Position numbers and translations under genes: made by a program. A stretch of 64,000 bases of DNA from Ischnura elegans (taxonomy: Eukaryota; Arthropoda; Insecta; Odonata; Coenagrionidae), in assembly GCF_921293095.1 (NCBI RefSeq), contig NC_060257.1:56332968-56396967 (forward strand), in the 5' to 3' direction. Under the pieces are notes generated by a model. It was given only the letters and a program-made list of their open reading frames with translations. It did not search any database and was not told the origin of the DNA. Of this stretch, positions 1 to 64,000 are shown in pieces; the stretch's first letter is position 1, and every line of letters starts with the position of its first letter.

Positions 1-2391
1 TGAATTTGTAAATTGTCTGTGAATTTGGGTTGCTCTCGTGTTCCATGTGTAATAAATGGTTCACAAATGTAGTCTGTTGTTTTCATTGATCCAGAAATTG
101 AATTTTTCCCTCGGTCAACTACTAAGCTTGTGATTTACGATGGAAACCTATGTATGGTGATAAGCATCATAATTTTCTACCTTGACTTGTGAAATTTTAG
201 GCCTTCCTCCTCTCTATGTATTAGTTGAAAAGTGTTCCCTGTGATTCTGTCATTGTCTGAAAAGTTTACTTGGGAAGCATTTCCCCAGGCTGCATTAATA
301 CTATAGTCCTGAAATCATTAAGACTACTCATGGGTAATATATCTGGTGTAGATGCTTAACACTAGAATGATCGTGGGTGGGCAGTTGGCTGCTCATGTTT
401 TCATTCATACCCTACTTCATTATCTTCCCATTTAGGAAGCTCAGTTTGTCAATCGTTTTTTGTTTTGCACCAAATAAATCAAAAATGAAGTTAATTTTAG
501 GGAGAATGTTTCAGGTCACGGGTGATGACAGCTTTTGCCTATGATGACAGTCTGGTCATTGCATTGTACTTATATTTCATAGTTCAATTTGGATCACTTT
601 GTAGCTCTGACAAATATTTCTCGGGTTTGCATCCAGGTTAAAGCTTTTATGTAAAAAAAGGCTTAACCTTTTTAGGCTTACATAAAAGCTTTAACCTGGA
701 TGCAAACCTGAGAAATATTTGTCAGAAGTATTCACCAGGAAAAACTTAAATCGTTTACTTTGTAGCTCGTTTGTATGCATCATGCCAAATATAGCATGTA
801 TGTACCTTATCACACACTCAAATAGTATAATTATCACCATCATGTCCTCAATACTGTTTCTGCATACTTCATCGTTTATGTGAGGGGAAAGGGCAAAACT
901 ACAGTATGTTGCATCATGTAGTTTCTCCACTAAATATTTCATGTACTGTGACGATTGCTCCTAAAGTTGAAATGTGCTGGCCAGGATTGTGAGTAGCTAC
1001 TTGCACCCAAGCTATGCACTTACGCACCTCGGCTACCTCTGCCTGCCGTTTAGCCTGCAGAGCTGCCTAAGTATAGATATTTCCAACAGAAGCATGGCTT
1101 CTGCAGGAGAGGGTGGAGGGGAAGCATCTATTAGAGGAAGTAAATGGTATGGGCCATCTTGGTGGCTTCACAGAGTATGATATTGCTTTAAGGGTAAGGA
1201 TTGTATTTTGGTGGACCATATCTGTTAAACGATCATATATGTATTGAAACAAACGAAATTTTGGCTTCATTTTCACGGTCTTCAAAAGGGTAGACTTAAA
1301 GTCCTGAAAAACTTATTTGGGTCCTTGATACATAAAACATTTTTTCAAATGAAGCAAATATTACCACATGAATATCAACTTCATTTTGGTAATTTAAAGA
1401 CTAAAAAAACACATGTATAAATAATGCTCTTCCTAACGAATTTATAATAAGAAGTTATAAATTCATAATCAGAAGAGAAAAAGGAATGAAGACAGGAAAG
1501 TTAAAATACATATCGAAGTGGATGTACCCAAAATGGAGGGTACATGCTATCAGCATGAATACTATAAGATAAGGGGTAAAGTAGGAACAAAAGAAGAACA
1601 GTCGCTAGAGCATGAATCATAAATACTCTACTAACCCTACGGCATGAATCCAGATTTTTTGTGGAAGTAGCAGCACTCATTTTGTGTAAAAAAGAGATAA
1701 ACTATAGAGGTGTAAATTTCATCATCTATAAAAAATAATGGTTTGGACCAAAGCCTAGTATAAAATTTATGGTTTAAGCCATGACACGGAGTTTATTTTT
1801 TTAAAGACGAAAGAGACATTGGATTACATAGAAACATAGCTGTGACTGCTGCTGGATGGAAATCAATTTATGCTTATTTCAAATGCAACCGCTTCTGAAT
1901 GAGAAATTTTCAAATTCAAAAATTGCGCGCAATCAATCGATAGTTACGCAATGCGTGTTTCATTGTTTTAATGGTGTTTTGTCGATTTTGAATTTCTTGA
2001 TCGCTTATAATTTTTTACTCTTACTGTGCAATGTGATAAATGATGCGAACTTAAACATCTCAATAATGTGAAAACCCTATGTGGAAAATGGTGTGAATGT
2101 CTGTTGGCTGAGTTTCACGCTGGAACCGCAGGACCTATGTAATTCGTATTATTTCATATGCCGCTGGAAGATGTGTGCCCTTCAGCGTCGAGTTATTTTT
2201 CCTGTATTTTTCCACTCGCTCATTTTTTCCAGTCGTATTAGAAGATTATTCCCTGTGTTACATACCCTAAATAAGTGGCTTTAATGTCAAAGACGTTTTT
2301 CATGTGCTTAGACTGCAAAATGTTTTGATATCAATGAAATTTAATTAAAAGTATTAATAGTAGATGTGTGTATGCTGTAGGCACAGTAATT
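1..2391. other. Upstream non-coding region of the DIPK2 gene
   Basis: AT-rich DNA with no frame that looks coding on either strand. The only structure I can support is the foldback element at 608-756. The frame leading into the DIPK2 start is closed by a TGA at 2335-2337, so the ATG at 2392 is the first in-frame start unless an unseen 5' exon splices in. No promoter element could be assigned with confidence. Confidence 0.5.
608..756 (-). mobile_element. Foldback element, copy A, with 12-bp target duplication
   Basis: Two 49-bp arms (606-654 and 678-726, one mismatch) face each other across a 23-bp spacer. The flanks carry a 12-bp direct repeat, ACTTTGTAGCTC, at 596-607 and 757-768. Read on the - strand, about 30 unpaired bases (727-756) precede the arms and contain TTTTTCCTGGTGAAT, close to the TTTTCCCGGCGTAT leader of the copies at 12628 and 50248. 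The arms contain CCTGAGAAATATT, matching the CCCGAGAAA end of the Penelope-related repeats here. The size and perfection of the target duplication suggest insertion by target-primed reverse transcription (inference). Confidence 0.7.
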
Positions 2392-5300
2392 ATGTGGAAA
2401 TACATGGTCATCGTAGCAGTGTCATGCGTTGTGTATCAGATTTGGAGAAATGCTACTGTTGAAGACATTGTGGCCGTGGACAGATGTCCGTTCTGCTTCG
2501 GTAACACCTTGTGCTCTTCTGTTTATAAAGGCCGTCTATCCATTGGACAGCCCAAAAGTTAGCCACTTTCTTTCTCCTCATTGCATGTTTTCCATTGTGA
2601 TTCTACTACTTAAAACTGTAAGCTTATTTTTTTACCTGCTCTCTCATATCCCTATTCCATCTATTGTTATACGATTTTGTAGTTTATTGTCGGCAGTAAG
2701 TTAAGTTAAGGCGTTCTAGTAGTTTTATTTCTCATGAAGGGATAATTTCTTTAGGCTTAACTTTTTGGGAACATTATGATACATTCTTCGGTGGATCTAA
2801 AAATGTATTCCGTGGAATGTTGGACAACTCTCAAGAAATAATCTTGAAGAACCTTGGACATGACTGGGAACTACGAGAGTTTGATTCAAAGGTTACTAAA
2901 ATCATGAAAAATCTTGGAGTGAAGAGGTGGAATGATATACCTCCTGATACATTGCTACATTTAATTGTAGAAAAGCTCGCAGGAAATTTCAGCGGTTCGT
3001 TTTTATGAATTACATATGCTACATGTATTTCTCTAACCATCTTTCCTAGATTTAATTTTATCTGTGGCATTTTATGTTTCAGCTCCAATGATGAAGCTTG
3101 TTCTTTGCTCTCAATCCTCCGACATAGATGAAGAAAATAGAAGTCACATCGTTGACGAGTTTCTCAATAGATTGTCTGTTGATACTGATTTTGATATCAG
3201 AAGTGGTGGTCTTGCTGCTTTGCTACACATTTGGTCTCTACTTCATATTAACCCAGAGCCTATAATTCTTCAGGTTTGTACATTACCGTTATAACTATTT
3301 TGAAATGGTTCTTTACATGATGTACAGGTTATATACAATGCCAGAGCAAGTTCTAGGGTGTGTTGGGTATGTCTAGTACTGCACTTCATCTGTTGGATGG
3401 GTTGTTAAGCTATAGCTCTCATGTTTTTGCAGCACCTTTGTTAAGAGCAATTTAATTCTGATGAGTGGTTTCTCTCCACATATTCTTACTGTTTTGATGA
3501 ATGGGGGTAATTATTAGAACAATAGACTCTGTATGTCAAGACTTACTTTATTCTTGATGAACAGATACAATTGTAACCATGAAGAGACTACATGATAAGT
3601 TGCACTTACACACACTCCGTAGACAAATCCCTGGCTGGTGTAAGATTGCTCGCAGATACCTTGCACTCGACACAACCACACTTGGCACATGTCCTCTTCC
3701 ATTGGCGCCGACTCCATGGGGCTTGAGGGGGCCTGAGCCCCCTCAATAATTCGTTATGGGTGTGAGGAAAAATGTTTAAGGCTTGTTGATTTTCCCCGGA
3801 GTGTCCAGATATCTAGATAAGAGTTCTCGGTGTTCTAATTTTTATCATATGACTCTTCTAAAATGATTCAAAACTTAAAACTCACTACTTATAAAATTTC
3901 CCGGGGATAGATCCCCGCTTTGGGCCCCCCCAATATTTTTTGTAAGTCGGCGTCCCTGTCCTCTTCACATCACTTTCATCCAGATGATGAATCACTTCCC
4001 TTCACCTTTCTGTGGCACAAATGACCTAAGCTATTGGTCACTACCTTTAAATACCATACAATGAATCGAATCGGGACCTCTAAATGAAGCCCCGTAATAA
4101 ATTCCCTTCTGTAACCCTTTCGCACCAAATGTCACCTGCAATTGAGAATTTTCATATGCAAAAGACCTAACGTCGGCTCTAGCTGGTATGTATTTTTCAA
4201 ATCAAACAAACGAACGTCAATAGGGTAGTTTCCTTCATCAGAGAAAACGAAAGGCATTGATTGAGATTCGTTACCCACCATTAGTGTAGTCATAATATAA
4301 AAATTATATGGTTCTAGAAATCCCGATTTTTGACGAATGGTAAGGGTCAATTTTAACCTCATTTGAAAAAGGCCAGGTTGGCGCCAATGCAAATCCGCTC
4401 CACGTGACGTCACAGGGACCTAGTTTCTATACGAGTAGATAGGAGTTTTACATCGTCTGAGATTACCAATGCATGCATGAGGCACAGAGCTCAGGGAAAC
4501 ATCTCTTAATAATCACATATCAAAATTGCCTATGGTTGGAAAGTTTCCTTCGTTTGATAAGGTATTAATAATCCATATTTAAGCCAAGCACCACCTGCTA
4601 GCAGGGTACTCTGCTACCTGCTAGCAGCCTGCATCGTAGTGGCGCTCATAGCCTTGCACCAAGATGGCCTCACACAACGGCAGCGAGAACCAGAATGACG
4701 TCACATGGGCTTTTCCCAGCATTCATTCTTAGCCATCACGTTTTCACTCGCATGAAAATTTTCACTTTTCATTTAATCGCGAAAAATAGATATCTTCATT
4801 TAAAAATCCAAAAGCGTGAAGTACGTACTCCAGGAGTATGTAATTCATGCATCTTTAGATTAAGGCAATAAAAAAAGAATAGGAAACTACCCCATTAGAC
4901 CGGCTGCAGATGATGGGAAATCAGTATTGAGGTAGCAATTGTTGGAGGCATTCAGGACCTGCCTGAGACCCAGCGTAGTGAGACTTTAGGGCCACTGCTT
5001 GGCAATTGGCCCAGATCCTCTTACTCATTTATGATCCTCCTCACTGCATAAATCCATTTTGAAGTGGCTATATTATCAATGGTTTTTGTAAAGAGACATT
5101 TTGTTGTGTACTCCAATTTTTATATTTTGATATGAATTCTTTGTTTTTTTTAAATGTGCGTAAGCAATTTTTAACAAAATTTTAGTGTTACTATTAATGT
5201 ACTTCTGGAGTTAAGAGTCTGAATACCTTGTGTTTACTAACTTTGTTATTATCAATGCTAGAAATCTCTTTCTAATTCTGCAATGCTGAAAAAAATGTTA

Positions 5301-8300
5301 GCTATTCTAATCTATTGCTAATCGACAGATATTTGGTTTAAATACACTGGTAACACAGTAAGTTGACCCTGGATTCATGCTAAGACAGGGTAAGAGGGTC
5401 TAGTCCAGTGGCTGCAGTGATAGCCAGGCCACTGGACTAGACCGTTAATTAAAATAATAAACAAATAAATGCAAAAAAAACCTGAAAGAGGTATAAAAAT
5501 ATACCAAAATGTTGGCCAAAAATTTTGCGTTTAATTCTTAAAGAGCTACTCCAAGATACTAATCAACGTTTGAGGCTAAAGATAAATGTAGGTGGTATAA
5601 AAGTTGATAATAACAGTTCAGTTATTAGGAGAAAAATGGATATGGTAGTTAGGACATCAGGAAGAGAATTTTATTAGGTATGGACACATTCATAGACATG
5701 AATAGGAAAGAGCTGAGAAGAAGAATATTATGTAAGAGTATAAAGAAAAGACTTGTGAAGGGTCTGATGTGGAGTGTAGCACTTTATGTTGTGGAAACAT
5801 TGGCACTTAATGAGGGAGATTCGAAAAGACTGAAGTCTTTTGAAATATAGGTCAAGATACGATGGAGACAGAAGGTTTGGATGTTGGGAATACTGTGTGG
5901 AGAGGGCATACTTAAATCCATGTTGAAAAGAAAAATGTTAGGTAAGCAATGGAGGGATGGAAGAAATGAATAGGGTTTATTGATATATGTACGTATTGAA
6001 ATGGAGTAGCCATTATTTTGAATTGAAGAGAATGATCCAGTCAGGACTGGCTGAAGTAACTCGCAAAATGCTACATGGAAACCTACCTTAACTGGTAGAA
6101 TACTTTAATAATAATGAATGTTGTCCAAAAAGCCCAGTTGATCAGGCTAAGGAGTGGCAGGCAGGCCAAGATAGTCAGTTGGTGTGATGGGGTAGGGATG
6201 AAACATGCTTCAATTGTTCTTGTGTAATTTGATATTTTCCTTAGAAGACAATGATTTATGGTCCGTGTGATTTCGGAAAAAAAACAACAGAGGCACGGGC
6301 TGATGGACGGCCGAGGGTGGTTTTCTGAAATCTGTGGCGTAGTTATTTTTGATGTGGTTATTATCCCACGGCGCTAAAATTCCCTCGATGATTGTTCAAT
6401 CTCTTGGGAAGAGTCACTCTATGTGCCAGTCGTATTTTGCCTTTTTTATTTTCCACAGCTGAAATTCTTCTACGTAACCTCTGAGAGAGCTTTCAAACAA
6501 AATGGTTCATGAGCAGGATAAGAATCGTATGCGACGGCGCATTTGAAGAGAGAATCGGAACTCTTTCCACCAGCGGAAGACTTCAGATTCAGATCCGATG
6601 TCTTCTGCGACTTTGATCCAATGTATCTGATGAAGGGCAATATCCACGGGTATTTGGAAAGGCGTATCCAATCCAACCATCCCTATTAATAACTGATGTT
6701 AACAACCCGAAGTGCAAAAAGTGTTAAAAATGCTTGAAGCTATTTTCTCTAATTTTATTATGGGATAGCTATTTAGGGTTATGGATGTAATTCGGTTACT
6801 TCAGCACTGTAAAATGATCCCTTTTTCACAATTCCAGTTGTTTCAATCCCAGGGTGGTTGGCCATTTCCTGAATATCTTGGAGCTTGTGGCAGGCTAATT
6901 GCCGAAGAATATTGTGGGGAGCCCCTATCTGCTGTTGCATACAATTTAACGTGGGAGAAAAGGGCTCTTCTTGCATCACAAGCTCTGACAGCAGCTCATC
7001 GATTTACTCACGGAGATTCACTATTTAGACTGTATTTGGTGGACATTTCTCCAGATAATGTTGTTGTCATGGAAGATATCAAAGGGATTCATTTGAAATT
7101 TGTAGATTTAGAGGATGTAATTCTTGTGGACAAGAGGTTGCCAGAGACTGGTAAGTATTATGGGCAGTAAAAATATTAGTACATTTTATTTCAGTGTTGC
7201 ATATTGTCTAAATTTTAGTCGTTTCCTTAAGTTAATGATTTATTTGACTGCTTACTTTACCCACTGTGTCAAAAAGATGGGGACTCTCCTACTGGCCAAA
7301 CTATGTCTTTTACCCTTTCCCTTCTAACAATGAAAATATGCGGCAGGACCTTTCTTGATCTGGGGGACGAAAGCCGCAAATTTTCATCGAAGATTTTCCT
7401 ACGAAGGTGAACGAATGCCTAATATATATATACATTTCCTTACTCTCTCCCTTCTATGATGGTCCCTAGTTCCTGAAGTCTTAGTTTCAGGACCCAACAA
7501 AGCAGGACTTAGGCCGTGCCCTTGAAATCTGGGAGCAGGTATCCGGACCTCTTGTCTTATATTAGCCCTCTTTGTGGTTAGGGACTGCAGTCATACAATT
7601 GTTCATTTAGTCAGTTTTCGAAATAAATATTTGTTCCTTTCTCAAAAGTTATAAACAAAAAATTGAATTCTTTGTCTTTTGAGAAGTATTTACAATTTTT
7701 AAACGAAATTGTACGATGAATATTAACTTACATCTTGATTTCAGTATAGACATCAACATGGAAATTGTTGCTACATTAAATGCATTAATATTGACGGTAG
7801 AGCTTTGTTCGAAATTTTACAATTCTCAGAATAAAACGAGGAATTTCATTCAAAGTCTTCAATTTACATACAAGCAACAATTATCCATATTGCTAATTCA
7901 TACAAACAGAGCATGATTGACAGCGAACCAATGCCGCTGGTAGGGTTATAAACCGAGAAAGAAGGGAGCCCAACTACCCTCAGAGTCTGAGATAATGCAG
8001 AGTCCCTGCTAGGAAGGGTCAAAAAAGGTTTGTGCTGAGAGTATGTGATTATCCACGAGACCCTTCTTAACAAATGTCCTGCAAAAATGCTCCGTACAGA
8101 GGGGACCGAAGAGTCTCTTGGGGCTCATTCCAGCAGTCATGCTGAGGCAAAAACTCCAGCGTGTCGCGAAAGGGTTAAAGAACCAGTGAATCATGGGGCC
8201 TCTCAAAGAGACTATCTTGTATTCCCATTTTATAAATATTTGTTACTTATTTTTCGTCTTCTTATTTCTCTGCAGCTATTCCCATTAGGGGTCGATGTTT

Positions 8301-11300
8301 CTAACTAGTCCCCTCCAAGTCACTTGATCCGCAATATCTCTTTCAGTCAAACCCCTCTCCATGAAATCATTCTCGACACAGTCCCTCCACGGTACCAAAA
8401 ATTTTTGTAACTAAGTACTGAATAGAAATAAACACAATGAAAGCAAAGGCTATCATCTTAGTCAGCCAGTCAGACCCATCATGTGATCTTGGATTTTTCC
8501 ATTTAAATCTTCTCATTGGTCTTTCTCTCGTTCTCTTCCAGGGCTTCTACTGGCAAATTTTGAATTTTGTTCCCACATACTCCTAATCCCTAATCAATAT
8601 ATGTCCAAACCATTGCATCTTTCCCTCTTGCACCTTTCTTGATAATCCTTTCTTGATAACAACTACCTCCATCTCCCATATCGTCTTTACTAATTTGTTT
8701 CACCCTTTTCTCATCCACTAGTTATTAACTTCCTCTCTTGGGAAGTAAATCATTAAATAGACCCATGATATTTCTTAAAATTGGCCACAAATTATTGTGA
8801 AATATGAGTTCAATAAAAATTAAAAGTAGGTTAATGGCAAGCAAGAAGGAAAAAGTACTAATCTTGGGTAAATTTAGTTTGGAAATTTGAGTGCTGATCA
8901 TTCCGTGAATAAATTAATGTGAACATAATGTTTTTGATGACATTAACCACATCGTACTGTGGTACTCAGAACCCACCATCAGAGTAAAGCTAGGTAGAAA
9001 AAGTTATTACACTCAAAGGTAATATTTTCCTTCTCTTTGCCCCTTCTATTTTTTAAGTACCACATTCCTTCAAAGCTTAAAATGTGTAATTATTCTGCAC
9101 CCTAACTATTCAGAGGATGCATATCTACCATTGGTCTATTCTTTAGTTCATGATGTATCACTTCTTTGAAACTAGGGCTATCACTTCGAAATTTTCAGAG
9201 TGATTTGAGAAGTTCCTTATCAGCATTAACTTTTATCTCGAACAGGAAAATTTTAGGTCAGCATTCATACCGAGGTAAAATTCTTGTATTTAACTCTTTG
9301 CATTGTAAGGGCGTAATATTATGCCATCTGTATTTTGAAAAATCATACTTTGCCATTTTTAACGAAGTGATAAACCTCTAAATAAACTCATGAAATTAAA
9401 ACAAAAGCAAAAATAAACTCATGAAATTAAAACAAAATTCATTCTATAGGATGATACCAAACACCTATTCCTCGCATCCAAGGCTGGTTGGTAAGAAATG
9501 ACAGAAAAGTATTGAAAATTCTGGAGTATTGAAAATTCATTCTATAGGATGATAGCAAACACCTATTCCTTGCATCCAAGTCTGGTTGGTAAGAAATAAC
9601 AGAAAAGTATTGAAAATTCTGGGGTACAGATCTACAGTACTAAGCTCAACATGGTAAGTGAATACATACTCTGAAAATTCCAAGATGGTAGCATGAGTTT
9701 CAAACAAGTAAATAGTTGAGAGAAAAGAAAATGTGACAGGTCTAGTAGGAGTGATGTGTGTATTTCCCTTACCATGATCATTCTTCTCTTCTATTGTCTA
9801 TGTCACCTAATGCACCAATTGTTCCTCATTAGTCAACATATTCCATCAACGATAATTTCATGTATAAAACTGCAGTTCTAAATGCATATCATTGAATAGA
9901 ATCTCTTGTTTATAGATGAGCCAACCCAAGCATATGTAACTCACGTGAGCAAATTACAAGATGACTGTCCAGATGGATCATGCTTTGTGTTCTCAGCATA
10001 TGACATATGCAGCCACCACCTCAGTGACCACAATTACTTTGCCGTTTGTAGCGTAAGTATCACCTGCTCTCTTATGTAATTATAAGCAGTTTCCATTTTT
10101 CTATCTGTCTCATAGTTCTCGAGCTATGAGTGACAAATATCAACTGGTTTACCCCTTTCCCTGATAAGTTGCTGATGACACTGACTCATTCCAAGGACCT
10201 CCATGCTTCTCCACTACTTCTCCTCATCATTTATCTGCCTCCAATTGTTCTTTATCATTTAAACTCGAATGAATGACTCTTTCCATCAAGGTTTGGGATG
10301 TGTCTGTGAACGATTGGATGACTCGGAACTTTGATCATGTCACAAACTCATTAAAAGTGCTCGACATCTTTAGCATTTTTTTCACTTTGAAATTATGTGA
10401 AAATGGCCGAATGAGGAAGACTTTTTTTTCAGAGGGATTCAGCTCTGCATCAAGAAAGTTAAAGAGATGAGTTTTAATCGCAAAATTTGTAAAATTTTAG
10501 TCTTTCGACTCACCCAATTTTACACCTTCATTCACCTTTTTTCTGCAGCCTACATCCCCCATCCCTCCTGCTTATTACCGTATAAGCTTGTGTAAGAGGC
10601 GCACACGTGTAAGAGGCGCACCCCTATTTTGAGGATCGAAGCTATAAAGAAAAAAAAATTTGCGACATTTTTTTTATCCAATCGCGCGGTGTTGCAGACG
10701 TATGCCTGGAATTTCGACAGTTATCGAAATGTCCTCTTTCAGTACTATTTGAAAGAGGAAATTTTGATAACTGCGGCGGTAATAGCGGCATTAGAGTGAG
10801 TAGAAAGAGTTCCGATCCTCTCTTTGCATACGCCATCGCTCTACGTTTCTTGTCCTACTCACGAACAATTTTGTTTAAAAGCTCTCGCAGGAGTATTGCA
10901 ATAGAATTGCAGCCGTGGAAAATTTTAAGGCAAAACACGACAGGCAAATGGCATGAGCTTTCCCAACAGATTGAACAACAATCGGGGCAATCTCAGCGCC
11001 GTAGGATAATAACCACGTCGTAGATTTAAGGCCCCTTGCACACGCACCGATTTTGGACGGCCGGTAAAATATCGGCCGTCCACATTCCAATAGTGAACAA
11101 TGGGAGAGCATTGGAGCTTGCACACGTACCGACCACACGCCGGCACCGGCAAAATGCCGGTTAGCTGCCGGCTATTGTCACTTTGGATCGCCGACGCCGG
11201 CTCAAAAACTTAGCAACGTATCGTTTGACCGGTAAAAATCCGGCGTGTGTGCAAGCATCGCTTCGCCGGTAAAATATCGGCCAATATTTTACCGGCCGTC

Positions 11301-13513
11301 CAAAATCGGTGTGTGTGCAAAGGGCCTAACGGAACTACACTCGGCTCTCCATCAGCTGATGCCTCTGCCGTTTTTTTCCTTTCCGAGACTCCACAGGAAA
11401 ATATCAAGTTACAGGGGAACAATGGAAACGTGTTTCATCCCTACCCCATTCCACCAACTAACCTTTTTCGGTCTACCAGGTTCAATTCCCCGAGTTTCTA
11501 GAGGTCAAATGCTACGTGAGTCACCTTCTGAGCTCGAAGATATCTCGATATCTTTCAGCAATTGTATGACACGCACGAGGTTCTAAAAAGAATTAGACCT
11601 AACGCGACGTATATCTTACAGCATTTAAGTTTTTTGAGCTCCAATTGATTGACGCAAAGATCTATAGCTAAAATAAGGCTACTAATATTCAACATAGTCC
11701 AAACAGCACAATTTCGGAAGAAACAAGCGTAGCATAAGCGCATTCAAACAAGACGAGACGGACTGGAAACTCAGGCAACGCAAACTGCGTATATCACATT
11801 GCTGCGCCTTCGCCCCTTCGCTTTAAAGGCAACGACGTCACATGCAAGATCGGACGTGTTCTTCCCTTGCTCCTTCGCTCGTAGCTTTAAATACGGATGG
11901 GAGGGAGCCCTCTTCCCCTCGACCTCTCCTTCAGCGCTCTTCACTTATAAGCATTTCCGATTTCTTCTATCCACCATTAAGTCCAACAATGAGCACACTC
12001 GTTCGAATTTTTTCAACCGCAGGTTTTGACACCAATATTACTATATGCAGTATAAATGCCGCGGGATGCCCACTCGTGGCAATAAATTTAGCGCGCGCTC
12101 CGGAGCGAATCACCCCGCGCGATCTTTTCAATGTTCACCTGTGGGGTACCGACATGACGGCGCGATGCTTGCAAGAAATTCAAACAGGAGCATTTTAAAA
12201 ATACGTCACTAAGGGAGAAACTCCCCTGCCTGCCGCTTGATTTTGACCCAGGGTTTCAGATGACTGACTCACGCTGAAAACCAAGGCCACTCAGTTCCCC
12301 TTGAACTTGCAACCGGTGAAGGGGAGGGGGGGGGAGATAAGAAGTTTGTGTAAGAGGCGCACCCCCATTTTCGGCTGCAATATCTGGGGAAAAAGGTGCG
12401 CCTCTTACACGCGCTTATACGGTATTTTCCATCCAGTATTCCATTCTCTTCAGTGACGGATCCATGATATGGACAAAGGGAGGGTTTAGGTGGTGGCCTG
12501 GGAGTTAACAAATCAGCAGTAGTGTGGGTTCGGGAGGTTATGATAATTTTGAGGCTTGTAACAACACTTTAAGGGTGTCTTTTGACTCTCGTCTCCTGCA
12601 TACATTCGACAACTGAACAAAGTTATCTATGACCTTAGGTTTTCCCGGCGTATCAGTTGCAGAAAAGTTTCTCGGGTTTTCCACCGGTTGATTTCGCCCA
12701 TGTGTCCCGACGTTTCGATCCGTGACTTGCTGATCGAAACGTCGGGAGACATGGACGACATCAACCGGTGGAAAACCCGAGAAACTTTTCTGCGAACAAA
12801 GTTATCATTTTATCTAGCATAAATTGGATACACCAGTGAGGGATTGTAGCCCCTCTCTGGATTTTCCACTGATTCTCTTATACCCTTTAAAGTTTTTGTA
12901 TTGTACAACCTATTAACACGTCTGCCCTTCATACGTAAGCCTTTTACTTTTTACTTTGCAAATTTTTGCATCATATCAAGTGCATAATTAATTACAGTAG
13001 ACTCTGGTCAATTGGGCCGCCAGGTATTAGAGGTAGATCTCCAAGAATAGAGGCCAACTGTAGAATTGCCTTGAGTTGTCTCCAGTCATTTGGGATGATA
13101 AACGGTTTAAATGAGACGTGTAATTGTGGCATTGGCTCAATAATCATGTTAAGACATGCAATTTCTTAGGCACTAAAATCAATTTTTTTACATTCTCACT
13201 TTTCAAAAATTTGCAGCGTTTACAATTTTCCATCATGTAGAAGGTAGCTAGAATTTGCTGATGAAAAGCTGAAACCTTTTTAATTTATTGAAAAAAGCCT
13301 ACTTGATCATTACAGCAACTCTTTGGGTCATCACCATTCCTACAAGATGGACTTCTGAGACCGTTTCCAGAAAAAGTGAAACAGAACGAATATTATTCGC
13401 AGTTGGAATATCTTTTAAAGGAGTGTATACAGCCGACTGATGCCGATCAATCCCGTGAATCCATTGCTTTGGAATTGCAGCAATTGTTGGAACACCTTGC
13501 TTATTACTTGTGA
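2392..13513 (+). CDS. DIPK2: DIPK2-family (DIA1/FAM69-related) secretory-pathway kinase-like protein, six exons
   Basis: Coding exons are 2392-2557, 2755-2994, 3083-3273, 6838-7150, 9916-10052 and 13316-13513 (TGA). Every junction is GT/AG and phases agree, giving 414 residues against about 430 in vertebrate DIPK2A. The N-terminus has a hydrophobic stretch (residues 5-18), a signal peptide or signal anchor. A cysteine cluster (DRCPFCFGNTLC) follows, as in the family. Residues 207-218 (WPFPEYLGACGR) are the family hallmark; DISPDN (268-273) sits where kinases have the catalytic loop, and VDLED (288-292) replaces the DFG region. The C-terminal block NYFAVCS ends exon 5. Known family members are Golgi or secreted kinase-like proteins of uncertain enzymatic activity. 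The exon 1 donor (A|GTTAGC) is weak but is the only one that keeps frame. Introns 3, 4 and 5 hold transposons. No AATAAA was found close after the stop. Confidence 0.92.
3700..3958. mobile_element. hAT-type MITE in DIPK2 intron 3
   Basis: A 259-bp element with imperfect terminal inverted repeats (CATTGGCGCCGACTCC at the left, GTCGGCGTCCCTG at the right) and G- or C-rich subterminal runs. It is flanked by a perfect 8-bp duplication, TCCTCTTC, at 3692-3699 and 3959-3966. The 8-bp duplication and CA...TG ends fit the hAT superfamily. No coding capacity. Confidence 0.82.
4219..4896. mobile_element. Non-autonomous DNA element of about 680 bp, copy 1
   Basis: The ends are inverted: GGGTAGTTTCCTT near 4222 and GGAAACTACCC near 4882. 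A second copy in opposite orientation lies at 29522-30190 and shares the ends, the cgtgacgtcac block, the CTGCTAGCAG-type hairpin and the AT-rich tail. Neither copy has a recognisable transposase, so the superfamily is unknown. This copy is in DIPK2 intron 3. Confidence 0.65.
5397..5443. repeat. Short perfect hairpin
   Basis: Sixteen bases starting GGTCTAGTCC (5397-5412) are repeated inverted at 5428-5443 across a 15-bp loop. It lies in DIPK2 intron 3 and no function is visible. It could be the remnant of a small inverted-repeat element. Confidence 0.6.
5560..5960 (+). pseudogene. Decayed C-terminal fragment of a non-LTR retrotransposon reverse transcriptase
   Basis: Scattered frames read like the region after the polymerase core of arthropod non-LTR elements: KGLMWSVALYVVETLAL followed by EGDSKRLKSFEI resembles the widespread motif with GAETWTL and a downstream W-rich block. 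Stops and frameshifts are frequent. The related piece at 31744-31941 on the other strand carries the next part of the same kind of protein ([13 protein letters not shown]). It lies in DIPK2 intron 3. Confidence 0.6.
8430..8515 (+). repeat. Dispersed repeat, copy 1 of 4
   Basis: The core reads tcttagtcagccagtcag, then tcatgtgatcttgga and a tttccatttaaatctt end. The same order of blocks recurs at about 14925-15010 (inverted), 46325-46412 and 59868-59960. About 85-90 bp of similarity is visible. Ends and class are unknown. Confidence 0.5.
9381..9630 (+). repeat. Tandem duplication in DIPK2 intron 4
   Basis: A unit of about 98 bp starting ATTCATTCTATAGGATGAT occurs twice (near 9437 and 9535) with few differences. 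A shorter unit, AATAAACTCATGAAATTAAA, is duplicated just upstream. Local slippage or unequal exchange; no gene. Confidence 0.75.
10578..12422. mobile_element. Pogo/Tigger-like DNA transposon, non-autonomous
   Basis: The terminal inverted repeats are CCGTATAAGC then TGTGTAAGAGGCGCA at the left and their complement ending CTTATACGG at the right, flanked by TA on both sides (10576-10577 and 12423-12424). The GGCGCAC-rich ends are typical of pogo/Tigger elements. It is 1845 bp long. The GTGTAAGAGGCGCACCCC block recurs subterminally near both ends in the same orientation. No intact transposase; a Harbinger-type MITE is nested at 11030-11326. It lies in DIPK2 intron 5. Confidence 0.75.
11030..11326. 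mobile_element. PIF/Harbinger-type MITE nested in the pogo-like element
   Basis: A 297-bp near-palindrome. The left end GGCCCCTTGCACACGCACCG matches the complement of the right end (GGCCCTTTGCACACACACCG), and the pairing continues through TTTTGGACGGCCGGTAAAATAT. The flanks are TAA on both sides, a 3-bp duplication of the TWA type that fits PIF/Harbinger. It is younger than the pogo-like element it interrupts. Confidence 0.8.
12628..12793 (+). mobile_element. Foldback element, copy B, with 13-bp target duplication
   Basis: Perfect-looking 61-bp arms (12660-12720 and 12732-12792) surround an 11-bp spacer. Thirty-two unpaired bases (12628-12659, containing TTTTCCCGGCGTAT) precede the first arm. 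GAACAAAGTTATC flanks the element at 12615-12627 and 12794-12806. The arms carry CGAAACGTCGGG and AACCCGAGAAA, the same end signals as the Penelope-like copies here. It lies in DIPK2 intron 5. Confidence 0.85.
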
Positions 13514-14014
13514 TGAAATCGTGTCTACAGGTATAAAACAACTATTTTTTGTATGGTCAGTAGTTAAGTAATTATTCTAACCGCTTCCATATGTGTTATA
13601 ATTTACATGTATCAGCACAGATTATCTGTTTGGTGTCAGAATGTTTTTCTTTGTATCAAAGAAGATGCCGTTACGTAGGCTTTTCACTAATTTGAACTGG
13701 TGTGGATTTAATTTGTGCTTATAGTGCAGTGAATTTAAATGAAGTGAGCTAGTCAAGAACCTTTTTACATCTTGTGATATAATAATAGTTTGCTTTTTAA
13801 GCGATTGGGGTGTTCCAAATTTTGTCCATTTGTTGTAAAAAGCTAGAAAATTGGGAATCAGGAGGGTATTATGGGTTTTGTATTGTTTTCCAAGACCATA
13901 GCAAGAGGGGGGATGGTGACTAGGTTCAAACTCCCCAGAAATGTTTGGGAGATATTGTCATAAGTGTAGAGTACAAATGAAATGAATCTTCTCAAATGTA
14001 CCTTCTCTCCAACC

Positions 14015-14545
14015 CAAGGGAATACCCAGGATCTTAACTGGGGGGGCAAGCCATGGGATTAATGAGATTGTTTCCTTGAAAAAATAGTTTTATTTTTGGT
14101 ACATATCTTATACCAGGGGTCTCCAAAATACAACCTGCGGGCCGGATCCGGCCGGCGAAGGGCTTTCATCCGGCCTGCGCACTCGTTTAACTCTGTGAGA
14201 CGCTGCTAGAAGCATTGCAGCGCTGTGTTGCATGGCAAAGTCGCCTTCAATCGTTCGTAAATAAGAAATACGCCACCGGATACTTCGGTAGACGTTGGTA
14301 TCGAATACTTCAGTCATCGGCAAATTTGCTATCCGGCCCGCGGGGCGATTCGGAACTTAGAATGTGGCCCTTGTGGCCTAGTAAATTGGAGACCCCTGTC
14401 TTGTACTTATATATATATCATTTTTCGTGGATTTAAAGAAAATTTGTTGAATGATTTCGCCACAATTCAGTGCTGATTTTGCTGAGAGACTTTTGCGATT
14501 TTTGCTTCTGGAGGGGGCAGCTGCCCCTCGCTGGGTACGCCCATG
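14015..14545. mobile_element. hAT-type element, outer member of a nested pair
   Basis: The left end CAAGGGAATACCCAGG and right end CTGGGTACGCCCATG are inverted, with G-rich and C-rich subterminal runs. The 8-bp flanks are CTCCAACC (14007-14014) and CTCTAACC (14546-14553), one mismatch. The element at 53883-56632 has the same ends. Another hAT MITE is inserted at 14114-14398. It lies between the DIPK2 and guanylate cyclase 3' ends. Confidence 0.75.
14114..14398. mobile_element. hAT MITE nested in the 14015 element
   Basis: A 285-bp element with CAGGGGTCTCCAAA at the left and TTGGAGACCCCTG at the right, then CGGGCCGG-type subterminal sequence. Flanks are TCTTATAC (14106-14113) and TCTTGTAC (14399-14406), an 8-bp duplication with one mismatch. 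The ends match the common animal hAT MITE type. A broken end of similar sequence is at 52470-52525. Confidence 0.82.
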
Positions 14546-14924
14546 CTCTAACCCAACCTCCGCCCCAAAAAATTTTCTGGCTTCAGCCATGTTGGTTCCT
14601 TGTGCCAAAAAGTCCGGGTACACTTTATACTCCGGGTTTACTTTAACTTAATCCCTTGGTCCTGTGGTCCTAAGTAGTGGCTACCACATGTTCCTCCCCT
14701 GCCCCCTTTCCTGTTCTGTTGTTGAGAGGCTGCAAAGTGAACTGCTGCCTTTAGGCACCAGCAAGAAGATGAACCTAGGATCATACCACACCAAATGAAG
14801 TTTGCCACCCATTAGTGGGGCCAATTACGGTCTGCACAATGGAAGGTAGATTTGGCTGCAGCTAACATGTGAGGAGCAAGGCAGTTCCTAATTCAGAGTA
14901 AATATGTGGAAGAGTAACTTTTTG

Positions 14925-15010
14925 CCGCATGGGACCAAGATTTAAAAGGAAAAATCCAAGATCACATGACAGGTTTGATTGGCTGACTAAGATGGTAGCC
15001 TTTGCTTTCA
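14925..15010 (-). repeat. Dispersed repeat, copy 2 of 4 (inverted)
   Basis: On the - strand this reads atgtgattcaggcaatgaaa, aggctaccatcttagtcagcc and cacatgatcttggatttttcc in sense related to the copy at 8430. It abuts the Penelope-like end at 15090. Confidence 0.5.
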
Positions 15011-15089
15011 TTGCCTGAATCACATGATCATTTTTTCCATCCCGTTCTATCTATTTTTTCCATCAAACTGTAATTCAATGAAGAAGGAT

Positions 15090-15320
15090 TTGATGCTTCC
15101 CCGGCGAATGCTGTTGATGAAATCTTCACGGGAAATCAGCCGGGTAATGATGGTCATTGCTGCCAATGTTTCAATGGCCTTCTCTGCCATCGTCTTCAGG
15201 GCGAATGATGGACCTGGTTCTTGCCGGGCTTATATACACCGTTGGGGAGGTCAGGTCGTCTGTGATTGGTCAGATTTTTTAGAGTTCGTTGTGCACGGGA
15301 CGACTTGATTGATGTCCCAA
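15090..15320 (-). mobile_element. Penelope-like element 3' end with hammerhead-like motif
   Basis: On the - strand the order is a coding-derived tail (agaccacctgacctcc), then CTGAAGA (15193-15199), a possible seven-base stem CGATGGC/GCCATTG, and GAAAC (15178-15182). CTGANGA...GAAA is the hammerhead core pattern, and hammerhead motifs are known in the terminal repeats of Penelope-like elements. The cleavage-site half cannot be assigned by eye. Confidence 0.5.
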
Positions 15321-16116
15321 CCTTGGCGAAACTTGGAATAAGCCCATGGTCCCTACACCGTAGGAGAAAGGTCAGAGAGCTAAATTGTGTAATTTTACTA
15401 ACTGTAATTCAATGGTGCTTTTTTTGCTTTTAGTCATGCTGGCAGTCTTAAAAATTTGCCTGACATATCAAGTAAAATTAGTAATAATGTCCCTAACATT
15501 ATCTTATAAAAATCCCATAATGTATTTTTGGATTCATTTTGCAATGCAGTCTCTTGGAGATTTTAGTTTCACTGCAAACTGGCAATTTCAAAGATACTGG
15601 TTTACTTATTTTCTGCTGTTTAAAGATATAAAAGTGAAGTGTGGGTGTAAATTATTTGTAAATTGGAATTGTCTGTGGCTTCCTTTTTAAAGAGATATCT
15701 TTGAATACTTACCAGAAGTCCCATGTTACTGACTTTTATTTCCTTGAGCACAATTTTCACTCTTCGATCTTTTTATATCATCTTATAAAATAACTCAATG
15801 ATGATTCAATGAAGTTATGAATGAGTTTTCGATGAAGTTATGAATGGAAGGAAATATTAGGTAGATGTATGCTGGCTTTTTTTAAATTTCCATGTTTCTT
15901 TTTTCAAGCCATCTTCCTTGTGAATGATAAAATATTATTCACAAATTATTCATATGTTATTGGAGATATGGTATTTTTATTCCATGTAAATGGATTTTAT
16001 TTTGTTACAAGAGTCTTCATTGGTACACTTATCTCATAAATTGATCATAATACTTCATATTTGGTAAAACATATATATGATGAACTAGGTAGTCTGAAAA
16101 ATTGTAAGTAAATATA

Positions 16117-16267
16117 CCCTATTGGAAAAAATCTGCCGATTCAATTGAAAATTTCAATTGAATGTGCGAATATTCAGTTGAATTTCCTCATATTCAATTA
16201 GATTTCCATATATTCAATTGAAATTTGTCACTTTTCAATTGTACGCAATTGAATATTTCCAATAGGG
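16117..16267. mobile_element. Small MITE rich in ATTCAATTG motifs
   Basis: A 151-bp element with perfect 12-bp ends, CCCTATTGGAAA and TTTCCAATAGGG, flanked by ATA on both sides. The interior repeats ATTCAATTG-like words five or six times in both orientations, so most of the element can pair with itself. It lies about 150 bp downstream of the guanylate cyclase stop codon, possibly in its 3' UTR. Confidence 0.7.
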
Positions 16268-16416
16268 ATAGTCTTGAAAGTGTGGAGAAATGAGGGAATT
16301 TGAGTTTGCTGTTTCCGCTCCCACCCTAAATCATCAGGTATCTAGTGGAGTACGGTGTCCCTTTCCACCTAAGTGGGTGATCTATAATACATATTGTGCT
16401 TCCATGACGTAATCCC

Positions 16417-16525
16417 CTAAATTTGTTCACTTGGCATTTCGAGGAAGTATGTGTCCATGACACCCTTTCCTTTCACTTCTATGTCTCCTCTCTTTGTCAT
16501 CTTGAAATCACTTCCATCCAGAGCC
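16417..16525 (-). CDS. Guanylate cyclase exon 14 (C-terminal end of the catalytic domain)
   Basis: Acceptor ...TTTCAAG then 36 codons ending in TAG. It encodes [20 protein letters not shown] and on to the stop; [11 protein letters not shown] is the conserved last strand pair of class III cyclases. The first G completes the arginine codon split from exon 13. Intron 13 before it is 12.4 kb and holds the satellite array and a broken Penelope-like element. Confidence 0.93.
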
Positions 16526-19500
16526 CTTGAAAGGAGAAATATTGAAAACAGATTTAATTCTCAGTCAGCCTTTACCTGGAAAGATCATACCGTATATGTC
16601 TGAATATAGTCCCCTCTTTTTTTCCAAAAATGTCCAAGGTAAAAGTAAAGGGGGGGACAATATTCAAATGCATTTTTTTAACCTTTCCTGAAGCCTCAAA
16701 ATGGGGGGGGACTATATTCAAAGGGGGACTATATTCGGAGAAATACGGTATTTATCCATAAATATAAAAACACAGTAATGTCGAAAAATTATGTGTATGG
16801 CGCATAATGATTAAATAACGGTGAGTCACTGGCAATGAATAAAAGCATATAAAAAGAGGCACTCATGTTGGAAAAATGGTTTTTGAAGCTTTCGAAGCCA
16901 ATAGTCTCTTTCTCAACACCTGGAAGAAGCTATTGGCTTTGAAAGCTCAGCACCTGAAAGAAGCTATTGGCTTCGAAAGGTCCTAAAACAATTTTTCCTG
17001 TGGGAGTGCCTCTTTTTATGTGTTTTTATTCAATGCTAGTGATTCATCATTGTTTTTATTATTAATATAAAAAATATATCTACTCTTTTGACCAAAATTT
17101 GATTGCGGAATCAACTGTGGTGTGCCCAGACGAAATACTACGTGGATTATCACATAAAATAAGTCGGGGCCGACTGTCTGGAAGGGTGACTTATCAGAAG
17201 TTAATTCTATTATGGGAGGTCCTTGATCAAACTGTGACCTCTCTGAATTAAGCAATCCCGTGTTGACAGTCAATGATTCAGTGTATGGCAGGGATAAGGT
17301 TGGGATGTGCAGGGTGTAATTCTCGCGATACCAAGAGCACTTACAGAAAAGAAATTCATTCATTCAACAAAATTTTACTGTGTCTATTCTAAAGCAACTC
17401 ATGAAAAAGTACAAATTCGTAGCAAAATCAAACCCTGATGAATAATAATTGAAAGTTTTGAGGTGTTAGTAACGATGAGAATGAAAATAAGATAATTAAT
17501 TTAAATATCAATAAATTGCAATAATTAACAATAAAATCAAAGTAACACTTCTTAATCAATTGTACCGTGAAGCGGACACTCATTTTAGATATATGATCAT
17601 AATTGACAGCAATTGAAGAAGATCCATGTCTTCTTTGGGATCTATGGAAGGTAAAGAAGTCCTTCCTGTTTTGCAGAAAACTTTTTTATTCTTCGCAAAT
17701 GTCACACTCTTAACTGAAGGGTCATTACACAGGGGCAGGATCAACTTAACTAAACCTGGTGGTCCCATGCAGTGGCGCAGCGAGGGAGGGGTTTTGGAGG
17801 ATAAAACCCCCCCCCCCCAGAGCTCACAGAAATTTTTAAGTCTAATCTATTTTACTTAATTGGATTAATATTACTTAAAGAATAGTGTGAGGATTAATAA
17901 AATATCCCTCAGAAGGCCGTAAAAATCACCATTTTGAACCGTTTATCTTAATTTTTTCTGGCGGAAGGCCTCTGCACCTTCCGCTAACTCTGGCGGGTAT
18001 GCAGTACCCCAAGCACCCCAGTATTAGTTGTGCCTGAAACCCCCCCTAGCCTTAATTCCTAGCTGCGCCCCTGGTCCCATGTAGATTCTGTTCCATGTGC
18101 TGAGGGGATTTGGGCTAGCTGCAGGCTCTCCTCTTGCTGCAGCCTCCTTCACGCTTCGGGGGATGCAGATCTGTGGCCCGGTTGCTCCTTCAATTTTCCC
18201 CTTGTGGCAAATATTAATGGGAATAGGAGCCCTGAATCCGGCAACCTCCGTCTCGAGCCACTTTCTTCCCCATTCATCTCTCAGTGATATGCACTCTGTC
18301 ACAAGGGCAGGTGCGCACTAGCACGGCCACGACCATGACCAGTGGCCCACGACCAGTTATAGCATTGCAACAAATGGAGCGACGCGCACTGTGCCAAGTC
18401 CGGCTCTTTGGTCGGACCCGAGTTGTCTGACCAAAATTTTTGAATTTGGTCGGCCCCGACTCAGCGGTCGTTGCGGCCAGAAATTACACACATTCTTATG
18501 GCGTGGCGCGCACTGACTCCGACTTCACTCCGATCCGACCAGCAAGTGGTGAATGTTTTGCTATTGTGGTTGTGGTTGTGGTCCTCCTTCTCGAGCCACT
18601 TTCTTCCCCTTTCATCTCTCAGTGATATGCACTCTGTCACAAGGGCAGGTGCGCACTAGCACGACCATGGCCACGACCATGACCAGTGGCCCACGACCAG
18701 TTATAGCATTGCAACAAATGGAGCGACGCGCACTAGGCCAAGTCCGGCTCTTTGGTCGAACCCGAGTTGTCTGACCAAAATTTTTGAATTTGGTCGGCCC
18801 CGACTCAGCGGTCGTTGCAGCCAGAAATTACACACATTCTTATGGCGTGGCGCGCACTGACTCCGACTTCACTCCGATCCGACCAGCAAGTGGTGAATGT
18901 TTTGCTATTGTGGTTGTGGTTGTGGTCCTCCTTCTCGAGCCACTTTCTTCCCCTTTCATCTCTCAGTGATATGCACTCTGTCACAAGGGCAGGTGCGCAC
19001 TAGCACGACCATGGCCACGACCATGACCAGTGGCCCACGACCAGTTATAGCATTGCAACAAATGGAGCGACGCGCACTAGGCCAAGTCCGGCTCTTTGGT
19101 CGAACCCGAGTTGTCTGACCAAAATTTTTGAATTTGGTCGGCCCCGACTCAGCGGTCGTTGCAGCCAGAAATTACACACATTCTTATGGCGTGGCGCGCA
19201 CTGACTCCGACTTCACTCCGATCCGACCAGCAAGTGGTGAATGTTTTGCTATTGTGGTTGTGGTTGTGGTCCTCCTTCTCGAGCCACTTTCTTCCCCTTT
19301 CATCTCTCAGTGATATGCACTCTGTCACAAGGGCAGGTGCGCACTAGCACGACCATGGCCACGACCATGACCAGTGGCCCACGACCAGTTATAGCATTGC
19401 AACAAATGGAGCGACGCGCACTAGGCCAAGTCCGGCTCTTTGGTCGAACCCGAGTTGTCTGACCAAAATTTTTGAATTTGGTCGGCCCCGACTCAGCGGT

Positions 19501-22500
19501 CGTTGCAGCCAGAAATTACACACATTCTTATGGCGTGGCGCGCACTGACTCCGACTTCACTCCGATCCGACCAGCAAGTGGTGAATGTTTTGCTATTGTG
19601 GTTGTGGTTGTGGTCCTCCTTCTCGAGCCACTTTCTTCCCCTTTCATCTCTCAGTGATATGCACTCTGTCACAAGGGCAGGTGCGCACTAGCACGACCAT
19701 GGCCACGACCATGACCAGTGGCCCACGACCAGTTATAGCATTGCAACAAATGGAGCGACGCGCACTAGGCCAAGTCCGGCTCTTTGGTCGAACCCGAGTT
19801 GTCTGACCAAAATTTTTGAATTTGGTCGGCCCCGACTCAGCGGTCGTTGCAGCCAGAAATTACACACATTCTTATGGCGTGGCGCGCACTGACTCCGACT
19901 TCACTCCGATCCGACCAGCAAGTGGTGAATGTTTTGCTATTGTGGTTGTGGTTGTGGTCCTCCTTCTCGAGCCACTTTCTTCCCCTTTCATCTCTCAGTG
20001 ATATGCACTCTGTCACAAGGGCAGGTGCGCACTAGCACGACCATGGCCACGACCATGACCAGTGGCCCACGACCAGTTATAGCATTGCAACAAATGGAGC
20101 GACGCGCACTAGGCCAAGTCCGGCTCTTTGGTCGAACCCGAGTTGTCTGACCAAAATTTTTGAATTTGGTCGGCCCCGACTCAGCGGTCGTTGCAGCCAG
20201 AAATTACACACATTCTTATGGCGTGGCGCGCACTGACTCCGACTTCACTCCGATCCGACCAGCAAGTGGTGAATGTTTTGCTATTGTGGTTGTGGTTGTG
20301 GTCCTCCTTCTCGAGCCACTTTCTTCCCCTTTCATCTCTCAGTGATATGCACTCTGTCACAAGGGCAGGTGCGCACTAGCACGACCATGGCCACGACCAT
20401 GACCAGTGGCCCACGACCAGTTATAGCATTGCAACAAATGGAGCGACGCGCACTAGGCCAAGTCCGGCTCTTTGGTCGAACCCGAGTTGTCTGACCAAAA
20501 TTTTTGAATTTGGTCGGCCCCGACTCAGCGGTCGTTGCAGCCAGAAATTACACACATTCTTATGGCGTGGCGCGCACTGACTCCGACTTCACTCCGATCC
20601 GACCAGCAAGTGGTGAATGTTTTGCTATTGTGGTTGTGGTTGTGGTCCTCCTTCTCGAGCCACTTTCTTCCCCTTTCATCTCTCAGTGATATGCACTCTG
20701 TCACAAGGGCAGGTGCGCACTAGCACGACCATGGCCACGACCATGACCAGTGGCCCACGACCAGTTATAGCATTGCAACAAATGGAGCGACGCGCACTAG
20801 GCCAAGTCCGGCTCTTTGGTCGAACCCGAGTTGTCTGACCAAAATTTTTGAATTTGGTCGGCCCCGACTCAGCGGTCGTTGCAGCCAGAAATTACACACA
20901 TTCTTATGGCGTGGCGCGCACTGACTCCGACTTCACTCCGATCCGACCAGCAAGTGGTGAATGTTTTGCTATTGTGGTTGTGGTTGTGGTCCTCCTTCTC
21001 GAGCCACTTTCTTCCCCTTTCATCTCTCAGTGATATGCACTCTGTCACAAGGGCAGGTGCGCACTAGCACGACCATGGCCACGACCATGACCAGTGGCCC
21101 ACGACCAGTTATAGCATTGCAACAAATGGAGCGACGCGCACTAGGCCAAGTCCGGCTCTTTGGTCGAACCCGAGTTGTCTGACCAAAATTTTTGAATTTG
21201 GTCGGCCCCGACTCAGCGGTCGTTGCAGCCAGAAATTACACACATTCTTATGGCGTGGCGCGCACTGACTCCGACTTCACTCCGATCCGACCAGCAAGTG
21301 GTGAATGTTTTGCTATTGTGGTTGTGGTTGTGGTCCTCCTTCTCGAGCCACTTTCTTCCCCTTTCATCTCTCAGTGATATGCACTCTGTCACAAGGGCAG
21401 GTGCGCACTAGCACGACCATGGCCACGACCATGACCAGTGGCCCACGACCAGTTATAGCATTGCAACAAATGGAGCGACGCGCACTAGGCCAAGTCCGGC
21501 TCTTTGGTCGAACCCGAGTTGTCTGACCAAAATTTTTGAATTTGGTCGGCCCCGACTCAGCGGTCGTTGCAGCCAGAAATTACACACATTCTTATGGCGT
21601 GGCGCGCACTGACTCCGACTTCACTCCGATCCGACCAGCAAGTGGTGAATGTTTTGCTATTGTGGTTGTGGTTGTGGTCCTCCTTCTCGAGCCACTTTCT
21701 TCCCCTTTCATCTCTCAGTGATATGCACTCTGTCACAAGGGCAGGTGCGCACTAGCACGACCATGGCCACGACCATGACCAGTGGCCCACGACCAGTTAT
21801 AGCATTGCAACAAATGGAGCGACGCGCACTAGGCCAAGTCCGGCTCTTTGGTCGAACCCGAGTTGTCTGACCAAAATTTTTGAATTTGGTCGGCCCCGAC
21901 TCAGCGGTCGTTGCAGCCAGAAATTACACACATTCTTATGGCGTGGCGCGCACTGACTCCGACTTCACTCCGATCCGACCAGCAAGTGGTGAATGTTTTG
22001 CTATTGTGGTTGTGGTTGTGGTCGTGCTCTGGTCGGAAGGTGTGCGACAGAGATCTGTTATGGTCATGGCCGTGGTCGTGGTCGTGCTAGTGCGCGCCTG
22101 CCCTAATGTTCTGTCGTGCTGCTTCCCAAATTTGGTCTTTCAAAAATAATGCCCTTCTCTGGTCGCGTCACACGTCTTATATACCCGTCCGCGATAAATT
22201 CCCCTCTTCAGTGAATGGGTATGGAGAAAAAAAGGGGGGGAGACACTCGATGCCTGTGAGCTGGCCTGCTTGGCTCGATATCACCTCCTATCACATAACC
22301 GCATTCATCTTCACTTTAACTCTAATATGGACAACATATTTTTCTGACGTAATCAGACAAGGTGAGTCTGTTGGACTCATTTAACATGTTGCGTACCGGG
22401 GTATTTAAATTCCTAGGAATGCCGATTTGGAAATATGTGCTTATTAGGGTGTAATGCCTTTGGTTTAAACATGGTTAAAAAGCTAATGTTTAGAATGTAA

Positions 22501-25500
22501 CTTTACCCAATCAAATGTTATGATGCATCAATTCATTATGAATAACAAACAACAACTGAAAACGTACTAATGAATACGTATTGTACGCTTTAAAATTGTT
22601 TAGGTTGACGCGCCTAAATGATGAGAATCTTCGTCATCCGTCCGGAACGTTCGGGAAAAAAATGACGAGAATTCTCGCCATCCGTATGCAACGTGTAAAC
22701 TTATGCTTTTCATTTACTCTATTTAGCAATGAAAAATATTAATTTTCACATCACTTTGTATATATTGTATGCTAAAGAATCATTTGACATAAAATGTATT
22801 ATTTTTTGTTACATTAAAGTTTTACATTACTTATTAATTTCACACATAGTCAAACAGCAAGTCCAGTAGACTCTCTTGACCAATTATTTCTGTTTTCACA
22901 AAATAAAAAGATAAAATATTTATCATCACATGTACATTACATGTAAGCTTAGAAGAAAGTAAGAAACATCATGAGTCCCATGGACTCACATAGCCTGGAT
23001 TTGTAGGAATTAAGGGAAACATTTTTTTTCTAAGGTATTTTAATTTTGAAAGAAGGTACTTTAATTTTGAACTCTAATTTATAGGAAATATACAATTAGT
23101 GGAAGTAAAAAATTTATGCCACGCTGACATTTCAATAACATAATAAAAATCTCAAAAATGTGATGCAATGAGTCGGAGAGATTCACCTTGTCCGTATTAG
23201 GGTTAAACTAAGCATTCACTCAGCCACGCATATACTCACTGGTCAAGGTGAGGAGAGGGAGGGGAGAAGGGTGTGGTGAAAGGGCGTACATGACTGAGTA
23301 TGATGGACCGGGCCAGGACTGGCATAATATACTGGCTGGAGAAGTTGTGTCTTGAAATTTTGACTCTGGATAACTGTTGCCAGATATGTCTTTGATAGAT
23401 CACGATCTCTAGCAAGCAAGGCATTTGAAGTCATGAGTTGTCGAGAGCATCCAGCTATGGGGCAAACTCGTGGCCAATAAGGTGCTTGGCTATAAGTTTC
23501 TGTAGTTTAAAAATGGTGCGTTTTTAACTTAAACATCATTGGTGAGTTTGGTTTCAACTCGTAGTGGCTATCCAGAGTTAAAATTTCGTGACATAATTTT
23601 TCTCCACCCTGTATATACTGTGATCAATTTTTGGTCAAAAGAGTATATATATATTTTATATTCATGTGTACATATTTGCGCCTCTGAGTAAGGAAAAGAA
23701 AATGCACTCGGTACGTTCCACATGATACTTTTTCCTACAATGGTGTCTTCTATATAATATCATTATTACCGTGTATTCATGGCAACACATAGGTATTTCC
23801 TCGACAAACTACTGCTGAAACTATTGGCGAAAATAGTTCAACCTGACTTTGTGTTTCCCTAGGGAAGCTAATTTGTCTGAGAAGAAAATATTTCTTGCAT
23901 TCATTTGTCAAAAATTCAGTTTGCAGCAATATTATTCATGTATGTGATAGATGTTGGCTCTTTATAATGACTCATTCCTATCGTGAAATTAAAGTTATTT
24001 TGTCGATACCTCATCTTGTCATTATTTGTCAGTCGCCTGACTTATATTTTGTGAATGTGCCTATTTATTTACATGTTGATGATTGTTATGGTTAGGTAGA
24101 ATAGTCAATGAATAATTAGTGTTGTGATGCACATCGCCTCAGTGTAAGCATTGCACCGTCAGATGAACTGGATATTTTATGTTGTTGATCATTAATGTTA
24201 TTCCTGTACTGCATCTGGTAAGATTCAAATGCAGTAAATGGTGGAAAAAGTATTTGAAATGCAAGTTTATTCTGCTCTGTGCAGTGCTTTAGCCACTTGC
24301 ATAAAATAAATAGTGCATAAAATTATGTTCATTAGTTTTCAAATCATAAAAAAGCACAGCCGTACTATGAAGTTTCTCGTTAGCAAACTATGGCTACAGT
24401 TTTTATGTTACTCTCAGGGGAAGTCTGGCTATATTGACTGAGTAGTGATTTCTTGGCCTAGTTCTGTACATCAATATAGGGCATGGGTGTAGCCAGGGAA
24501 TTTGGCTGGGGTAAGGGGAGCCTGTACCCCTGAGGGATTCTAGGGGGGTGACCCCACTTAAAGAGGGACTGTCTCTTCCCAGGAAATTTTTCAAATTTAA
24601 CCTTCTCAGAACTTAAGCCTAATGTTTGATGAGATTTTTGTATGATACTGAAATTTGTGAGTTTAAAGCGAACACCTCTATGTGTTCTATGTCCGGGCCT
24701 GCTCTCCGGCTGTGGCGCTGTGCGCACGATTTGGACTGCTTGTGGCATCATATGCTCAGCAGTCCAGCAACATCTTGTCCGGTAGTGTCCGAAAATATCC
24801 ACAGGGAAGAATGACGCCTCGATAGCCTTAACTGGCTAAAGCACTCGACTGGAAATCGGGGGATCCGGGTTCGGATCCTGGTCAAGGCGAATGATTTTTT
24901 CTCTATGGATCTTTCGCATGAAATTTGTGATTTTTCGATTTGTAAAATGTTTCAGGGGGCCACAAGCCTTCTGTGGGCACAGGTGGGGTCCCCTCTGTGC
25001 CTCTCCTAGCTATGATAGTTTTATAGAGCCGCAAATTTTTACTCAGCTTAGTGTTCCTAATTTTGTCAGATGGGTCCCCTTGTCCACGGTACATTTTTGA
25101 TCGTGAAATATTCTCATTTTGAGTTTTCCATTGATGCTAGTCATTTGTTGAAATGAGTGAAAGTTTACCTTAAATAACAGTCTGCTCCATTTCTTGCATT
25201 TTTTGATGAGTACTATCGTGAGTAAACCCTTATAATGAAATCAGTGGTCAATGTAAGTAACACAGTTGATGTGAAGATGTTGCATTGATGTGAATTGTCA
25301 TCCAAGAAATTTTGATGTTTATAAAATTTGTCTATGTATTGCTTCGCACTGAAATAACAAAAAATATATATAATTTAATGGGAATTTTTGCATGTCTTTT
25401 GGAAGTAATTGTATTTTTTTAATGATTTACGAAGAATGGGTATTGAAATGACAATAATTGAGAAAAGTTGCAAACGATGATCTTTTCTATTGTGAGGGTT

Positions 25501-28500
25501 ATGTACTCGTTTGGTTTGGAGGTACACATGAAAAAAATCATTGGTGAATGGCGAATGATTCTTTGTACCTACGAATGTTTGTTATTTATAAAGAAAAGCA
25601 CATGCTATATTTATGCATCTTCATATTATTTGTAATGCACTCAATGTGAAATAAAAATGTATGACGTACGAGAGTGATAAGAAAGTTGCCCTTATCATGG
25701 CCCTTATTTAATTTGACTCTTATTTAATTTTAATTGGATGGAGAGAGATGGTGGGCCGCTCAGCAGGTATTGATGATGCTTTTTTGGGTGTGCACCATGT
25801 ACTTATGGTTTTGTTGTCCGAAGTTTCGTGGTCGTTACTAGTCACTTTTTCTGATGAAATAAGGATTATTTTTCGTGGAGGGATTTTATAAGGGAAGGGA
25901 GGGAAGGAAGCTGAAAGGGCATAGAGTTGAGGAGTAACCATTGTAAGTCGCCATGGCTACCTCGTCCTCGTCGTCTGAAGGAGTATGGGGAAAGTCATGC
26001 AGAAAAAGGAAGAACTCACATGTCGGAACAATCACACTTTAATTCTCACTTAATTCGCGTACCCACACCGACTGCCCCAAGGAGCCGTCGCCTCCCTCTT
26101 GTCAGCGTTTCCGTTATTGGATCGGGTGCATGGCAAGATCCCAATCACAGTCTTGCCTTACGTTGTAGGGGTTGTGTGGTTGGGAACGTGGGAACAAAAA
26201 GGAAGAAGTGCTGAGTTTGGATGGGAACGGAAATAAGGCAAGGAATATGACAGCCGGCTCTTACACCATTTTATTTTTATATATAAAAGAATGAACGCTC
26301 TTCAGGCATATAACAGTTGAAAGAATGAAAGTCCCCTGGGCCATACTCTTGCCCAATATAAAGGGGAAGGTTTGGGAAGTTGGAGAAGATGTCAGCGCGA
26401 AGAAATACAACAATTTATCTGAAAGAACACTAAAACAAGCGCTCACGTAAGCTCATTTACTCACCAAGCAGATTTGTCAGGCCAACATATTTCTGTGTAG
26501 GTTTCAATCACGCATTAAGAAAATATTAATTTAAAAATTTGGACTCATGTTTCTAACTGATTTGATCAAAGAACAAAATTGTGCATGGGACTCACACACA
26601 CGCAGGTTTGTGAAGCAAGAAGAGGAGCTTCCTAAACCTGCGTGAGTCCCGTGCAGAATTTTGTTCTTTGAGCAAATCCACGAGCAGCTTGTGTGTGTTT
26701 GTTGTATTTTTAATTTAATTTTTTCTGATTGCGTGATTGAAATCTACATGGAAATTTGTTGCCTTGACAAATCTGCCAGGTGAGGAAATGAGTAAAAGAG
26801 CTGTGTAAGCTTACGTGAGTGTTTGTTTAAGTGTTCTTTCAGTGTAAATTGTTGTATTACTTCCCACTGACATCTTCTCCAACTTCTCAAACCTTCCCCT
26901 TTTTATCCAGCAAGAGTATGGCCATGGGGAATTAAATTCCTTCAATTATTTTTACATAACTTTTGAGTAGACACCACGTGTGGCTTATTTTTTAGCCAGC
27001 ATCCCTATTAAAGTTCTGGTCACATATCCTAATTTCCAATGCCTCATAGACTAGCCAGGGCTTGAATTTTTTCAATTTGGCTATTACTTTGGCATTTTGA
27101 AAGTAAATCGCGTGTCCTCAGGCTGCATGTTCCGCCACTGCCAACTTCAATGGATGTCCCAGTTGAATGTTACATTTGTGTCTTTCTACTCTGGTTTTCA
27201 CGAAGCGTCCATTTTCGCTGATGTATTTCTCAAGGCCTGGTTACACAGTACATTAACACATACAAGTTAATGTACATTTGCGTGAATGATTTTGGTGGAC
27301 CGTAATGGAACATGTACGAATGCATGAACCAAATTAAATCAGGTTCTATTTTCTTTTCACGCATTCATGCATTTGTACATTTTGGGGTGGTTATGGTGAT
27401 TTTTCCCATTCATTCTCGTGTTCATGCATTCATACATTTTGTACGAGTTAATGTACTGTGTAACCAGGCCTTTAGAGCAATCTTGGCAAGGTATCTCATA
27501 CACTCCTTCTACTCGGAACGGTGTTGTGTCGTTCACACTCCTCAGGAAATTTCAAAGTTTTATGTGTGGCTTTAAAATGGTTTTTATGTCATATTTGCAG
27601 AGAGTATTTCCTAATCTGTCACTAGACAGACATATGGAAAAAAAGGCTTTCTTGGTTGAAGGGCTGTCTTTCATCCAGAGATCCAATCCCTTCTTTTTGG
27701 TCATCTTCATCCTTTGTTGTGGTTTTATGAAATGTTCAGGAAATGGTTTTCTAGTCATATCTTGACAGATATGTACATTTGCTTCTGAAATTGGAGTATC
27801 CTTGAATTGCACTATGAATTAATTTATTTACATATTTGTTTTGAAAATCTTATCCGTATTGCAGTCCTTCAGTTTTGAACTTGTGGTGTCAACTATAAGT
27901 GGGAGTTCTGGGGTATATTATCCTGAATTAAAGCGAAATAGGATATGCTGGTGTGGGGGTCTTTCCCTAAAAAAGCTCAAAAGGTCAGATTTGTTTATTC
28001 TAATCTTTTCAAAATTAATTTTTTACTGCAAAATAACTCCCATCATATTCTATTTATCAGTATTATTCAGTAATAATCACTATAGCACTAAATTTTTGGG
28101 AGGTAAAATATGGTATGAGTGGATGATTTTCGACTGGCGATATTGGGATAAAGGGATTTCTGGATCCCTGAATTATTCCCATACCTCTTCCTCATAGTAG
28201 AATGTGTGAACTATTCATAGTCAGAAGGTGATGGAGTAAGTGCAAGAGCATTTGGTAATTATATTGCATCACATTGATTCTTATCAGATAAAGAGACTAG
28301 AGTTGTCATTTAGTTTTGGTAAACATGGACTAGAGTACATATCATTTCCTGCTCTTACACAGTAGGGTAATATTTTCAAACTATGCCTTGTTATTTAAAT
28401 AATTGCATTAGTTAATTTATCAGTATTATTCATAAATTTGTCACCACCCATGAGTTTTAGATGATCAACCTAAATAATGCTATTGAAACCATGCAAATTT

Positions 28501-31500
28501 CTGTGGATTTTGTGCTGTATTATTTTGTTTTTATTAAAAAATCTGATGTTTTCCGTGAGATTGTGCCGAATATCTCAGTGTTGGAATTAGGTGCAGTTTT
28601 CCGCAAAAATCAATTTTTATTTGAAACAGGGTCGAAAAATAGGTCTCATTATTTCAAAACATACTCATTTTAAAATTGGTTGTGTGAGGTGAGATGTGGA
28701 GAAACCTTTCCATCAAGAATTGCAGGTTCTACTGAAATATTTTATTAGTCAGATGACATGGTTCGAGGTTGACAATTATGTAACCGCATGGAAACAAGTC
28801 AAATCATTAATACAGATTTTTTTAAAAAGTGGAACCTGCAAAGGACCTTTCAATCACATTGTTTTGTTGAGTATCTATTATAATTGGTTGGGCTAGGTTG
28901 TGTGAGGAATTCTGATAGGGAGAGAAGGCTTTGAGGATCTCTTAATTTGTCCTACTCACCTCTTGGTTGCTCCGCTGATGTGGATTTTCCCTGGGACACC
29001 ATGGGATTCCATTCTCGAGGCAGTGTTGACCGTGTCCCCAAAGAGGCAGTATCGAGGCATCTTCAAACCCACACAACCAGCTACGACTGGGCCACTGTGT
29101 AATCCCACTCGAATCTGTGGAGTAGAGTGAATCAGTTCTATTCCAAAAAAAATTCTTTTTAAATTCTTTGGTTTCAGACTTGACTTTGTGGAAGTTAATG
29201 GTGATTCAGTGAAACAAAACTGTTGTGCGAAAGATCCACAGAGAAAAAATCATTCGCCTTGACCGGGATTCGAACCCAGATCCCCCGATTTCCGGTCGAG
29301 TACTTTAGCCAGTTAAGCTACCGAGGCGTCATTTTGCACGATTGTGCATTGCGGGTGACTCCCGTAAAAGTTATCGCCGCGGCTAGTCCCGGTATACTTT
29401 AAACCAAACAAAACTGTTTTTGAATCCGCTGAGTTATTTTGGCACAAGTAGTTTCAATGCATAGGCAATATCCTCAGGTACAAATATCCTCATAATATCT
29501 ACCAACAACTCACAATGAATGAATGGGGTGGTTTCCTATTGTTTTTTTATTGCCTAAATCGAAAGATTATTACTCCTGGAGTACGCATTTCACACTTTAA
29601 GATTTTTAAATGACGATATCTATTTTTTGCAATTAAATGAAAAGTGAAAAGTTTCAAGCACGCGAAAATCCGATGGCTAAGTATGAATGCTGGGAAAACC
29701 CCGTGTGAGTAATTGTGGTTCCCACTGTCACTGTGTGAGGTGACTGTGGGAGGAGGGTTTGTGCTTCGCTGCGATGCAGGCTTCTATCAGGTAGCAGAGC
29801 ATTCTGCTAGCGGGTAGGGCTTGGCTTAAGTAAGGATTAAATACCTTATCAAACTAAGGGAACTTTCCGACCATAGGCAGTTTTAATAGGTGATTATTAA
29901 GACATGTTTTCCTGAGCTCTGTGCCTCATGCATGCATGCATTGTTAATCTCAGACGATGTAAAACTCCTATCTACTCGTATAGAAACTATGTCCCTGTGA
30001 CGTCACGTGGAGTGGAATCGCATGGGCGCCAATCTGGCCTTTTTCAAATGCAGTTAAAATTGACCATAGACATTCGCCTAAACTAGGATTTCTAAAACCA
30101 AATGAATTGTTTATTATGAATACACTAATGGTGGGTAACGAATCGCAATCAATGCCTTTCATTTTCTTTGATGAAGGAAACTACCCTATTAACTTAAGCA
30201 TAATGGAAACGCTATATTTAACTGATTAAATTGTTTTTGATTTTCCAGTGCGTGCGAATTGAAAACAAAATTCACTAACTGCTCAAGCTCCACTCCAAAG
30301 AAAATATCTGTGTGCATGCCTGAAAGCACATTTTATGTGTTTGAATTCTTTAGATGTCATGGCAAAAAATCATTGAAATAAGCCAAAGAGATAAATAACA
30401 TTTAACTTTTAACCTGCTCCAATGGTCTATAAGCGATCGCCTTAGCAGACTGCTGCCATCGTCAATTGACGATTTTTATTTATTAATATATTTTGAAATT
30501 ATTTTTGGCATTATTGTAATACATGTCCTAAAGTTCATCATTTGAAGTAAAATCGGCAGAAAATTAGTCAAATATTTTTGAAACTTTTTTTCATTCAGTA
30601 AAAAGTTATAACTAATATAATTATGCAAAAATAAAAAAATATTATAATTTTTTGCGCCTGTGGGGAGCTCTATTTCAGCTTAATTGCGCAGTTAAAGGGT
30701 TAAAGTTAGTGGCATGCCAATTTACCCCGTTTTTCTGAATTCATTCAGATTTCAGTAATAGCTTGGCCTAATGCATTGACTTCCTCATCTGTGTAACTGA
30801 TATTATTATTACTACTATGTTTTGTAAAAAAAACTTTGGTTATTTGGGAGCTGCACTTTAGTAATTACCTCAATTGGTAAACCACTGACTGGGCTGAGCA
30901 CTTTACCGGAGACCTGTACCATCCCGACTGCCTGATTTGCCACTTGAACTGCATGATTGGGCGAAGGACTAGGAACGCCTCCCACCACCATGTATGCATC
31001 TCCAATAGTCTCCACCTTTAAAATAAAGAAACATTTTTGAAAGTTTATAGTACATTTTCCTTAGTCAACAATCCTAAGAATGGTTGAATGCAGCTCTCCA
31101 TTCAGCTAACATTTTCATAGTGAAGTACAGTAGATTGCGGTTAATTGGGACATATCGGGACTTGTGCACTTTGCCCCAATTAAGCGGCTGCCCCAATTAG
31201 GCGAACTATCCTGTGTATGGGCATAAACAAACAGTGAAATGATAGAAAGAAGACTAAAGAATGCCTATAATGCAACATAAATTTATTAAACTATTAATTT
31301 GACTGAAAAATCAGCGAGTTTAGTTATTCTATTATCATTTTTAAGAATTATAACATATTTGTTAAAAATATTTTTCACAGCCTCGAGCTACGCTGAATGA
31401 ATATCTTTTACTAAGTCCTATTAAAGAAAAGTCCTATCCTCTTGCGGATAGTATAACAACAAGAGCTTTCAAAATAGGGCCAAAGTAGGAGCATTTGTGA

Positions 31501-34500
31501 AAAAAAGAGTAAATCAAGGGAGGAAAATATAAATAAATAGTATTCTGAAAACAAAAAATTTTCATTTCGTCGCAGGTATAGAATTTATGTCGCCGACTCA
31601 TGGCCCAATAAAGCGGCATATTGTCCCAATTAAGCGGAGAATACTCTGGGATATTCCTCTATTGGGTTCTGTTCTTCAAGATCTGCCCCAATTAAGCGGC
31701 TGCCCCGAGTAACCGGTGGACCCATTAAACGGAATCTACTGTATCTCTTTTCTCTTACAACCTTTATAACCTGTCTTATGTAACACATTCGAGGTCGTCC
31801 CTTGCCCTTCTTCCCTTCCACCTGTCCTTCTGCAATTGTTTTCATCAAGCCATCATGCCTAATAATGTGGCCAACTAAGTTGTCCTGTCTTCTCCTAAAG
31901 GTTTTTAGACGACTTCTCTTTTCTCCCACTCTTCTTAGCACTTCCTCATTGCTTACTCAGTCAATACATTTTATCGTAGTACATTAGATCCAATTTGGCC
32001 TGACTCTTGGAAGATACATGAAAACATTTGCAAAAAAAGTCAATGATGGAAGAACTAATTTTGTTCACATTCACCTTGATTGGGGTCATTCATACAATTC
32101 ATTAAAAGAATTCAGTAGATGGAAGGGAAAGGTAAGCTATGGAGGTAAAGAGATATTTTTGAAGTTGTTTTGGGTTTCCCACCGTTTGACGCATTCCCAC
32201 ATTGTAGGAAACACGAGTTACAAACTTAAACGGTCTGTTGCCCAGGCATTGCTCATCCCTGGTGAACGCACCACCGATGGTAGAGATGGGTGTGGTTCCC
32301 CAAAACCTTGCTTGAAAGATAGTTTTTTTTAAAGGGCACCAGGTGCATGCATAGGATGCACCACCAAGTGAAAGTACATCACAGTCTCTTTTGGCAAGAT
32401 GGATTTGAACAGACAAAATTAATTTCCATAAAGATTTAATGATACTTTACAGTCATTCTGAGATTAACAAAAATTTTCACCATTCAAAATTTTGCCTTCA
32501 TTCAGGTAGTTTCCTCTAGCTTATCACACACATATGGGTCTCACTCTCCGACAACATTAACTTGCAACACTTTGTAAGATAAAAAAAATTAATAAAGTAT
32601 AACTCCTGTCATTTTACGAAGAAAATTCTGCTGCTGGCTCCACATACTTAGGAGAGGAAGAAAACCCTCTCTACTGCCACATGGTGGAGTACGCCTTACG
32701 AGAGAAAAGAGACCCTTGGCCAGAAAAAGAACCCTAATTGGGTGAATTGGGAGACACAGTGGAGAGGACCTACTGAGTCAGTGGCTAGAGTGCAAGAGCA
32801 TGCTTGTACCCGCACGTTGCATCGTCGGGAGAGATCACAGGAGGGGAGGAGTGGTGGGAGAGGAGGGGAGGGGTGAGGGGAGTTGAATGCCAAAACCTGT
32901 TTTTGTGTGCGCTCTGTAAATCGCGGAAATACCCCGGAACTGAAATTTTTCCGTCAGCTGATCAGCTAGGCACAGATGTCGCGGTGGAAACCGTGACAAC
33001 AGGGTGAGGCTCTCCATCTCTGCCGACGTTTTGATGGCCGTGTCGTCCATCGTCATCAGGGCTTGTCTATGAGTTGAGTGATCCGACTTACATAGTTTGG
33101 ACCCCTGATCAGGTGACTCGTGACTGGTCCGCCTTTTCCCGCCTTTTTTTCCCAGGCCTCTCTGATGTATTCAAGCACTGGTTTCCAGGAGTTGCTTAGG
33201 GCATAAGCAGCATGCATGGTGTTAGTCTCCATTCCAATTTCACTTGCTTCCTTGGTCAGTCTTTCCCAGAATCTGTCCTCATGGCAAAGGACCTTTGTGT
33301 TCTCCCAGCGAATGGCATGGTCGTGTGATATGCTGTGCTCAGCCACAGTGGATTTTTCTGGTTGGCCGAGCCTGAGATGCCACTGGTGTTCTTACATCCT
33401 GGTAGCGATAGTCCTGCCTGTCTCACTGACATACACCCGGCCACATTCGCATGGAATCTGGTAGACCCCAGTTGTCATAAGGCCGCAGGAATCCTTGGCC
33501 ATCATAAGTTGGTTTCTAAGTTTTGCAGGCAGGCAAAAATATGCTTTGATATTGTGCCTCTTAAGTATTCTTGCTTTCTGCATGAAACGGTAGGGACGAA
33601 AGGTAGACCAGCAATGGCTATTGGTTTTTGACCTTCTTACTCGGTGGCGGTGTTGTAGTTGGCGAAGGCCCTTTTCAGGGCTCTGGAAATGTCTCTTTTG
33701 ATTAAGATATATTCCTCATAAAATTGTTCTCTCATAACAAGAAGATACCTGAATGTCTGAGCAACTGAACATGGGAAGAATTTCAAAATGAAGAGAGGAA
33801 TGGCAGTTCCCGACTCATCTCCTGGCAGAAGTGCATCAGGCAGATTTCATCCTGGGAATTGTGCCACTCTCCTTTCCTTGAACATCGGCAATTAATCCCA
33901 AACATGGGCATTGATGCATGAAGGGTATGTCTCCCACACCCTCACCCTTACTTCACCATAGACCAACGCTCAGTTTCATTTCAAGTAGCCCTTCCTTAAG
34001 TACAGTTAACTTTATCAAACTGCATTGTTGCATATCATTGCAATGCACTAATTGTTTTGAGACCTTGGATTTTAATTCAAGTTTCAATTGTTAAGTCTAT
34101 GCCTTTAAAAAATTGTCTGCATTTATCCGTATTTTAAAGTTTTGGAAGCTGTCATGACTTGCAATTCTCCTTTCACTAGTTTATAAAAATAGATTTTTAT
34201 TAGAATTCTTGGATACCATTAGTTACTTTTGCATGATCGTAGGTGCAGCTTTTTTCATGAAGTGAGGAAGGAAAGCTTTGTAGTTTGAAAAGGCTCTAGT
34301 AAGGTATGTTTTAACTCACCTTGTAGACGTCATTTTTTTCTGTGAGTGCATCAAATTCTGTGTAAAGAGCATTCAGCATGTTGATTATCTGCAGTGGTGT
34401 GCTGTTGGAAGCTATAACAGTGAAGGTGACGATGTCGCTGAACAGAACTTTATCACCCAAGACAGCAAATATGTGGGAAAGTAGAATAAAATACACTTAA

Positions 34501-37500
34501 GATAAATACAAACCTTATAAATGGGCAGTAATAAAAAGTCTTGTCATTGGTATTACTTAGGATTGCTATGTAATAAAGGTTTTCCCAAAAAGCCCAGCTT
34601 GACTTTTTAAAATCATAACTATTGAGCATTTAATACATGACTGGGTGATAAACACTCGCTTAATTACCGTATGAATTTGAATATGATATAGGTATAGATA
34701 GAAATAGATATATCAGGCAAACAGAAGACAGTATAATTCCCTTCTTTGGCTGGGTGAGGTAGCAACTCCATGTATAGTAAGTTTAGTTGTAAATATTTAA
34801 AACTTTCATTCAATATTTGCAAAACATAAGCAATTGAAATTGGGTAATTTTTTTAGACACTGTATTTCATGAGTGTAGTTTAATGTCATCCTTTCTAAAA
34901 GAATACATTCAAACAAAGTATAATTACTTTTCTTATTGACTATGCTACAAGATTTTGCCCATTCTTACTCTGAGGATTTTGCCTTCTCAGTTTCTTATTA
35001 TTTGGTATTTCGAGAAAGATTTCTTTGGTTAAAATTGGAAAACTTATATTTTTTTTTCAAAATATTTTTTGAAAAACTTTCAAAAATTGATTTTGGTATG
35101 CATTGACTCTCATTTGTGTTAAAAAACTGAATGAGTGTCATTAAATTGGCTTATGGAGCAATAAAATGGTCACTCTTTGTGGTCAAGTGAGTTAATCTTC
35201 AATAGAAACAACCTTGCAAAGGTGCTTATTATAAACATATTCAATTATGTATATTCATATGCTCGTCAGTTGAAAAGCTATTGCTACAATAGGAAATTCT
35301 TGTATTCATTTACTTCTAGAATTTCTATAAAATTAAATGAAAATTGTTTTAATTTTAAGTGAAAAAGTTACAGTTGAAAAGGACTGAATTTTACTCACTT
35401 GTGCACTCTGAAAAGGATTTTTGAACCCTTTCTCCTTTTTGGAGTAGGACGGCTACTTCCCGGGGCATCATTGAGTACAGTAGGCTGTCTGCCTTCTGCT
35501 TCTCCACCCTAAGAGCCTCCCATGTTGTTTTCAGTTCCATAGTAGTTTCCTCGAGACGAGTCCTTGGGAATAAAAATGTACTGATAATCAAAAACAGGAA
35601 TGACCTAAATGGAATCACCCAATATGGTTACTTTTTGTGTAATTTTTATTCAATATATTTTCTTTTAAAGAAAAATAATTTTACTCATGAAATAGTCTTC
35701 AATTGAAGTCACCATTTTGGTGTTTGATACTTTAAAAGCACCTTTATAACTGTTGGAAATTTTTTGTGATGATTACTACTTATTGACTTCTTACATTTTA
35801 GAGCCTGGCTATTCAATAGAATATGAATTGAGTTAGTCAGCACACTTATAAATATCAATACACAAAAATACCGTAATAGTTGAGCCTCCACAGTGTCGCT
35901 TGATGAATCATGCATTGGACTATCCATGTATGATCTATGATCTCTCAAAAAGGAACAATCTCATTTGGAAACCGTTGCTCTAAAGAAAATGATATTTAAT
36001 CTCTTTTGCTGGATTTAGGAAACATGAAAATTGTGACAGTGTGTTTTAAAGTTTAATCTCATGGAATTCTGACAAATTAATAAAGTATGGTTAACTGTCA
36101 ATTTTTCTTAATTTAATGTTACTATTAGTTTCATCTCATGATTAGTCTTCAGGTGAAGGAGATAATACCTTATGGTAACACAAAATGCATTGAAACCTGT
36201 CGTGAGACTAAACTCTCTCAAAAATTGAAAGTAATTTCTACTTTATTTAATGTGATAGCTATGTTCCAGAAATATCCTACTCACATGAGGTCAAATTCAG
36301 TGCTTCTTTGATGCTTGAGGAGTACCAGTTCCCTGGTTGAGTCGTACATTGGCACGTCGGACAGGCGCATTGACTTCTCGATCAGCTCAGATAAATTGCT
36401 CAAAAGTGGTGTGCCCACGAATATCATGAGGTCACTTTCCTTGTCATCCGAAGACTCCTCTTCCATTGGATAAATCCCGCCTAAGATGAAATGGGAAAGG
36501 GTGTGGGATGAAGCAATTATTATTACAGGGTGGCCACACTTCAGATCAAAAGGCATGGAATGTCTGGTAAAGCGACAAAAAAGTACGGAAAAATGACATA
36601 ATTGCAATAAAATTCTATTGAAGATTTTTCCTTGTCCTCTTATGCATTGGCATTTCTTGGATAATTTAGCATCCTATTCTCAGCATTTCTTTCAGAAGCT
36701 TCTCCATATGAGTTTAAATGCATTTTAGTATGTCAATTTTGCATAATTTATTTTAAGATTAATGTTTCATATCTTTTAACCATTATTGTAAACTATATAG
36801 ATGCATATTTGGTGAGGTATATGCTATGAAACATTTTGGAAAATTGCAAATATCTCAAAAGTGGGAAAATCAGGTTAAATCATCTTGATGTTTGAGTGTT
36901 CTGCTCATTTCATGAATTTAGGCTAACCTATATGGATTTTTAAGGGTTTCTAATCACAAGAGCGGGAGTATTAGGAGAGGTTTTTGCAGCGATGAAATCT
37001 CTCTACTTGAGAACCACCAACTTACACTTGTTTTGACATAAAAATGGTGGTTGACTGTGAAGAGTATTAAAAGGGACATGAATGACATAACATATCTAAG
37101 GAACAGAGTTATGCAATTCCATTTTACGGTGATTGCCTAGCCCAGTTAGAGGATGTTGTCATACTTCAAAGGTGGTGGTGGTTCCCATACAAGGACTACT
37201 TCAGAAAACTATAGTTTCAAACCCTTAATTTGTGACACTTTCATTACATGGTTTCAAAGCAGCAAAATATGGCTCAAAGTGTGCAGAGTCCCTATATTTT
37301 ATTGAGTATCAATGATAATGGTTGACCTTAGAAAGGAGATACATCCATGAATGAAAAAGAATCCTTATGGCATTCCATATGGTGCTCAATTTTAATGGAA
37401 TTATTGTTGAAATTTGAATTTGATTTTAGAATTTATGGAAAATTAGTGGTGGATTTTTTTGGATTAGTTTTCTTTTCCACAGGCCATAAAAAGTTAGAGG

Positions 37501-40500
37501 CTATATTGTCAATTCGTAAGTTTGAACAGGTGACAGGAAGGTCCTCACATCCCTTGACTTCAAAAACTTATGCGGGAGACAAAATGATGAAGTGTAGGCA
37601 TGACATTTGGGGTAACTTGAGTGGCTTTGTTTAAAATATTGTCATTGATCATGTACCTTCAGTTCAGTTTTGATAAGACATCAAAACATTTTCACCTAAA
37701 TTTATTAGTGCATGACACCTTTCTTTGTATTATACAACATTCTTGATTGCCATGAGTTTCTCTTTCTTTGGAACTTCCTTTTTTTTTGACGAACTTGCAG
37801 AAAGCCTGTGTAATTGGGTGAGTTGTAAAATTTCCACCTCATTAAGATGCAAATAAATCAAGTTACCCTAAAGTCCTTAGCTCGCACCAATAAATATTTT
37901 CAACATCAAAGATAGTAATATATCTTTGGTGATATTGAGGGAGAGGAGAGAGATTTCTCTCATGCAAAGCGAAGGGCATATGTTGGTGGTTGGTGCGTAA
38001 CGTTTTATCTTTACCTTTTTAATTACCTTTTAAAATTAGCACTTTTTCTCCCAGCTGTCCTTTCCGACTTGCACGGCTGACAGTCTCCACTGCTCCCTCT
38101 GTGGCTGTCACTTTCACAATTTCTTTTCCTTCACTCTCACTGCCTTCTCCTCTGATCCATGTCCGTTCCCTTCTACCCTTGGAATCCCCATCCCGTCTCA
38201 CTCCCTCTTCTCCACCAGCCTTGAGCCTCACCAGCCCTTTCCGACCCTTAAAACTGCCCTCTTTGTCCTCCGTACCAACAGGAACTTTGTGACCCCTTGG
38301 CAGGACCACAGGGGCTGCAGAAGTGATTTTCTGTAGCATCCTTCCCGTGCTGATGCTTCGTTTTCCCCTCCGGTTAATTTGTTCGGGGTTCGCCAAGGCT
38401 CTGTCTTGGCCCCTCAGTTTTTCAAACTCATCCGTTTCCCTTATCTTTCCGAGGTGTTCCTTGGTTCTTCTTCCAACAGCGTAGCCGTCTATAACTTGAG
38501 GGTATTCGGTGATTGTCCTGCTCCTTGTTGATCGCTTGTTACCCGTAGTTTTCTTGACTAAAATCAATTCCTCGTCTGGATCTTCCTGTTTGGCGGCCAG
38601 CTGAAACACCAAGTCCTTGAATCTCTTAAGGTTGTAGGGAGTGAGGGGTACTAGTGGCCAGACCAGCTCAAAAACGGCATCCATACGTGGGGAAGACAGG
38701 AGTTGCGGGTAGAACTGAGTCAATCTGCTTCCAGCCTGGACAACGGTGAGGGTATTACTGTGTGTAAGGTAGAAAGATGGCGTGTTAGAAATTAGGATCA
38801 GTAGAAATTAGGATCAGTAGAGTAGATCTCTTAAGTGCTTTAGGGGGGCTTCAGGGTGATTGTAAAATCACTAAGTTTCGAAATACTATCGGGCTTTTTG
38901 TGATCTTTAAAAGACAGGAACAGAATTCTCTCCATTTACGTTACACCAACCATTTTCCAGTTATAAATATTTCTACTTGGAATTTGATGAAATGATACTT
39001 TTTCGTGGATTTGAGAAAATAAACAGGCATTGAATGTTGGGTCCTTGAGCGATTTATATGTGATTTTCGATCAGTCTAATGTTTTAAACTCATAGCAGTA
39101 CTCTTATATTACACGCAGCTCTCATTAAGAGGCTGAAATCGACTATCGTGAAAAATTTCTCCGAAAAAACTCAATACAACATTTTTTTATACACCCAATA
39201 AAAGTTTTTGAGTTTGTTAGAAGTGTCACTAATCCTTGGGGCTCCTCAATTTTCACGAATAAAAATGCTCAATGCTTCATTTTTTTGTGTTAGACGATTT
39301 TTAGTATCCGTGGCGTTATTTACGATTTTTCCGCAATTTAGGATGGCGTTCGGTCCTTACCACCACGTTCAAAAACTGCGAGTGATAATGAGATCGGGAA
39401 TAAGCGTCACAGTTACCCGTCCTCCATTTGTTCGGGTCATCCTTTGGATACCTTTAGGATAAGTTCGGAAGTTGGGAGAGGGGGAAAGCATTGTTCCAAG
39501 TTTCATATTCCGTAATTGGGAATATTTCTCGCATACATTGGGATACTTGCGATACAGCCCTCATAGGTGACAGATGAAGGCCGGTTTAAATTAGAAGATA
39601 TCGGCAATTATCAGCAGGGAGCACTTAGATTCCAAAACCCGTGATTCAATGGTAGCGTTTGTAGACAAAATAGCCAGATAATTGGCTTGGGTTTTGGTCG
39701 ATTTTGATGTAACGGGAAAATTAGTGTGATACTTCGGAACGCGCGTGTCATAGTCATTTTTTCATGCCTTTTCTTCCATGCTTCGTTAGCTTTAACCGTG
39801 AATAAGACGTCAACAGAAGAATACGTCGAGGTATAAATTATAGCGCTGATAACATGATGAATATTGAAATTTGAGAATGATTAACTTTAAGTATAAACCA
39901 TCCTTGAAAGTAAAAGCGAAGATGTATCCTGTAGGTTATGCAGCAAATATTTTTTGGTGAATTGAGTATTGCATATATTATAAAGGGCGTGGGAGATGAA
40001 GGCGCTCGAGCGAATCCCCTCTTTTTTTCGGGACTCAATGGCCGGTTTAGTTCGTGTTCGTACACACATCGGTAACATAAATGTAATTGCCGACTCACGA
40101 GAAATGGGCGATAATTTTCGATATTTCTTTTTCTAAATTATGAGGAAATGTCTGAATGGGGAAGATTTCTTCGTGATAACTTATCTTTGCCTCTCACCGA
40201 CAATGAAAACCGATTTCGTGTGCGAGTGAACGACCCTTCCGCAATCGATCCTCCTTAGGATGGTAGGGTTTTGTTTGTCGATACGTCGGGAGAAGATGAA
40301 GTAACTTACTCGGGAGATTACCCGAGAAACCTTAATCTAAAATCATATATCGGGGAAATCTAAAACAATTTGCCTTCTTCGGCCACCCCTGAACCAGTAT
40401 TTTTAACCAATTATTTGTTTTTCAAGGTCCGACAGGTCGTGAAATTAAAACCAAGGAGACAATAGAATTAAGCTTTGCGTGACCTTGTTTTTGCAGTATC

Positions 40501-43500
40501 TCTGTAATTATAATTTTAGTATATCTGTCGACCGCTTCACGTCGCAATCGCAAACAATGATCACTGCAGTAACAGTGTATCGCGCCAAGTGTGAACCCAA
40601 GACGCAATCAATATTCCAATAATATCCAGACAACAGTGTCGGCGTTAACATATGACATCTGTGGAATATCCATGTTAGTCCAGTTGATGTTGTATGGATA
40701 TCTGTCTAGTATTCAAAGGACCGCCAAACAAAGTTGCAGCGATATCAAACAGTGGACATGGAGGTCCATATTGCAGCATCTCTTTGGTATCTTCACAACA
40801 TCTAATGAGTAGATAATGGGTGTGTTTATTATGGTTTTTGGTAATCCCCAGACTTACAGACAAAGCATTTGCGCTCTGCAATTCTGTACAGAACATATCG
40901 ATGGCTAAGTTCTAACAACACGTGTCTCAAAATTTTGCCGGTTTGAGACATGTATCTTAAACAGAATGTCATGACATTTAAAAAATAAAAACAACTGTTT
41001 CTTTGCAAATGTATGCTTCTTTTTCAGTTGCATGAATTTTTGATTTTTAATTTCTCTGTACAATTATATATATAAATCGTTTCTTTTGCTCTCCTGAAAA
41101 GTTGCTATTTTTGATATGCGTGTTGTTAGAATTTGGCCATCGATATGCTACCAATGAATATTTTTTGAAACTATGTTATAATTTTTTAATATCACGGATA
41201 TTATCACTTGAATATCTATGTAACGTTATTTTTTACGACTCGTCGTGGATGTTACAAATAGGATATCTATGTATTTCCATCAAAATATTCATCTTGTGCT
41301 TTGAATATATGGACCTTATTTAAATACCCAATGTATGTGAGCGTGTGTTGTAGTTTCATCTCTTAACAGTTTGAGTGCCGGCTGCTAAATTTAAAGCCCT
41401 ACGGAAAAATCCAGCAATTTTTACAATATTCGTACATTTTTTAAAACATAAGCATCAAAAATATATTTATATCGATGTGCATTTCATATAAAAATAGAAT
41501 TTGCTCTTCTTTATGAATGAGTTAAATAACATTTATTGCTAATTTTTAAACATATTATTTAACAATGTAAACCTACTGTTTTTGAAAAATAAAAAAAGTT
41601 GCAACATATGATGTACCGCCATAACATGCATAATAATTTTTTTAATATGCTCAATTTGAACTATTTTAAGTATGGAAATCATAAAAAAGCATTGTTCCAA
41701 GCAAACCATAATAAATCCTGGATGACAAAAAGGGTCAATGCACCCTCAACGAACGGTCCATTGGCCCAAAGAATTTTCACACTAAGTGGCCTAAGATGAG
41801 GATGCCGGTAGCTACAGAGGACTTTTCGTCCTCAAGACATAAAGTGAACTCTTTTTCCATCGAGCAGTTGATTTTTGAAAAAAACAGAACCCTTAAGCAG
41901 TAAACTGGAAAAGTACCACAGGCGAAATATTACGGCTTCACGCATACAAAGCCAATTAAATGGAAAGACGTAATATTACGTCCATGGCAATCCTCAGAAG
42001 GATTAGCAGGACGTAATATTACGTCCATGGCACGCAAAGTGTTAATGGTGGGAAACGCTGCCCAAATTAATCGACGAATGAGTGATATGTTCGGTGAAAC
42101 TTTTATGAGAGTTAGCAACGTGCGGCAATGGTTCAGGAACTTTGAAGCGGGACGTATAGACGTTATTAATGCAGGTGGTCGAGGGAGAATACGGGCGCCA
42201 ACCGTTGATCTTCTTCAGTGAGTGAATCGGGTGATTCGAGAAGATCATCGGTTCTCAATTTCTGTATCGAGAACTAGGCTTCCTCTGATTTTCATCTCTT
42301 TTCTAATGTAAAACGCCAAGAGCAATTTTGGCAGAGAAAAAGAGCTGCAGATCAGCGCAGAGAATTGGCTGGCAGCACAGGCGGCTACTCTCTACTTCGG
42401 GGGTTCTGGAAAATTGTCACCACAATACGACAAAAGTGTATGTAGGAACAGCGATTTTTTAGGAAAGTAGCTGAATGATGTAGCTAAATGTGTGCAAATA
42501 AAAGTTTTAACTTTCGCGATGATTTTATTTAAAACTGATCGTACCTTGAAAAAAGAATAGCCCTCATATTGTGCATATTTCGTATGAAACTTTTTAAAGA
42601 TAACCTGAGTGAGAAAGATTTTACTTTTCGTCATAACTTACCTTCCTTTTTCATCGACCGAATTATTTTAATTAAATGTGACTTAAAGTCTAAGTGGGCG
42701 ATACCGTTAGAAATTTTTTAAAATAGTGGAATGGAATTGATAATGGAATACAATATAATGGGTAAAAGATAATGAAATTTTTTTAGATTTATTTTTTAAA
42801 TATTTTTTAATAAAATTATTTAAATAGTGAAAACTTGGTTTTACATAAAATATTTCATTGAGGTAAAATGTACCCATAAGAGTTAATAACACTTAATGGG
42901 ACTCAATTGTTGATCGATACTGGAGCAAATTATGTCTTTACGTGTCTTCAAGATCTGTGTGAACGAATCCATCTTAATCGATCCCGGATGACGTCAGGAC
43001 GGTTTTTATTGCCGAAGTGTCGGGAGAATATGAAGTAGCTGACTCGGTAGATTTCCCGAGAAACCTATACATCCAAAGCCATATACTCTGGAGACCTAAA
43101 AAATTTAACGTGCCTTCCTCGGCCGCCTCTGAACCAGTCTTATTTTTATTGTGATTTAAATTTTATTTGACCGATCTGACCTTGAAAAAAGAATAACCCA
43201 CGTATAAAACTTTTTAGGGAATAAGTAAATGAGAAGTTTTTAGTTTTCGTCACATTGCATCTGCCTTTTAATAGACTGAGTTATTTTAATGAATTGCAAT
43301 TTAAATTGTAACTGGACGACCACGTCAGATATTAAAATGGTGAAACTTTGATTTACCGTAAAATATTCGATCGAGAGAAAGTATATCCGTAAGCGGAAGT
43401 AACGCTTAGAGAATACGGAAATGAGAATTTCTTTTTCTTCCATAATGTACATTCTTTTTAACCAACCAAATTCTTTTAATGCATTGCAATTGAAATTGTA

Positions 43501-46500
43501 ACAGGACGAACACATTAGATATTAACATGGTGAAACTTTGGTTTACCATAAAATATTAGTTCGAGAGAAAGTATATCCAAAAGCGGAAGTAGCGCTCCAT
43601 GAGACTCAATTGTTGATTGATACTAGAGACAATGATTACTTCACGCAGGGGCGGTCTGGCTAGGTCGGCTGGTCGGCGATCGTCGAGGTCCCCGAGCTTA
43701 GGGGGTCCCAACAACGCTCGTGTCTATCTTGAAGCGTAAATGAAAGGTGTAATAAAAAGACTCAAGAGTGCTCGAGCCATGGTTTTTTTGATGTTATAAA
43801 ATTCCATTGCTTGCTTTATTCACAACATATTCCGAGTAATAAGATTATATAAAAATAAAATAAAGTTGTCTGTAGATAAAAGAGAGCTTGATGCTTTTTT
43901 TTAAAGGGTTATTCGAAAAGGCTATTTTAGTGTTTTTTTAGATTTCAGCGCAGTTTCAAGGAAAACATACACTTAATAATAGATAATAGAACCATGATGC
44001 ATTATTAAATTTGAAAATCTGTGAATTTATAACTTTTCGTTATATTTTTTTTAAAGAAATTGCTATTTTTTATTGACTTTTATCTGGATTTTAAGTGCCA
44101 GAATAGCGACAAAATCCATTTCCCGGCATGCAAATTCGTAAAAATTTTCCGGGTAGAATCCTTTAATCCCCCTAGGTAAGAGGGGTCCCGTCATGAGCCC
44201 CAGCCGAGGGCCCCCAATCACCCCAGATCGCCCCTGACTTCTAGTGCAGCTACCTCAAGTATTAATTCCCTTTGATCTCTTGGAAGCCTTCATCATTAAT
44301 CACCTGTCAAATACGATGTGGTACGGTTGCATCTTGCAAAAGAGCGTCGACGGGACTGACACAGCAAAATTTCTCTCTTTCCCGCCGCTGTCGTTAAACC
44401 TTTCCTCGATCATCCTGTTGCTGCTTCCGGAGTTGCCGTCGTCAATACTTCCGCCGTATTCCTTTTGCTCTCCCTGCCGTATTCCAGAAATGGAAACCTT
44501 ACTTAGACAGTGTATTGCTTGTTCCTTGGAAGTTGGCTTACACCAAGGGGGAGTTTTCATGTGACTGAGGGATGTAGGACTTATCTTCTCCAGTGGCATT
44601 CTTCCTTTGGTCAAATGCCTTCCTTTCAGTGTGAGACTCTTCGGTTTCTGTTTTGGCTCGGCAAGCTTTTCTTTTTCTTCAGATGCACTCAGCTCCGTGT
44701 TTTGCAGTATAGATTTAGAGATAACCCTGAAGAAAATGGAAATAAATATAAGTATCCGTTTCGTAGATAAAAATGAAAATTATGACGTGAAAAATGTTTA
44801 AATTAATCCATGTTATGCAGGTTAGATATAGAGATAACCGTGAAAAACAGAAATAAATATCCATTCCCTAGATTAAATTGCAATCCTTTCCTGAGAAATG
44901 TTTAAATAAATTAATTTTTTGCAGTATGAATATAGAGATAACCCTGAAAATAACAGAAATAATATTCCGTATATGAAGTTGTAATTATCTCGTGAGAATT
45001 TTTTTAATAATTCCATATATAAGAGTACAGATTTAGAGATAACCCTGAAAAAAAGATTATTTAAGTATTCTGAGTTGAATACTTAAAAAACTACTTGCAG
45101 TATAAGTCATATGATAACCGATAATATTTTATGCTTTGTCACTTTAGTAGACTCGAAGGAGGTTGTGAATTGAAAATAAGCGACTCTTCATTTTTCCCTT
45201 AAGCTTAAGTCGCGGATTCGTTGAAGCCTTATTCCGATGGCTATCGTACCAAAACTTGCCATAAGAAATTGTCGTAACTGGAGCGTACGACCATTAAACA
45301 AGTTCTGATGTTATTTATCACGTTTATTATTTTAAAATCCCCATGATCCAAAGCACTCTGCTGATTATTACATTTGTATATCACCTGAATTTTCGGTGGT
45401 ACAGAGTTCTTGTCGGTGTTAAAATTTCTTCATGAGACTCTAAGAACTCAAATTCGACATCCATGTGAAATAGATCCCTTCCAATAGCTCGTAGTAGACC
45501 TGAAAAAAAATCGTCTTATCAGTTGAAATCTTATCTGCGTGTATTTCTATCAATACCATTATGAATTAAATTATTTAGTTGTATAATTTTATATAAAAAG
45601 ATTGAATCCAGCTGTCCATTAATTGTGAAGTAGTGAAAGGTTTCCAAAGTTTGGCTATTTGACGAACTGCTCTCGAAATATTATTGGTTTTAAATTGGTT
45701 GGTAAAGTTTGGCACGATTCTAAGTTACAGTAAAGCTTAAATAAAAGTGTAACTACCTTGTATTTTAATATGTTGAACTTCCACTATATCACACCTGAAT
45801 CGGTTGAATTTTACAATAAAGGTTTATCCTCGTAAAAGAGATAAGCAAAGCAAGGTAAGTACTTTTTTACTGCTCTTCAGGTTTCTATGATTTTTTAGTA
45901 TGATAATTTTTTCTTGACCATAGTCCAAATATATGGTAGATTCTGTGAGTATGACTTTTCAAACTATGAGACACTTAAGGTTCACTTATTGAAATTTGAT
46001 GACCGTAATCAATATATACCAGGTCATACCTTTCCAGATAAATTGCTTTTATTGAAGGCATACCATAAGCAATACTCATACCAGTGGTAAAACTCATCGA
46101 TAAAATGAATTTGGAAGATGGCCTAGATCTCATCATTAGTTGGATCGGGCAGACCCTCATGGTAAATATATGCTGGAACGCTTAAGGTGTCTGCGCAGTA
46201 ACCGTAAACTTGGCCAAGAGTAATACTCTCAACTTCGGCATTATTTTGGGATAGAAAAAAAACAAATGAAAATTTTCTTCTAGTAATTATCTAATTTAAT
46301 GAAAATTAAAATTACTATAAAACAGAATGAAAATGAACGCTATCGTCTTGGTCAGCAAGTAAAATCCATGATGTTACAGCGGATTTTGCCATTTCAATCT
46401 GGTTCCAGTGTGCAGTAGCCGATAATCACTTTTCTATAGGTAAAATCTCAGGATAGAAACTGATAGAATTGGTTTACCGATTCCAAGTGGGTGCATTCCC

Positions 46501-49500
46501 ATCCTATTCGAGTAATAATCCAGGATCGGTGGATCTCCTTCCTCTAAGCCTGGCGAACAGACGAATGATGGTGAAACGATTCCGGGGTAGGCCGTGGACA
46601 TCAAGTACCTGTAGAGGAAAGAATATTTATCTTAATTTGGTGCAGTATCAGTTCTAAAAGTTATGTATTAAGAATATTTATCTTTTTATAGGCTTCCGCA
46701 AGATAATGTAGGAGAAGCATCGTTTCATCCAGGACTTTCTCTCCCTTTATCAATTTTTAGGGCAACATTATCTATGGGCTAAAAAATGGTGTCATCTATT
46801 AATCTGATAGTTGTTCTTTATTTCACCTTCGTTTCAGAAATTTTGAACTGAGTTTAGGAAACATTGCGTTAAAAAACGGCTGACACTATTTTTACGCAAT
46901 TTTTGACAAAATGTGGAGCAAAACTGGAGTTTAAGAAACATGTTCGACGAGAAATTCATGAAAGAGATTTGAGAAAGTGTTGTGAAGGTATATCTGAAGA
47001 AAATACATAATCTGCATGGACGCCGAAATTTGCGCTAAATTTTTGAACCCGTGGCCAGGGCTTGGCTATGTGCGCCTGGGTTTGAACCCAATGTGCGTTG
47101 GGGGTCAGCAAACCTGACCCAGTGGGAAATCCGGAAAGAATTCATCTTGCAGGTATGGCTGTTACGCGATCGTGGAACCCCTTGAATGTTTATTCCTTAA
47201 CTTACATACTGGAGAAACGTGTTGCATACACTCAAGGATACAACGCCGCTTTAAATTCCTGTTGGAATGCTAACTTTATAATCGAAGTTGGGTAAGTCGG
47301 AGCGGGCGTTGAAGACCTTTCATCATGGTATAATTTTGATTTTTGAAGGATCTCCCTGGAACGTAGGTGCATTGATAGATATTTCTATTATCCTGTCTGA
47401 AAATCAAGCTCTAGATTCAGGAGGCGAATGTTCTTTGAATTTGTTAAGATTTATTTTTTTAAGGCTTTTGCCATTTTGTATGTTGTGTTATAATGACCTG
47501 AATAGGTCGGAACCGGTTGAGTTTTCAATAAATTCTGCGTGGAATATAGCAACGTGCATTTTTGAATCTATGATGTAACCATTCCACGAAGTGAACTCGC
47601 GTACCATTGATTCTGTCATTTACATTTTCAAATGTCAGCATGAAAACTTTTTTTGCGGATAAAATTTTGATAAAATTTGGGATTTCAAACAAGATGATGT
47701 CACTCTCAGTATTGTTGTACTCCGGAAGAGTTTACCTCCACCTATCCTTTTGAAATCGACATGGTACTTTATTGTTGCGGGAGATGTTTCGACGCAACAG
47801 AGTCTTGCCTCCTTTCACCCACGTCTACTTTGACTCCCGCCCACGGCTGTCTTGAAGGCCTTTCTTATCGATCAACCGGGTAAGGATTCACCGCAATGCA
47901 TATTTCAGTCGAGACGCAGACGGATATCACTCAACCGCCAAGGAGGGACTCCCCTCACGGCTCCCAGCCATTCGCCACAGTGCATTCACCTCACGAATCA
48001 TAACGCGAGGCATTCATTGTCATCACCCAGGGGGATAAGGAAATTGAAAACGTTCTTCTTGGGGAAAGTCCGGAAGGAATTCTTTGAAAATTATCATTGT
48101 TTTTTTCTAGATATAACCCGTATTCCGGCCGAAGTTCGGGAGTTAAAAAATCTTAATTGCATCTATACAATATTCATTTTTTTAAAAGTGTAAAAATGCT
48201 CGGACATCATTTCAAGGGAAAAGTAGAGCATTTATTCCAAGGTATAAAATGATGAATTATAGGCCCTTTTTAAGTAATCGTACATGTTACTAATTATTTT
48301 GAAGCTAAAAATCATTCTGTGCCATCCACTGGAGCTGAAGAAATTGAAAATTTTCTTCGTTCGACGCTTTTCGACTAATTCCGGAAGGAATTGTTTTCAA
48401 ATTATCGTTGTTGTTATTAAAACATAACTCGCAATTCGGCCGAAGTGTGGAAGATGTGAGTGCCAACCAATTTTCTATATACTATGCTAGAAGTGCCGAG
48501 GCATTTTTGCTGATTTTAAAGTAGGTTAGGAAAAAAAAGTCGGTCTCAAAAACAACTAAAGGTATATTCTATATATTGAAAAAACTTTAGGAAATCTTTA
48601 TTATATGTGGTTTCACCTTTTTAATGTGTTATTTGTCTAAGTTTTGGCAATATGAGTTAATTTTCATAATTTAAAGAAAATAGTGAACGTTAAAATAAAA
48701 TGAATAATAAAGAATTAAAAAGGTATCGTACTTTTTCACAGAATTTATTTAAGTTGACCGGTTTCGTCGCAAAGATGATATCTTCTGAATAAATAAATTA
48801 TAAAAATAAATTAAACAAATTCTGCGAAAAAAGTACCACACCTTTTTAATTCTTTACTATGGATTTAAAAAAAAGAAAAGTCTGAAACCATCGAGTTTAT
48901 AAAATGAATTATGACCATTGGATCATAAGTTATCTATCAGCATCTAAGAGTGACATTGCTGGAGGAATGCTATCGCGCTCCTAGCACTTTTTGCAAGAGG
49001 TAGGGGGAGCGCAATAACGGTCGAGATGGAGTGATGCGTATAATTAAACTGCCGAGTTAAAAAAACGCAAGATTGCTTTCGAGGAGTGAGAGAATATTGA
49101 AAAACCTTGGGATTCGTTACTTCAGGAAATTTATCTTATCTTACTTACCAGTGTAGGTAATTTACATTTTCAATGAAATCGAGGAAAGTGGATCCAAGAC
49201 TTTGTAACATTTCTGCGTAGCCGTTCTTCATTACGTACTCCAAGAAATAATCTCCCAGCATTTCCAGTGCTTCATTCAAAGTGATGCCTGAAAATGACGA
49301 TATATACTATGTTTGAATTGGAATTTATAAAATTATAAGCGATTGATATATTTGGCCTGTGCTCGATCGTTTTATACACTTTTTTATGCAGGGCATCTGT
49401 CATAAAAGCATTTTAGCTTGTGGTGTAAATGAGTAAGCCATTGCCAAGCGATATTATCTCATTTTTAAAACAATATTTAGAGCAATAGGAAATAAATACC

Positions 49501-52500
49501 TCAGAGATATATTAAGTAATATCGGAAGATGAACGCTCTGTCAGGAAATTGATAACTTGGATTGTACAAATGCCGAGAAATTAATGTATGGCCCAACCAG
49601 ATTGCAAGAAAATTTATTTATTTATTTCGAAAAATTTAATCTGGGGAATTAATGTATACTAAAAATGACTAATTAATTATTATTGTTGCTACTTTGGTTG
49701 TATGTATTATTCCTCAGTTCATTTATTTTTGTTATTATAGCTTTACTTACATAGTATATGCGCAGATGACTCGATGAGTTTTAGTGTTTCTTCGTCTGGA
49801 TATGAGCGGAATGTCAAATAGGACTTGTTACCGTATCCCGCGTCCACCCTGATAATGAGAGGGAATCAGACCATGAGGGAAGGCAATCGTAGGAAGAAGT
49901 TTTCGTATTTTATATTGAATTGAGGTCAAAGCCTATTTCAGAGGGAATTGTATCATTTAAATATCCTAATAAATGAAAGAAAAATGAATTGAGCACCTAA
50001 GTAAAGTAGCCTTTTGAACTTCTCATTCTGATACCGTTAATCCTGGAACATGTAGAGAGCGCAACAATGAAAAATCCTAAACAGAAACTTTCAGCCAAGT
50101 GAGAGTTGTGTCCATAACATTTTGTACTTACAATATTTTTTTCCATTCTTCTTCTCCAAATTTGGTGATCACCATGTCCTGAAGACAAATATGAATCAGC
50201 CCGTACTGTGGAAAAAATTCGATGTAATTTTAAACTTTTAATCGGTATAGAATCTGAGTTTTTCCCGGCGTATGCTCTGCAGGAATATTTCTCGGGTTTC
50301 CCACCGGGTGTCGTATCGGGTTGTAGTTCCCAACGTTTCCATGACTAAGTACGTCATCGTCATCAGGGGTTAATGACTGACCTTAACCCCTGATGACGAT
50401 GACGGACTTAGTCATGGAAACGTTGGGAACTACAACCCGATACGACACCCGGTGGGAAACCCGAGAAATATTCCTTTTAATCGGTAATTTATATAAAATG
50501 GATTGTTTTAAAGGATAATATATCTTTTTTAAAGTACAGTACTGCAAAATTTCATTCTATTTCAACTTTGTCAAGACGCATTTCACTATTGAAAGAGCAC
50601 GTCCAGGCAATGATTTTAACAAACAATTTGCGATTTCCTTGTTTTGACATTATTCATAAATTCCATCACATTGCACCGAGAGCATTAATTGAGAATTTAT
50701 ATTAATATTTCATTCATTCTGTGTTGAGAGTTACACTCCATCCATATTCAATGTATTTAGGGATGATTTATGATTGAAGTGACCTCATCACATGTATTTA
50801 GGAATGATTTATGATTGAAGTGACATCATCACCAATAATAGTATCGAAGATAACAATAAAGTTGTGCTCGAACCGGAATCGAATAATATTCAATTTTCCA
50901 ATTAAGTTTCCTCTGTTTTCTAATCGTTGGTTTGAAAGATCAGAATACCTCAAAAGCCTTTGTTAAAAGTTATTGGTTTATCTTTCAATAAAATCGCCAC
51001 ATATACCATTAAACCGAATGGACTAGCTATTATAATCAGATGGTAGTCGTGTTCACGCAGATGTAACATCAAGTATCATAGGAGAAATCAGAACTCGATT
51101 TATTATTTCGAGGATGAGAGATCATCGTGCGAAAATAATATTTTTGCGTAAAGTGAAAATCAGTAAACAATACCAAAAGACGGAGAAATGTAAACTATAT
51201 AAATTGTAGAAGGAAGAAAGCTTTGAAGCCCATCGTTTATACGTGGAACTATTAGCCAGAAGAATTCCAGTATCTAGGCAGTAGAATCGCAAGGAGATTT
51301 AAGCATCATCCATCAGTCCTTTTGAGGTCTTCTGATCAATAATTGTCTCAGCATGTTCAGGAAATTTTCAAGAGTAAAATGCAAATTTTTTGTTAAGAGA
51401 AGCACTGATATTGAAAGGTGTGAAGGGGATGGATTTCATAAAAATGAAGGCGTTTGATGAGCGGAGGGAGATTTGGAGTGCGAGGTCGAACAAAATAGCA
51501 AGGGAATAAGGAAACAGGACTCGGCGTCAGGATCAAAGACAATGGAGGTGAAGGTGGACAACAGAGGAATCTTTATAGGAAAATTGAATATTATTCGATT
51601 CCGGTTCGAGCACATCTTTACCTTCGATACAATTGGTGATGATGTCACTTCAATCATAAATCATTCCTAAATACATTAACTACGGATGGAGTGTAACTCA
51701 CAACACAGAATAAATGAAATATTAATAGATAAATTCTCAAGGAATGCTCTCGGTACAAAAAAACTTAGAAGTGGTAGAACACTGCATTATGTCAAACCAA
51801 AGACTTTCACTATCCACCATGTGTTTAGATTAAATTTCGAAACTTTCCAGATTTGCTACCTTGCCACACTCTTGTAAAAGCTTAGGAGAAAATCTGATTA
51901 AGGACCTTCTATTGAATGGTTGGTCAATTCTGACTTTTTGGGTATCCTTCCTTATGGAAATTAGACATTGCTAATGAATGCGGGGGCAAGAAGAAAGTTT
52001 GGTGGCCTTTTGAAATGAAGTGCTATTTTTCTTAATCCTATGAAATTCTTGAATAAAAGAAGGACAACCTTATTGAAGTACAAAATATTATAGTTGGAGA
52101 ATTGTACGTGGAAATAGCACGACAGCCAACGATTGTATAATTGGGGACAAAAGCTTTTGGCTAATGTCGTTGTTGTGGTCGCTTAAAAAATCAGCAAAGA
52201 ATGTAAAGCATATCAGTATTGTGAGTTGAATATATTATTCAATGACAGAGAATAGAGCAGTATTTTAATGCAAGGGCCAAAAATCGATTTCACATGGTCC
52301 GGAAGGTTTCAATGCTCCACCTTATTTTACCACCTAAACAATAAATTTAATTTCAAAGCACAATAGTATTTATTCGTTAAAAAGCTCATTAATTAATTCA
52401 AATTTTGATATTGTTTATTTTTGACGAGTGTGTCGATATTTGGTTCTCGATACAATATTTTCTTTGGCCTATAGGGGCCGTAAGATATAAGCCGGCGGCC

Positions 52501-53099
52501 CGCGGGTTGTAGACCCTTGGTATACAAGAGGACTACACGAAAACAACCCTTTGGTGACAGTCGAATTTCTCATTTCATTCTTTCAATTGGGAGCGAGGTA
52601 GCCTTGTGGGTAGAGCACTGCTGATCGAGGGGTTCCTGGTTCAAATCCCGGCTGAAGCCTTCGAAACCCCCAAGTTAAAATCCTTTAAGTGCCATGGGAA
52701 AGGAATAGCCATCCTACCGTGAGTGTGTGAAGTTCACACGCCCGTGGCTAAGACTAAGGGGAGCTCTACCCTCACCTATCAAAACCAACCTTCGGGTTTA
52801 ATCTCTGTGTGAGTTATTCTTTCTATATGAACGCACACTCGCTATTCTTTTAGAAGTAAAAAGACTTTAATTGCAAATGGATTCAATTTTATAATTAAAA
52901 GCTAAAAGAATTTCATTTATTTACGCTGTATATTCGTAAAAGAAATATTTAAGCTTCAGTTTGTCAAAGAGGTAATATTGAGTCGATTACTTTACTTCTT
53001 ATGAAATAAACTGGACATGAATAGAGTTTGAAATGTCGCTAGACAAAATAATGAGAATTTTTTAACTTGGTTTGGGTGTGAGAGGAAGTTACTCACCAT
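16417..53099 (-). CDS. GUCY1B2-like: Soluble guanylate cyclase, beta-2-like, complete, 14 coding exons
   Basis: Makes cGMP from GTP, probably gated by a gas bound to heme. Coding exons, 5' to 3': 53097-53099, 50132-50205, 49751-49848, 49149-49287, 46478-46608, 45385-45499, 44304-44726, 38027-38757, 36285-36480, 35399-35562, 34320-34447, 30869-31015, 28960-29114, 16417-16525. All junctions are GT/AG and all phases agree, giving 870 residues. Heme-NO domain about 1-187, with the proximal histidine at 104 and the heme-binding YxSxR at 136-140 (YYSNR). HNOBA domain starts near 316 ([12 protein letters not shown]). Signalling helix about 638-665. Cyclase domain: metal aspartates 696 (LFSD) and 740 (TIGDAY), guanine-selecting Glu736 and Cys806, transition-state Asn813 and Arg817. 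It ends ...[11 protein letters not shown]. Unusual: a charged insertion of about 165 residues (400-565) in HNOBA. Alternatives are other atypical arthropod cyclases (Gyc88E/89D type); beta-2 fits best by eye. AATAAA words lie on the - strand at 15996-16001 and 15976-15981. Confidence 0.93.
16590..16748. mobile_element. Short TA-flanked MITE next to exon 14
   Basis: A 159-bp element. CCGTATATGTCTGAATATAG at the left matches the complement of the right end, CCGTATTTCTCCGAATATAG. TA flanks both sides, as for Tc1/mariner/pogo relatives. It sits 65 bp from the exon 14 acceptor, close enough to overlap the branch-point region. Confidence 0.75.
16821..17048. repeat. Foldback sequence of about 230 bp
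   Basis: Diverged arms of about 57 bp (containing AAAAAGAGGCACTC and its complement GAGTGCCTCTTTTT) enclose a core with CTTTCGAAGCCAATAG and its complement CTATTGGCTTCGAAAG. It resembles the terminal repeats of Penelope-like elements in layout but lacks the leader of the 608/12628/50248 family. It is in guanylate cyclase intron 13. Confidence 0.55.
17580..18302 (-). pseudogene. Open frame of unknown origin, split by a hAT MITE
   Basis: On the - strand, removing the MITE at 17770-18073 plus one target duplication joins two stretches into one open frame of about 136 codons. The upstream part includes [18 protein letters not shown], the downstream part [18 protein letters not shown]. It is more GC-rich than its surroundings. 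As it stands the MITE supplies an early stop. It lies inside guanylate cyclase intron 13 on the gene's own strand but the gene does not need it, since exon 14 joins exon 13 in phase. I do not recognise the protein; it could be transposon-derived, an optional exon or a gene relic. Confidence 0.4.
17770..18073. mobile_element. hAT MITE with perfect 8-bp duplication
   Basis: A 304-bp element with CAGTGGCGCAGCGAGG at the left and CTAGCTGCGCCCCTG at the right. GTCCCATG flanks it exactly at 17762-17769 and 18074-18081. Poly-C and poly-G subterminal runs are as in other hAT MITEs here. It interrupts an open frame on the - strand. Confidence 0.88.
18245..22104 (+). repeat. 344-bp tandem array grown from a MITE (11 units)
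   Basis: Units recur at exactly 344 bp; only the first is shorter (338 bp) and differs at a few bases. The junction is GTGGTC|CTCCTTCTCGAG. Each unit has about 58 bp that match the single-copy DNA at 18245-18303 and about 286 bp of MITE. The MITE's left end, AGGGCAGGTGCGCACTAGCA, is at 18304, and its right end, the complement of AGGGCAGGCGCGCACTAGCA, appears only once, at 22104 after the last unit. So the array formed by repeated duplication of left flank plus partial MITE. The overlapping 61-, 62- and 73-codon frames in every unit are by-products. It is in guanylate cyclase intron 13. Confidence 0.93.
22381..22698. mobile_element. Possible piggyBac-like MITE
   Basis: TTAACATGTTGCGTACCGG at the left end resembles the complement of the right end, TTTACACGTTGCATACGG. 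The left flank is TTAA; the right is GTAA, one change from TTAA. ATTCTCGCCATCCGT-like words near the right end are repeated. Superfamily assignment rests only on the TTAA-type ends. Confidence 0.45.
22700..24480. other. Intronic DNA without a supported gene
   Basis: AT-rich part of guanylate cyclase intron 13. A GC-richer patch at 23230-23520 has short open frames on the - strand (for example [13 protein letters not shown]) but no family resemblance, and the exon 13 to exon 14 join leaves no need for an exon here. Confidence 0.5.
24816..24918 (+). repeat. tRNA-headed SINE, copy 1
   Basis: Positions 24816-24888 fold as a tRNA-like cloverleaf with a GGA anticodon loop (CTGGAAA), an A-box-like TAGCCTTAACTGG and a B box GGTTCGGATCC. 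The short variable loop rules out a normal tRNA-Ser. The 30 bases after it (GATTTTTTCTCTATGGATC) recur after copy 2 at 29226-29327, so it is a retroposed family rather than a tRNA gene. Confidence 0.7.
26300..26950. repeat. Large imperfect palindrome of about 650 bp
   Basis: Sequence around 26320-26620 (CCATACTCTTGCCC, AGTTGGAGAAGATGTCAG, CAAAGAACAAAATT, CGCAGGTTT) reappears inverted at 26630-26945. The centre is near 26620-26630. It directly follows, on the - strand, the broken Penelope-like coding remnant at 26985-27812, so it is probably that element's inverted terminal repeats. Confidence 0.7.
26985..27812 (-). pseudogene. Penelope-like element remnant with GIY-YIG endonuclease, split by a MITE
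   Basis: Reading - strand: LKPHIKL, a short gap, FLRSVND, then [12 protein letters not shown] (the GIY half). After the MITE at 27234-27470 comes KYISENGR (the YIG half), [23 protein letters not shown], and a C-terminal block ending NFNRDAG. This is the order of the PLE endonuclease domain. There is at least one stop (after AEHAA) and a frameshift. It is a dead copy in guanylate cyclase intron 13. Confidence 0.75.
27234..27470. mobile_element. MITE inserted between the GIY and YIG halves of a Penelope-like remnant
   Basis: Perfect inverted ends of about 24 bp, GGCCTGGTTACACAGTACAT at the left and its complement at the right, on a 237-bp element. Internal words with ATGCATTCATACATTT are repeated. 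No clear target duplication, so the superfamily is undetermined. Confidence 0.8.
27820..28955. other. Intronic DNA without a supported gene
   Basis: AT-rich part of guanylate cyclase intron 13 up to the exon 13 donor. Long open frames occur on the + strand (27841-28197) but have no recognisable composition or motif and were not accepted. Confidence 0.5.
28960..29114 (-). CDS. Guanylate cyclase exon 13 (catalytic core)
   Basis: Encodes [16 protein letters not shown] then [19 protein letters not shown]. Cys806 helps select guanine; Asn813 and Arg817 bind the transition state in class III cyclases. Acceptor ...CCACAG, donor AG|GTGAGT. Confidence 0.95.
29226..29327 (-). repeat. tRNA-headed SINE, copy 2
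   Basis: On the - strand 29256-29327 has an exact A box (TAGCTTAACTGG) and B box (GGTTCGAATCC) with the same GGA anticodon loop as copy 1, followed by the same tail (GATTTTTTCTCTGTGGATC). It lies 140 bp from exon 13, in intron 12 of the cyclase gene. Confidence 0.72.
29522..30190. mobile_element. Non-autonomous DNA element of about 670 bp, copy 2 (inverted)
   Basis: It starts AATGGGGTGGTTTCC and ends GGAAACTACCCTATT, and its blocks run in the opposite order to the copy at 4219-4896. Two copies allow the ends to be set. No transposase. It is in guanylate cyclase intron 12. Confidence 0.68.
30869..31015 (-). CDS. Guanylate cyclase exon 12
   Basis: Phase 0 on both sides, 49 codons: [20 protein letters not shown] and on to GLPIE. 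It carries Glu736 (base selection) and metal-binding Asp740. Confidence 0.95.
31128..31741. mobile_element. Tigger-like MITE
   Basis: The 614-bp element starts CAGTAGATTGCGGTTAATTG and ends ATTAAACGGAATCTACTG, with TA on both sides (31126-31127, 31742-31743). CCCCAATTAAGCGGC-type words recur inside. A single similar end (CAGTAGACTCTGGTCAATTG) is at about 12996. It is in guanylate cyclase intron 11, next to a reverse transcriptase fragment. Confidence 0.75.
31744..31941 (-). pseudogene. Non-LTR retrotransposon C-terminal fragment
   Basis: An open stretch reads [42 protein letters not shown] and KGRPRMCYI, the common tail of arthropod non-LTR reverse transcriptase polyproteins. It is cut at its C-terminal side by the Tigger-like MITE. 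Confidence 0.72.
32000..33000. other. Intronic DNA without a supported gene
   Basis: Part of guanylate cyclase intron 11. Open frames at 32018-32332 (+) and 32102-32416 (-) overlap and show no family resemblance. A G-rich patch at 32830-32880 is low complexity. Confidence 0.5.
33004..33640 (-). pseudogene. Penelope-like element fragment (GIY-YIG endonuclease and 3' end)
   Basis: On the - strand: [17 protein letters not shown], then [19 protein letters not shown] (a degenerate GIY-YIG), then, after a frameshift, [20 protein letters not shown] and [17 protein letters not shown], ending near ITQLIDKP. Immediately downstream is CTGATGA (33053-33059 complement) and an AAAAC where GAAAC is expected, a decayed hammerhead-like core. 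At least one frameshift, so not active. It is in guanylate cyclase intron 11. Confidence 0.82.
34320..34447 (-). CDS. Guanylate cyclase exon 11
   Basis: Encodes [20 protein letters not shown] and on to NDVYK. It carries metal-binding Asp696. The donor AAG|GTGAGT leads in phase 0 to exon 12. Confidence 0.95.
35399..36480 (-). CDS. Guanylate cyclase exons 9 and 10 (HNOBA end and signalling helix)
   Basis: Exon 9 is 36285-36480 ([20 protein letters not shown], then [18 protein letters not shown]), the end of HNOBA. Exon 10 is 35399-35562 ([20 protein letters not shown], then [13 protein letters not shown]), the coiled signalling helix leading into the catalytic domain. The methionine at the join is split AT|G. 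Intron 9 (35563-36284) holds nothing recognisable. Confidence 0.93.
38027..38757 (-). CDS. Guanylate cyclase exon 8, with a large charged insertion
   Basis: Acceptor ...CACACAG, donor AAAAG|GTAATT, 731 nt. The first 70 codons are ordinary HNOBA ([19 protein letters not shown], then [16 protein letters not shown]). From about residue 400 the sequence becomes rich in R, K, E, G and S (for example [19 protein letters not shown]) for about 165 residues until EKVLILK rejoins the family. The frame stays open throughout, so it is probably translated. It should form a disordered loop on the regulatory domain. Confidence 0.9.
38758..41362. other. Guanylate cyclase intron 7, 5' part
   Basis: Mostly unclassified AT-rich DNA. 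At 40260-40410 there is a Penelope-end-like stretch (ATACGTCGGGAGAAGATGAA and ACCCGAGAAACC, then GGCCACCCCTGAACCAG) that is repeated at about 43005-43140. Nothing else supported. Confidence 0.5.
41367..42041. mobile_element. piggyBac-like MITE (TTAA-flanked)
   Basis: TTAA at 41363-41366 and 42042-42045. The left end TTAACAGTTTGAGTGCCGG matches the complement of the right end, TTAACACTTTGCGTGCCAT. The palindromic word GACGTAATATTACGTC occurs twice near the right end (about 41968 and 42011). No transposase. It interrupts or abuts a mariner relic. Confidence 0.7.
42043..42470 (+). pseudogene. Mariner-like transposase, internally deleted
   Basis: 42046-42220 encodes a mariner N-terminal helix-turn-helix region ([47 protein letters not shown]), closed by a TGA after LLQ; reading continues [11 protein letters not shown]. 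42340-42470 encodes the C-terminus ([20 protein letters not shown], then [15 protein letters not shown]) and a TAG. The catalytic DDD centre between them is missing. Dead relic in guanylate cyclase intron 7. Confidence 0.7.
42540..43625 (+). repeat. Degenerate three-copy repeat
   Basis: A unit with GAATTGCAATTTAAATTGTA-type, GTGAAACTTTGATTTACC and GAGAGAAAGTATATCC words appears at about 43225-43410 and 43411-43610, and in weaker form at 42600-42920. ACTCAATTGTTGAT words follow the first and last. The Penelope-end-like stretch at 43005-43140 lies between copies. No gene. Confidence 0.6.
43646..44236. mobile_element. hAT-type non-autonomous element
   Basis: A 591-bp element with CAGGGGCGGTCTGG at the left and CCAGATCGCCCCTG at the right. 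Flanks ACTTCACG and ACTTCTAG agree at six of eight positions. It ends 68 bp from the exon 7 donor of the guanylate cyclase, the closest transposon to a coding exon here. Confidence 0.72.
44304..44726 (-). CDS. Guanylate cyclase exon 7 (linker and start of HNOBA)
   Basis: 140 codons. The first 125 or so are a low-complexity linker between the heme domain and HNOBA (for example [18 protein letters not shown]); the last are [13 protein letters not shown], the conserved start of HNOBA. Its 5' end and acceptor lie inside a tandem duplication (44715-45060). Confidence 0.92.
44690..45060 (-). repeat. Four tandem copies of the exon 7 3' splice site region
   Basis: GAGATAACC words lie at 44718, 44831, 44935 and 45036, a period of about 100-113 bp. 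On the - strand each copy is pyrimidine tract, CAG or CAC, then GGTTATCTCTA. Copy 1 is the true acceptor of exon 7. Copies at 44943 and 45044 also keep an intact CAG; the copy near 44839 has CAC and is lost. Using the 44943 site would read into a TAG after about 24 codons. Confidence 0.8.
45385..46608 (-). CDS. Guanylate cyclase exons 5 and 6 (second half of the heme-NO domain)
   Basis: Exon 5 (46478-46608) encodes [17 protein letters not shown] and [11 protein letters not shown], which contains the YxSxR heme-propionate motif. Exon 6 (45385-45499) encodes [20 protein letters not shown] and on to YHRKF. Intron 5 between them (45500-46477) carries one copy of the dispersed repeat at 46325-46412. 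Confidence 0.92.
46325..46412 (+). repeat. Dispersed repeat, copy 3 of 4
   Basis: Contains cgctatcgtcttggtcagca, a diverged middle, and gccatttcaatctggttcc, in the same order as at 8430 and 59868. Confidence 0.5.
46609..49148. other. Guanylate cyclase intron 4
   Basis: No gene supported. A block with GGAAGGAATT, then CATTGTTTTT and GGCCGAAGT (about 48037-48190) is repeated at about 48330-48480. A foldback at 48708-48866 has arms containing AAAGAATTAAAAAGGT and a TTCGTCGCAAAGATGATAT core, similar in layout to Penelope terminal repeats. 47000-47600 looks like old transposon DNA but I could not class it. Confidence 0.55.
49149..50205 (-). CDS. Guanylate cyclase exons 2-4 (first half of the heme-NO domain)
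   Basis: Exon 2 (50132-50205) [20 protein letters not shown]; exon 3 (49751-49848) [20 protein letters not shown]; exon 4 (49149-49287) [20 protein letters not shown] and on to ENVNYLH. The final histidine is residue 104, the expected axial heme ligand. Introns 2 and 3 are short (283 and 463 bp) and hold nothing. Confidence 0.94.
50248..50474 (+). mobile_element. Foldback element, copy C, with 12-bp target duplication and two hammerhead-like cores
   Basis: Arms of about 92 bp start at 50281 and end at 50474. A 33-base unpaired leader (50248-50280, TTTTTCCCGGCGTAT) precedes them. TTTTAATCGGTA flanks at 50236-50247 and 50475-50486. The + strand of the right arm has CTGATGA (50390-50396), a near-paired segment CGATGAC/GTCATG, and GAAAC (50417-50421); the left arm has the same on the - strand. 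The arms end CCCGAGAAATATTCC. It is in guanylate cyclase intron 1. Confidence 0.85.
50625..51810. mobile_element. Element with long inverted repeats
   Basis: About 50672-50897 (GCACCGAGAGCATTAATTGA, TTACACTCCATCC, GTGCTCGAACCGGAATCG) is inverted at about 51580-51765, with weaker pairing outside. The left arm has an internal duplication of about 47 bp (ATTTAGGRATGATTTATGAT twice). The 0.7-kb loop has short open frames without similarity. Class unknown. It is in guanylate cyclase intron 1. Confidence 0.68.
52470..52525 (-). mobile_element. Truncated hAT MITE end
   Basis: On the - strand it reads CCAAGGGTCTACAACCCGCG then GGCCGCCGGC, like the left end of the MITE at 14114. No partner end found nearby. 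Confidence 0.5.
52589..52815 (+). repeat. tRNA-headed SINE, second family
   Basis: The head has GGTAGCCTTGTGGGTAGAGC (A box region) and GGTTCAAATCC (B box). A tRNA-unrelated body follows (TTCGAAACCCCCAAGTT, ACACGCCCGTGGCTAAG) to about 52815. Polymerase III promoter spacing is right. It is in guanylate cyclase intron 1. Confidence 0.65.
53097..53099 (-). CDS. Guanylate cyclase exon 1: start codon only
   Basis: On the - strand ...GTGACAAAATG is followed at once by the donor GTGAGTAAC. The ATG alone joins in phase 0 to exon 2, which begins with the conserved YG of the heme-NO domain (families start M-Y-G). Purines at -3 and around the ATG suit initiation. Confidence 0.85.
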
Positions 53100-53500
53100 T
53101 TTGTCACCCGCGTGGTCGGAAGGTCTCTAACGCACTCCTTCTTCTCCGTCGTAACTCACCTTCACCCTTGCACAGAGTCAATTCAGCCGACTTGCTCCCG
53201 ATGGATTATCGAACATTGACGATTTCTTCGAGCTGTATCAACGTGCTGTCTATTGGATACGTGACACCTGCGCCTCGCTATGTTTGCTGTGTTTAAGGGC
53301 GAAGTTATTGTACTTGCGAGCGTTCCATCCAGTGATATGGCGGAGTAATTTTTCACGTACGCTTCATTCTCGTATACTTTCCTACCTGCATTTGGCGACT
53401 GCTCGTTAATGTTCTCCTCCTGGAAGCTAGCCTAGACGATATAAATTTCTCTGAAGTGCTCGTAACCGAACCAGCTGAATTTCACCTGTAGAGCGGACGC
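53100..53500 (-). promoter_or_regulatory. Probable 5' UTR and promoter region of the guanylate cyclase
   Basis: The 400 bp upstream of the start codon are clearly more GC-rich and CpG-rich than the surroundings, as expected for a 5' exon and core promoter. No TATA box or start site can be fixed by eye, and frames here are not conserved-looking. Confidence 0.4.
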
Positions 53501-54647
53501 CTGTATTCCACAGAATGAGAGTTCTTCCTATCCTCTTGCCCAATACCTCTCCTTCTTTGACTCTTTTCGCGTCGGGACTCATCGCTGAAGGAATAAGGCA
53601 CTTACGTATTAATGAGAATCATTATGTAATTCGGCATTCTATGGAATTGATTGGAACATACCGTAAATACACTAAACTTTCGCCTCCTTCCGCCATCAGG
53701 AAGCAATCATATCTAAGTGGAAGCGTTACTCTTTCATGCCCCGTATTAATACTTAAAGGAAAATGTTTTATGAGCAGAGGAACGTCGTAGTTGGAGGCCC
53801 CAACTGGTTAACTTTGTTTTTCGATCCGAAAATGAGGCATGGTGCAATGATATCCCATGTTTCAATTTTCTCGAATCGGAATCATGGGCGTACTCAGCGG
53901 GGGGCAGGAGGGGGTAGCTGCCCCCCCTCGAAGAAATAGTAAATTTAGTCCAAAAAGAAATTTTTGAACAAAGTTTCTTTGAATTAAAGAAAAGTGATAT
54001 TAGTGTAAAACACGTCATTATCCTTTGGGCTACGGGAGTTCACGGTTTTAGCTGCCAGCCAGTGCAGAAGAGACCCCCTGTGCAGGAGACACCCCCTGCC
54101 ACGAGGGCAGGTCACGTAGAATTAAGGCCCTTAGCAATCCTTATGGAGAGGGAAAGTGCCCAAGTTCAAGGTCTCCACGTGGCAATAAAAATTTATGGGT
54201 AAATGCCTCAGTCAGCTTGAAAAACGTTTTAAAACGTTCCCGTACTCAAAGGGTTAAAATAAAAATATTTTTTCCGAGCAAATAATTAAAAAAATAATAA
54301 ATCGCTGTTTTGGTTTCATAACCTTTTCTGTGTTACAACCAGGGATGGCAAAAGGAACTAAATGAAAGCCAAAACCAGTAAAATTTCCATAGTCTGGTTC
54401 CCGGGAGCGAAGCGTAGAAACGAAACGAAATGGATTTAAACCCCGGGAGCTAAACTCAGGGTGGAAACGAAATCGGAGTCATAACTACTTCGGGTCGAAA
54501 CTAAACTAAAACTGTGGAACGAAACGAAACGCAGATAATGTTTCGTGCCGGAGGGACCAAGTGATTCAACTTCAAACAGTTTAGTTTCGACCCGCACACC
54601 GAGCACGAAGTGTATGTTTGACTGAAGTAGAGGCTCGGAATACCACC

Positions 54648-55081
54648 CAGGGCCGGCCTTAGGGCGGGGCGAGCGGGGCGACCGCCCCGGGCCCCGCGCT
54701 TTGGGGGGCCCCGCGTTCGTGGAAAAAAAATAAAATATACGATATTTTTGAAAACGCAATTTCAACTATTACTGTATTGTTAAGTCCGTGGTACACAAAA
54801 ATAATATTATGAAAAAGGAATGATAATGCAGTAATTTTTATTGTGCAATTGCGTTTGTCAGTACAGTACTGTGTCGTGTGAGTGATAACAACGAGTGAGA
54901 GAACTTAACAGACGGCGTAATTACGAAGCCTGAATTTGGGAGGGGAACACATACTTAGCCAGAGAGTGGTAGGGATTCAAAATGCTCGAGGTTGTAGATG
55001 GGGTATAGAGTTTCATATATAAGTGAAGGGCCCCGCACTTAAGGTTCGCCCCTAGCCCCGCACCTGCTAGGGCCGGCCCTG
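54648..55081. mobile_element. Innermost hAT MITE
   Basis: A 434-bp element with CAGGGCCGGCCTTAGG at the left and CTAGGGCCGGCCCTG at the right, very GC-rich at both ends. ATACCACC flanks it at 54640-54647 and 55082-55089 without mismatch. Confidence 0.88.
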
Positions 55082-55369
55082 ATACCACCATTAGATGCAT
55101 GGAGCACTCATATTTTTTCCACTAGCAGGAGAACGGTGAACACAAACTGGCCATTTGATTTTTAAGCTCGATGTTTCAACCTCTCTTTATTCTGCAATGA
55201 AATGGGTTGAAACTATTCTACCTTATCCCCCTCCACTAAACTTCTGTTACTATCTTCACTATCTTCTCCACTAAATTTAGTTTCGTTCCTGGGAGTAAAG
55301 TTTCGTCCCGGGTTGAAATTAAACTCCTTGGCGATTTTAATTTCGTGCGGGAACGAAACTACCCAGGCG

Positions 55370-55560
55370 AAACGGAAGCGTTGAGGAAGTGTTGGGGAAG
55401 CGTCGGACGGAGTGTTCGGGAAGTTGCGGGCGAGTGTTGAGGTAGCGTTGAGGAAGTGTCGCGGAAGTGTCCGGGAAGCAGATTATGGCCCACTTGGAAC
55501 GCTTCCGGAAGCGTTTCGGAAGTGTTCGGGAAGTGTTCAGGAAGTGTCCATCCGACACCT
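55370..55560 (+). repeat. Degenerate minisatellite block 1
   Basis: About 15 imperfect repeats of a 10-12 bp unit, GGAAGTGTTCGG or GGAAGCGTTGAG, without a fixed higher period. Because 12 is a multiple of three, several frames stay open; I do not read them as coding. Confidence 0.75.
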
Positions 55561-55690
55561 GACGCTGCCACATTGCAAAAAAAGATTTCCATATGGAAAA
55601 ATAAAATTTTAATTGTAAATCATGGTAATAATAATGAACAGCAGGTTTTTTTCAAATGAAAGGTAAAAATTTATGAAAAAAAATTCCGCG

Positions 55691-55758
55691 CTCAATAATC
55701 GAACCTAAGACCTAAGGGTACGAGTCGGGCTCGGTAACCACCTGTCTACCGCTCACGG
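55691..55758 (-). repeat. tRNA-like SINE head
   Basis: On the - strand: GAGCGGTAGACAGGTGGTTA (A box region) and TTAGGTTCGATTATTGAG (B box region). It lies within the middle hAT element, between the two minisatellite blocks. Confidence 0.5.
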
Positions 55759-56103
55759 ATAGTGATTTGGTAATTCTAATTCTATAACATTATACCAGCT
55801 GCGACCCTCGCTGACGGCGGTGGGACTTAGGAAATCTACGGCGGTACGACCATCCTCTTCACTACCATGGATTGCACTGTGTAAAGCCGTAGCTGTTTTT
55901 AGTGTACTACCGAGATAACATTTAAAATGCTCCTTAATATCCCACACAGCACTCTACCGCTACTTCCACTCCTGCAATACTTTATCGATGCTCCCGTTTT
56001 ACGTGGGTTGTTTGCGAATTCTCTCAAATGCAACTTCAACTGTTATTTACCCTTTCAATCATACTTTATTAATTACAAATTAGCAATCCTTTGAGGAGTT
56101 CCC

Positions 56104-56480
56104 ATGACTGAAATAGCGAAGCCGAAGTGTCGAGAGAGGGGAGTGTTCAGGAAGCGTTTCAACCCGGGAGTGGCGAGGAAGCGTCCGCGAAACCGAAGTG
56201 TCGAGAGCCGGGAAGTGTTGAGGAAGTGTTCGGGAAGCGTTTCATCCCGGGAGTTGCGAGGAAGCGTCCACGAAGCCGAAGTTTCGGAAGACGGGAAGTG
56301 TTCAGAAAGCGTCCGGGAAGTGTTTCAACCACGAAGTGGCGAGGAAGCGTTCGGCAAGCGAAGGGCCGACAGTCAGGTAGTGTTGAGGAAGTGTTCGGGA
56401 AGCTGCCGGGAAGCGTCCACATACCGTTAAACGCTTCCTGAACACTCCCGCAACACTTCCCGGACACTTCCGCGAACGCT
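56104..56480 (+). repeat. Degenerate minisatellite block 2
   Basis: The same unit as block 1 (GGAAGTGTTCAGGAAGCG and variants). The last 60 bp (56420-56480) carry the complement, CGCTTCCTGAACACTCC, so the block can fold on itself. It may once have been continuous with block 1. Confidence 0.72.
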
Positions 56481-57451
56481 TCCTTTTCGACTGGGTAATC
56501 CTAGGCTTTGTATTTTCGTTGCCCTCCGAAACGAAACGAAACATTTTCGTTTCGTTTTACTTGCTATCCCTGGTTACAACTTGAACGACCACGGCTTGGC
56601 ACCCTCTAGTTTCGATCCTGGGTACGCCTTTGATCGGAATTGATGGTATCAAGCACACGTTTTCCCTACGATGATATCGTTCGGTTTTGAAACCGTTGGT
56701 AGTAGTCTGATGTCATCTTTTTCTTCAGAATCATCTATATACCCTCGTTTACCCATTATTCTTTCATCTGCTCTCCAAAAAATGTGTTTCAGGAGGATCT
56801 GCAACACTTTAGGAGGTTGTAGGGGAGACAATTTTAAGATTTTTTCCATAAACATGGAGTCACATCTCCTTAGTTACTGAGATATGACAACGCAAACATA
56901 TTTTGGATACATTCTGCAGTTAAGATAAAAATCACTTTTATTGGGTATCCAGCCTATTAGAAATTTTATTTAATACTCTGAATTTTTGAGGGCATTAATA
57001 ATTAAGGTTGGACGAAAATGTGGGAATATAACTGTCTGAAACAACCTCAAATTGGCTGAGATTGCTCAAAAGTATTGTTATACTCGCTCAAACCTCTCGT
57101 TTAATTAAGCTTAAAGAATAATTGTCAGGGTTTTCATGAGGATTCTATTCTCTCCTGTTCTTCTACGGACTTCCTCATTACTTACCCGTTCGATCCATTT
57201 GACTCTCATTATTATTATGTAGCACTACATTTCGAAGGGCACTTCCCTTGATATCTTTGCCCTATTGCCCATGCAACATATCCAAAATATTTTCATGCCG
57301 TGACTATTTGTGTTCGTACGTGTAAAAGGTACTTAACTTACAGCCTATGAAAGGTTAAGTAGTTATGTCTTTCCTTTTAAATTAGCGGAGAAATTCCACT
57401 GGACGATGAATTGAACCTTGGACCATTGGCTTTCCGGGAATCAAAACAACT

Positions 57452-57529
57452 GGGTATAGCCTCGCGGTCCGTACAGTGGCTCCGAAAGCCAAAGGTTTTG
57501 GTTCCATTCCCGGTCTAGGGAATGTTTAC
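57452..57529 (+). repeat. tRNA-like SINE head
   Basis: TATAGCCTCGCGGTCCGTAC fits an A box and GGTTCCATTCC a B box, 40-45 bp apart. It differs from the other SINE heads here. Confidence 0.45.
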
Positions 57530-57732
57530 CCTGAGCAACTAATGTGAAGTGAACCTACATTTGCTACAAAGAAGAAATTTACATCACATATACATTTTAA
57601 TCTTTTTGGATTGGCAACGCGTATTGGCATTTCCTCGCGACACGGCGAAAACGAAGTAAACATATTTTTTTCTAATAAGAGGCTTGAGAAATAATTTAGC
57701 TATTTGCACGACAAATTTTTTACCAGCCATAA

Positions 57733-58214
57733 TACGAGGTGTGTTAAGAAAATAACGGAAATTTAGTCTTTTGATAAAAATATTCATTTATTTGTCTAAA
57801 AAATACATTAAATCTTAGGGATAGCCTTTATCTCTTTCAGCGATTCGCTTTTCATGTTATCTATGCTCGTAAAACTACGACGTTTTAAGGTTCTCTTTAT
57901 TTTTGGAAATAGAAAAAAGTCACATGAAGGCATGTCTGGCGAATATGGAGGCTGGGGAATCGTTACAATATTGTTTTTTGTCAAAGAAATCTCGAACAAG
58001 CAATGGAGTGTGAATCGAAAATCGCTGAACACATATAGAACAAGTCAAACCTTACCGGCTGCCACAGACAAAGTAAGCAATATATACAGCTAAAAATTTT
58101 ATCATACTTCTGGGGCATGCATGCCAACACAGTAAAAAAATTGACAGTCGGACTCTGAAAACTCTGTGAGAAATTTGAAAATTTAGTTCCGGCTATTTTT
58201 TTAAACACACCTCG
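57733..58214 (-). mobile_element. Deleted mariner-like element
   Basis: The ends CGAGGTGTGTTAAGAAAATA and its partner TTTTTTTAAACACACCTCG are inverted. The - strand keeps a transposase C-terminal piece (TIPQPPYSPDMPSCDFFLFP, then LKRRSFTSIDNMKSESLKE). PPYSPDMPSCDFFLFP holds the third catalytic aspartate of the mariner DDD triad. The N-terminal half is gone. Confidence 0.78.
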
Positions 58215-58219
58215 TGAAT

Positions 58220-59380
58220 AAATGTGATGCGAGTGATATTTCACTGCTGTGTTTGGATTTTGTACATAGTGTGTGTTTTACTTTTTGGGAGTGGTGAATA
58301 ACTGCGGAAATAATTTAATAATTTTTTTTGGTTACCTGAAATATTCTCCTTGCTTACCTCAAATGGGAAATATTAATTGAAAATGCACTCATCTATGAAA
58401 ACATAATTTATTATTTATTTCAGTCTACAAATATTTGATAATACCATTACGGTCGTGAAGATTTTGAATATTTATGTATATACAACGTTTTTACGCTATC
58501 GCTCATGCATGTAAGTCGTGATCACAGTCCTATTGTCCTCATAAAATAACATATCTCGTCCGTTGAGCTCCTAAACATTAAATCGATAAGTGAAAGAAAC
58601 TCCTACTTTTAATTTCACTTAACATCCAAAACATATCGCATGATGCTACTACATTTAGTGGGTCGCCTCTGTGTCTCAAAACAGTCGTAATTATGAAATG
58701 GTTATATGCTTTCCAGATTATATCGCGAGATTGATAATACTGACCGCCGCAGATGCCAAGTCATAGCATAGCATCATGCGTATCGTTTTAATTCGTTAAA
58801 ATGTGAATCGGCTTCCTAACGCGTTATTTGATACTCCTATCGTGCCTTTATTGTTTGCTTCTGAAAATTTCGATCATGTAAACAGTAGATGCGTCACTTG
58901 GAAATAATGTTGGCCCCAAAGTCAAAACGTTTTCATGAGGAGTTTGCCTTTAACCACCAGCGTCACACGTTTCATGAGTTGTGCATGGGCAGCACAAAAA
59001 ACAACTAGCCTGAAACCTCGTATTAGATTCATAACATGAACATTCACGGTCAATGCGCGGTGACTAAAAAGTGAGGTCAATGTTTAATCCTCAACTCCAG
59101 TGTTATTGAAAAAATAATGCTTTGCCGGTGAATTATTTGGGTTTATGAGTGGATATTATTTCACGACTATAGGTTGTATAAAAAATAAATGATATGAAGT
59201 TCAAAAAACAGAAATGGCTACGGCAAATGTAAATTTTGGAAATTTTTTTATAGTTTGATATACCAAACCAATTGTTTCAGCGGATTCGGGAACCCGGAGC
59301 GGGCCCGCGCCTGTCGAGAGGGGAAGGACAGAGGAAGGAAAAAGGATGGGAGGCATCGCCACGATGAGAGCCCTACGGCA
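58220..59380. other. Intergenic DNA without a supported gene
   Basis: AT-rich sequence between the guanylate cyclase 5' region and the downstream gene. I see no coding frame, RNA gene or defined element. Confidence 0.5.
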
Positions 59381-59390
59381 CCTCCTGGGG

Positions 59391-59428
59391 AAGGATAGGG
59401 TTAGAAGGATAGGGTTAGAAGGATAGGG
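59391..59428 (+). repeat. Short 14-bp tandem repeat
   Basis: GGATAGGGTTAGAA occurs about two and a half times, in a locally GC-rich stretch (59280-59440). Not long enough to be telomeric. Confidence 0.7.
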
Positions 59429-59639
59429 AAGAGGAATCCCGCACCGTCACAGAGGCCCTACTAGTAGGGTCCTACTGCTAGTGAAACCATAATTTAATGT
59501 TTCTAATGAAAGGAAAAAATTCCCTATTAGGAAGGAAAATTCTACGATTTTCCGTAGATAATAAATTAATTGTATCAATGTGACATAGCAACGAAAAAAC
59601 GTGTAGCTCCAAGATAAGAAGGCCAATTTTTTTCGAAAA

Positions 59640-59770
59640 GACATTCAGAAGCTTTGAAGATGAGCCCCGAGCTGGAGCTCGAAACGTCGCGAAAATCCAT
59701 TTCTACCAACGCGTCGGTAGAAATGGATTTTCTAACCCGATGGGAATCCCGACGGAAAATTTGAAAAATC
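59640..59770 (+). mobile_element. Penelope-type terminal repeat fragment
   Basis: GAAGATGAGCCCC, GAGCTCGAAACGTCGCG, then a small palindrome (AAAATCCATTTCTACC and its complement) and AACCCGATGGGAATCCCGA. The order GAAAC-GTCG ... CCGRTGGGAA-CCCGA matches the arms at 12732 and 50385. Confidence 0.5.
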
Positions 59771-59867
59771 AAATACTGACAAATAGTTGTTACATAGTTC
59801 TGAATCTTCTCTTTCTTCTCGTGTATTAAATTTGATGGAAGTAAAATTTCCATCCTAAATAAACGAC

Positions 59868-59960
59868 TTGAAAACCAACTCTGTCGTCGGCATCAGACAA
59901 TCAGAACCAACAGACTCGTCACGTGATCCCGGATTTAGCCATTTCAATCTTGGCCGCGTA
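59868..59960 (+). repeat. Dispersed repeat, copy 4 of 4
   Basis: Contains ctgtcgtcggcatcagacaa, cacgtgatcccggatttagc and catttcaatcttgg, parallel to the copies at 8430 and 46325. Confidence 0.5.
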
Positions 59961-60574
59961 CTCGTAAACCATATCCAGTATCTATAGTTTCTCTGAACCT
60001 AATACTATGCGACGAATTGGTTCCTACGGTGATAATTTTAATAATTTGGACGTAATTCGTCCGCGTTGATATTGAAATTAACTGCATCAATGTTAGAATG
60101 TTAAAATGGCCCTATCTTTTTACATGTATGATCATAGAGTGAAAAAAGTTTTTTTTTTAATTTCTCAAAGTTGATCGGAGTAAATACGTACAAGATCTCT
60201 CTCAGTGGCTGCGTAGTAGCTTAGCCTACACATTAGGTCAACAATTAAACACCAAACTTCCACATTATCATGAAAACCGAAGAAATAATGAATTATATAG
60301 TTTTAAATTCATTTTATGACACTGCTGATAACTCTCCTGATTTTTGAACTTAGCGGAAAATGGAATTTCTTATAGAAATGAGAAAATTCAAGCAAAAATA
60401 ATTACAATCGTCGTAGTAAATCAATTAGGCCCTGTCACGTGTTCTGGAATTTTTAATTGGTTGAATGCGCATAAGGCGATTATGCGGAACTATAATGAAT
60501 CTTGTTCATGATTACTGTGAGCCTAAAGCCATTTGATGAATTGGCTCCTCCAATGAAAACATAATCAGTACTAC

Positions 60575-60925
60575 ACCAGTGTTTCGGGTCAAAGTTGGGA
60601 CCAACTGTCTCAATTGTGGAATGCATTAGGTATCATCTCTGTTTACGTTCATGATCGAAGTCTAAAAAAAATAATAATGTCGAAAAAGAAAATATATCTT
60701 CCGCTCTGAGATGATCGCCTTTTCATTGAATACATAAGTATCATTGAAGTTCAGTGAAAATATACGTTCAGTGAAGCTTTACGTCAGTGTTTTGGGTTGA
60801 TGTTGGGACCAACTGCCTCAATTGTAGAGTAAATTAGTTAGCATCTCTGTTTACGTTCATGATCGAAGTATGAAACAAGAAAAATAATATTTCTCTTCCC
60901 CTCCGAAGTGATCGCATTTTCAGTG
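60575..60925 (+). repeat. Tandem duplication downstream of the unknown gene
   Basis: About 60575-60735 and 60785-60925 share TTGGGACCAACTG, CTCAATTGT, CATCTCTGTTTACGTTCATG and GATCGC words, period about 200-220 bp. It lies just past the stop codon of the gene at 60993, so it may be in its 3' UTR. Confidence 0.65.
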
Positions 60926-60992
60926 GTGGTAGAGGTTTTTATTTTCGTCGTAGTACGACTCGGGGGTGATGATTGTTTATTTCTTCGCCTTC

Positions 60993-63497
60993 TTATCTGA
61001 CGGTTGGCACGGTGTACCATGGGGGCATCCACCTTCCCCTGTTGGAGCAGCCCGAAGCGGCGCAGGGCCTCAACCTGCCTCTTGTGGGCACCATGTCGTC
61101 CAGTCGGTCCTCGTTTATGACCACGAACGACGCTTTCCTCTTCGTGTCAGCAAACTTTGGTTCCCTTCGCCTCCGAGCGGGGCTCAGACTCGGGCTCCTT
61201 CGACCTATGTCCGTCTTAACCATCACGGTCGGCTCGTAACCTATGTAAGGACTTCGGAGAACCCTGAAGGCCCTGGAAGATAACGAGAGAAAATTACAAA
61301 AAAACAACTAAATGTATTGCTCAATATCGTCATAGGTGGATTTATGAGGAGGGGGGCACTGAGGCGCGTGCCCCCCCCCAGATGATTAAAAAATAGGCAA
61401 GATTTTTAATACGGTTATCATTAGGTTTGTTTTGTTTTGTGTATTACGAAGTCTTATTCATTTAATGTAATATTAATAACTGTCACATTATAATAAGAGA
61501 ATATTTCGCAAAGGAATTGTTTTTATTCTCAAATATGAGAAGACCGTTTGCCTGTCATACCCTTGACCCCCACCAGAAAATGTCTTGAATATCGGTACGA
61601 AATATGCGGGCCATTGGTAAATGTTAAATCGGTTAAGTAACAAAATTCTGTCAATCCATCATTATGACTTGCAATGTTAAATTATGGACTAATAAATTCA
61701 TTGCTGTAAAATTCATTGCTCACTACTGATATATATTTTAGTGATATGGGATTTTAAATTTCTTAAGAACTACACGGTCAAGATGGTTATTACTATTTAC
61801 CGTCAAGAACCACAAAACATCTTATTTTCATATTTGGGTTAAAATGAATTAATCATCGATTTTGACCTTTAATTGAGCTAAAAATGATTATTATATATCA
61901 ATTTTCTATTGAAGTGGCAATAATGGCATGTATTGGCATTAAAGCGTTACTTATTGTTTGTTAAGTCAAGACTAATAATGATTTTTACTAATAGTAGCAG
62001 TCTTTTTTCCGTAAAATGAAAACCATTTGCCTTTTAACCTTAATTATTATTTCATTAAATATAAAATTAAGTTGTCTTTAAACTTTCTTAGCTGAATAAC
62101 CATCGGAAAATATTTTTGGGGGTTCTCCCTGAAATAAACCGACCGTTGATTTTTGTGAATTTTATATGTAACCTGATAATTATACGATTTATTAAATAAC
62201 TTAACTTAGAAAATTAAAAGTGGCCAATTTTAAAATAATTCACGTAGGTCAATAAGATAAACATGCGTTGTTATGAGTAATACCCTAGATGGTGACTACG
62301 CACCATTTGTGTGAATTTCAGTAGAAGACATTATTATATGTATATAAATTATAACAGTCGTTATTACAACTGAAAATTTCTTGGTCCATAATTGCCAATA
62401 TTAATGAATTTTGAAGGTAACCCGCGTCAAGACATGGTCATAATAGTGATGGAAACATCGATTTCTTTTAAAATCGAGTTTTAATAGTCAAAGATCGAGT
62501 CATGATCTTCGAATTTCGATCCAAACTCGATTTTTCAACTTCGATCATGGCCATTTCGTTTGATCTCAGCAGCTTTAATACCGGCCTATGATAACGTCAT
62601 CCGTCCAACGCGAAAGCCGAAAAATTTGAAAAGGCACGCCCTCGATCATCAAGAAAGGATCTCAATCACTTGACTTTTCTCAAAAATTTTTGTGAAGCCA
62701 AATGGTTCAAAGCGGAGGTCCAAACCATTAATGTACGAGCGTTTTGTAAATTTTTACAACTAATAATTGTAGCTGGTATTATAAATAGATTTTTTCTACT
62801 AAAATGTGTCGTTTGAGATTTTTCTGAATAATAAATCATGTAAATTTAATAACGTATGATAAATATTTTTCTGTAAAAACTGTTTAATTTTATAGAACCG
62901 TCGATTTTTTCGATAAATCGATATTTTTATTCAAATTTATATTAATATTGAAAATGCGAGCTTATCATTTCGATTAAAAATCGATTCAATATACTCGATT
63001 GTTTCAGGCTTAACTTTGTGAAAATCCATTGTAAGCAATAAAAAGTTATGGTACTTTTTATTGTTTAAAAATCGATTGCTTGAACAATCGATTTTAACCG
63101 CCATATTTCTATCACTAGGTCATCAGCCCTGATGAGGTCTTCGGCATAGGTGAGGAAACGTTGGCCAACTTAATCTTGACGCAGGTAACCCCAAAATCCA
63201 TTAATATTAACAACCATGGTGTTTTAAAAATGTTGAATATTCTCTTATCGCCCAGGTGACTGGCGTTTTTTTATGACCTTCAGCTCACCTGTATGGCGAG
63301 ACGATCTCCTCCTTGACTTCGCTGGCGGAGACGGATCGCCTCCTTCGTCCGATGGGACGCGGCACGACCCTTGTGGGCGATTTTGACTTGGGTGGTGTTG
63401 AGTCTCCGCCCGAGTCGCTGTGCGGCAGAATGGAGTCTGGAGGCCGCAGAGTCGACGCCGTGGTCTCTGTCCTCTTGGGCGACCCATGCACGTCCAC
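60993..63497 (-). CDS. Unknown gene, last two coding exons (5' part outside the window)
   Basis: Exon n-1 is 63289-63497 and the last exon is 60993-61272, ending in TAA. The join (AG|G, arginine) is in phase, with acceptors CTGTTGATCAG and TTATCTTCCAG and donor AG|GTGAGC. The 162 residues are rich in R, S, P, K and T (for example STPPKSKSPTRVVPRPIGRR; later YIGYEPTVMVKTDIGRRSPS and KASFVVINEDRLDDMVPTRG). GC content is well above the flanks and confined to the exons. I do not recognise the family. It looks disordered and basic; nuclear or cytoskeletal roles would be guesswork. The intron holds a hAT element inside a foldback. Confidence 0.75.
61330..62390. other. 5' to middle part of the last intron of the unknown gene
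   Basis: A single transposon-like end (CATAGGTGGATTTATGAGG, then G and C runs) is at 61337-61380 without a visible partner. The rest is AT-rich with nothing to report. Confidence 0.5.
62395..63210 (+). mobile_element. Hammerhead-like foldback fragment interrupted by a hAT element
   Basis: CCAATATTAATG, then GGTAACCCGCGTCAAGA (to 62432) pairs with TCTTGACGCAGGTAACC and on to 63210. With the hAT (62444-63117) removed, the loop holds CTGATGA (63129-63135) and GAAAC (63155-63159) with GTTGGCCAAC after it. So a closed stem carries a hammerhead-like core. Related to the Penelope-type ends here. Confidence 0.55.
62444..63117. mobile_element. hAT-type MITE rich in ATCGATTT words
   Basis: Ends TAGTGATGGAAACATCG and TTTCTATCACTA. 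Flanks GGTCATAA (62436-62443) and GGTCATCA (63118-63125) agree at seven of eight positions. AAATCGAT/ATCGATTT words in both orientations are typical of these insect-type hAT MITEs. Confidence 0.72.
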
Positions 63498-63699
63498 CTG
63501 ATCAACAGATAAGGGTGAGTGAACTCTCATTTGTTCTTTTAGGTCATTGAAAATGAATTTCTATATAAAGAATCTGTTTATTGAGTATATTATGCTTAAC
63601 TTCATATGCGTTCTACATTATTTGTTGCAATTCATTTTATAGTCCGAAAAAGGCTATTCGGGCTTCCAGCAGGGTGGTCTCTCTCCATTCTGCCGACAT

Positions 63700-64000
63700 T
63701 TAGGAACACGAGTTGGGTTCCATCCTTAGGGCTAATGGTGAGTGGATGAAGTTTGCCAGCTTATATAGTCTTCAATTGGTTGTAAGGTCTAACGTGATTG
63801 GCCGGGAGGCAGCCAATCTTATTTTCCTAAGTGCCGGTTTACATAAATTACTTAGTGAATACCCGGCGTCACGGTTGAGGGTGTTACTTGTCAGCCGGAT
63901 CTCGATAGATTCCTTTACCAGTCTTTCCCAGAAATTAGTACTACTGCCTTCTTTCAATTTCCATGTAATTTTTAGTTCTCCGGCCAAATTTTGATATTTT
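63700..64000 (-). pseudogene. Penelope-like endonuclease C-terminal fragment at the window edge
   Basis: On the - strand: ITWKLKEGSSTNFWERLVKE, then TLNRDAGYSLSNLCKPALRK. This matches in order the C-terminal block of the copies at 33004 ([17 protein letters not shown]) and 26985 (NFNRDAG). It enters from beyond the right edge, so its state there is unknown. Confidence 0.7.

Follow-up and report, generated by a model that had tools for sequence, protein, structure and literature searches.

Many satellite DNAs have been traced to transposable elements. A review table of such satellites includes several that came from MITEs, among them Xstir, miDNA4, HindIII/CvA and D1100 (PMC9659126), and composite monomers have been proposed to arise from nested, decayed transposons, or "graveyards" (Satovic-Vuksic et al. 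2025, PMC12628747). For the Tetris TIR-220 repeats, unit number is reported to change between alleles (PMC4079207), and Xiong et al. found tandem arrays of Helitrons in which a single 3' end accompanies many 5' ends (as described in PMC12628747). Satellites derived from MITEs are on record, as are composite monomers, and the array presented here is a further case, in which the stratigraphy has survived. Transposon-derived satellites are usually recognised once the founding join and the order of events have become blurred; at this locus the layers can be placed in order.

The window, a 64,000-nucleotide stretch of Ischnura elegans contig NC_060257.1, contains a head-to-tail array of 344-bp units (n=11) at 18245-22023, leading into the sole right end of a MITE. 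The array was first proposed from the letters alone, and this sequence-only reading placed it correctly except for the MITE end, which is corrected to 22103; position 22104 is base 1 of the target duplication. Unit 1 is 338 bp long (18245-18582), and the starts of the later units, beginning at 18583, are spaced by 344 bp. The features of the locus are as follows:

17112 to 23331, no strand: dispersed host repeat of ~1.35 kb, split by a hAT-like MITE, by the array and by an insert of ~883 bp
18245 to 18304, plus strand: host-repeat flank present in all units (first copy, in unit 1), absent from 39 dispersed MITE matches
18302 to 18304, plus strand: mutated left target duplication CAA, at the end of the unit 1 flank
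18245 to 18582, plus strand: diverged 338-bp unit 1, set apart from the other units by 6 substitutions and a 6-bp indel
18583 to 22023, plus strand: units 2-11, no differences over 3441 bp
18305 to 18341, plus strand: 37-bp terminal inverted repeat at the left MITE end of unit 1, 6 bp below the 43 bp of units 2-11
21739 to 22103, plus strand: the one complete MITE of the locus, running 365 bp from GGGCAGG to CCTGCCC, PIF/Harbinger-like
22004 to 22023, plus strand: TTGTGG hexamer three times, and the point at which the founding join leaves the MITE, just past 22022 or 22023 (1-bp ambiguity)
22024 to 22103, plus strand: right 80 bp of the MITE, single at the locus, with the right inverted repeat at 22061-22103
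22104 to 22106, plus strand: right target-site duplication TAA, placed by the empty-site alignment and the TWA duplications of other copies

The window also encodes exons of a FAM69-type kinase and of a guanylate cyclase with HNOBA and catalytic parts.

Each unit consists of 60 bp of flank, the mutated 3-bp target duplication counted in, and 284 bp of the 365-bp MITE. A host flank of 58 bp had been assigned to every unit beforehand; the flank is indeed carried in each, and its length is to be amended to the 60 bp that include the mutated duplication. The lone flank copy thought to lie apart, upstream, belongs to unit 1 and is continuous with the upstream DNA. The left MITE end opens the MITE part of every unit and the right end occurs once, after unit 11, as had been proposed: counts at the locus are 11 and 1, and the left-end pattern was matched 11 times on the plus strand and once on the minus strand, 12 times in all, where 100 shuffles averaged 0.02. 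The inverted repeats of units 2-11 pair with that of the right end over 44 bp at 91% complementarity. With the array masked, a sensitive blastn search found no further MITE or flank copy in the window (best E 0.10), and the left and right outer flanks showed no significant direct or inverted similarity to each other.

The near identity noticed earlier among units 2-11 turns out to be exact, with units 2-10 identical to each other, unit 11 likewise identical up to 22023, and 0 differences across the 3441 bp; the unit count and the exactness of the ten copies are those given by the assembly. Unit 1 departs from the others by 6 substitutions and one 6-bp indel. The exact identity of the ten units could partly reflect assembly consensus, which weighs against the reading favoured below, and a consensus assembler may yield ten exact copies. 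That both unit number and perfect identity are artefacts, the real units being few or more variable, is nevertheless very unlikely, as both unit 1 and the right end stand out sharply, and the contigs that yield the copies are 94-171 Mb long and the window is free of N, which suggests that long reads were used. Genome-wide tests were made in the window's own assembly (1,722,721,009 bases in 110 contigs). In other collections, only 5 chance 17-mer matches were found in genome contigs, 0 in viral contigs and none in plasmids.

Scoring of 40 among 186 candidates gave, besides the units of the array, at least 39 dispersed matches to the MITE and 3 short matches to its inverted repeats. All 39 dispersed matches begin at query position 59 or beyond, and the flank (query 1-58) is contained in 0/39, which among these matches speaks against an objection raised at the outset, that the 58-bp flank might itself be part of the transposon elsewhere. 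For comparison 40 copies were used, these 39 and one from another search. Of the 40, 36 allowed both ends to be located, with element lengths of 302-378 bp, and the left end GGGCAGG is found in 27 of these 36, most of the others being single-base variants. The 3-bp flanks are identical in 19 of the 36, all 19 of them TTA or TAA, against a mean of 9.8 and a maximum of 17 in 2000 permutations. An internal 32-mer of the MITE occurs, at up to 3 mismatches, in 159 places in the assembly, array units included (control 0); among 100 listed matches 10 are units 2-11, and by inspection none of the other 90 lie less than 10 kb apart. TTA followed by the MITE end, at up to 1 mismatch, occurs in 108 places (control 0).

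PIF/Harbinger (Tourist-like) elements are marked by a 3-bp TWA target duplication and inverted repeats that start GGG or GGC, and Tourist-like MITEs are short, non-coding and present in many copies. On the basis of its 3-bp TTA/TAA target duplications, the MITE is a PIF/Harbinger-like, non-coding dispersed family. Standing against the favoured reading are the 17 of 36 two-ended copies whose 3-bp flanks do not match and the target duplication at the array locus itself, which is TAA on the right and CAA on the left. Among candidates for an autonomous partner with matching inverted repeats, DDE_Tnp_4 transposase matches number at least 150 in the assembly (150 of 2144 candidates scored), the same search being positive in 1 of 14 control genomes; the inverted repeat of the MITE, at up to 4 substitutions, was found at 0 of the 30 transposase loci examined (~3.5 kb each). 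Other assignments were considered and rejected. A hAT class was prompted by a YAGGG-like end; hAT elements make an 8-bp target-site duplication, and no such duplication (up to 1 mismatch) is present at the locus, with TWA found elsewhere. A 6-bp TCTGTC target duplication had a chance of 0.075 in shuffles and gave way to the evidence for TWA and to the alignment of empty sites. An apparent second array, on contig C9, is actually a MITE with an internal insert of ~960 bp that holds other short repeats.

The sequence-only reading implied that the flank was unique host DNA. It is instead part of an older dispersed repeat. Beyond the locus, 13 sequences match the left flank (18082-18303) at 77-87% identity; 11 of them reach query position 213-217 and two are partial. 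Compared by blastn with 7 paralogues (L015-L021), the host repeat is 78-88% identical left of the array and 80-100% identical for 22107-22319, and its far-right piece, from 23203 on, is found in 5 of the 7 at 71-82%. In these first 7 paralogues the left flank runs directly into the right flank from 22107-22109. With 8 more regions added, 15 of the 16 loci indicated by searches were aligned, and 14 of the 15 align across the insertion point and are empty sites, although two of the 14 (L067 and L068) look like one duplicated copy, being of equal identity; the remaining one, L071, stops short. By inspection of the alignment, the target in the empty sites reads TAG in 12/14 and GAG in 2/14. The host repeat of ~1.35 kb has imperfect inverted ends and by these would resemble a DNA transposon. 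Because the flank belongs to a dispersed repeat with empty insertion sites, the monomer is composite, joining two repeats of which one is nested in the other, 60 bp of the old repeat and 284 bp of the MITE. A 136-aa minus-strand frame in the flank, considered as a coding exon, runs across the neighbouring hAT MITE and was treated as chance; it had no PDB or Pfam match, and no similar frame was present among those of at least 130 aa listed for seven paralogues. A separate frame of 134 aa, common to L020, L021 and partly to the window, had no Pfam match above the cut-off (best E 0.12).

The excess of left ends over a single right end, together with a right end that reads CTAA followed by T, recalls the arrays of Helitrons, and the repeat might on that account be internal to a larger or rolling-circle transposon. 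This explanation is extremely improbable here. Helitrons and Helentrons make no target duplication and have TC...CTRR ends, and Helitrons are rolling-circle elements that lack long inverted repeats; the element at this locus has inverted repeats of 44 bp, its family has TWA duplications, empty sites exist, the units start with CCTCC and not TC, and the other 39 MITE matches are without the flank.

All of the unit boundaries (10/10) carry one identical 60-nt sequence, and a 26-nt junction pattern, at up to 3 mismatches, occurs 10 times in the assembly, all in this array (control 0). The simplest reading is that there was one founding join, which was then copied locally at a single locus. The genome search suggested beforehand, for the unit elsewhere and for MITE copies, returned the junction only here and the MITE as a dispersed element whose 39 scored matches are without the flank. 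Flank-free dispersed matches (0/39), empty sites (14/15) and a join confined to the 10 boundaries bear out the proposed origin from one MITE insertion and its flank. The CCTCC match suggested for the junction does not hold up: CCTCC is merely the start of the flank, the corresponding MITE sequence reads CGTGC, and the true parental overlap at the join is 1 bp, an overlap of at least 1 bp having a chance of ~0.44. The breakpoints lie 80 bp before the MITE right end and 60 bp before the MITE left end, and since neither is at a MITE end, end-cutting by a transposase is not the direct cause. The MITE-side breakpoint comes after the three TTGTGG hexamers, and the folding of the MITE strand is stronger than that of shuffles (z -6.8), which makes fork stalling and template switching a plausible source of the join; end joining fits equally well.

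To polarise the changes that separate unit 1 from the other units, the dispersed MITE copies and the flank paralogues served as outgroup. Units 2-11 carry the ancestral base at position 6 (the common base in 12/12 paralogues with a base there), position 28 (11/13 paralogues), position 153 (36/40 copies, unit 1's base occurring in 3) and position 154 (38/40 copies), and the derived base at positions 177 and 237, where G is found in 37/40 and 38/40 copies. There are therefore 4 derived bases in unit 1 and 2 in the right-hand copy, the 6-bp indel being unusable for polarity as it falls in a hexamer tract that varies among copies. Polarisation indicates that both lineages changed after the duplication and that the right-hand copy, with its two private bases, would have seeded the burst. 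The two copies differ by 1.8%. If the burst were as old as their split, the chance of all 6 changes separating unit 1 from the rest would be ~2e-5, and the 95% upper bound on the age of the burst is ~0.1 of the age of the split, under a star-like model with a single clock and presuming that unit 1 is not a recombinant allele. The array MITE differs from the family consensus, built from copies chosen for similarity to the unit, at 21 of 350 positions (identity 0.940), a value lower in only 1 of 40 copies. Being 6% off the consensus and having a mutated left target duplication, the insertion looks older still than the duplication. The sequence of events would be an old insertion, a younger duplication and an amplification that alone is recent.

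The divergence of unit 1 could also be allelic if unit 1 and the array came from different haplotypes. In that case the array would have arisen recently and at one stroke, and the flank and MITE start of a diverged allele would have been brought to its left edge by crossover or conversion. Derived bases on both branches and the confinement of the difference to the left edge are consistent with such a history, as is the last 106 bp of the unit, which is free of differences (chance 0.10); that stretch is not significant, though, and an extra exchange is needed, and we consider two haplotypes an unlikely explanation. Homogenisation by exchange is expected to leave both edge units diverged, and only the left edge unit is so here, which also counts against the reading that we prefer.

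That preferred reading, which we hold to be probably correct, is of insertion, a single repair join, divergence of the two copies and then amplification of the right-hand one. A non-coding PIF/Harbinger-type MITE evidently entered a TAA site in the older dispersed repeat of ~1.35 kb. A later non-homologous join with a 1-bp overlap, presumably made by end joining or by template switching, gave a tandem duplication of the flank and the left part of the MITE. The two copies then diverged, unit 1 gaining its four derived bases and the right-hand copy its two, as polarisation shows, and the latter may have become ten identical units through homology-driven copying, most likely by unequal sister-strand exchange or by break-induced repair over 344 bp of homology. 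Amplification required homology of unit length, and exchange, break-induced repair and rolling circle are inseparable here. The ten units could have been supplied at once by a 344-bp extrachromosomal circle of the right-hand copy, had it undergone rolling-circle replication and returned through homology to the locus it came from. Such an origin accords with the absence of differences over 3441 bp and with one junction throughout that is nowhere else in the assembly, and the literature offers rolling-circle amplification as a model for tandem repeats that derive from transposons (PMC12628747, PMC4079207). Unequal exchange, however, produces the same pattern, and no second insertion was found elsewhere in the assembly; a circle seems an improbable source.

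The locus allows models to be compared: double insertion, element-internal repeats, rolling circle, and a repair-made duplication followed by exchange. Double insertion is disfavoured because the right end is in the last unit only. Repeats carried by the element are argued against, and the evidence supports a repair-made duplication that includes neighbouring DNA. The array is a repair by-product, with no function implied. Unit number is expected to vary between individuals and could be followed.

A satellite family has long tandem arrays and high abundance, usually in many arrays; here there is one array of 3.8 kb and 11 units, and all ten copies of the junction found in the assembly lie in it. 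As it is confined to one locus, the array is a seed and not yet a satellite family. The view of it as a snapshot of an insertion becoming a satellite is apt for the amplification, which is recent, and less so for the insertion, which looks old (6%), the younger duplication (1.8%) and the single locus, which amounts to a seed only. In most respects the sequence-only interpretation is borne out, and the layers are more finely resolved than it proposed. We suggest, tentatively, that a composite monomer has been caught at its founding, with target repeat, transposon, empty sites, join, ancestral pair and burst all readable. Such a case would suggest that, well after an insertion, a duplicated pair may stay quiescent before one of its copies is rapidly amplified, possibly via a circle.

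Like the Helitron arrays, this array has many copies of one end and a single copy of the other (as described in PMC12628747). As in the Xstir, miDNA4, HindIII/CvA and D1100 entries of the review table (PMC9659126), a MITE supplies the monomer sequence; Xstir is described as MITE-internal sequence and miDNA4 as a repeat inside a MITE (PMC12628747), whereas here the unit spans from the flank into the MITE and is found at one locus. The Tetris TIR-220 repeats of Drosophila virilis, presented as small expansions of transposon sequence at an early satellite stage (PMC4079207), are comparable in that respect; unlike this array, TIR-220 sits inside a foldback element, with 610 repeats in 69 contigs. 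The graveyard monomers (PMC12628747) and the present one have in common that fragments of two or more transposable elements came to lie nested at a single site and then became tandem. That proposal, as set out there, concerns short degraded heterochromatic stretches; here each of the two fragments can still be recognised, as can the empty sites and the join, and exons lie in the same window.

The host repeat in which the array is embedded, an older dispersed repeat of ~1.35 kb, also holds a hAT-like MITE and an insert, and an open reading frame was identified in L020, a paralogue of this repeat elsewhere in the assembly:

17770-18073, hAT-like MITE with ends CAGTGGCGCAGC...GCGCCCCTG and an 8-bp target duplication
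22320-23202, insert of ~883 bp, to the right of the array
L020:582-983, minus strand, 134-aa open frame

The target duplication bordering the hAT-like MITE, GTCCCATG, is perfect, and the array lies 171 bp to the right of this element. The 134-aa frame is shared by a second paralogue (L021) and is present in part in the window copy; a Pfam search with the L020 frame returned nothing above the cut-off.

The array's own MITE, which is PIF/Harbinger-like, belongs to a dispersed family, another copy of which is interrupted:

L076:575-1868, interrupted copy of the array's MITE

This copy is split by ~960 bp rich in tandem repeats of 26-35 bp. Harbinger-type DDE_Tnp_4 transposases are numerous in the genome (L077-L106, 30 fetched loci), and open frames 300-500 aa long occur in many of them.

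Elsewhere in the window, the following features were identified:

6769-7170, plus strand, FAM69/PIP49_C kinase exon
28956-38807, minus strand, guanylate cyclase exons (HNOBA and catalytic domains)
33056-33715, minus strand, ORFs
50281-50475, near-perfect palindrome
55374-56483, region of degenerate tandem repeats resembling GGAAGTGTT

The palindrome has 93-nt arms of 99% complementarity and a 9-nt loop, and the degenerate region exhibits periods of 11, 22 and 83 bp. Short repeats related to the region of the minus-strand ORFs occur near 12634, 15163, 33023 and 50254. These ORFs were without match in a Pfam search and are reminiscent of the GIY-YIG part of Penelope-like elements.
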